Of a stretch of DNA of 64,000 bases, positions 1 to 64,000 are shown in pieces; the stretch's first letter is position 1, and every line of letters starts with the position of its first letter. The notes under the pieces are model-generated. The model worked only from the letters and a program-made list of their open reading frames with translations, did no database searches and had not been told where the DNA came from. Source of the DNA: Sipunculus nudus (lineage: Eukaryota > Annelida > Sipuncula > Golfingiida > Sipunculidae); the NCBI GenBank assembly GCA_026874595.1, contig CM049306.1, forward strand, positions 23,359,019-23,423,018, in the 5' to 3' direction. The position numbers and the translations under genes are program-made.

Positions 1-200
1 GTCGCAAAGACCCAGTTTTCGGCTTGGTAGGAGATCTTGGGGACATCTAACATTATGCTGAATTTTGGATTCCTAGGTCTTACGGTTTCAAAACGTGCCA
101 CATCTACGGACGGACGGACGGACGGACGGACAGACGGACGGACGACGGACAATGGACCACGACTATAGCTCAGATGACTTATAGTCAGCTGAGCTAAAAA
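1..200 (-). repeat. H1-family repeat, head end (partial)
   Basis: Reverse complement of the heads at 14902, 29120, 33915 and 58364. The terminal hairpin is at 167-195 (arms AGCTCAG and CTGAGCT extended by TGAC/GTCA), preceded here by a CGGA repeat (GTCC on the other strand). The body continues past the left edge. It lies in the terminal NMNAT intron. Confidence 0.9.
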
Positions 201-534
201 CCACAAGAATGAACAGGCCCGAAAGACCAGGAAGGCAAAGTGTAAAGTTGGATGAGACTAACATTGTTGGTGGTATCAGATTATAAACCTTTATCTTTAC
301 AAGCAGTTTCATGGATCAGATAAAACTATTCAAAGATGAATAAGCACAGTAAATTTCAATGCAATCGCTGCAATTATTGTTGAGAAAATTGGAGTTTTTG
401 TATAATTTTTTCTCAAAATGGACAAATTCTAGTTAGATATCAAATTTGCAATGACGCCATTTAACATATTAGCTGGCACAGTAAAATCTATTGAATTTTT
501 GCATGCTGGCAGGAATGTGTAAATATTAGGTTTA

Positions 535-797
535 TGGTCCAACAATTTTTGCTTAAGAGCCTTGATCACTGACATTTTAAGTGCTCAAATTTCTATTTTC
601 ACTTTGAAGCTGACAGAATACAGGTCAAAGTGACCTTATTTTAGGTTTTCACAGAGACCTGTTTGGATGTTGGGTAAAAACTTTCGAGGTCTAATAGTTC
701 TAAAAGCTGGTTGGACAGCCGGCCAAAAGAAAAGATGATGGACAGAAACTAGTCGCTATAGCTCAGCATGACTGAAAGTCACCCGAGTTAAAAATGG
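535..797 (-). repeat. Diverged H1-like repeat
   Basis: On the minus strand it starts with an imperfect hairpin (760-789; arms AACTCG.GTGACT and AGTCA.CTGAGCT around TTC) followed by a tract rich in GTCCATC, then GAGGTCACTTTGACC-like sequence. The head resembles H1, but the body differs. Confidence 0.65.
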
Positions 798-875
798 TGT
801 TATGTATACACTGTTGCAATTCCAGTAACAAAGTCATTATATCTTTTAATAACAACATGATGTATATCCACTTAC

Positions 876-11966
<11,091 letters not shown>

Positions 11967-12200
11967 GTTTACGTCTGGAGTACCACTGAGCAAGTTCTCG
12001 CTGGTCGTGTCACGTGACTGCAAGTATAATATGAAATTAACCATTTACTGTTAGGTTAATATATTTAAACATGAGTTGACAATGCTGTGAATAGAGTTGT
12101 ATGCTTATCCTAGCATACATGGTAAGATAAAGCATTGATTGTTATACCAATCAAAATTCCAGGCTCTGTCCACGCGGGATTTCACCGAGCAAGATGGCTG
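11967..12200. promoter_or_regulatory. Probable bidirectional NMNAT/NOP14 promoter
   Basis: Only 228 bp separate the NMNAT start codon from the AAGATGGCTGC box at 12191, and the genes diverge. TCACGTGA at 12010-12017 is a perfect E-box palindrome (USF/MYC-type). AAGATGGC is the core of the YY1 motif often found at starts of housekeeping genes. No TATA box is evident. Transcription starts cannot be placed from sequence alone. Confidence 0.55.
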
Positions 12201-12324
12201 CGCCCATGAGAAGCAACATGGGCTGTCAAAATCGATTTATTGCACTTTTGTGACTTCTGTTTTCCATGGGATAGAGATAATCACTTGATCAAAACTCCTG
12301 TCATCACTTAAAAAACAACTTTTG
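12154..12324 (+). other. Candidate non-coding first exon of NOP14
   Basis: This less AT-rich stretch carries the YY1-like box and ends at TTTTG|GTAAGA (12324/12325), a good splice donor. A matching acceptor (TTGAAG at 14403-14408, after a pyrimidine-rich stretch) lies just before the NOP14 ATG. The left boundary is approximate. An additional leader exon after TTGCTGCAG (12411-12419) is possible. Confidence 0.4.
12194..12253 (+). other. Possible upstream ORF, 19 codons
   Basis: The ATG inside the YY1-like box opens MAAPMRSNMGCQNRFIALL then stops. If transcription starts upstream of 12191 this would be an upstream ORF in the NOP14 leader. It is as likely that the start site falls on the box itself and the ORF is not used. 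Confidence 0.2.
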
Positions 12325-12529
12325 GTAAGAAAACTGCATTTTTATTCGTGTTTTGTCGTGTGTTAGTAATTATTTCACTTTTTAACCATGAAGTGGTATT
12401 GCATCTTCTGTTGCTGCAGGCACTGCCTGGCCATGAGGTTCACCAGTTCACCTGGATTGGAGATCAAATGGTTTCACTTGGTCCATATGTGACAATTTGA
12501 AAAACAGAGACAGTTAACCCAACAGCAAA

Positions 12530-12995
12530 TACATTTAATAATAATATTTAACCATTTAATTAGACAAATATAAAAATATATACATAAAAAATATTTATAA
12601 AATCATAATTTATAAATAATAAAAAAAATAATATATTGATAAATGTATAAAAAAATCATGTGATTCAAAATACATTAAAATAATGTCATAGAATAAGAAT
12701 ACAAATATTTTTCCATAAAAAGTTCAATCTCAAAGACATTTATTATTACTCAAATAATATTAGAAATCGATCAAAACAAACATGGTGTAACTTATAATTA
12801 ATACGAATGTAATATAAAAATAGATTAATGTACAAATATAAATGTTTTGCCAGTGAAATATGTCTATCACCACATTTTATGAAATTTTTTATGTAATATA
12901 TTATGTAAAACCCACTATATAAAACTATTTTCATTTTGTAATACTATGCATTAAATTTGTAATTCTAAATGTATTTATATTAATGTAATAAATAC
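12530..12995. other. Extremely AT-rich non-coding stretch
   Basis: Nearly pure A/T with short runs and many ATTTAT-like words. No gene or named repeat recognised. It lies in the putative NOP14 leader intron. Confidence 0.6.
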
Positions 12996-13313
12996 ATTTT
13001 TAAGATTCCCATATCCAGGAAAAATATCACAGGCCAGGTGCTGGCAGTTGCTAGGACTAATTACACTTGAGCCTTGCCTCTTGGCCATTAGCTGGTTGGT
13101 CTTGGCTGGCTGGGCTGCAGTTACAGTTTTTCTGCTGAAATAGGGGTACATTTTTCTTGGTGTTTTTATCTCTTAAAATTTAAAATTACTTTGAATCTAC
13201 TATGTCTGTTTAAAAAACAATATACTACTCATACAAAAAAAGATCTGTAGCATCAGTACTGTATATGTCAAACACAGTATTCAGTAGTATATTATATATT
13301 TATTTATGTTACA

Positions 13314-13390
13314 CAGTGAAATCTCGCTGACAGCTTTCTGTGGGACCAGCCGAAGGGTCCCTTCTTTTTAGACCACACAATCTGAAAAAC
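13314..13390 (+). repeat. Short transposon-end-like fragment
   Basis: CAGTGAAATCTCGCTGACAG resembles the CAGTGGAG/CAGTGRMRCC ends seen at 27143 and near 48340. Too short to classify. Confidence 0.3.
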
Positions 13391-14419
13391 AGAATAAAGT
13401 GCACTTAATACTGAAAAGCAGCTCTGGATCTTACACTATTTTCTTCACAATTCTTCAACAGAGAAGAGTTCTTTTATAAGAGTTAAGTATAAAGTGTACC
13501 CCATTTCTAAGATCCTGTATCCGCCCCAGAACCTGTAATGAATTAAAGACCTGGTCTGCTCAGAGTGTAATGAGGCAGCTGTGTGGTCCTGTATGCAGCA
13601 GGAGGTTACTGGTACAGGCATTCACTAATTAGGTGATTACCCTAATTGGATGAAGGCCATGTAAATATTGACATAGTGACTCTTGAGTTGATTTACTGGT
13701 GATAAGAAACATCACAGTATAGAACAGATATCAAATTTATAATAGTACTGGTAATTCACCACTGTGACTGAGCAGAACCATTGACAGTATTGTTATCATT
13801 TTGTTGAAGTACTGAATGATTCATGCTCTGTGCTTGCTTCATTGGCACCTCAATTACAGCCAGATTATTGAAAACATTATGTTATATGTAGTGGAGCTGA
13901 AAACCTCCAAGAAGATAATTATACCTGTCAAAACTGAATGTACATTTAAAAAAACCAGAATAGAGGTTCAGAGCTGAACCACAAAATAATTTATCATATA
14001 AGTAATCTTGTTTATGACATATTATATATTTGACACATTAGACATATTATATCACTAACATCTTCTGTATTATTTACATTGAGGGAATTTAATTTAAAGG
14101 CTTATGGAACTTTTCCATAAAGTTTTCTAATAGATCATATGGGTACTGTTAGTCCATTTATTTTTTAAGATATCTATAAATATCTTTTATTGTCTTAAAC
14201 ATGCTTTGTTTGAGACATAACGTTTAAATGGAAAGCTGAATTAATAAAAAATTCCAGATATGTTGCTTCTGAAAGTGAATGCATATTTACAGTTTTCATT
14301 TGTTATCCTTAGAAAAACTTTGTTGAAGCTTGCATTCAGCAGCATACTTATATAAGATCAGGGAATCATTCACTAAAATAATATTCCTCTCTCTTGACTT
14401 AATTGAAGAATAAACCAAA

Positions 14420-14599
14420 ATGGCCAAGAAGAAGAAAGTGTCAGCAGACTCTGTCAGGAATAAGAAATCTGATGTTCAGAAGAAGACCAACCCATTTGAA
14501 ATCAAGTTCAACAAACAGAAACATACTGTCCTCGGCAAGAAAATCACGAAACATGAGAAAGGAATGCCTGGGGTGGCGAGGTCAAAGGCCATTAAGAAG
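14420..14599 (+). CDS. NOP14: NOP14 coding exon 1
   Basis: 180 bp, 60 codons. The ATG at 14420 begins MAKKKKVSADSVRNKK, a typical basic NOP14 start. NPFEIKFNKQKHTVLGKK is the conserved N-terminal block. Donor AAG|GTAAAT. Confidence 0.96.
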
Positions 14600-17500
14600 G
14601 TAAATAGTATTGAGGCATCCAGGTGTATAAAGTGTCTTGCTTGCTTTTATACTAATTTTTTTGTTGTTGTGTGTGCAAGTGTGTTTTTAATCATTTTATT
14701 ACATTTGTATAGGGAAAATTTTATGTAGGTTATCACTCATCAGTATTTGATCATATATATATTTCTGCACTGGTATTGCTGAATTTGAGTGCACATAGTA
14801 TATATATTATTATAATTTATGTGAATTATTTAATATGCTCACACAGTCAAACAATTTTACGAGAAGCTAAGGGAACACTGAAGTAATCATTATCAATTTT
14901 TAGCTCAGCTGACTATAAGTCATCTGAGCTATAGTCGTGGTCCATTGTCCGTTGTCCGTCCGTCTGTCCGTCCGTCCGTCCGTTCGTAGATGTGGCACGT
15001 TTTGAAACCGTAAGACCTAGGAATCCAAAATTCAGCATAATGTTAGAGATCCTCAAGATCTCCTACCAAGCCGAAAACTGGGTCTTTGCGACTTCGTTCC
15101 TTTGAGAAATTAAGGAAAAACCTCAATTTTTTATTAAAATCCTATTTTCACACTTCAGGACTGCCTAATATCAAAACTACTCATCTGTTTTTCCTCATAT
15201 TTACAATAAATATTCCTCTATATAGTTCCTATGTACATGCCAGAAATTAAGACTGAAAAGTATAAATTCTTTAAGTTATGGGCCCAAACATAATGGACTT
15301 TGTAAAAAATCAGGAAAAATAATAACTCACTTAACATGAAAAATTTTGAAACTAGAGTCTATTTTCTCAAGTATATAACTATGTTTAATTAAGATTCAAT
15401 TGTTTACCCAAAATTAGATCTGAATTTTGTAAATTTTTTAAATTATTAGCATAAAAAAAAATCAGTACCTTAAATTTTGCCCAACTTTGACCATGGCACG
15501 TTTTTTTCCTGTAAGCACCATTGATTTAATTTTCACAGCATGTAAACATAAATATTTAGTTTGTCTAAATCTGAAATTTGAAAATAAAAGCTTGAAAATT
15601 AAGCTAGTTATTGATTTTTTTCTGTAGTCACTTGCTTTGATTACAGATGCAGGGTCCCACTCCAGGTCACTGGAAGTCAGCTATGCCAGGGTTTCTGATT
15701 TGTTACAGTCACTGGGGGAGATCCCCTGCTGTGACAGGTGTACAGTTATTCTCATATCACCACCCCAATCACCCCCCCCCCCCCCCCCCGCAAACCCAAC
15801 CCACCAAGTGTTATGCAGTAATTGTTATTGTTTTCACTGTATCTCCTTAATTGTAATGCTGTTTTCACCCCGATATGCAAAAACTTTCCTTGAAAAAATA
15901 ATTCAAGGTGTAATCCAGAAGATGCAATGTTGTGTAATGTAGCATTTTTAAAGAAATCAGTTTTCTTTTAAATGATTTTAACAAATATAAATGAACCCAT
16001 CAGTATGCTTAAATTATTATAAAATATGAAGCACATTATGGAAAAATAAAGACACAATTAAAAATTGTGAAATCTAAATCAAGTATTATTTTTAGATACT
16101 GTTTTGCAGATTTAAAAGATATATTTTTGTGGTAAAAAATAGATAAACATTTGTATGCATGATGTGGTGTTATCTGACAAGATTGAGATTTATGATGATA
16201 CAATTGAATATTATGAATCAACTTTTATATTCAGATATATATGTTAAATTGGAAATGTATAGAAATATAAACTTAAATTAGAAAATAATTGATGTGATAA
16301 AAAAATCAGGATTTAATACAAACATGTGTTCATTATTTTCCTGCCTCATCAGAATTTGAGATCAGGCTTTTTTTGCCCTGTTTTATGTTGTTAATTAGCT
16401 ATATTTCAACTGTATACATTTCATTAAAAAAATACATATATATTTAATAATATATATTATACAAAAAAATAGATTCAATTGAACAAATGTGTAAACAACT
16501 GAAATGTCAACAGTTAATCAAAAAACCAATTAATGATCATGGTTATAGTACAGATCATTTGTTCACAAACTGCTCACATGCTTTAGTTTCAACATTAGGA
16601 AACACATGGTCAGGTCACAAAATATTTTTTGCAACAATTTCTTGCTCATCAATACAAACCAATCATATAAACAAACCATGGCCTTTATTACCTCTTCCTC
16701 TTACACTTTATCTCCATTAGATATTATTTTAGATTTTTACCTTCAAGGTTAACGTCAGCTGAGCACAGTGACCCATAGGTCCCTTGTTATTATATATCAA
16801 ACTTTTGCCATTGATGCTACAGACATTTATTTTGTAATGTTCTAAAGATGCAAATGAGCAGTACAGTATTAATGACTATGTACATGTGTATGGATCACTT
16901 TATACACAAAGGTTTTATTTTTAAGATTGTTTCACTTTTCACAAATATCACAAATTTGAAACACTTGTGAACAAAGGCCAACCACAGTATCAAAACAATT
17001 GTAATCCACAACTGTTTTGTTTACTGATGTATATCTGGTTGATTGGAAAAGTCTGTGGTAAAAATTCAATTTCTGTTGTTTGTTTTAGCGCAAAGATACA
17101 TTACTTGAAGAATTCAAAATGCGAGGCAAGGCCAGCAAGTTTGTTGACAGACGACTTGGAGAGGGGGATGCTGACATGTCAGTTGAAGATAAAATGTTGC
17201 AGAGATTTGCTGTGGAGAGACAGGTCAGTAATCACTTGGTAGCTTGACCAGACACAGTTTATAAGCCTGGGATTGTTTGGCTGTAGGTATTTGATAAGAC
17301 TTAAGAAAGCAGTAAAAAGGTACCTTATTAAGGTGGCTGAAAGATTCAGAACTCCTTGCTTATCTCAAATTTTTAAAATGACAAATCAAGAAACTTTAAT
17401 TTGTGATGTAATAGAACCATTTAGGTAGAAAGACAGCATGAGGCTGGTTGATGCCCACACAGTTACGCATGGTGGCTCTTATGTATGGGGGGAGCATTGC

Positions 17501-20500
17501 TTATTTGTACAAATGCAATGGTGGGAATAAATTATAAATATTAGGGTTTTATTATCAATAATTTGTCTATGCCCAAACCTTTTATCTTCCCTTATTGTGT
17601 GAGTGGAAAGTGGTCTGAAAAGTGGGAGATTCCACACCAAATCATAGATAAACTTGCACTGAGTGTGATCGGTGGCACAAAACATAAACATGTGCCAATA
17701 CCACCTGATGGATAAAAGAACAATTTAAAAGATTAAGATGTTTTAAGGTTCCAGCTTTTGTTTCTTCAGTGTTTCCTAATTCATGATTCTTCTCCATGTT
17801 CAGAGTTGTCTAACTTGTATTGCATGACAATTACTAGACTTCTGGGCAGGGAGTCTTGGCATGGTAAACAAAAAAAAATGGACTGTGTTTAATCACTCAC
17901 AGAACCATTACAACCTATAAAACAGGTGAATTGGAGAAAATAAGCTCATGTACTGGGCTGGTTTTGCTGTTGAAACTTTTGTTCAGCCAAAATGAACTAA
18001 TAGATAAGATCATACACATTTTATTTCATTTTTTGGTGTACTTTTAAATAAAGTAAACCTGTAAAACATAACTTGTCACAAGAAACAAACTGTTTGTGCT
18101 TGGCATAGTTATATCACTTGTTAACTAGACAGTCAGAGGCCATCACTCTGACCTCTGAAAACATAGTTCTTGTTACTTGGCAGCTCTGATGTGGTGAGGC
18201 CTCATCAGAATATCACTGTCCAAATTACCCAGCATTCCTAGCTTCACGGAGAATTTTTGTTTTAATTTTATATTTATTTACTTAAGGAGATAGCAGATCA
18301 TCCTTAAATGTTTGCATCTTTATCAGAGGAACTGAGTTGACCCAGGGTTGTATACTTGACTGCTTATTTACTGGTATGTCTCCTCTGTCCCTTTCTTTGG
18401 CACACAAGAATGACAGAGGTGTGTCCCTAGCATATTGTTTTTTAATTGCTATTATTTTCCATTATGTTTTAGCCACCATTGACAATCAGACACAAGTATG
18501 TACAAGATATTAGATTTTCAGAAATTTAGTTTAGAGAAAAATTTGAATCTTTTGAATAGAACGAGTGTGAACCTTAATAACTGGCACTGTTGTACATTTA
18601 TTAGCAAACATTTTCAATGAAGTATAAGTTTATTTTTTCAAGAATATGGTGATAACATCCAGTTGGTATTGTCCGTTGAATGTGATGCCATGAACCATAT
18701 GTTGTTGAATTATTCAGCCAGGCAGTTGGATGACTTAGGAAGGATTAAATCATAGCCTGGAAGTCCAGTTCTAACCTTTTATGAAATGTCTGCCCCGTAT
18801 TGACCTATTTATGTAATGCTATCATTACAAAGATAAATTAGAAATATTCATCTAAATAGATACATGCCTCCACCACTAGAGCACAAGTTTCAAAAACACT
18901 ATGCAAACTCACTGTACACTGTCACTCCGAGATGATGGGTGCTCAACCGTGACCTGGACAGATGGCCAGGCCACAGTGTACTGCACATCAGGCTAGAACC
19001 TCAGTGCATTCACTAATTTTTTGGTTGATATTCCAAGATTCATTAATTCATAGGTGAGTACATTTGTGAATATTCATTGATTACGTTCCAGAGAAGATGC
19101 TGGATCAACACCACAATCTTTTATCGTTGCTTCCTTAGCCCATTCTCAAATAAACCTGAAAATTTCATGAGATTCTGTTCATGATTGTGCGAGTTATGTT
19201 GTGAACAAACATTTACACAAACACACACAAATGGGATTGATCATGTACCCTCCTGGCAGAAGCAAAAATAAGTATTAGAAAAATCTGCTGGACTACTGTA
19301 AACAGCACAACATTTACTCATATTGTTCACTAGTTCAGCTTACATCAAGGAAGAACGAATACAAGTTTTAATTTCATTTGGTTTACCTTATTGATGTTCA
19401 TGGGGAAAATAGTCATATGAATTGCAGATGAATCGTTCATGATGAGTATGAATGTGCCTGGCGCTGTGGCCACTAATTGACTGACATGGGGAGCTGTAAT
19501 ATTCCAGCAGGTGCTTGACCTGGCCTTCCTTCAGGGAAGCCTTACAGCACACTGCCATACGGACATGTTTATCAGGGAGACTTTAATTATTTTGTTGTGG
19601 ATTTGTAACCTAAGGCTAATGAAGAATGCCACTCATGGTTAAGGCATCCTAGTAACCAGGGATACAGATAATCAACAGAAAATTTGCAATCCACTGGAAT
19701 TTTAAACTCAAGTCTTTTTTATTATTAGTGGCTTTAGAACTGAGATAAATGTTTGGTGTATATCAGGATAAATTAGCAGGTACCCTATCCCATTAATTAC
19801 CAGACAGCTTATCAATGGGCATAATATAACACCTTTCAACATTTTTATCTTGTCAGAAACCAAATTCACAGTGAATGAGTAAATTGGGTATAAATCTAAA
19901 ATGTCTGCTAATTTTGTCAAATAGTGTGAATCTATAAAGACATGAGTACAGTATTACGTAAGTAAGGAGGCAGGATTATGAATTTACAGATATTTAAGCT
20001 ACAGATGGTGTTATATTCTTCCTCAGGTCTATATAGCATTTCATTATGTAGGATTACATTTAAGTATTACAATCCTCATGCTAAACTAAGTGCTAAACTG
20101 ATATTACATATGAAGTATCCTGCTGTGTGAATGTATAAAAGACAAACACCCACTATTTCAAAATAATTATTATGTACATGGTGCATTTCTGAAGCTCTTG
20201 TATTAAGGCTGGCAGAGACCAGAAAACTCTGCCTCACAAGGTCTTTCCCATTCTCTTAACATTTAGTATCCAGTATGTAAGAGACCTGTATGTGTTAGTT
20301 CAGAAATGTGACCCTTACGTCAGTGATTCATGAGTAAGAACAACCAGCCTGAGCAGTTAGAGGAGAGTTGTGTTTATGTAAGATCTGATTGCCCTGGTGA
20401 ACACATTGAACATACAGTAGTGCCATCTATCTGAGGGGACGAGATATTTTTAGCGAACCTGTGAGCTTATGCGATGGTGCGTCGGCGTCCGTCGTGTGTC

Positions 20501-23500
20501 GTGCGTCGTCTGTACGTTAACCATAGCTATCTCAAAAACGGCAGGAGCTAGCATCACCAAAGTTTTTGCAAATAATCAGTCATCCAAAAAACTATATTGG
20601 ATTTTGTTTATTTTTTTTCTTACTGCATTTTCTTAGATTTTTTATAGGGAAAAAGCTCAAAAAGCTTTAAAAATCTTCTTCTCCGAAACTGTCCAGCTGA
20701 ATTGTCCTATATTTCACAGAAATGATCCCTGGAACAATCTCTCTCAAGTTTGTTCTAATGGTTCCAGTTCAGAGATTTTGGGCTGATTTACAGGAGGTTG
20801 AACTTTGTCATCTGTCCAAAAAAGCATATTAAAATTACAATCTCAGAAATGGCTGGAGCTATCATCACCAAATTTTATGCCAATGTTGGTCACATAGGTC
20901 ATATCTGAAATTGAGGTAATGGTGGCGCCACCTGCATCGGCCTTTTTTGTACGGGGTCATCAGTGCCTGTATCACACTGAGGGCTACAAAAAACTTCTTC
21001 TCTGAAACCATATGGCCAAAATATTTAATATCACACAGAAATGATCCTAGGGTAGTGCTTTCTGAAGTTTGTTCAAATGGTCTCTGTTCAGTGACTTTTG
21101 GCTAAATTATGGGAAGCTGATTTTGTCATATGCCATAACAGCCCATTTAAGTTCAGTGGCTACAAAGATCTTCTTCTCAAAAACCACTGGGCCAATTTCT
21201 TAAATCTCACACATATATTATCCTCAGATGTTGATAATTCAAGTTTGTTCAAGTGGTTTTGGTTCAGTGCTTTTTGGCTGAGTTACAGGAAGCTGAACTT
21301 AGCCAGTTTGCTGTATCGTCCTATATGAGTTATAAACCTGCAAAACTGATGCCACTGAAGCCAGTTTGTTAAATATTTTACAAGAATAATTCCTACAATA
21401 ATTCTTTTAATAATTGTCATTAATGGTTCCACATGAATGATTTTTGGCTGAATTATGGAGATTGAATTGAGTCATTTTACCATAAATGTTAGCTGTGTGA
21501 AACTATTACATCTAGCCTGGCACCAGTTTATCAGCATCTAGTACATCATGCCACTAGACATTTAGATTTCAGGTTATCTTTGGTTAATATTGACAAGGAA
21601 GTTTTTTTTTAAAGTTTTAAAAAATTTAGATTTATAATTAAAGTTATTCATCATACCAGGCAATGTTACAATCATGGATATTCAGCTCTCTGTGGCTATA
21701 TAATGACAACTGTACATGAATTATAAATTATAGGTATCCCTTCTCAACTTTATTCAAGAATTAGCCATCAGTGAGATATATCTGTATTTTAATTTTGCAT
21801 TCAGTATGCATCTGTAATAATTTTACATATATTCCTGATTTCTTTTTTATAAAAAGTCAGCTGAAAAGCATTTTGTATTGGGAAAATAAATTTCAAAGTT
21901 ATTTCAAGTAGGGACCACTTTTGTGTCCAGATGGCAGCACTTGGTATACCATTGGCAGATTGCCAGTGCCTTGATGTTGGACATTAGCCAAGATTATGTC
22001 AGCTCTATAAATAGTTTTGGCACAGTGCCTGGATTGGAAGAAGTGCAGCCAGGTATAGGTCAAGAGTTCACTCAGTGCAGTAGCTGCTTTCTATTTATAG
22101 CTTTGGCAGACTGTTCACTGCATCATATTTGGCACCAAAGTTCAGCCTGAATCTATTTATAGCTTTGGCAGACTGCCAACTGTGTCAGATTATGCAACAG
22201 GTCAAGAGTTCACTCAGTGCAGCCAGGTATAGGTCAAAAGTTCACCCAGTCTAGCCAGGTGCAGGTCAAGAGTTCACTCAGTGCAGTAGCTTGAGGCAGC
22301 AATTTGTCACAGGTCACTTGGGGGCACTGCCTTACTCACCTAAGCCTTGTCAGCCCAGTGCATCAAACTCTGTGGAAGTTTGATGTATTGGATGATATTT
22401 TGACCTGTCTATGCGATTTTGATGGTATTCTCATTTTCAAGACAGGTGGTGCCACATACATTGTTTTTTGCACAGTTTATGTGCCTGCTTATTTCTACAG
22501 AGGAATTTGATATATCAGCATGAAATTGGGCATATTTATACATATCAAATAGCTTTGTCGTATACAAGACTGGTGGTGCCACCTACAATAATTTTTGCAA
22601 AATGTGTGTACCTGCTTATTTCTCAGGAGGGGTTTGATATATCAGTCTGAAAATTTGCATATGTGTATATCTCTGATAGCTTGGTTGTATACAAGACTGG
22701 AGGTGCCAGCTACAATCATTTTTGTGTTGTGTGCACCCATGCCAGAATTTCAGCAGTGATGTTTTTGTAATTGTTTCTTATTCAAAATGTTTAGTACTTT
22801 GCATTGTTCATATACATGAAAAGTAATGGTCCAGCACTGAAGCATTATACCTGGTGTATTTCCCAATGCACAGGTTCGCATTTGGCCTGAGGCCTTGTTT
22901 TTCAGATGAATGGTTATTTGATAAACAATTTTGCATGGGACTATGCCAGGATTCATCATAATTGCAAACCTGCTACTGAGTATCAAACGTTATCAGATAC
23001 TGACAACACAAACCAGTGTTTTTCATACCTGTTACCTGCTGTTTTCATGTCCTGGTCAATCAGTTTCATGTTTCACTGCTCATGGATGTATATTTTCTTG
23101 AAATTAGATAACCTTTTATACCATTTTTTCACCCAATTTTTTCTCATCTTCCAGATTCTGAACAAATGATCAAGTTTTTGAGTTTTCAGTTTTGGATAAA
23201 GATGTTTATGGCTAAACAGTATTTGGATAAATGATACTCTATTTTAGAAGTGCACCTAATCACCTTTTGTCATCTTACCAAGAAAATGAATGTGATAATA
23301 CATAAATAAAATCCCTGGCATTCAGAAACCTAAAAATCATGAAATATCATTGAATAGGAGATTAGATAACAATAAGAGATGAACATTGGATTTCTACAGC
23401 TGAATTGTAGGATGACTTGAAGTATAGTCTGAAAAAGTAAGAGAGCATTAGAATGAAAAAAAAAGAAATAAATGAATTAATTTTGAAGCAGTAGTCTGGA

Positions 23501-26500
23501 AAGATCCTGTTGGTATGATGGATGGGCCTCCACTCTCTGTTACCTTCTCATCTATAATTGATTTTTAGCAGAATTACCTGTCAGTGTTTCCACTGAATGA
23601 GTTGATAATCCTGCTACATGTATGGTAATGCAACCTGTTTATTGAATTCTTTAAAAAAAACATTTACAACTGGCATATCTTGAGTGACTGATTTTACATT
23701 GCTGGATAAAAAACATACAGAATGATGCCGAATGAATCATTGTTATATGCTTGTTACGGTCACATAAGACACAAGGCTAGGCAACTAACCTAGTAAATAT
23801 CAATATTTTTCTCTGTCAGGAGGGTATGTGTTCATACTTATTTGTGTGTGTGTGTGTGTGTGTTTGTTCACAACATTAACTCACACAATCATGAACAGAA
23901 TCTCATGAAATTTTCAGGGCAGTTTGGGAATGGGTTTAAGTAGATTGATAAGATTTTGGTGTGGATTAGGCACATGACCTGGATTCAAGAGGTCATCAAG
24001 TAATATTCAGAAATGTACAGTCACTTATGCACAAATGAACATGGGAATATGGGCTTAATAAGTGAATGCAAACACATGGTGGAAGCTTGGATTTCTTATA
24101 GAATGCAGATTTCTGGTTAGTTCTTCTTTTGTAGCCTCATTCAGATAAACCTTTTCAGCTGCAGCCCCAGCAGCTATGTATGAATGTCTTCTTTATATAT
24201 TTCATACAAGTAGCCATCATAAGAAATTATTGAAACAATGCTTCAGTAAAGTATTCCACTAACTAGCCAAGTGAAATATAATACTTTTCCTTATAAAGAA
24301 CCCAATACAGAAATTTGATTTAAAATATAATAATAATAAAGACAAAAAAAGGTCATTATCTTTGTGATTTATTTAGTTTGACAAGTAGTAAACATGGTGG
24401 TTGGGCACACAGACAGTATGTGTCATATAATGATGTAATAAAGTAATGATATGTCATACTGGGAAGGAGGATTCACAAAAACCGGCATTGTTGAAAAATT
24501 TGTAAAATGGTGTGAAAACACTACCTATGCTGGAATAAAAAAGAGAATTTGATTTTCAGTACATGAGATGTAGCCCTTTTTATTTATTGCACTTTTGCCT
24601 GAAATATATAAAAATAACATATTCATGACGCAAGATAATCTTACAGAAGCCCTCAGGACAGTCTCGGTGGAAAGGGGCCATGCAATCATGGTCTGTTATT
24701 ATAAAACTGTCCTTGAGAGCTGTAAAATAAATACTTGTAAAATATTGTATTACAAAACTGTTGTAGCATAGGCATATATACATAATACCTATATTTGTTC
24801 ATTAGACATATTCTTTAAAATTTTACTCTAAAATATGGAAATGGGTAGTGGAATTGAACATAGTCTAGTGTGGTAAATATGAAGTTTTTATGTCTTGGAA
24901 TTTAGGTATACATAATTTCTTTTTCTGATGTTGAAATCAAATAAAACAGATTGGCTGGTGGATTGACAGAGACATTTATAGGTTTCTTTATTGACAAGTC
25001 TGAGAGAAATTTAGCACTCACTTACCCAGGAGCAAAGTATATGTAAAACTGCACGATGGAAGCATTGACAGAAATTATTCATATGTTTAGCATTAAGCTG
25101 TGGCTGTGTTCCTCACGGCAGTAGACAACCTTGTTATTAATTGAAAAATCTCTATGTATGTGATCAGGAATTCTGTTATATGTAGTGTCACCTAGTCATG
25201 TTGTTTGCAAGATACACATGGAAAATTTATTGAACCACTTAGCTATCTTCACCACATAAATCCTACTCTTTTGTCATTTATCATGCCAGATTTGATCAAG
25301 GTTATTAAACCCAAAGTCAGCTAGGCACAGTATTATATTTCTCTCTCTTTATATATTTCTCTCCTTTAAATGGTAGTTTACATATTAGTCAGTCACAGTA
25401 TTTATATTGTATAGCATCTGTCTTCTTCTCTAAAAGACCAGGAGAATACCTAGTGATTAAATGGATCAAATGTAGATGGTTAAAAATGTCTGTCTCTGCG
25501 GAGTGATGTTATTCCACATTGAATTAACATTGTTTGTCGTCCTTTGTATACTGTTCACCTTTTTTTTCAAGTGATGTGCCTTCTCTGTATGAAATAAATA
25601 TTATTTACATAATATATAAAAAAGGAATAATACTTCTAGTGCAGTATTACGATTCAAGTTTTCAAAGTATAAATATACATAAGGCTTGTGATGTGTGTAA
25701 GATGGATCAAAACCCCGACTCCAATGTCATGCAGGATACTTCAAACGAGTGAGGTTATCAGATAGGGTGTACACAACGCAGCTAGGGTTTAACACTGATT
25801 CACAAGCGGATGTGGACCCTATGGTTAGTCGGTCACTCACCTTAACCAGATGCCAAATATTTCTCTCCACATGGCTCCCGTTACTGCCCATGGTTAGGTC
25901 GTGGAGGTCATGTCTGACTCCATCTTTACCCCAGGGCTGGTAAGAACGCTAGAGCTGTGTATACACTAGTCCAGGCTGAGTCAATATCAAGCCCTGTACT
26001 CCACTGCTTCCCGCCAACAGTACGGCTTCAATTTATCATCCACATACTGTCCCCATGCCAATCATCTCCATATCCAATACGCTCACACCTCCCTTACTGC
26101 TTGAATCGAACTCTGTCTGTCCTGTCTGGTAGAGGGCAGTGTTAGTGGGATGTAGCCATTAGTGCCGCGTCCCTCTCAGTAAAACACTCTGAGGGCAAGC
26201 CTTGTGGGTAATGGCACGTGTCCCCATCAATGACTGTGGAACACTACATTGAAACTGTGTCAATGGTCCCATCTGAGAGTGGGCTCAAGCATGAGTATAT
26301 TTTTTATGAGGTTTATTCTAAAGTTCACTTTACAAGTGATGTGGTTGCTTAAAGGGATGTTGACTGAAGTGTTTACACCTTTGCTAATTGTACTTCCAGG
26401 AACATGAGTTATATCTAATACTGTTGTATCGATCGAGCCTGTTTTGCCTGCAGGGTACCAGTCTAGTAAAAAGTGGAACATTTTTACACCATCACTACTG

Positions 26501-29500
26501 TAAAGAGGCTGTTAGTGTAGTCTTTTTTCTCTGCCGGGTTCCGCACCGCCCGATGAAGTGCCTATCACAGATCAGCAGCTTTGCCTGGAAGACGAGCCAT
26601 TGTAGTGTTGTAATTTGTTATCTCCCTTGCTCAGACTGTACGTTCTACAGGGAGGTCTCAGGAGGCACAATGGCCCTTCACCTCATCTGTTGCCATGGCA
26701 ACTAAATCTTTGATGATGGCCAGGATTCACATCCAACAAGGACGTCATGTTTCTACATCACTTCACCTTACCTGTGAGATCTGGTATCACAGTGGTACCT
26801 CTGATTATAACAACAAGGTGATATTTAATTTCAAACAGTCATTCCAGTTATTGTAATAAGTCCTTTCAAAATCTTATTATGTTTAAAACTTTGAAACAAA
26901 TTTCCTGAATTCAACTATACTTAATTTCCCATACATTATTTATTTCTCTGTTAGGTGCAATGATTTTTTCCCCTTTTTCATTAATCTGTCAGAAAGTGTT
27001 AAATTTGTGTTTGTTATTATGAAGAAATCTATCTTAGAGAAACAGAAATTAAACCAGTGAGATGCTTCCCACCACTATAAATTTAATTTATAAACATGAA
27101 GAAAGCAAATCTGCAAACAAATCTATCTAAAAATGGGATCAGCAGTGGAGCCTGTCTGACAGACCACCTGCTTGATAAGACCACCTGTCTGTTAAGACTG
27201 GTCTTGACTGAACCAACAGCATTCACATTGGTTATAACTGACCTCTCTAATAAGACCACCTGTTAATTGAGACCACTTTTGGCCAGTCCCTTGAGTGATC
27301 TCATAACACAGGTGTCACTGTATTGAGCTTATGATTTATACAAATATATTCTGCAACTGTTTCATTACAAGTCAGACTTTTATCATTTTGCCTAGATAGC
27401 CTAAAAGTTATTCTAGGATAAGCTTACACATAATGGTTGTTGCTCCCATTTTCACTTAACCTTACATCTGCCCTGCATTTGATCATTATAAACTGCACAG
27501 TAGTGTTGCTTGTAAGGCTTATTTCACTTGCTGGACAAACTTTATGGGCGCCTCCTGTTTTTCCGGAGATTAATTGGGAATTAGCGTAGGAATGCCAGTC
27601 AAGCTTACCAGCCACTACTACTGCTGTCAAATATTTTCAGTAAATTTGGCCAGGGCCAATGGGATAATTGCCACAATAATGGAAATTCCTCCCAGCCTGC
27701 TGTTGCTGTTACAGGTACATGTTCCCCTGCGGTGGCATTCTTTTGGCAGTAAATATAATGTTGGTGTACAGGGAATGTCCACTGATAGACAGGTCATGTT
27801 TTATTAAAGGGGTCTGTAGTCTTGATCCAAGTAAGTTATTATTTGTTAACCTCTCTGGTTTCAAAACTAAAATCAGACATCAGCGTTGGTCTCATTTGGG
27901 GTTTAGTGTATTTCTATGTTGTTGCTACTTTTTTCTTTGAGATTTCCCTGAATGTAACATTTGGTGTATTTTATTCTTCTTTAAATAGAGTTCTGGAGCT
28001 CAACTGAAGGCTTAACATTTCAGTTCAATTAAATAATGCTCAAGGGAAATTCAGCAGAAAAGATCATGTATCACTGTAATTGAAAAAAAATCAGCTTTCA
28101 AATGGGATAAATTATTATGCTTTTAGATTCAAGCTGGTTATTTAATATACCAAAAGAACAATATTTATGAGAACTGGATGTTATTTAATTGACTTAATTT
28201 AGTTAACATAGATATATCATGTCTTCATCAATTCCTACAGTATATTTTGATACTATGAGATAATAATCACAGGACACTCAGCAGAGAATAATACATATAA
28301 TTGTACTTAGGGGGAAAATATTACATATGGTAAAGTGTGATTAATGTATCCTATTATTGCAAATAAAGTGGTAATATTATATATGGAGAAAAACTTCATA
28401 AAAAAAGGAGTTATTACATGAGCTTTATTAAGGTTTTATTGTGGTATAGAATTTTTTATCGGTGTGTATGGTATCTGACGATATGATTTAGTATAGGGCG
28501 AATCAATGAATCTTAATTACCTTCTGAGCCAGCGTGAGTAAACAGACTGTAATGGTGGTGGCAATATTTGTCACATTGTATGAAGTGTTATTGAAGCCCA
28601 GTGAGATGTGGGCAGCCCTTGTCTGTCCAGGCATCGCCAGTGCTGGCAAGCTGAATATGATCAATTATGACATTACAGCAACAGAGCCACAATTATCTTG
28701 TCAATTATAATTTGGTAATGGTATACTTGTTTCATCTTTGATGCCAAACCTGTTTGTCATTTTGATCACACCAACTAGGCAGTAACTTTTTTTCAAAGCG
28801 TTTGTAAGCGGATGTTTTACCACAGTGCAGCATTGATTGTAGACCAGGATATACTAGTTATGCTGTTTTATATAAGCAATATCTAAAGCCTAACATACCG
28901 TCTTTTACATGCCACATATTCCCTGGAAATTAACCCAGCATGCTTCATTTAGTTTTGGGAATATCAAAAGCAAGGTTTTGTAGAAAAATAACATCAGTTG
29001 TTTACTCATGTTTCAATCATCATCGTTTTGTATTATGTAAGGCTTCACATGATTTTCCATGAGGCCATATGTAACAACATATTGCAGTCCCTCCCGCTTC
29101 ACCTGTCCACCTGTTTTTTAGCTCAGCTGACTATAAGTCATCTGAGCTATAGTCGTGGTCCATTGTCCGTCGTCTGTCCGTCCGTCCGTCCGTCTGTCCG
29201 TAGATGTGGCACGTTTTGAAACCATAAGACCTAGGAATCAAAAATTCAGCATAATGTTAGATGTCCCCAAGATCTCCTACCAAGCGGAAAACTGGGTCTT
29301 TGCGACTTCGTTCCTTTGAGAAATTAAGGAAAAACCTCAATTTTTTATTAAAATCCTATTTTCACACTTCAGGACTGCCTAATATCAAAACCACTCATCT
29401 GTTTTTCCTCATATTTACCATAAATATTCTTCTATATAGTTCCTATGTACATGCTAGAAATTAAGTCTGTTAAGTATAAATTCCTTAAGTTATGGGCCCA

Positions 29501-32500
29501 AACATTTTCACTTAACATGAAAAATTTTGAAACTAGAGTCTATTTTCCCAAGTAGTTAACTATGTTTAATTAAGATTCAATTGTTTACTCAAAATTACAT
29601 CTGAATTTTGTAAATTATTTAAGTAATTAGCATAAAAATAAAATCAGTACCTTAAATTTTGCCCAACTTTGACCATGGCACGTTTTTTTTTCCTGTAAGT
29701 ACCATTAATTTAATTTTCACAGCATGTAAACATAAATATTTAATTTGTTTAAATCTGAAATTTAGAAGTAAAAGCTTGAAAATTAAGCTAGTTATTGATT
29801 TTTTTCTTGAGGCTCTATTGTAGTCATTTGCTTTGATTACAGATAACAGATGCAGGGTCCCACTCCAGGTCACTGGAAGTCAGCTATGCCAGAGTTTCTG
29901 ATTTGTTACAGTCACTGGGGGAGATCCCCTGCTGTGACAGGTGTACAGTTATTCTCATATCACCACCCCAATCACCCCCCCCCCCCCCCCCCCCCGGGCA
30001 AACCCAACCCACCAAGTGTTATGCAGTATTGTTATTGTTTCGACTGTATCTCCTTAATTGTAATGCTGTTTCCACTCTGATATGCAAAAACTTTCCTTGA
30101 AAAAGTAATTCAAGGTGTAATCCAGAAGATGCAATGTTGTGTAATGTAGCATTTTTAAAGAAATCATTTTTCTTTTAAATGATTTTAGCGATCATAATGG
30201 AACCCATCAGTATACTTAAATTATGATAAAATATGAAGCACATTATGGATAAATAAAGACACAATTAAAAATTGTGAAATCTAAATCAAGTATTTTTTTT
30301 AGATATTTATTGTTTTGCAGATTTAAAAGATATATTTTTGTGGTAAAAAATAAACATTTGTATGCATGATGTGGTGTTATCTGACAAGATTGAGATTTAT
30401 GATGATGCAATTGAGAATTATGAATCAACTTTTATATTCAGAGATATATGTTATATTGAAAATGTATAGAAATATAAACTTAAATTTTAAAAAAAATTGA
30501 TGTGATAAAAAAATGAGGATTTATTACAAACATTTGTTCATTATTTTTATGCATCAGCAGAATTTGAGATCAGGCTTTGTTTGCCATGTTTTATGTTGTT
30601 AATTAGTTATATTTCAACTGTATACATTTCATAAAAAAAACATATATTTAATAATATATATTATACAAAAAAAGGATTTGATTGAACAAATGTGTAAACT
30701 ACTGAAATGTCAATAGTTAATCGAAAAGCCAACTAATGATCATCATGGTAATTGTACAGATCATTTGTTCACAAACTGCACACATGCTTCAGTTTCAACA
30801 TTAGGAAACACATGGTCAGGTCACAAAATATTATTTGCAACAATTTTTTGCTCATAAATACAAACCAATCATATAAACCAACCATGGCCTTTATTACCTC
30901 TTCCTCTTACACTTATCTCCATTTGAAATTATTTTAGATTTTTACCTTCAAGGTTAACCTCAGCTGAGCACAGTGACCCATAGGTCCTTTGTTTTGCAGT
31001 TGTATTTGTTAATGCAAATACACCCAGAATACTTGTCCCCAAGGAGAGAAAGAGGAAAGTGCATAATTAACTGTTGAGAAAATAAAGAATTGATTTAATT
31101 TTCCTGTAATTAATTTAAAACAGAATATGTGATACAAGTTCACACTTTAATAGCAACATCTTTTAACAATCCACATGAAAGGACATGGCAGGGAACAGTG
31201 ATGATGATATGATAGACATAACATACAAAGTCACATATAAGAATAACCAATGACCATTGACCTAAAGCTACCGACCCTTTTAAAGACTGGTACTTACACT
31301 CGCCTTTTGTGTGTGCTTCATTGTTACATCACACATATGACATTATTTTTTCCCCTTAAATAATAAACAATGGTCACCCACCAGGGATGCCATGAATCTC
31401 ACGTATATCAAACAAGTCAACCAAGCTGTAAAGTGGAAATAGTCAAATCATAAGCAAGAGTGATACTAGAAATAATGTATTTTCTCCTTTCTGTCATTGG
31501 TGCAAATTTTGTTTTGCCAATTATTCTAAAGAAAAAAACTAGAAATCTGCATTGTAAGGAATGCAAGCCTTTATTCAGACTTTATGCAAATAAACTGTCA
31601 ACTATCAGAAAGCTTAAAATAGAAGCATGCCTCTGTGTGTCAAGTTAGATGAGGGGAAACAAAAATTCCTCGATTGTTGTGTCTTAAAATCTAGATTACA
31701 TTCCTGGTTACTTATTAAACTCACAGATTCTCTTGAATGCACAGGAAAAACTTGTCTCATTTTGGGCGGTGAGGAACATGTTGGGGTAAAGTTATCTGTT
31801 ATTTGCTCTACAGATCAGCAAAGACTCGTGGAGTTCATGAAATGGCATTTGTGAGTTGTGAGAGATTGTTAAACATATAAAAGTGCATTTGTTCAGGGGA
31901 TATTTAAATAATAATTAAAATAAAATGGGGTGGGGGGCTGCTTGTTTGGGTTTCTCTTGGAATTTCTATCCTGTGACTAGCGGTAGATGGCACCCTGACT
32001 TCAATCAAAATATGTTGGCTTGTTTATATTAGCAGTAGGTGTATTAGCTACAGACCTGTAAAGCAAAGGTTTTAAAACTGTGTTTTATTTGTTTTCCATT
32101 CCTGTGAATGGAGGCTGGAGAAGGGGGCACTTGTTTAACCAGAAAAATCTGGTTAAAAATCAATACTGAGAGCACCCAGGGCACTCATTATATAGAATAC
32201 AGTAGCCAAAGCCATTGTGGCATAATACATGAATAAGATAATATATTTTGATGAATGCAAGAGGACTGATACTCATATGGATAGGTCTGGCAAGAAATAT
32301 ATCATCATTTGTAACTCTGCCTAGAACTGACATGATTATTGATGGCTCAGACAAGAAATGACAGTCAATTTTTACATTTCTTCTCATTACAACCACTACT
32401 GACATCAAATAATTTATCATCCAACCTGGGTAGATAATGATAAATTGGTCAGTATTGACATTACACCCTCTCCCCCCTTCTCCCCTTAATAGCCATCCCA

Positions 32501-35500
32501 AATCATCACGAAGATACTCTGATGTTCATGAAGTACAGATCACTGCAGGTGATTGTTTATGCCTATGATTCATTTTGATAATTTTATGAATGTATTTAGT
32601 GCTCTTTTTTTTCTGAAGTCCAATTGTGGCAAACATCCATGGAAAGAAGTATTTTGAATATCTGTATTGATGTCCTGCAGTTGAAGGAAACAGTAAATCA
32701 ATAGTTATTTAATCAACAGCAACAAGCAAGCACTGATAAGAAGGAAAAACAATCAGCCAACCCAGGAAACCCCTTTCCTGTCCCAAAAAGACGTTGATTA
32801 AAGTGTCCCAAACAGCACTGGTGACCTGCAGGCGGTTTTTTATGCCACCTATCTGCACTAACATGATCCAGGCCAGTCTATGGCCAGGCGAGATCTGATA
32901 TTCCATTTATTGCAGAAACCTTTCCATATAGGTATGATCTGCAAATAATTGCCAGGCTTATTATTAGACCGGGTGACTTTTAGAGAACTGTACATCTTTA
33001 ACACAGTTTGTGATGCCCAGTGGTAAAGGACTGTAAGCCTCAGATGGTGCCATGAATAAAGGATGTCATAATGCAGTTAATAAAATGGATAAGCTAGACA
33101 CGTCTCCCCCGAGGTAAAAAAATCATACACCTCAATGGCTGCATCAGCCCTGAGGCTGCAGCATCATATGCACTGTTTTGAGTGTGGAAAGAGAGGATGG
33201 GTTAGATTTTGTGAATAAGTAATTTTTATGTGATATCCTAGTGTTCCTTGAAATGATAAAATATTGTTTCTGATCTCAGTGAAGATGATTTAAAAACTAA
33301 AATGTTTTGGTTTCTTCAGAAATGTATCATGGATGTTTTGTTGGACATTCTTCATACTTTTTTGGGTAAAACAGGATCATTGGTTACTTCAGATTTCATG
33401 TTCTTTAATATTGTTCACTTTTGGAAGCTGGACATTATAAAGCTTTTTGTAGTTGAACAGAAATGCTGATATTCCAAACAGCTGGTCCTGGTAACCTTTC
33501 ATGGGGCAATTCTAAAATTACCTTTTAGATGCAACACCAGCTAGCTTATAAACATGTCCAGGTGGCTTATTAAAGTGTATTTAAAATGTGTTTTGCTAGT
33601 TCTAACATGGCTTTGAACCTTTTGACACTAAAGTACTTATATAATGATCAAATATTCGAGATATAAAATCATAATGAAAACCATTGTTTTTTGCAGGGGG
33701 GAATTCACTGCACAATAATTTTTTAATGAATATGATTTAAAAAATCTTAAAATGTTTTACATTATAATATCTTAGACTTAGACTTAGTTAATTTGAATTT
33801 TCTTCCTCTTGTTGATATATTTTATGTAACTCATCCATTGAGTTATGGAATGAACTCTATAGCAGGTATGTAAATGAGGTTCCTGTCAAATGCGCAGAGA
33901 TAGCTGTAATTTTTAGCTCAGCTGACTATAAGTCATCTGAGCTATAGTCATGGTCCTTTGTCCATCGTCCGTCCGTCTGGCCGGCCGGCCGTTAACAGGG
34001 CACGTTTTAAAACCGTTGGACCTGCGAATCCAAAATTCTGCACACCATCAGATGTCCCCAACATCTCCTACCATACCGAAAATTGGGTCATTAGGACTTC
34101 GTTCCTTCGAGATATTAAGGAAAAACCTCCGTTTTCCATAAAAAAGCCATTGTTACACTACAAGGCTGCCTAATATCAAAACCACTGATCTGTTTTTGAT
34201 CATATTTAGTATTCATATTTTTCCATACATTTTCTATGCACATACCAAAATTTAGGTCAGTTTTGGGTATTATTTTGAAGTTATTGGCCCAAATATAATG
34301 CAATTTTTTAAAAATCAGGAAATATATTTGCTCACATAACATGAGAATTGCTGAAGCTGGAGACTTTTTTTCAGGAATATAACTTTATTTAATCAAGATT
34401 CAATTGTTTACCCAAAATTAGATCTGAATTTTGCAAAATGTTTAAGTTATTTGCATAAATAAAAAATCAATACCTTAAATTTTGTCCAACATTGGCAATG
34501 GCACGTTTTTTCCCCTGTAAGCACTGTTGATTTAATTTTCACAGCATATATACATAAGGATTTAATCTTTTAAAGTCTTAAATTTCAAAGTAATTGATTG
34601 AAAAGAGTAGCTTTTATTCAAGTTTTCTTACACCATGTCAAGTGTTGTTTACATCTAGCCCATCTAGCAGTACAGCCTTCACTTGCATTATGTAACCCAC
34701 TCCAGGCAGCCTGCCTTGGCTCAGCTTGGCCACTAATAGCAGGCTCCCCCTCTGCCCTGCACTCCCCCCCCCCCCCCAGATGGTGCATTAACTTGATGAA
34801 TGTTATAATTTTCTGTATTTTATTTTATTCTTGGCTGTGCTACATTTTAGATTTTGTATTGTACCACCAGGGCTACAATGATTAAAGTGCACATTTAATT
34901 GTGTCCACAAAGAGATGTATTGCTATGAAAGTGTGGATGTTCATCAGATAAATAATGCTTTACTTCAGAAGAGTAAAACTTCACCAGGTGTGAAATTGAC
35001 TTTTAATTCCAGTAATAAATTATAGCTGAGATAGTAATTAGCATATTGATATTGGTTGTCCCTCATTCAACCAACAGTGGGTATACTTTATTTGAAAAGA
35101 TGTTTTTTTTTATGCCCCTGCCACAAAGTGGCCGGGGCATTTAGTTTTACCCATGTCCGTCCTTCCGAAATTAAACAGTTATACGGACTTTTTTTCGCAA
35201 TGCCTGCAGATATTGGCCTGATTTTTGGTGTGTGGGCAGATAATGACCAGTTACAGATCGAGTTCCTGTTTTGTCCTGGCTGACCTACTTTTGACCGTTT
35301 TACGGCTCCTTAACTTAGAAAATTTCATGAAAAATAGAAATTTTCATGACAAATACACATGTACGGACTTTTTATTCGCAGTGCCTGCAGATATTGGCCT
35401 GATTTTTGGTGTGTAGGCAGATAATGACCAGTTACAGATTGAGTTCCCGTTTTGTCCTGGTTGACCTACTTTTGACGGTTTTACGGCTCCTTAACTGAGA

Positions 35501-38500
35501 AAATTTCATGAAAAATAGAAATTTTCATGACAAATACATATGTACGGACTTTTTTTTCGCAGTGCCTGCAGATATTGGCCTGATTTTTGGTGTGTAGGCA
35601 GATAATGACCAGTTACAGATCGAGTTCGCGTTTCGTCCTAGTTGACCTAATTTTGACCGTTTTACGGCTCCTTAACTTAGAAAATTTCATGAAAAATATT
35701 AATTTTCATGACAAATACTTATGTACGGACTTTTTTTCGCAATGCCTGCAGATATTGGCCTGATTTTTGGTGTGTGTGCAGATAATGATCAGTTACAGAT
35801 CGAGTTCGCGTTTTGTCCCGGTTGACCTATTTTTGACCGTTTTACAGCTCCTTAACTTAGAAAATTTCACGAAAAATATTAATTTTGATGACAAATACAT
35901 ATGTACGGACTTTTTTTGCAGTGCCTGCAGATATTGGCCTGATTTTTGGTGTGTGGGCAGATAATGACCAGTTACAGATTGAGTTCGCATTTTGTCCCAG
36001 TTGAATTACTTTTAACCGTTTTATGGCTCCTTAACTTAGAAAATTTCATGAAAAATATAAATTTTCATGACAAATACACATGTACGGACTTTTTTTTGCA
36101 ATACCTGCAGATATTGGCCTGATTTTTGGTGTGTGGGCAGATAATGACCAGTTACAGATCAAGTTCATGTTTTGTCCCAGTTTACCTACTTTTGACGGTT
36201 TGACGGTGCTCTAACATAGAAAATTTCATAAAAAAGTGCACATGTACGGACTTTTTTTTCGCAATGCCTGCAGATACGGGCCTGATTTTTTATGTGTGGG
36301 CAGATAATGACAGTTACAGATCGAGTTCACGTTTCATCCTGGTTGACCTACTTTTGATTGTTTTACGGCTCCTAAATATAGAAAATTTCATGAAAGACAG
36401 AAATTTTTCTGGAAAATGCACATGTATGGACTTTTTTTCACAGTCCCTGCAGATACTGGCATGATTTTTGGTGTGTTGCTTGATAATGACATGTAACAGA
36501 TCGAGTTTGCATTTTGCCCTTGTTGACCTACGTTTGACCATATGACTCCTGAACTTAAAATTTTTTTCAAAATTTAACAAATGTTTCTAATTTGCCCCAG
36601 GCGGGGGCATTTGTGTCGTTCCGACACATCTAGTTTTATCAAATTTACTGAATCTTTTATTTTATTTCGGTGAATAAAATTAAGCATGTACTGAAAACTC
36701 CAATGTGCAAAACTTTTTAATAGGGATTCAAGGAATAATCTTGTAGAAGCCATGTTGTGGCATTATTTTCTTTTAAATTCAGTTTAAACATTTGATTTAA
36801 AAATAATAAAATATATGTGTATGCATAATATGACCCAATATGAGGTACACTCTGGTCATTTGCTTTGATTACAGATTACAGATGCAGGGTCCCACTCCAG
36901 GTCACTGGAAGTCAGCTATACCAAGGTTTCTGATTTGTTACAGTCACTGGGGGAGATCCCCTGCTGTGACAGGTGTACAGTTGTTCTCATATCACCACCC
37001 CAATCACCCCCCCCCCCCCAAACCCAACCCACCAAATGTTATGCAGTAATTGTTATTGTTTTCACTGTATCTTCTTAATTGTAATGCGGTTTCCACTCCA
37101 ATATGCAAAAACTTTCCTTGAAAAAGTAATTCAAGGTGTAATCCAGAAGATGCAATGTTGTGTAATGTAGCATGTTTAAAGAAATCAATTTTCTTTTAAA
37201 TGATTTTAACAAATATAATTGAACCCATCAGTATGCTTTAATTTATCAAATATGAAGTACATTATGGATAAATAAAGACACAATTAAAAATTGTGAAATC
37301 TAAATCAAGTATTATTTTTAGATATTTATTGTTTTGCAGATTTGAAAGATATATTTTTGTGGTAAAAAAAAAATAAACATTTGTATGCATGATGTGGTGT
37401 TATCTGACAAGATTGAGATTTATGATGATGCAATTGAGAATTATGAATCAACTTTTATATTCAGATATATATATGTTATATTGGAAATGTATAGAAATAT
37501 AAACTTAAATTAAAAAAAAACTGAAGTGATAAAAAAATGAGGATTTAATACAAACATTTGTTCATTATTTCTCTGCCTCAGCAGAATTTGAGATCAGGCT
37601 TGTTTGCCCTGTTTTATGTTGTTAATTAGTTATATTTCAATAAATAAATTCAGTTGTACAAATGTATAAACTACTGAAATGTTAACAGTTAATTAAAAAG
37701 CCAACTAATGATCAACGTAATAGTACAGATCAATTTGTTCACAAACTGCTCACATGCTTCAGTTTCAGCATTAGGCAACACATGGTCAGGTCACAAAATA
37801 TTATTTGCAACAATTTTTGCTCATCAATACAAACCAATCATATAAACCAACCATGGCCTTTATTACCTCTTCCTCTTACACTTTATCTCCATTTGATGTT
37901 ATTTTAGATTTTTACCTTCAAGGTCAACATCAGCTGAGCACAGGGACACATGGGTCCCTTGTTATTGTATCCACCGAAACAAAGTTTTGTGGATACTATG
38001 TTTTTGACCGGGTTCCGCCGCTGCTGCCGCGATCATTTCTGGAATAGAACTCTGAGACCACGGGGCAGATTTTTCCGAAACTTTACACCATGATCAGGTC
38101 ACATGTGAAATGGGGCCAAAATATTTTTGCGTTGACCTCTGACCTTTCCTCTCGCCAGTGCATCCATCTGTGTGTCTGTTTTAACACATTAACCCACATA
38201 TCTTCGGACTCCTTTGACCAATCAGGCTAATAATTTTACACAAATGTAGCCTGTGGATAGCTTTATAACATACATTAAAAAATGTTGGCACCACCTGTAA
38301 CCATTCTTACACAGCATCCATCTGTTCATCTGCCTAAGGATAAAATCACTCATATCTCTGCAGTAAATGGACATATCCACCGGAAAGTTTATATGTGTAT
38401 TCATTTGGATAGCTTTATTGATTTTATTACAGGTGGTGCCACCTACATTCACGTTCAAGCTGCAGACATAAAGCCTTATATCTCAGGACTAGATTGCCGT

Positions 38501-41500
38501 ATCCTCCTGAAATTTTGCATGTGTATAGATCTCACATAGCTCTTTGTCATACACAAAACTGGTGGCACCATTTACAACCATTTTTGCACAGCATCCATCT
38601 GTTTGTCTGCCGTGGGATAAAATTACTCATATCTTGGCAGTGATTTGACTTATCTGCCTAAAATTTTGCATGTATACACATCTTGGATAGCTTTCTCGAT
38701 TTTGTGGCAGTTGATGCCACCTACATTCACTTTTAGGCTGCAGACATCCATGCTTATATGTAACACACCTTACTCTATTTCCCCTTGCCACCCAATCCAT
38801 GCCTCACTTCACCCGTCCCACTCTGATTTTCACTTGTCGACTACATGTATTATAGTTTTCAATGTTTGCACACTGGGACCATATGCATCCAGCAAAATGT
38901 TTCCATGGAGGGATTTTGTAAACAGTCAGCTGCACTCAAGAGCTTGCATATTGGAGGAAAACAGAACACTTGATGTTCCAGACTAGACCACAGATGGATA
39001 CATGTTGCTTGTATAATATAAATAACAGGCATATTTAATCACATAGCTGTGTGGGGATACAGCAGGGGGATTCATCTCACACCAGGACTCAGCTGAAAAA
39101 TGTTAATCACATCAACACATTGTGGGTACGACCCAAAGAAGAAAAAAAATGACTGTTTACAAAACCATCTTGAGTTCTTTATTACCCAGAAGGTTAGCAA
39201 TACAACAACCAGGAAGACTAAACTGACTCAGTGTGAACCATGCAGAGCTAATATGACCCGCGGGAGTAGTAAATAGACTTTTTACTGCCTTGATAAGATA
39301 TAAGAGAGGACTACTCAGCTGTGAAGAGATGATTACTCACAAATTATTCATCTTTTGAAAGTGTAAACAGGGATGAATGTTTTCCACCTTAATTCCACTT
39401 TTTTCACAAATACCAGAGAGAGGTGGTTTGAGCTCATATTTTGTGAAATATACAGGAAAATAGTACTTGATTTGTTTTGCCATTAATGGAAATTTTCTCA
39501 AAAACAGTCTTAATTGCCACGGAATATCAAAAGAAATGTTTTATTACTTTGCTAAAATCTTGTTCCTTCAAAATTGAAAGTTCAACATTTATCAACTGAA
39601 TGATAGTCTCCCTGATTCTTAGGCCAAGTTTGATCTCAAAATGTTAAAATATTAGAAGAAATGAATATGTCGATTCACTTTGTGCTTTGAAAGAACAACT
39701 GTGTATAAAGCATCCTATATGGGATGCAAACCTTGCAGGGAAGCTAGTGATATGGAATTTTAATTAACCCTGTGTTATTCCTGTGAACTTTTTAACTGAA
39801 TATTTTGAAAAAAGCCCTGGACATCATGGTATTGCTGTACTTGACTATAAACATAATAAACAACAACCATGTCACCCCCCCCCCCCTCCGTCCCCGCCCC
39901 CCCCCCCCTACTCCCATAATGTATTTTGGTTTATAGACACCTTTCAGGGAAATGGCAAGTGGCATGACGTCATTGTCCCAAGATGTATGTTGGTTTACAG
40001 ACACCTTTCAGGGAAACGGCACGTGGCGTGACGTCATTGTCATCTGTGACATAACTGATCATGCTCGACAGATGGCCATATGGTCACATGCAGCAAGTGC
40101 AAGTGGTTAAATGTGCTATAAAAACAAATACTCATTCTGGGGTTATTTACGCTTGGATTTACACCAAAATTGAACTTCATCAACGCTTTCACAACATCAG
40201 CCTATATGATACATTTCAGTAACATCCATTAAACTGTCTCCAGATAACATCTTGACATACACACATACACACACAGAATCGAGTGAACAGATTAACCCAC
40301 ATTCTGCACAGGGTTGAATATGTATGGGTACCTGAAAACTAAAACCATATATGTTTTATCACATGGTGCACCAGGTTTATTTATATAAATTCAGATAAAT
40401 CATGTACATCAGCATGTAATATGATGTAGATGATCTCTGTTCTTATAAGTAACAAATATTTTCCATTTCTACATTATTGTCACTTTCTAGAAAAAAATTT
40501 TCCACCTGATTACCAGTAGGCTTTCTGGGCTGAAGGTTATGAGTCAAGGAAAGGCATGATGCAGGATCTATTAATTAACACTTGGAAGATTTTTTGGGAA
40601 CATAAATTTAAAGTGCCAGTGAACTCATATAAATAATTAGCAATTTCAAAGATAAAAGGTGCCAACAATCACAGTTCTTTGTACTAATGTGCAATATTCA
40701 TGTAACAGAGGATCTTGGTTTCTGAAGTCATGCTAATAACATATCACTAGTACACAAGCTTTGATCATATCTGACATTTGTCTGAAAAGACTGGTTGCCC
40801 CAGCAGAGAAGGGGATCAATTAAAGTGTGAGTTCAGAAACTAACCGCAGGTATTCTTGAGTACATTGTATATTTCCATTCCACTAGAACTTGTGTATGGT
40901 CTGTAAATTAGAATCCTGTTATCAAGTTTATTGAAGGAAATGAGTAAATCTAGTACCACTGTATATAGAAATATGGAAAAGTATAGAAAAGAAGTACTTC
41001 CATGTGTGCACATTTTTTGGTGCTATATACTAAATGGGAAAATCTAGTACCACTGTATATAGAAATATGGAGAAGTATAGATAAGAAGTACTTCCATATA
41101 CTAAATGGGAAAATATAGTACCACTGTATATAGAAATATGGAAATGTATAGAAAAGAAGTACTTCCATGTGTGCACATTTTTTGGTGCTATATACTAAAT
41201 GGGAAAATCTAGTACCACTGTATATAGAAATATGGAAAAGTATAGAAAAGAAGTACTTCCATGTTTGCAGAATTATTTAAAAAAAATTTAATCAACAAAT
41301 GATAGTCATCAACATAAAAACTTTTTAAAATGACTAAATGTCCTGAATACATAGCTTATCTAGTTCGATATAGGATTCAATATGATACCTTATGCTATCA
41401 ATCAAAAGAATGAGGTCACAGGGACACAGTTATTGATTTTCCCTATTGGTTCTTGTTTCTTTTATCCTGATGGTGTCATTGCCAGTGATACTTTTAAGTT

Positions 41501-44500
41501 ATTCTATACAAAATGCTCTGCCATATTGATTTCTCAAGGACCTTCATATACACTCCCCATCTTCAAGGTTTAAAAAACTTTATTATTACCAAAGCAATTT
41601 TCTTACTTAATCAAGATGTCTCCCTTGAAAGGGCAGTAATCCAAAGCAATTAACAATCAAATGCCAATGATAACTTCTGAATGTGTATTTTCATTAGAAA
41701 AAAATGTTCTTTATTCAACAGGTTCTGTAATAGGTTAAAACGTAAACCCTCTTGGTTGCCCATGTGAATGCCCTTGAAGGGTTTTTTGCACACATCCAAA
41801 AGCACCATGACCACTACGCTCTTTACACAGCGCTTTACCCATAGGCCAATTACCTATATTGTAAGCTCTGTTTGTTATGACCTTGTATCCTGGATCTCTA
41901 CACCAGAGGGGAGCTCAGTATTTTGGTCCAATCAGATGAGACCCTGTGCTGAAGACAAAATGGTTTACTAGCCAAGCGAGGAATACATGAAGCCAATGTT
42001 CATTTCGTTTTGAGTGACAGCTCATCACCCCGGCGACCTTTTGAACAGGCCACAGGCTCAGAGAGAATTGCCCCACATGTGGTTTCTTGGTGGAGCCTAA
42101 TGCCTGTCGAGTGTTTGTTGACTTGCATTTGGTTGGCTGCTCGTTGCATCTGCAGTTTTTTCAGCAGACAGGCCCAAGTGTACCACCTGGTGTTTAAGTG
42201 CATCATAAATGGTCAAAGCAGGCAGTGGGAAAATCGGTAGCTTCTTTAGAAGCGCTAGATTTCCGCTGCCTCTGGAGCATACATAACCACTGCCAAAGCA
42301 AAACTGTTGCGTTTTTATTTTGTTTCACATTTTTTGGTGCTATATACTAAATGGGAAAATAGCTGTGTGTCATATTCAGAGAAGTTATTGACTTACTTGT
42401 ACCCCCATGGGAATGCACAAAACATTGTCTTGTTTAACAAACATTAACCAAAATTTAAAAAAAATATATGTGTGAGACAGCCAATATTTCAGGCTTGTTC
42501 TTTGTTCTCCCATGATCTAAGATGGCTAAAGAAGGGAAATATGTTTTTGAGCCGACTTGATTACAGATTCCATGACTGCTTACCCAGGTGCTCTGTCAGC
42601 TGTGTTAAATGTTAGGATGGGAAATTGTTACCCCAAGATCAGAGGGGGTAATGGAGAACCAACCTGCCCCTGCAAAGTTAATGCTGTCTATAAAGGGACA
42701 AATGGAGAGCCACATTATACAAACTAAACCCAGAAACAGGTCACCCAACCCAGTTACCTAAAGCTAAACTATCCTCATCAGGATTCTGCTGTGTCAGCAA
42801 GTCTGACCTTCATCACAGCAACAGCACTATCTATGCCTGAGTATCATCATATTAAAAGGATTACTCTCATCATCTGTCGTGATCTGAATAGGTTGTATAA
42901 TTATAAATCACTCCCTTGTCAATTTCTCTGTCACCGCACCCAAAAACATGAGTTGTATGGCTTGATACAATGAGTCTGTGTTTAGCTGTTTTGACTGCTG
43001 CATAATGGTGTTTCACGCTGCGGCTTGTACCGTAAAATCTCCACTTAAAACCGCGGTTTCATCAAGAAATTCAAAATCTTGAAATCAGGTTGATTTCCTG
43101 AAAGCACTGTGCGGTTTATACTAGAAGGGTTTCCTGAATATCTTCCTGACAGACATCGTTTTTGGGCCGGCGCATGGGCGATAATATTGCAACTTTCGAA
43201 GGCTGTTCTTAGCATGCATGGGAGCCGTGTGTAAATGTATTATTTACGATTATTTGTTATTTATAAATTAAATATTGCTGATTAGTTTTCGTGTGATATA
43301 TAACTTGTTATAAAATTTTGGTAATTGTCACCAAATAATACGTTTACAACAACCCTGCTGTTACACACAGCGGTCCACTTCGTTGGGCATGGTCAAGCAA
43401 AATTGAAATTAAAGCCCACTTTAGCAATGATTATTTGTTTAAAACGTAAAATGAATAAAAAGCTGACATCGTAAAGACTCACACAATGGCAGACGATCGT
43501 TTTAAAATCAAGTTTGAGTGCCGCCATGTGCTGAAACACCCCGGTATTCTGCTAAGAATATTTTGAACGGCTGTACGCGGTGGGCGGTAAATAGAACAGC
43601 CACCTATTTCGTCCCAGCGTGCCTTGCGCAAACACTGCCTTGACAAAATGGCTCTCCACACGGAAACTTTCTTCAGGAAAAAAACTTGCTAACCCGGACT
43701 GGCCACTTTAATTTTACCTTAAAATCACTCGTTTCCAAGCGTCATGTTTCCTATACGTGCGTATCTCGAAAAGGTAACTTCAGTTACTTTGATATTTAGT
43801 TAAGTTGACCAGCGATGTTTTCAAACGCACCAGCAAATTGTGACATGGAGCGATGTCAACGTACGATGTGACGAAGATAATACAGAAGGAACCGGTATGA
43901 AAATGATTTGAATCTTCCGAGTAATTCCAGAAAATGGAATTTGCATCAAAAATTAAGATTTCAAAATATTACTTTTAGAATTAAAATATACAGTGACCTG
44001 AAATGGATCAGCAGAATATTTTTTCCAAAATATAATGACAAATCAGTAGCAAACAAGAATACGGCACGGAATATAAAATCTGTATAAACAGGCAGAGGTT
44101 CACCGGCCCTTACGTCTTTCCAAACTTCATGCTTGAGTGACCCTGCAAAAAAGTGTTATGATGTGTTTAAATAAAATGCCCAAGGAATTTTTAAAGTTGA
44201 CAGGAATGGCCGAGTCACAACCTACGCTAGCCATGACAACATGACACTCAGGCCTTCGGGAAAAAAAACTGATAGGGCCTGGAGTCATGATGGCAGTCAC
44301 AACAGAACGCCCATTCTAAGGGTCGGATCAAAATATTTGCTGTCTGGTATTATTTGGCATCACAGGCTTATATAGTCGTATTATTTGTGCTAAATATCGA
44401 AGAAAAAATGTTGTTACACAAAAATAATTACAATTATTACCTCCTTTCATCACTGTGGCACCGATTCACGTGAAGCGGTACTTCTCATTCAAAACTAAAT

Positions 44501-44930
44501 GTGTCATGGCGCGGTCGTGTATGTAAACTTGGAAGTCGGAAGCCGGAAGCCGGAAACCAACGAAAGCAGTTTAAAGCATATACAAAATGCTAACGCTTCA
44601 ATACCGTTTTGTTTTTTTCCCCGATAGAATAAGATCTTTTTTTATCATTCTGTGAAGAATAATAGTTATCCATTGTTTAATCTGAACGTTATGGAAGATT
44701 TTGTGCTCGGAAGCCATCTCGGAAGTCAGTCAGAAGTGCTTGGATGTTATCCAATGTGTATAACTCGGAAGTCACAGAGACGCACTGTGCCCAAAATGCA
44801 GTTTCATTATAATTATAGTTGCATGCATATATTAAAATTGCTCATGCATGATTCTGCTTACAATGAGTGTATGATGCAATACATGACACATAATCGGAAA
44901 ACTATAAGTTCTTATTTTTTTATTTGTAAA

Positions 44931-44986
<56 letters not shown>

Positions 44987-47900
44987 CGTCGGTGTTATTA
45001 TCAAGTAAGTGTGATAACGGAAATACTTCCTATCTCATTATACTAGTACATATTTGTATGCTCTCTCAGTGGAGTAAATCACCAATTTATGAATTGGAAA
45101 GTAATAAATAAAATAATGAAATTGCTAGGGAATAAAAAAAGTAATCTGGAAAAGAAATGAAATTTAAGAGATATATTACGTCTGAACGGGCTTGCGCCCT
45201 CTATGGATGCACCACTGCATAATTAATATAGTATAATTAACCCTTGTACGGCATTAAAAATACAGTTATAAATTACGATGTCATTCAAAATAAAATATAG
45301 TAATATATTTTCCATACGTTGAACAAATATGAAAATTCAATATATCCCAGAAGGTCATCGCTGGAACAAACATACATGTATCATATGCAAAAACGAAATG
45401 TCTTTCAATATGTTAGAGTTCAACAATATTTAAAAAAAAAATGTTACATTTATATCTTAGAAAAGGGATATAAAAGTCCAGATAATATATAACATACTAA
45501 TACATGTATTATTATATAATCTGATCGATTTACGAATTTAAGCAAATATTTTTTTAAAACTAAAATTAATTCTTTTTCAAGTTTTTGACTTTATCAATCT
45601 CGATATTTATATTATATTAATTTCACTCCTGATGTTTCAACATCACATTTCAACTTCAAATATATGGATATTTATTAATATATTAAAGTATGTTTATAAA
45701 TGATTGCATGATAAGGGCATATAACCAGAATGTGCACCCTTCAACTTCATATTACTGTACGATTACAAGGATCTCGATAAGAAATTACAATTTTGTTTAT
45801 ATAATATATATATAAATGCAACCGGACCATGAAATGTAAGATATAATTTGGCATAAAAAATATTACATAATAGATAAGAGTCTAAGAGATTCATAATAGT
45901 GATGAATTTTTTTTTGGTCAATGGAAGAGGAAAATGTTTTTCAATTTATACATTAAAAATAAAATATTTTGTTCGAAACAACTTGTAAAAACATTAACTG
46001 GACGGTTTTTTGGTTCTGTCAAATTTTCTGTTTAAGTCTCTATGATATTATCAGGTTGATTTTTATAGGGCACATGTATAAAATATTATCAAAACCTTTA
46101 TTTTTTTCATGTTTCCATCAACATTAAATGCGGTAACAGCGTAAAATATTGATGAGTTAGGCCCAAAAAAATTAAAGGTATGGTTCTCAGGCACCGCCCG
46201 CATCAATTTTAAACCCCCGCATCAAAAATTTTTTATTTTGATTGTCAATAAAAACTTTCCAATTTTGAGCTGCTGCCGCTTCGACATTTCTTTCAAGAAG
46301 ATAAAACCATACAATTTTCTTTGTTTTGTAGTGCTTTTACTTATTTAGCAAATTAAAACTGTTATTTTTATGCTTTTCCCTTATCATTTGACATTTTTAT
46401 CTAAACATACCAAAAAATGTAAAATAAAAAAAGCGCCCGCCCGCATTGATTTCTGAAAAAAAGTACCTGAGAACCATACCTTTTTTTTATTTTGGCCTTA
46501 AAATAATCTTGTTTTACAAAATGAAATAAAATATCAATATAAGGCCAAAAAAAATTAAAGGTATGGTTCTCAGGCACCGCCCGCATCAATTTTAAACCCC
46601 CGCATCAAAAATTTTTTATTTTGATTGTCAATAAAAACTTTCCAATTTTGAGCTGCTGCCGCTTCGACATTTCTTTCAAGAAGATAAAACCATACAATTT
46701 TCTTTGTTTTGTAGTGCTTTTACTTATTTAGCAAATTAAAACTGTTATTTTTATGCTTTTCCCTTATCATTTGACATTTTTATCTAAACATACCAAAAAA
46801 TGTAAAATAAAAAAAGCGCCCGCCCGCATTGATTTCTGAAAAAAAAGTGCCTGAGAACCATACCTTTTTTTTATTTTGGCCTAATATATTATTAAAAAAA
46901 CAGCATCATGAATGTTACAAAACAGATTGAATTTATGAAAAATACATGATACTGAAGAAATTGAAAATGCTTGACACGTTTGCTGACGATATGATGACCA
47001 GTGCATTTGCCATTACTGGCTTCCGAGTTTTACACATTTGGACCATAACCGGGCATTACAGAGCAAAAAATAGTCATTAACTTCGGGTGGATAACTTTGA
47101 TTATTTTACATGATGATAAAAAAGACCTTATTCTATCAATAAAAATAAAAAGGTACTTTCCATTGATGTAGTAGCATTTTAATTATGCTTCGATCATTGC
47201 TTTAAAAAAAGTCCTTGCTTCCGACTTCGGACTTCCGAGTTTTACACATAGCCGTTTGGAAATCCCCTACCGGAAGTTATGATTCTCCCGCTGACAGACG
47301 TGGAGACGAGTTTTTCGAGTAAAACCAGCCTCGGAATTAAAAACTGCTGCACGTTTACACGTAAGTCAACCGTGGATGTAATAATTATAATTTTCCCCAA
47401 CAGAATAACGTCACTTTTTGTCTTAACTCAGGAAAATGACAGTTCGAGAAGTGGATGAAAATGAAAAAGTAGTGTCAGAAATGGCGTGCACATCTGCACA
47501 TACTAGAATTGATGCGAACCCAATAGCTTGTACTGTCACCCCATCGTCTTCAGTTCATCTAAAATCGACGTTTGGGGTGACAAGCTGTCGCTAAACCTAC
47601 GCGTGTTCATTTCTAGATGATTGCTTGATTGTCTTTTGTCAAATCATTCCGTAGCGAAAGTTGGTGCGGTTTTAAAGGGGGGTTCTTAGTATTTGAGCCC
47701 CTCGCGGTGTCTCGCCTGGAATTTCGGCGAAGTCTGGGTGCGGTTTTAATCGGAAGTGCGGTTTTAAGTGGAGATTTTACGGTAGCGTGGAGATGGTCGA
47801 TAACCGTTTAACCTTAAGGTGGTATTTTACTCCATGCTGGGTGCTTGTGGGGAAAACATGGCTTAGTCTTTGCTTGATTCATTGATCTAGTTCTCTGTCA

Positions 47901-50900
47901 GGAAACGTCACAAAAAGGATTCCAAATAACACTTGTAAAGGCCACTTGTGTATCTCAAGGGCCAGAGAATAGACAAGGAAGTGAAAGTGTTTTTTTGATG
48001 CACTTCTCATTATGAAGAGTGGCATGGCTCCCACAAGCTGGAAAATCCTTAGGCAAATTCTAACACTTTTGAGACCATGTGTTAACCCATTAACAAAGAT
48101 CTAGTTATATTTATAAATTATACTGATCATGGAAAATGGTAAATGGTTAAAAAAAGATTTGAGGATTACCTGGTGTATAGAGTGGTGAAAGAGGCCATAC
48201 AAAACCCCTTTGAAAGAGAAAACTGGTATCCCTGAAAAATATTGAAGACCTCATTCCTAGATCTTATATTAAAGCCACTCCTCTGATAAAGCCACTTTTA
48301 TTCAGTCCCATTAATGACAATAATACATGAGCTCCACTGTATAAGCATTTACAAGTCAGAATTCATGTCACTCTTAGCTAACTGTAATCTACAGTCCTCA
48401 TGCAGGGCCCTGACCTCTGTGCATTGTCAGCCATTGATTGTGAATTTCATCTCATTTCCTCCAGCATTTCCTCATATTCCTCATCCAATTTGGTAATGAA
48501 TGCCAGCCCCACTGTTTCTGTAATCTGATGGAAGTGTATTGAAAATTGGCATAATATCTGGACACTTGAGACAGCAGCCCACCGGTCAAGTCTTATTGAT
48601 CACCGCTCCAGGATTCATATCCATGTGGGCTCCCTAAGACACGGCTGACCTTGGCTTACTCTCCTAAATCTTTTGTCTGGACATGTATAATGTTGACTCA
48701 GTAAATGATATTGCTTACATTTATCTGCATTTCCTTGTCCTCTTTCTTTATTTCCATGACGATTACTAATCCCTCCATACTTGCTGTTCATATTTGCTGA
48801 TGCCCTATAGTATCAGCCTTTCCGTCTGTCTGTCATGTCTGTCTGTCTGTCTGTCCGACCACATATTTGATAACTCGAGTTTGAATTGACATATAGAATT
48901 CAAACTTGACTTATATATGGCCCACCACTAAAGCAAGAAGCCGATTGATTTTTTTTTGGGCATGAGGTCAAAGGTCAAGGTCACAGGATCCATATCTTTA
49001 AAAAGATTGTGGATACATTTTATGCCAAACTTTTAATCCCAGACCTTCCATCTTGCTCACAGAGCTCACGTCCTAATAAGGGAAGTTCCCTGTGGATTTT
49101 TGGGCCACAAAGTCAAAGCTCATGGTAACAGGAGCCATCTTTCATTCATTTCATTCATTTCCAAATTCATTTCCGGATGATAATTCAAGTTTTATTTAAC
49201 TTATGGATTTCTAACTTGACTTATTCATGACCCGCCACTAAAGTAAAGTTTCAGTATTGGGGTCATGCAGTTAAAGTTCAAGGTCACATGAGCAATCTGT
49301 CTTCAAATTTGTTTCCGGATGATTACTCTAGTTTGAATTATGGATTTCAAACCTGACCTATAAATGGCCTACCACTAATGTGAGAACCCATTTAATTTCT
49401 TTGTCACCAGGTCACAGGTGCACATAATACATGTTATTATATGCATCTGTTGCTTGTGATGCTCCACTCTGACACCTTAATACACAAATATCATTAATTC
49501 AAACCATAACATCTTGGTTCAGATATTTAAATACTGTTTTTGGTCAGTGCCCTCTGTCTCTGTATGTAATCAGGTCCTTCATTTTTCTAACATCACTCAG
49601 CCCACACTGCAAGTCTATTGGCCTTTTGCAGGGCCCTTCCTGCCCTGTCAGTTTATTTATTTATTACATATGTAGAGGAAAGGGTAGAAGATAGTGAAAC
49701 ATTAGAATAATATTGGGCTAAAATACAGGTAAATTGATATCTTGGTAAGCTTTAGGGCACAATAACTGATAGGACAGTCCTATAAAGACACACTGCTTCA
49801 AAGATAGATCATGACACAAAGGCAGTTTTTACATTGGTAATATCAGATATCCCTGAATTGATACATTTACAATTTTTAATCATGCATTGGAAATTGATTT
49901 CAAACAAAATGAGTTAATAACATCCAATCAGTTGTTTGAAAATATATTTATCAGAGAAAGGTTAGATATTTTATATTGACATGGAAGAAAGGTGGCTTGG
50001 ATCTGAGCTGTTGTATACTATATTTGTATCAAATTGTAATAACTGCATAATAACACTGTATCATGTCACAAGTTAAGTATTGCAGTACATATTGTATCAT
50101 GAAATAATGTATCACTACAGCCTCAGTAATCATGTCTCCCCCCCCCCCCCCCCCCCCCCCACCAGGGGAGACGTTGTTTTCAGTGTCGTCTGTAGGATAT
50201 CTTGTGAATGCGATAACTTTTGAAGAGCTGCATATTTTCTGCCAAAATTTTCACACACTAATGGTTCCTACTGAAATCTCAGACAAGTTTGAAACCCAGT
50301 GACCTTGATCTTCATCTTCAAGGTCAAATATGCCGAAATGGAAAATTATTGTGAAACCCATAACTTTTTAAGTATTTTACATTTTGTCCTCAAATTTGGT
50401 ACACTAATTGTTTCTACAATGTCTCGAAGGAGTTCGAAAGCGGGTGACCTTGATTAATATCTTCAAGGTCAAATCAGCTTTATTATAGTTATTGTCTTGT
50501 GAAGGTGATAACTTTTAAAGGGTTGGATATTTTCCTCCCAAATTTGAAACACTGATTGTTCCTACCAAAATCTTGGATGAGTTTGAAACTTGGTGACCTT
50601 GACAGGGTCAGATCTCTCACCATGTCTTGATTGATATAACCTATATGCAATAGGGGGTGGGGGCGGGGGGAAGACATCTGTTTTTGCAAATGCAATAACA
50701 AGCCATTCTAGTTATATAGGTAGATCAGAAGTGATAAATTAGTGGAATGCCTTGTTTTGTAATCAGAATTTATAAATACTCTGTAGTTTCCCCTGAGTAA
50801 GTTTTACTTTATTATTGTGATTTCAGAAACACCATGAGAAGGCGGGACTGTTTAATCTTAATGAGGATGAGGAGCTCACTCACTACGGACAGTCATTGTC

Positions 50901-51208
50901 AGCCATAGAGAAGTTTGAGGCACCACCTAGTGACAGTGATGATGATGAAGATTCAGGAAAAATTGGAGGTATGAGAACGGATTGTTCTTTTAATTATGTA
51001 AAGCTTGCAGAGCCAGACATGGGGACAGATACTTGCCTCTGTGTTTAAATAATATCCAGTCTTCATTGTATTATGTTCAATATTATGTTTAATACAGTCT
51101 TGATTGCCAAGACCAGGATCATTTGACTGAGGTCAAACAAACACAATCTAAAGGCTGTTAGAGTTACATAAAATATATGTGAGAGCCTTTAACCTCAGCA
51201 TTTTTTGT

Positions 51209-51243
<35 letters not shown>

Positions 51244-54200
51244 TTAATGGATAATTTAAGTTAAACTGAAATTAAGGGTTGTTACTGGGTTCATGTGAAG
51301 ACCGACCTAATTGTCCCACAATTGAAGCCTGCTTTATATCAAGTGTTATAAGTGAAGTGGTTGGAACTGTGGAATTGTGAACCACAGACAGGGGATGGAA
51401 TCCTGGATTGGGCCAGCTATATTTTTCCCTGTAAAAAATATCCATATGACATTTGGGGTCTCATCCTAAGTGGAGCTTCTGAGGCCCGGCTAAAGGTGGT
51501 TTGAAAAATTTTTAATGCCATCTAGTTCAGCAAATGTGTGACTCATCGGATAATTAATTGATTTACCTTATTTACCTTAAGTCTGAATGCTTTCAAAAAG
51601 TGGTGGGCTACAGGACACATATAAAGGCAGACCTAACTGTCTTAAAAATTGAAGCCTGCTTTATTAGTGAAGCAGTTGGAAAGCTGGACTTGTTAGCCAC
51701 GGACACGGGTTTGAATTCCAGATCACCCAGCTATATTTACTCCTATTAAAAATGTCTATTTGACAGATGTTAGAGCAGATCTCTCAGACTGTTTCTTAAT
51801 TTCCCAGTTTCCTTGAAGCCTGCAGAGATTAATCATAGACCTTCATCTCCAAATTTCACATGCCTCAGGTACTAGGCTAGTAAGGCTACGTCCGGCTGTC
51901 CAGTTTACTTTGATAAACTCTGCTTTAAAGATGGCACACTAGATGGTACTGACTAAGATACCTGTTACAGTAAATATGCGTTGGTTCACACTTGTTTCAC
52001 AGGTGTTTTTGTTTCTTGTTTACAGCTAAGATGGTGTCAGAGGAACACTTTGGTGGTGGGATGTTGTCCAAAAAGAACGAGGAAGACAGCAAAAGGTCAT
52101 GGAAAGAACGAATGGAGGACATCATCGCCAAGTCCAAGAAGGCCAAGGTCAGTCAAGGTCTTAGGTTACCAACAGGATGGTATGATGAAAAATAGATTAT
52201 ATTAAAAATAATGATATGTTAAAGAAAAATAGTATGTATAACAAATCTCTTGCACCCCACCTATGGCAATTTTTTTATTTATAATTAATTAATTTTATTA
52301 ATAATTTTACCTTGTAGATAATGCATGCAAATATTTATGCATGGAGATAAATAGATAATTGGTATGTTATACTTTATACTTGTTGGCAGAAAATTGAAAC
52401 ACGATATGTGTGAGAAGCTACTGATTTGACACGTGACTCTAATCTTGTTTGGAGAGAAGTTTTCAACATTTTGTGTTAAAATAGAATAATTTTATGTTCC
52501 TGTCTTTCTCTTTTTTCTTTCATATATGTAACTGGTTAAACCACGTACTCAAATTTTGTAGTATGAGAAACAACATGAGAAAGAGAAAACTCTGGCAATG
52601 ACAGAGAAACTTGACCAGGAATGGAAGGATGTCCGCTTGTTGTTAGCTGGAGCAAATGTAAGTACTTATCAAATATTCTGTCTGTTGATAATATTACTTT
52701 TCTCTTATGATTGACAGAAAACCAAGTTAGGGATTTAATTAATTTTCTTACATGTTAATATGTTGTTAATATATTGAAGATTAATATTTCACCTGTATCT
52801 AATAATTTAATTTTTTATCAATTATTGGAATATCAATTAATTTTAGTAAATTTTACAATATACAATTTTACAATATACAGTAAGTAGCATGGAGTAGATG
52901 ATTTTAACAGATAATAGAAGATAAGATCCATCTTCCTGACAACACTTAATTTCAAAATTCACAGATAAATAAATTCTGTTTCAGAAACCTGCAGATGAAG
53001 ACTCGGACCAGAAGAAAGCAGATGCTTACGACATAATGGTGCGAGAGCTGAAGTTTGAGGCCAAGGGAAATGTGAGTGGTTATTTTCATTATATTTCTAT
53101 GTTTCTTTAATTTAAAGGACAATTTATCACAGTCTGTATTTATTATTTGCAAAGCAGTTTGAGTTAAAACATAAATAACACCATGAGGCTTTGGATGTAG
53201 ATTGTAAGTGATTACACTTTTACTCAGGCTTTTTTTTAATCAGTTTTGTATGATGTTTAAGGATTTGAAATATTTTATCAAATCTGAAAGATTACATCTG
53301 TAGACAGGGGAGCACATTAAGTTAAGAGGGCTGTTATTTACATGGAAACTTATAGAGTGCATATTCAAAATTTATTAACAATGGCAAACCCCAAAGTAAT
53401 ACATTTCCTGACTTAATCATAGGCTGGCACTGATATAATTAAGTGCTGACATCTATGAGCCACTCATGGTATTAAACAAATCCACTCAAAGATCATGTAA
53501 ATGCATCATTTGAGTTGGATAGAAATCATTGGAAACTGCAGTAAAAAGCTAACATAAGTTTGTCTCATCAGTTGTGTCACTCCATCCCAGTATCAGTATC
53601 ATAACAGCACAGTCACAGTAACGTACAGATCTATCAGGAGTTATGACTGGAATGAATATGTATGAGAATTTTCTGGTTTCATGAGGTAGTAATATGAACT
53701 GATTAGTATGAGAAGATATGATGATGCTGATTATTATTCCAGCCCTCTGACAGACTAAAGACTGAAGAAGAACTTGCAAAAGAAGAGAAAGAGAGACTGG
53801 AAGAGCTGGAGGCGAGTTAATTTTTGTGTCATCTTTATTATACCATTATTGACAGGTGTAATCTTAAAAATTTGGAAACTCTTTGCATTAAAGGTAAAAA
53901 GTCCAGGTAACTTGTGTCAGCAGTTTTGATTTGATGGTAAAGTAAATACCTTTGTGTCATATAACTTTAATTTCAGATACTTTGGAACAGATTAATCAAA
54001 CCTTGAACATCAAATGGATTTAATTAATTTGTTACTTGAAGGGGTTGTAAATACCTCTGCTTCATAAAACTTTTATTCCATTGAGTTTGGAAAAGATTTG
54101 GAACATCAAATAGATTGGTTGTTTGACCAGATGCTTGACTGTTTTTTTTTCAGGCTGACAGGCTTAGAAGGATGAAAGGAATCACAGAAGAGGAGGAACA

Positions 54201-55663
54201 ACAAAAACACAGATCTGCTGATGATCTAGATGATGGGTAGGGAGGAAGAAATTTGGTTTCCCTGGCAACTCATCATTCTTGACCACCTGCACAAATTTGT
54301 TTTTTTCCCAGAAGAAATTGCCCAATTATAAGTTCCCGGCACTTGAATATTTCTTTTAAGAAAATAAAATAATAAGATTTTAGTAACATTTCCTTTTGTT
54401 ATGTTTTGCTTAAAGATCTTATTATTATATAGTCCCCTGATCTGATTGTATGATGAAATTTTTTTATTGAAAATCAGTTCTAAAAAGGGGAGAAACACCT
54501 GGCTGTACTGATTTATGAAAATAAAAATGTTCATGAGAAACCAAAAATTTGTGGCATAAACTTGTTTATAATCAGATCAAGGATCTTGAGAAATGTTGAT
54601 AGCTTCTTGATCTGTGGTTAGTCAAGTTCCTTAAACAGTGAAAGCATTCCCAGTTACATTTAACTGAGAGGACTTGGATGATTTACATGTTTTACAGACT
54701 AAAGAGTTTGATCAAAATGGGTAATGTACAAAACATCAGGGATACACATGTACATGGATCTTACAAACATTCAAATGTAAAATGTGTATACTTTGGTTGC
54801 TGTTTTGTTTGAGAGGGTTTCAAATTAATGATATTCATGAAAGGGAAATTATCACAAAAATGATACCCTTGTGAATTAGAGGTTGAAGGCAAAGTTGAAA
54901 AGAAAAAGGTTGGCATTATGAATAAAATAGATCATATATGTTTAAAGATTTAAATTTTTATTTTAAATGATATCATATATTTCCAATTTTCTGCCATTAA
55001 GGAACAATGTTTTTGTTAATTAGATTACATGCACATAAAATTTGACACAGTTAATTTACATAATAATGGTTATTATACTCTGTGCATTGTGGGATCATTG
55101 AAATGAAACTCTGATGAATCACTGGAAAGTTGAAAATTAAGAAATTTTTACCCCATAAATATAAAGCCAACCACAGTATATATGGGTGTCTGACTATTTG
55201 GGTTTCTAATTTAAATCTACATGGTACATTATTATACACAGCAGAGAGAAGTCATCTTGTATATAACTTTGGTTATATATGTTTTACTTGTATATAAGTT
55301 TTGGTTCAAATAAGGACCACAATTGATACCTTTGTATTTGAGTGAACTTGCAGTGACCAACCCAAGTATTAAATTATTCATTATGAAAAAAATTAGTCAT
55401 GATCTTATTATTGCATTGGAATTATGAGAACTGATTGCTCTCTCTGTCATTTTTCCTTTTGTCTGTCTCTCCTTCTGTAAGTCTTACCTTTTGTCCATCT
55501 TCTACATTACTCTGTGAGAAGTTAATACAGAATGGTTGATAAGCATGTTTAATGTTTGCAGATTCTACAAGTCTGAAAGTATAGAGCCCTTTGAGATTCA
55601 GTACAAAGATGGCAAGATGGTTGTTGATGATAATGATGATGATGAAGATAATGAAAGTGATGG

Positions 55664-55703
<40 letters not shown>

Positions 55704-58700
55704 GAAGATGAAGATGAAGAAGATGAGGAAATGGAAGAACAGGATCTGAAAGATGGAGAAGGTATAAAATAAGTGAAGTACACAAGTTTCCATCAATGCA
55801 CAACTGTGAAAAAAAGTCTCTTATAATGCAGGCATCATATAGATAACTAATATTTAACTGGTTGCCCATCTCATCAGAGGTTATAATTGATCTGTGAATG
55901 ACTGGGTTTATAAAGTAAGGACTAAATATCAGCTCACATCTTCAGGTAAACTAGGTTTTAAACCAACACTGATTGATGCCTTAAATAAAGCAATAATACC
56001 AATATTCACATTAGCTATATGCTGATTAATCAATTACAATAATTATTGGTCATTTTCTTTCATAATCAATAAACTTGGTTGCCTATTTATATAATTGATC
56101 ACAAACAATTATGTATGTGTATGCAAAGACGCAATATGATCTAGACAAAAAAAGAAAAAGAAAACTACATTTTGATTAAACTTTGAGCAGCCGATGAGTG
56201 CACAACCTGCCTGATACATTGACCTATCGACACCTCAAGCTTATGTGCTCTATTAGTGCCTGTTTTAAAATCTGTCACCTGTATGCCATTGTACATATAA
56301 ACCAGATGATCATGATGTGTGTGATTACTGTGAAATCATGATTTATCGAGTCTTTATGTGACCTATATTACCACATTTTACAGAATATAGAATCTACTAA
56401 TAATATAACTGATTAGAAATGGATCATTGTTATTTTCTTTCAATCAACCAATAAGATTTTATAACAGATTCCTATCACTAATTCACATGCGTGCATAAAC
56501 AGTGACTTTACATCATTAGAGCAGTCAATAAGACAACAAAGAGGTGGGGGGGGGGGGGGGAATGACTTGTTGTTTATATTGACCCAGGCTTTTGTTTAGT
56601 TCCTGCAGAAGATGATGATGAAGATGATCATTCGGATGCTGAGGAGAGTGATGATGCCATGCAGCATATGTCAGATTTAGAATCAGATTCAGAGGAGGAA
56701 GATGGAGAGGAAACAGAACAGAAAATCACACCTGAAGATTTCAAGGAACAATTAAAGGTATTATTTATATTATTATTAATTTTATGTAGATGTCAAACTA
56801 AAATAATGTATCAACTTCAAATTTCTGTTATCAAATAGACCCCTTATGTTTTATATTAATGATTCATCAGATCTAGATGAAGATGTTAGTTTATTTTACT
56901 TGGACTTGCCCTAAATTTATTTATGTTTTCATAGATTGTTAATTACCTTACTGATTGTTAAATACTGTACTGATTGTTAAATGCCATACTGATTGTTAAA
57001 TGCCATACTGATTGTTAAATATCATACTGATTGTTAAATACTAAAGTGATTGTTAAATACAATAGTGATTGTTAAATACCATACTGATGTTAAATACCAA
57101 ACTGGTTGTTTAATACCACACTGATTGTTAAATACCAACACTCAGAGCTGTAAATTCAAATCAGAACTGGCCTCTAAGGTCCAGAGGTTGAGCAAGGGGC
57201 TCAAAGCTGGGAGATCTTGAGTTCAAATCTCAGCCTAGATTTAAGATACCATTTTTTAAAATTATAAATGTTTCTCTTGTGTGGTGTTTGTTTGTTGTAA
57301 TACATATTTTTAAGGGTAAAAAAATCTCAGCCTAGATTTAAGATACCATTTTTTTAAATTGTATATGTTTCTCTTGTGTGGTGTTTGCTTGTTGTATTAC
57401 AAATTTTTAAGGGTAAAATTTCTTGTCAGGAACGAAGTATCAATTTGCTGAGATGTTACTTATGCTAGGGAAAACTTATTGTTGTTTCATTTGTATAATC
57501 TAGGCAAAGAAAGAAGTCATGGAGGCAGCTAGAAAAGAATTACCATACACATTCAAAGGTGGGATGAATTATTTTTATACGATTAATTTGTAATCAGTCA
57601 GATATATACTTATCAGATAGGAATTACATCATATTCTGAGTGTAACATCACTTTTGATAAAGAGGAGATTAAAAAAAAGTTAATTTAAATGAAAGCATGA
57701 ATATTGGACTTCCATGTCAGCTTCTAGTAAGGAATGAAGAACCCACCTTTTAGGGGATCTATTTTTAAGGACACCTCTCTCTTAAGGACACCTTGGGCAG
57801 TTCATTGATAAGTATATTGAGGTATCTGTGACCTCTCTTATACATGTACCTATTATAGGCAGATCCCAAGTTTATCCAGTGTAAAAAACTTGAAGGTTTT
57901 TTAATGGCCTCATTTAATCAAAGAATGATTCTAAAATTTGAAAAGCATTATTGAACAATTAAAATATGTTAGAAAATGTCTGATCAGAACATTGATTTCT
58001 TGTCTTTACAACATGAGTGATATTTAAAGGATATTCTGTATCTGTTTGTATCTCCCTGAAAACCATATCTCTATCTGTCAGAGATGATATGGAACTATAA
58101 AAGGCTGAAATCATAACTACTATGGAAAAATAAAATAAATAATTAAATAAATATGTAATAAATTAAATAAAATAAATAATTGAAGGCTCCATTGCATTAT
58201 ATATCGGCTTCTGATTAATCATAGACATTCATTGATTACCTTTAAAAAAGTGGGGGAGAAAATCAGCATAACAGTTAACGGGTAGGTTTCGTATTAGCTA
58301 TAAAGGCAGATTTTTTGTATTTATTTATTTAACTTAGCATAACATTAGTATTGCATGTTTTTTAGCTCAGCTGACTATAAGTCATCTGAGCTATAGTCGT
58401 TGTCCTTTGTCCGTCGTCCGTCCTTAACAGGGCACGTTTTGAAACCGTTGGATCTACAAATCCAAAATTCTGCATACCATTAGATGTCCCCAAAATCTCC
58501 TACCATACCCAAAATTGGGTCATTAGGACTTTGTTCCTTTGAGATATTAAGGAAAAACCTCCGTTTTCCTTAAAAAGCCATTGTTACACTTCAAGGCTGC
58601 CTAATATCAAAACCGCTGATCTGTTTTTGATCATATTTAGTATTCATATTCTTCCATACATTTTCTATGCACATACCAAAATTTAGGTCAGTATTGGGTA

Positions 58701-61700
58701 TATGGGCCCAAATATAATGCAATTTTTTAAAAATCAGGAAATATATTTGCTCACTTAACATGAGAATTGCTGAAGCTGGAGACTTTTTTTCAGGAATATA
58801 ACTTTATTTAATCAAGATTCAATTGTTTACCCAAAATTAGATCTCAATTTTTCAAATTTTTTAAGTTATTAGCATTAATAAAAAATCAATACCTTAAATT
58901 TTGTCCAACTTTGGCAATGGCACATTTTTATCCCTGTAAGCACTGTTGATTTAATTTTCACAGCATATATACATAAGGATTTAATCTTTTAAAATCTGAA
59001 ATTTCAAAGTAATTGCTTGAAACACCATGTCAAGTGTTGTTTACATCTAGCCCACCTAGTAGTACAGCCTTCACTTGCATTATGTAACCCACCCCAGGCA
59101 GCTTGCCTTGGCTTAGCTTGGCCACTACTAGCAGGCTTCCCCTCTGCCCTGCACTGCCCCCCCCCAGATGGTGCATTAACTAGATGAATGTTATTAATTT
59201 CCTATTTTATTTTATTCTTGGCTATGCTACATTTTAGATTTTGTATTGTACCACCAGGGTTACAATGATTAAAGTGCACATTTAATTGTTTCCACAAAGT
59301 GGTGTATTGCTATGAAAGTGTTGATGTTCATCAGCTAAGTAATGCTTTACTTCAGAAGAGTAAAACTTTGAACCAGATGTGAAATTGACTATTAATTCTG
59401 TGTGGACAGATAATGACCAGTTACAGATTGAGTTTGCGTTTCGTCCCGGTTGACCTACTTTTGACTGTTTTACGGCTCCTAAACTTTGAAAATTTCATGA
59501 AAAATAGAAATTTTCATGACAAATACACATGTACGGACTTTCTTTCGCAATGCCTGCAGATTTTGGCCTGATTTTTGGTGTGTTGGCAGATAATGACCAG
59601 TTACTGATCGAGTTCGCATTTCGCCCGGTTGACCTACTTTTTACTATTTTACGGCTCCTAAACTCCTAAATAGAATTCATGACAAATACACATGTACGGA
59701 CTTTTTTTCGCAATGCCTGCAGATATTGGCCTGACTTTTGGTGTGTAGGTAGATAATGACCAGATATAGATCGAGTTTGTGTTTCGTCCCAGTTGACCTA
59801 CTTTGGACCATTTAACGGCTCCTTAACTTAGAAAATTTCATGAAAAATTGATATTTTCATGACAAATACACATGTACGGACTTTTTTTCGCAATGCCTGC
59901 AGATATTGGCCTGATTTTTGGTGTGTGGACAGATAATGACCAGTTACAGATCAAGTTCATGTTTTGTCACAGTTGACCTAATTTTGATTGTTTTACGGCT
60001 CCTAAACATAGAAAATTGTATGAAAAATATTAATTTTCATGACAAATGTACATGTACAGCCGTTTTTAGCCCTCAGCTCATAGGCTGATGGGCTATTGTC
60101 GTCACCCAAGCTGTCCGTCTATCCATCCATCGTGCCGTCCGTCTGTCCGTCCGTCTGTCTGTCCATCTGACGTCCCTCCGTCCGCGTCTGTTAACTTTTA
60201 CCTTGTGAGCAGGATTTCTCTAAAAGGATTCACGGTTGAAATTTTATTTCATCAGTGAAGATGTATATCGATAAAATCTCAGTCAAGTTCGAAGATGGGT
60301 GACCTTGACCCATTTTTCTACATTTAAGAGCTGATTATAGAAAAATACTCAGAAGCTTATATCTCGGGAACCATTGTGTGGATTTTCACAAAACTTACTA
60401 TGATCATTGGGACTGATGGTCTGTCTGAAGAACTTAATTTCTTCAGTGCTAATGCATGATATTTACAAAATTTTGGACAAGTTCAAAGATGAGTGGTCTT
60501 GACCTACTTTTCAAGGTCACAGAGCTTAGTATAGAAAAAACTTAGGAGCTTATGTCTCAGGAAGCATTTGGTGGATTGTTATGAAACATGGTACATACCT
60601 CTCCAATTTAAATTTATAACTGATTATCAGCTTTTGCTAATATTCTAGTTTTGCAATGCAGTGCTTACAGATACTAGACTAATGTTTGGTCTGTTGGCGC
60701 ATAATGACCACTTACAGATCAAGTTCGCGTTTCGTCCAAGTTGACTTATTTTTGACCATATGACAGATCCTGAACATAGAAAATTTCATGAAAGACAGAA
60801 ATTTTTATGAAAATGCACGTATGGACTTTTTTTCACAACGCCTGCAGATACTGGTCTGATTTTCGGTGGGTTGCTTGTTAATGACCCGTTGTAGATCGAG
60901 TTTGCATTTTGCCCTTGTTGACCTACTTTTGACCATATGACACCTCCTGAACTTAAAAATTTTTTTACAAAATTTAACAAATGTTTCTAATTTGCCTCAG
61001 GCGGGGGCATTCGTGTCGTTCTGACACATCTAGTTTTATCATATATAACAGCTGAGCACCGTGACCCATTGGTCCCTTGTTTGTTTCATATGTTGTAGCC
61101 CCTGAGAGCTATGAAGAGTTGGTCGGGACATTGTCAGGTCACTCTGTGGAAAATCAGGAGCGTATAGTGGAGAGGATCAGGAAGTGTACGCATCCAAGTC
61201 TGGCAGAGGGCAACAAAGACAAACTACAGGTGACAATGATCATTAGAGCTGTAATAATTCACTGGTTCACTGACACATGATAATACACAGTCAGATATTG
61301 TATCAGTATCGTCAGATGTCCCTATGTCTGTATGATTATGATATATATTACTTCAGGCGATAATGATCATTAGGGCTGTAATAATTCACTGGTTCACTGA
61401 TACATGATGGTACACAGTCAGATATTGTATCAGTATCATCAGATGTCCCTGTGTCTGTATGATTATGATATATATTACTTCAGGTGACAATGATCATTAG
61501 GGCTGTAATAATTCACTGGTTCACTGATACATGATGATACACAGTCAGATATTGTATCAGTATCGTCAGATGTCCCTATGTCTGTATGATTATGATATAT
61601 ATTACTTCAGGTGACAATGATCATTAGGACTGTATCGATTCACTGGTGCATCGAATAATCATGATACAAAGTCAGATATTGTATCTGTATCATCAGATGT

Positions 61701-63865
61701 CCCTGTATCTACATACATTGTTGATATTTGACCATCCAGCTGAAAGTCTTTAATCTAACTACAGATTGTTTACATTTAGTAATACTGTAGTCATCAGCTG
61801 AACATCTGTAAGGGGAAACATCATTAGCAAGAAATAAATTAATCAATACCTGATTGGCTTACTGCTGCATGCCAGCGCCAATTGAAGGGGCTGTTTCATT
61901 ATTGATTATTCCTGAAGTGTTAGGCATGGCAAGGTGAACTTGAAATGTTATTTAACTTCAGAATCAGAGAAAAGCAATGACTTAGAATTTGAGCTCTAAT
62001 ACTATATTGTATCATGGGCTAGGTATCATGATATATTGTATCATGGGCTAGGTATTGTGATTTGTATCTTATCATGGGCAAGGTATCATGATATATATCT
62101 TATCATGGGCAAGGTATCATGATATGTATTGTATCATGGGCTAGGTATCACATTATGTATTGTATCATGGGCTAGGTATCATGATATGTATTGTATCATG
62201 GGCTAGGTATCATGATATGTATTGTATCATGGGCTAGGTATCATGATATGTATTGTATCATGGGCTAGATATCATGATATGTATTGTATCATGGGCTAGG
62301 TATCATGATATGTATTGTATCATGGGCTAGGTATCATGATATGTATTGTATCATGGGCTAGGTATCACATTATGTATTGTATCATGGGCTAGGTATCATG
62401 ATATGTATTGTATCATGGGCTAGGTATCATGATATGTATTGTATCATGGGCTAGGTATCACATTATGTATTGTATCATGGGCTAGGTATCATGATATGTA
62501 TTGTATCATGGGCTAGGTATCACATTATGTATTGTATCGTTGAAAATTGCACATATATGAGGAGTTAAATTGGCATCACTGCTGCCACAAATTTGGGAAT
62601 CATGTCATTTCAGGAACATTCAGTGCCTTACTTTTACCCATGCCTCTGTGATTTGCCAGATACACATAATTACTTGTCAGATAACCATTTGTACAGTCCA
62701 TGTAAAATAAATAAGTTTATATTATATGAAAGAGAAATATGAACTGAATTTAATAAATAATATATGTAAGTTTGTTTTTATGAATTATACTACAATCCAT
62801 ACATTAATATTTTATCAAATGAATGGCATAACAAAATGGGAACAGTGTACATGAGATGAACTTTTTAGTTTGTATATGTTTGTAATTTTTTTCACAGAAC
62901 CTGTATGGTTACCTGCTCCAGTACTGTGGTGATTGTGCATGTGCTGACCCACCACAGCTCCCCCTGGTGGAGAAACTACTGAAACACCTGTTTGCTTTGA
63001 GCCAGATGTCACCAATAGAGACGGGGAGTCTGACTTTAAAATTAATTACAAAAAAACAGCAGGAGTTACAGAGCTTATGTGGTAGACGGAAAGGCCCTGG
63101 GCTTGATACAGTAAGTAAAAATTTACCCTCTACTGCTCAGAGGCTTACTCTCACTCACTTGACATAGACAACTAGAACTCTTGTTGCAGAATCCAAACTG
63201 TGATAATCTGTAGTATTGTAACATCATAATTAAAAAAGCATCCAATATCGGGATGCAAACCCTGTGTGTAAGATAGTGTTCAAAGTTGGTGACATGGAAT
63301 GTTAATTAAACCTGTTATTCCTGGTAACTCTTGGACTGATTATTTTGTAAAATCATGGTATTGCTGTATTTGAACTTGCACTCTTAAGATGGCCATATCG
63401 TCACATCCTAAGCTCTTATGTAAACATATGTGCTATAAAAACCAATAAAACACTCATTTTGGGGTTATTTACACTTGAATTTACACCAAAATTGAACTTC
63501 TTGGACATTAGCTTTCACAATACCAACCTATATGATAAATTTTAATAACATCTGTGATACAGTCTCCAGATATCATGTGGACACACACACACACACATAC
63601 ACACACACAATCAATTGAAAATAATAACCTTTGCTTCACACAGGTTAATAAGATATGGGATATGCTAGTTTGATTTGAATTTAATTATTCTGATTATTTC
63701 CATACAGGGAATTACTCATCTTGCTTTGTTGTTCATGTCGTTCTTTATTTCCTCATTTTGCAGCTGATTATTTTGAAGATCATTTCCATGTTGTTTCCTA
63801 CATCTGACTTTTGGCACCCGGTGGTGACCCCTGCCATGTTACTCATGAGTCAAGCACTCACACAA
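14420..63865 (+). CDS. NOP14: NOP14 nucleolar protein (14 exons, 3' end off window)
   Basis: NOP14 is a component of the U3 snoRNP/SSU processome, needed in the nucleolus for early pre-rRNA cleavages, 18S rRNA maturation and 40S assembly; in yeast it works with Noc4 and Emg1. Fourteen exons join in phase into 591 codons. Recognisable blocks in order: a lysine-rich start with NPFEIKFNKQKH (1-60); DRRLGEGDADMSVEDKMLQR (about 80-99); FNLNEDEELTHYGQSLSAIE (about 114-133); HFGGGMLSKK; EEKERLEELEADRLRRMKG; an acidic Asp/Glu tract (about 325-410); ELPYTFKAPESYEEL; HPSLAEGNKDKLQ; LFPTSDFWHPVVTPAMLL. Human NOP14 is 857 residues, so roughly 270 C-terminal residues are missing to the right. Notable points are a 33.6-kb intron 2, one GC-AG intron, and repeats touching both splice sites of exon 12. 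Confidence 0.96.
14902..16789 (+). repeat. H1-family element, about 1.9 kb
   Basis: The head hairpin at 14902-14930 follows a T-run. Then come GTCCGTC repeats, an AT-rich body, GCAGGGTCCCACTCCAGG, a C18 run (15772-15789), and the terminal block GTCAGCTGAGCACAGTGACC then CATAGGTCCCTTGTT. The GTCAGCTGAGC near the end is the reverse complement of the head's GCTCAGCTGAC (subterminal inverted repeat). It lies in NOP14 intron 1. No ORF looks real. Confidence 0.92.
17089..17223 (+). CDS. NOP14: NOP14 coding exon 2
   Basis: 135 bp, 45 codons, phase 0 at both ends: RKDTLLEEFKMRGKASKFVD, then RRLGEGDADMSVEDKMLQRF and AVERQ. Acceptor TTTTAG, donor CAG|GTCAGT. It is followed by the 33.6-kb intron. Confidence 0.97.
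17224..19079. other. NOP14 intron 2, start: no recognised feature
   Basis: AT-rich, apparently unique sequence. Confidence 0.5.
19080..19260 (-). repeat. GT-microsatellite-bearing repeat (minus copy)
   Basis: Reverse complement of 23815-23995: shared CAATCATGAACAGAATCTCA, an ACACACA tract, and CCTCCTGGCAGAAG. Confidence 0.8.
20436..21480 (+). repeat. CGTCC-headed repeat with tandem core
   Basis: The head GCGATGGTGCGTCGGCGTCC is strikingly CpG-rich against its surroundings. It is followed by units of about 150-200 bp with 'atctcaaaaacggcaggagc', 'cttcttctctgaaacc' and 'ttttggctgaattatgg'. A GGTGGCGCCACC box lies at 20925-20936. Organisation resembles H2/H3, but the head hairpin is weak. Confidence 0.7.
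22190..22300 (+). repeat. Degenerate about 40-bp tandem repeat
   Basis: Three copies of AGGTCAAGAGTTCACTCAGT or near variants. Confidence 0.65.
22436..22745 (+). repeat. H4-type tandem array, short copy
   Basis: Three units of about 128 bp, each with a GGTGGTGCCACC-like box (22443, 22570, 22698), in the same orientation as 37967-38760. Confidence 0.78.
23815..23995 (+). repeat. GT-microsatellite-bearing repeat (plus copy)
   Basis: An AGGAGGGTATGTG opening, a (GT) run near 23843-23862, then CACAATCATGAACAGAATCT. Inverted partner of 19080-19260. Confidence 0.8.
23996..27141. other. NOP14 intron 2: no gene recognised
   Basis: Ordinary AT-rich sequence apart from 25690-26720, which is richer in G+C and has several overlapping 60-105 codon ORFs (25749, 25957, 26388). 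None resembles a known protein. It could be a decayed insertion or a non-coding transcript. Confidence 0.4.
27142..27322 (+). mobile_element. Short MITE-like element
   Basis: Left end CAGTGGAGCCTGTCT and reverse-complemented right end CAGTGACACCTGTGT match at 11 of 15 positions. The interior repeats AAGACCACCTGTCTGTTAAG-type phrases. A fragment with the same CAGTGGAGC end appears on the minus strand near 48255-48340. Confidence 0.55.
27323..29119. other. NOP14 intron 2: nothing recognised
   Basis: AT-rich intronic sequence with chance ORFs. 28530-28700 is somewhat richer in G+C with no match I recognise. Confidence 0.45.
29120..30994 (+). repeat. H1-family element, about 1.87 kb
   Basis: Near-identical over its length to 14902-16789. 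Head hairpin at 29120-29148 after T6, C21 run at 29975-29995, terminal block ending CATAGGTCCTTTGTT. Confidence 0.93.
30995..33914. other. NOP14 intron 2: nothing recognised
   Basis: No coding exon or repeat recognised. 32710-32910 is slightly GC-richer with no assignable function. Confidence 0.45.
33915..37965 (+). repeat. H1-family element with nested H3 element (about 4 kb)
   Basis: Head hairpin at 33915-33943; a variant body; an H3 element at 35112-36633; then the H1 second half (GCAGGGTCCCACTCCAGG at 36882, C13 run at 37007-37019), ending at TGGGTCCCTTGTT. It shares the longer H1 variant with 58364-61082, including a CTAGCCCA.CTAG.AGTACAGCC segment and a poly-C run (34764-34777). Confidence 0.9.
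35112..36633 (+). mobile_element. H3 element: pearl/Helentron-like non-autonomous element
   Basis: It follows a T-run. The head hairpin at 35112-35140 has arms ATGCCCC.GCCAC and GTGGC.GGGGCAT around AAA. Eight tandem units follow, with TACGGAC (or TATGGAC) starts at 35182, 35362, 35543, 35724, 35904, 36083, 36245 and 36425 (about 180 bp, one of 162). A subterminal GGCGGGGGCAT echoes the head. The end hairpin (TGTGTCG TTC CGACACA, 36612-36628) is followed by TCTAG|T. No protein is encoded. Confidence 0.85.
37967..38760 (+). repeat. H4 element with GGTGGYGCCACC tandem core
   Basis: The head hairpin at 37967-37996 has arms GTATCCAC and GTGGATAC with an inner AAAC/GTTT pair around AAA. It is followed by GACCGGGTTCCGCCGC, GAACTCTGAGACC, and four units with GGTGGCACCACC-type boxes (38284, 38430, 38559, 38708). 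It begins 2 bp after the H1 terminus. Confidence 0.82.
38761..39690. other. NOP14 intron 2: nothing recognised
   Basis: AT-rich intronic sequence. Confidence 0.4.
39691..40330 (+). repeat. GCATCC-hairpin repeat, copy 1, with CRE-containing duplication
   Basis: A hairpin GCATCC..GGGATGC is at 39710-39727. The rest matches 63228-63660 ('catggtattgctgtacttga', 'ttacaccaaaattgaacttc', a CA microsatellite near 40260). Inserted between are two poly-C runs and a 64-bp tandem duplication with TGACGTCA at 39965 and 40029. Confidence 0.8.
40952..41270 (+). repeat. 94-bp tandem repeat, about 3.5 copies
   Basis: Units start AGTACCACTGTATATAG at 40952, 41046, 41117 and 41211; the second unit is 23 bp shorter. 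Reading it backwards gives a false 72-codon ORF. A 38-bp piece of the unit reappears alone at 42326. Confidence 0.92.
41290..43027. other. NOP14 intron 2: nothing recognised besides a detached repeat piece
   Basis: 42326-42360 repeats TTTTTTGGTGCTATATACTA from the 94-bp unit. 42000-42290 is GC-richer, with chance ORFs on both strands. Confidence 0.4.
44934..44981 (+). repeat. (TA)n microsatellite
   Basis: About 24 uninterrupted TA units inside the 4.76-kb element. Confidence 0.95.
46160..46497 (+). mobile_element. PIF/Harbinger-like MITE, copy 1
   Basis: 338 bp. The ends GGCC.AAAA..(T)AAAGGTATGGTTC and their reverse complement form inverted repeats of about 35 bp. It is flanked by TTA (46157-46159) and TTA (46498-46500), a 3-bp TWA target duplication as made by PIF/Harbinger transposases. 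No ORF. Confidence 0.88.
46543..46881 (+). mobile_element. PIF/Harbinger-like MITE, copy 2
   Basis: 339 bp, in the same orientation and nearly identical to copy 1. It is flanked by TAA (46540-46542) and TAA (46882-46884). The two different duplications show two separate insertions rather than one tandem duplication. Confidence 0.88.
47436..47594 (+). other. Possible small coding exon, 52 codons
   Basis: The ATG follows TTTTTGTCTTAACTCAG, a good acceptor, and a donor-like ACGTAAGT lies upstream near 47360. An ETS-like ACCGGAAGT is at about 47270. The peptide starts MTVREVDENEKVVSEMACTS. No family recognised. It is inside the 4.76-kb element and may be a remnant of its gene or chance. Confidence 0.25.
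47785..48794. other. NOP14 intron 2: short transposon-end fragment only
   Basis: A minus-strand CAGTGGAGC fragment lies near 48255-48340; otherwise nothing recognised. Confidence 0.4.
48795..49440 (+). repeat. CTGT-headed repeat with tandem core
   Basis: A small hairpin (GCTGAT..ATCAGC) near 48796-48817 precedes a CTGTCTGTCTGTCCG tract. Three units of about 150-220 bp follow, with 'aacttgacttat..atggcccaccactaa' and TCAAGGTCA (48975, 49268). Confidence 0.75.
50134..50690 (+). repeat. H5 element: GTCTCCCC hairpin head, C23 run, tandem core
   Basis: GTCTCCCC (50134) and GGGGAGAC (50165-50172) form the arms around a C23 run (50138-50160). Three divergent units of about 125-135 bp follow, each with 'tttgaaa..ggtgaccttga' and TTCAAGGTCAAAT. 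It ends in a G-rich GGGGGTGGGGGCGGGGGGAA stretch then GACATCTG. Confidence 0.75.
50827..50968 (+). CDS. NOP14: NOP14 coding exon 3
   Basis: 142 bp. KHHEKAGLFNLNEDEELTHY then GQSLSAIEKFEAPPSDSDDD. The join ERQ-KHHEK matches the family's ERQ.HHEK, so no exon is missing from intron 2. It ends one base into A153. Acceptor TTTCAG, donor G|GTATGA. Confidence 0.97.
51212..51239 (+). repeat. (AT)n microsatellite
   Basis: About 14 AT units in NOP14 intron 3. Confidence 0.95.
51284..51480 (+). repeat. tRNA-derived SINE-like repeat, copy 1 (decayed)
   Basis: Parallel to 51600-51780: 'attgaagcctgcttta', AGTGGTTGGAACTGTGGAAT and GATGGAATCCTGG (decayed B box), then 'ccagctatatttt'. Confidence 0.5.
51600..51780 (+). 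repeat. tRNA-derived SINE-like repeat, copy 2
   Basis: AGCAGTTGGAAAGCTGGACT resembles a pol III A-box region, and GGGTTTGAATTCC resembles a B box about 40 bp downstream. About 300 bp from copy 1. Confidence 0.55.
52026..52147 (+). CDS. NOP14: NOP14 coding exon 4
   Basis: 122 bp: KMVSEEHFGGGMLSKKNEED then SKRSWKERMEDIIAKSKKAK. HFGGG followed by a lysine pair and the 'R.E.M..II..SK..K' helix are family features. Acceptor TTACAG, donor AAG|GTCAGT. Confidence 0.97.
52562..52657 (+). CDS. NOP14: NOP14 coding exon 5
   Basis: 96 bp, 32 codons: YEKQHEKEKTLAMTEKLDQE then WKDVRLLLAGAN. Charged helix. Acceptor TTGTAG, donor AAT|GTAAGT. Confidence 0.96.
52985..53071 (+). CDS. NOP14: NOP14 coding exon 6
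   Basis: 87 bp, 29 codons: KPADEDSDQKKADAYDIMVR then ELKFEAKGN, matching the 'DxYDxxVREL.FE.K' block. Acceptor TTTCAG, donor AAT|GTGAGT. Confidence 0.96.
53743..53811 (+). CDS. NOP14: NOP14 coding exon 7 (GC splice donor)
   Basis: 69 bp, 23 codons: PSDRLKTEEELAKEEKERLE then ELE. The next codons run into a stop, and the only join that preserves the family sequence (ERLEELE-ADRLRRMKG) uses GAG|GCGAGT, a GC donor. The nearby GT at 53816 would put the next exon out of frame with an immediate stop. Confidence 0.92.
54154..54236 (+). CDS. NOP14: NOP14 coding exon 8
   Basis: 83 bp: ADRLRRMKGITEEEEQQKHR then SADDLDD plus two bases of G. The acceptor follows a T9 tract (TTTCAG); the donor GG|GTAGGG is weak-looking. 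SADDL.DG is conserved. Confidence 0.95.
55562..55761 (+). CDS. NOP14: NOP14 coding exon 9 (acidic, GAT-repeat)
   Basis: 200 bp. It begins FYKSESIEPFEIQYKDGKM and enters an Asp/Glu tract made largely of GAT codons (55627-55735), a coding trinucleotide repeat. Acidic tracts are usual here in NOP14. Antisense and shifted frames give long Ser/His runs that are not genes. Acceptor TTGCAG, donor G|GTATAA. Confidence 0.94.
55627..55735 (+). repeat. GAT/GAA trinucleotide repeat (coding)
   Basis: Includes an uninterrupted run of GAT codons inside NOP14 exon 9, encoding poly-Asp. Confidence 0.93.
56546..56560 (+). repeat. Poly-G run (15)
   Basis: Located 40 bp before the exon 10 acceptor. Confidence 0.9.
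56600..56757 (+). CDS. NOP14: NOP14 coding exon 10 (two possible acceptors)
   Basis: 158 bp if spliced at TTTAG (56599) or 149 bp if at CTGCAG (56608); both keep the frame and differ by VPA versus none. It encodes EDDDEDDHSDAEESDDAMQH, more acidic sequence, then EETEQKITPEDFKEQLK. Donor AAG|GTATTA. Confidence 0.92.
56940..57140 (+). repeat. About 19-bp tandem repeat, about 10 copies
   Basis: Unit near ACTGATTGTTAAATACCAT, with point changes and a one-base-short copy. Confidence 0.9.
57150..57420 (+). repeat. SINE-like tRNA segment with duplicated 97-bp tail
   Basis: GAGTTCAAATCTCAGCC resembles a B box. The segment starting AATCTCAGCCTAGATTTAAG is tandemly duplicated (57226 and 57323). Confidence 0.6.
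57504..57558 (+). CDS. NOP14: NOP14 coding exon 11
   Basis: 55 bp: AKKEVMEAARKELPYTFK plus one base. ELPYTF is the conserved motif opening the C-terminal NOP14 fold. Acceptor TCTAG, donor G|GTGGGA. Confidence 0.95.
59398..61033 (+). mobile_element. H3 element, 5'-truncated and interrupted by H2
   Basis: Units with TACGGAC starts at 59532, 59695 and 59875; the unit at 60055 (TACAGCC) is split by the H2 insertion. The 3' hairpin and CTAG end are as in 35112-36633. The head hairpin is missing. Confidence 0.85.
60068..60648 (+). mobile_element. H2-family element inserted in H3
   Basis: Head hairpin at 60068-60094 directly after TTTTT. It ends with hairpin arms TATCAGC and GCTAATA around TTTT, then TTCTAG at 60648, after which the H3 sequence resumes with TTTTGCAATGC. 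Shorter internally than the copy at 2310-3296. Confidence 0.88.
61099..61229 (+). CDS. NOP14: NOP14 coding exon 12
   Basis: 131 bp: APESYEELVGTLSGHSVENQ, ERIVERIRKCTHPSLAEGNK, DKLQ. The acceptor TTGTAG is 16 bp after the end of an H1 repeat, and the donor CAG|GTGACA is the first copy of a 127-bp tandem array. Confidence 0.97.
61227..61720 (+). repeat. 127-bp tandem array including the exon 12 donor
   Basis: Copies begin at the CAGG of 61227, 61354, 61481 and 61608, exactly 127 bp apart; the fourth is incomplete and diverged. The first copy starts with the last bases of NOP14 exon 12. Confidence 0.94.
62003..62538 (+). repeat. 31-bp minisatellite, about 17 copies
   Basis: Unit TATCATGGGCTAGGTATCAT then GATATGTATTG, with a recurrent CACATT variant in some copies. 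It lies in NOP14 intron 12. Confidence 0.95.
62898..63110 (+). CDS. NOP14: NOP14 coding exon 13
   Basis: 213 bp, 71 codons: NLYGYLLQYCGDCACADPPQ, LPLVEKLLKHLFALSQMSPI and on to GRRKGPGLDT. It matches the helical-repeat region (L.GFLL.Y.GDLA..DPP). Acceptor TTCACAG, donor ACA|GTAAGT. Confidence 0.96.
63228..63660 (+). repeat. GCATCC-hairpin repeat, copy 2
   Basis: Hairpin GCATCC..GGGATGC at 63238-63256, then sequence parallel to 39691-40330 without the CRE duplication, ending in a CA microsatellite (63580-63609). Confidence 0.8.
63764..63865 (+). CDS. NOP14: NOP14 coding exon 14
   Basis: 102 bp, 34 codons: LIILKIISMLFPTSDFWHPV then VTPAMLLMSQALTQ. FPTSDFWHPVVTPA is diagnostic for NOP14. Acceptor TTTGCAG, donor CAA|GTATGT. 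The gene continues off the window. Confidence 0.97.
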
Positions 63866-64000
63866 GTATGTATCACTGTGTCTGTATATTCATGTCTCTC
63901 ATTAATCATAATTATATCTACAGATATGGCTTGTAAAGTATTTTTAAAAATGTAAAGAAGACCCCTCCAAGCCCACATGGTACCATATCTGAAAATATTT

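Follow-up and report, generated by a model that had tools for sequence, protein, structure and literature searches.

The 64,000-nucleotide stretch of the Sipunculus nudus genome analyzed here (the window) contains several repeat families, four of which (H1 to H4) display the anatomy of HINEs, i.e., non-autonomous relatives of Helentrons: their copies feature a 5' subTIR, an IR, usually a GTCC/GTCY tract, a tandem core, a 3' subTIR, and a 3' palindrome, and are inserted in T-rich sequence. The H1 element (33915..37963, + strand) extends from its 5' head to a 3' end in CTTGTT and carries an H3 element inserted within it. On folding, the H1 head (33915..33943, +) consists of the 5' arm AGCTCAG-C-TGAC and the IR GTCA-T-CTGAGCT with one C.T mismatch; TTTTT stands before it, and a GTCC-type tract (approximate limits 33951..33991, +) lies 3' of it. 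The 3' end (37930..37963, +) comprises the subTIR TCAGCTGAGC, the palindrome AGGGAC..GTCCCT, and CTTGTT. Two further H1 copies with their own 3' ends were identified by copy alignment at 14902..16788 and 29120..30993 (both +). Another copy, located at 58364..61081 (+), contains H3 core repeats, themselves split by H2, and an H1-type 3' end at 61048, and a 5' part truncated by the window edge occupies 1..195 (-), with its head at 167-195. Alignment placed a common 3' boundary for the copies starting at 14902, 29120, and 33915. Genome-wide, at least 26,286 exact matches to the H1 head were counted, and because the reversed control pattern yielded none, the head is not a chance match. The stem sequence is constant among H1 copies.

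The H3 element nested in H1 (35112..36633, +) harbors a tandem core with a unit of 180 bp, repeated approximately 7.6 times. Its head (35112..35140, +) folds into 7 bp, a T.C mismatch, 5 bp, and a loop of 3, and its 3' end (36601..36633, +) is composed of the subTIR GCGGGGGCAT, the palindrome GTGTCGttcCGACAC, and ATCTAG. Three H3-free H1 copies (L029-L031) provide empty sites, the join differing in letters of the T/A run only; the insertion lies in this run, beyond which there is no target duplication and inside which the exact join is ambiguous. H4 starts where H1 ends, its 5' part covering 37967..38759 (+; head at 37967-37996); a 3' end was not found for this copy. It is preceded by short A/T stretches (AATT, TATT, ATTT), not by a long T-run. 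An H2 element is located at 2310..3296 (-; head at 3270-3296, 3' end GGCTGAGGGCTTTTGTCAGCTTCTGCTGATATTCTAG), and another H2 head was identified by folding inside the H3 core array at 60068..60094 (+). The 5' arm of H2 pairs with its own 3' subTIR over 11/11.

Two other hairpin-bearing repeats, H5 (50134-50172) and the GCATCC repeat (39710 and 63238), were rejected as HINEs, their window copies showing no combination of a head after a T-run, a GTCC tract, and a 3' subTIR. H5 has a C-run as its loop and no T-run before it. The GCATCC stem folds with 6-7 bp and without a defect, and neither a preceding T-run nor a GTCC tract nor a 3' subTIR was recognized in the window sequence examined. H11, represented by two copies, one head folding with defects and the other without, was excluded from the family counts; a consistent 3' end was not found.

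The first-pass annotation had placed all of these heads except H11 between 33915 and 37996. This interval holds those of H1, H3, and H4, whereas H2, H5, and the GCATCC repeat lie outside it. The assumption that the heads mark element boundaries was borne out, since aligned copies place the H1-H4 heads at element ends.

Heads and 3' ends across the families

Calculated with DNA parameters, the H1-H4 window copies fold better than dinucleotide shuffles (z -2.96 to -5.34), so that a hairpin head at one end, as originally proposed for all repeats, holds for these four families; it does not extend to H5, whose weak fold is not unusual in comparison with shuffles (z -1.40), or to the GCATCC repeat, which is devoid of HINE features. 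The proposed T-run before H1 to H3 was recovered for H1, where TTTTT precedes all five window copies and TTTT stands directly before 21,676 of the 26,286 heads in the genome, and for H3 in the form of the T/A run. That the primary sequences do not align is true only in part: H1 and H2 both begin with TTTTTAGC and also have GCTAT(A/T)GTCGT in common, 3' of the stem, and the 3' ends form two classes, ending in CTAG (H2, H3, H4, and H10) or in CTTGTT (H1, H9, and partly H6). In total, a 5' subTIR with an adjoining complementary IR was found in seven families, and a 3' subTIR followed by a palindrome in H1, H2, H3, H4, H6, H9, and H10, with the 3' ends of H2 and H10 resting on one copy each. As a joint explanation, we infer that the H1-H4 heads are probably the 5' termini of HINEs and are recognized there by a protein.

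A one-nucleotide or 1x1 defect in the middle of the stem was present in nine out of ten head forms folded from the seven families. In H1, this defect is nearly fixed (26,286 matches with T vs. 947 rows with another base), and its kind varies between subfamilies of H1, H6, and H9. Of the 83 loci listed, 17 were H1 loci with a perfect stem, and H9 form 1 folds without a defect. Such heads speak for the explanation that the defect is functionless: the IR would be drifting as an incomplete copy of the subTIR, and nothing but the subTIRs and the 3' palindrome would matter. The absence of covariation among head copies and the DINE-1 IR, described in excerpts of PMC2374699 as partial and/or interrupted, point in the same direction. 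Its occurrence in nearly all folded head forms, its near invariance in H1, and its different kinds among subfamilies argue against a lack of function, which we consider a serious possibility that falls somewhat short of an even chance. Among titles on Helentron/Helitron2 hairpins, mismatches, bulges, and terminal signals, none dealt with a mid-stem defect of Helentron heads.

In the seven families, the 5' arm fits its own IR as well as its own 3' subTIR, and of 5,040 re-pairings, only the true one scores as high as observed; the IR half of this comparison is circular, because the families were selected for having a hairpin. The 3' subTIR pairs through the defect site in 11 of the 13 copies compared. 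In eight of the 13, the arm paired more strongly with the 3' subTIR than with the IR; the two pairings were equal in two copies, and that with the 3' subTIR was the weaker in three, and a switch driven solely by stronger distant pairing is thus not uniformly supported. A blind search of the whole window for the three-segment pattern returned, among the matches listed, mostly chance matches besides H1, H2, and H3.

Compensatory double changes, on which the first-pass annotation had staked its view in advance, were in no excess over shuffles in the diverged H6 and H9 heads (P 0.14-0.61) by any of three measures, applied to 18, 22, 23, and 21 distinct H9/H6 heads after leaving out rows of other lengths, most damaged-start rows, and repeated T-run registers. 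The power of this test is low, because the copies are presumably inactive once inserted, with transitions dominating their decay. A more speculative proposal, to which we attach a rather low probability, is that Helentron ends represent a three-segment code: the arm would pair imperfectly in cis, leaving one mid-stem nucleotide unpaired, and would be able to pair across this position with the 3' subTIR; the unpaired nucleotide would persist from subfamily to subfamily even as its type changes. For the HUH Rep, the defect would indicate which strand and which end are the right ones, and the distant match would let the ends meet on strand release. If so, families could change their sequence only with all three segments changing together.

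Candidate autonomous Helentrons sharing the H1 ends

Three Helentrons, designated b1, d1, and d2 (C17, C10, and C5, respectively), begin after different flanks with TTTTT-AGCTCAGCTGAC...GTCA(T/A)CTGAGCT and terminate with GTCAGCTGAGC, a palindrome, and CTTGTT. The anticipated Rep/helicase element with the same ends was thereby found, for H1 only; no autonomous partner for H2, H3, H4, H6, H9, or H10 was found in the fetched loci. The stem of the autonomous elements equals that of H1 except for one base in one copy. Given this constancy and the missing compensatory excess, the earlier view that structure, not sequence, is selected at this end is not supported.

Pfam matches in b1 comprise Helitron_like_N (8.7e-28) and PIF1 (5.7e-23), its endonuclease score of 20.6 being under the cut-off of 24.5. 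Rep, helicase, and endonuclease domains exceeded the cut-offs on frame parts of b2 and a2 (endonuclease 5.1e-8 and 3.6e-11, respectively), the ends of which were not found; b2 and b1 share 93% identity along 6 kb. From stop to stop, the open frame around Rep measures 2,342 aa in b1, 676 aa in d1, and 1,124 aa in d2, and only b1 among these three has a long one. The ends of group a Helentrons (a1, a2, and a3) were not found, including in 25 kb read around a1, and no boundary could be set for the group c copies (C3 and C5), because their downstream sequence, read for 6 kb, is 99.9% identical.

The 35-bp autonomous 3' end (at most one mismatch) occurs at 4,426 places in the genome, compared to none for the control, and at least 143 Rep-domain matches were obtained, a lower bound from 150 scored out of 195 candidates. 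Two of five 3' ends fetched with 3 kb had an H1 head upstream, approximately 0.9 and 2.8 kb away, and no H1 head was present within 3 kb of the other three; H1-headed copies of these two lengths are too short for the 2,342-aa Helentron frame. Over 60 bp, the autonomous element and the window H1 are 69-74% identical, which is below the published 80% rule and therefore separates them as subfamilies, though at the subfamily level only. By the 11-bp subTIR rule, the autonomous element and the H1 copy at 14902 belong to one family at both ends. Judged by these sequence features, the Helentrons sharing the H1 ends probably move the H1 family.

In the proposed mechanism, a Helentron protein would bind the single-stranded, hairpin-folded head, read the family-specific stem bases and the unpaired mid-stem base, and nick at the T-run. 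Unwinding would halt at the 3' palindrome, and the 3' subTIR, which can pair across the defect site with the 5' arm, may help to join the ends. That the heads are instead ordinary terminal inverted repeats of MITE-like cut-and-paste transposons, with an incidental local hairpin, agrees with the complementary sequence at each end, but is very unlikely in view of the internal position of the 3' copy ahead of a palindrome, the H3 empty sites without target duplication beyond the T/A run, and the matching ends of a Rep/helicase element. A role as RNA hairpins, e.g., in transcript processing or reverse transcription, would fit the single-strand folding of the heads, but is scarcely credible for ends that match those of a rolling-circle DNA element, and the DNA-level analysis yielded no evidence of an RNA step.

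Relationship to known elements

Interpreted as HINE termini, the heads follow a principle of same design and different sequence that has already been published for oyster and Drosophila. According to excerpts of PMC7492417, Cg_HINE elements of Crassostrea gigas likewise feature a 5' subTIR of 11-12 bp, an IR of 7-12 bp, a GTCY/GTCC/GTCK tract, a satellite-like core, a 3' subTIR and palindrome, TT insertion, and several sequence-unrelated families. Most of their subTIR pairs carry one mismatch, noted in these excerpts between the two subTIRs and not mid-stem in the head. No relation of the oyster elements to autonomous Helentrons could be established by the authors, whereas such an element is linked to H1 here.

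Excerpts on DINE-1/HINE elements and Helentrons (PMC2374699 and PMC4067079) describe a 13-bp subTIR, a partial or interrupted IR, a GTCY tract, a 3' stem-loop, TT preference, and an autonomous Rep/helicase/endonuclease partner, all resembling the present elements, from which they differ in sequence. The IR interruption of DINE-1 is noted without interpretation in the part of PMC2374699 considered, and the main text of PMC4067079 uses neither the word mismatch nor the word bulge. Helitron2/FoHeli elements, as excerpted from PMC5148889, share asymmetric terminal inverted repeats and, in some cases, hairpins at both ends, but are fungal, without an endonuclease domain, and use other target sites. 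A functional analogy, with no membership claimed, is offered by E. coli REP/TnpA_REP (PMC8266576, in excerpts), where the substrate of an HUH enzyme is a single-strand hairpin and a mid-stem mismatch matters for activity; this system is bacterial, domesticated, and based on a different protein family, and some relatives use perfect palindromes.

Compared to these systems, two aspects are new: the predicted Rep-PIF1-endonuclease Helentrons with an H1-matching 5' head and 3' end, and the recurrent, subfamily-specific mid-stem defect of the head with 3' subTIR pairing through its site. A family of at least 26,286 heads is thus linked to candidate autonomous elements, a step left open by the oyster HINE paper, and how Helentron proteins recognize ends differing in sequence between families becomes a testable question here.

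Element anatomy of the hairpin-head repeats

In the families H1–H4, the head, consisting of a 5' arm (5' subTIR) and a local complementary inverted repeat (IR), is matched at the far end by a sequence complementary to the arm (3' subTIR) and followed by a palindrome. The 3' ends read TCAGCTGAGC, four bases, a palindrome and CTTGTT in H1; GGCTGAGGGCT, the palindrome CAGC..GCTG and CTAG in H2 (one copy); GCGGGGGCAT, GTGTCG..CGACAC and ATCTAG in H3; and GGCGGATAC, GTAGTCG..CGACTAC and CTAG in H4. This plan is shared by H6, located via one pattern, and by H9 and H10 (the latter in one copy), located mainly via a second pattern. GTCC or GTCY tracts follow the heads of H1, H2, H3, H6, H9 and H10. 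The first-pass annotation had ascribed the head design also to H5 and the GCATCC repeat, both of which turned out not to resemble HINEs (non-autonomous Helentron relatives) here: the 6–7 bp GCATCC stem has no unpaired base or mismatch, and H5 features a C-run loop (fold z −1.40). The two GCATCC copies (39707–40297 and 63235–63629) are about 70–76% identical and begin at the hairpin. Tandem arrays were found at 62005–62538 (31-bp unit, 17 copies), 61223–61704 (127-bp unit, 3.8 copies) and 56934–57137 (19-bp unit, 10.8 copies).

The H1 element extending from 33915 to about 37963 holds a nested H3 element (35112–36633), and an H4 head starts three bases after H1, at 37967. Head-to-3' alignment of the H1 copies at 14902, 29120 and 33915 gave one common 3' boundary. 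H3 is missing at the matching place in three H1 copies read, where the empty sequence is GATGTTTTTATTTTATCAAA; the filled site in the window reads GATG, nine T, H3 and then TTTTATCAAA. These sites indicate insertion in a T/A run, within which the exact join is unplaceable, with a duplication no longer than the run. About three bases (ATT) separate the H1 3' end from the H4 head (37963–37967), and one of the two elements may have inserted into the T-rich margin of its neighbour. A further nested composite, with H2 within H3 core repeats within H1, occupies 58364–61081. Its right-hand H3/H1 junction, CTAG-TTTTATCA, is common to the window element (36634) and another genome locus (L002, about 3008–3050); since the same junction occurs at three places, H1 and H3 may have moved as one unit.

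Candidate autonomous Helentrons and the abundance of H1

A search of the 1.43 Gb genome with Helitron_like_N (Pfam) returned at least 143 matches (150 of 195 candidates scored). Four candidate autonomous Helentrons (a1, a2, b1 and b2) possess open frames of 2,235–2,420 aa, stop to stop, terminating in a helicase and an endonuclease-like part. In Pfam scans covering parts of the b1, b2 and a2 frames, all three passed the cut-offs for Rep and PIF1, and b2 and a2 alone that for the endonuclease. The N-terminal parts of group b (L008, L009) matched Herpes_teg_N (PF04843; 4.4e-13 and 1.6e-12) and that of group a (L006) an OTU protease (3e-9); the related Helentron proteins of the two groups carry different cysteine-protease-like domains.

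A Rep/helicase element with the same ends as H1, a search for which the first-pass annotation had suggested, was recovered in group b. Three aligned copies, b1 (contig C17), d1 (C10) and d2 (C5), each open with the H1 head behind different flanks all ending in TTTTT, and share, with small variants, the 3' boundary GTCAGCTGAGC-ATCA-TGACCCATGGGTCA-CTTGTT. According to their coordinates they are about 15–16 kb long; among them, b1 alone retains the long frame, the Rep-bearing frames of d1 and d2 comprising 676 and 1,124 aa. Their head loop is GAA compared to ATA in H1, and the b1 defect base is A instead of T. No ends were found for b2, which shares 93% identity with b1 across 6 kb. By the 11-bp rule of PMC4067079, window H1 and the autonomous element belong to the same family; their ends share 69–74% identity across 60 bp, below the 80% of the published subfamily rule, which places them in different subfamilies. 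The three autonomous group-b elements (L021, L022, L023; L008, L019, L020) contain a second H1 head about 0.7–1.1 kb inside the first, as well as an H4 copy, and one autonomous copy is closed by two consecutive H1-type 3' ends (L017, about 4228–4306, minus strand).

The 35-bp autonomous 3' end matched 4,426 genome places with at most one mismatch. Five places were fetched from 100 listed matches: an H1-type head lay upstream in two, about 0.9 kb and about 2.8 kb away (the latter window-type, TATAGTCGTGGTCC), and none within the fetched piece of about 3 kb in three. With T at the defect position, the H1 stem gave 26,286 exact matches, 21,676 (82%) directly preceded by TTTT; with another base there, it gave 947 rows. 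Of these, the 100 rows listed, all from contig C1, comprised 41 with A, 25 with C and 34 with G (counted by eye), the G rows being 17 loci given on both strands. For H4, 40 of 3,801 first-look candidates were scored; the pattern counts for H9 (623) and H6 (1,096) are overestimates, since a T-run can match in more than one register.

Pairing, covariation and the mid-stem defect

Between families, with H6 represented by a real genomic copy, the 5' arm scored 67 against its own IR (permutation mean 32.6) and 69 against its own 3' subTIR (35.6), and for both, the true pairing alone among 5,040 permutations reached the observed score. The IR result is circular owing to the way the families were chosen, and the 3' subTIR result partly so, as the complement of the arm served to locate the H2 and H10 ends; for H1, H3, H4, H6 and H9, the ends were taken from copy alignments or element boundaries, with the arm read alongside. 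Within families, the excess of compensatory changes named as a check in the first-pass annotation failed to appear: double changes were not above shuffles in H9 form 1 (P 0.21, 18 heads), H9 form 2 (P 0.32, 22 heads), H6 form A (P 0.14, 23 heads) or H6 form B (P 0.61, 21 heads), in a test that is weak because copies presumably decay without selection once inserted.

In minimum-energy folds, a single unpaired nucleotide or 1x1 mismatch separates the outer from the inner stem in nine of ten head forms (both loop variants of H1, H2, H3, H4, H6 A and B, H9 form 2 and H10; both H6 forms and H9 form 2 as consensus sequences), the exception being the plain 10-bp stem of H9 form 1. Among the window copies, that of H4 shows a 2x1 defect, and the second of H2 a single bulge. 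Subfamilies differ in the kind of defect: H1 has C.T or C.A, H6 has G.A or a bulged A, and in H9 the bulge may lie on either side. Duplex calculations showed the 3' subTIR pairing through the defect site in 11 of 13 sets: uninterrupted in H1, H2, H3 (G.T wobble) and two H9 loci (L039, L041), and interrupted by a mismatch or bulge at another position in H6 L024 and L025, H9 L042 and H10. In H4 the distant duplex has a bulge of its own immediately next to the site, and in H6 L028 it extends barely beyond it. Pairing halts at the site in H6 L026 and retains the mismatch in H6 L027. The distant duplex was stronger than the head in eight sets, equal within 0.1 in two and weaker in three.

The plan of H1–H4, H6, H9 and H10 corresponds to that described for HINEs in PMC7492417, PMC2374699 and PMC4067079. 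The HUH enzyme TnpA_REP of E. coli is described in PMC8266576 as acting on a hairpin that must carry a mismatch in mid-stem, which the head defect of these families resembles by analogy only.
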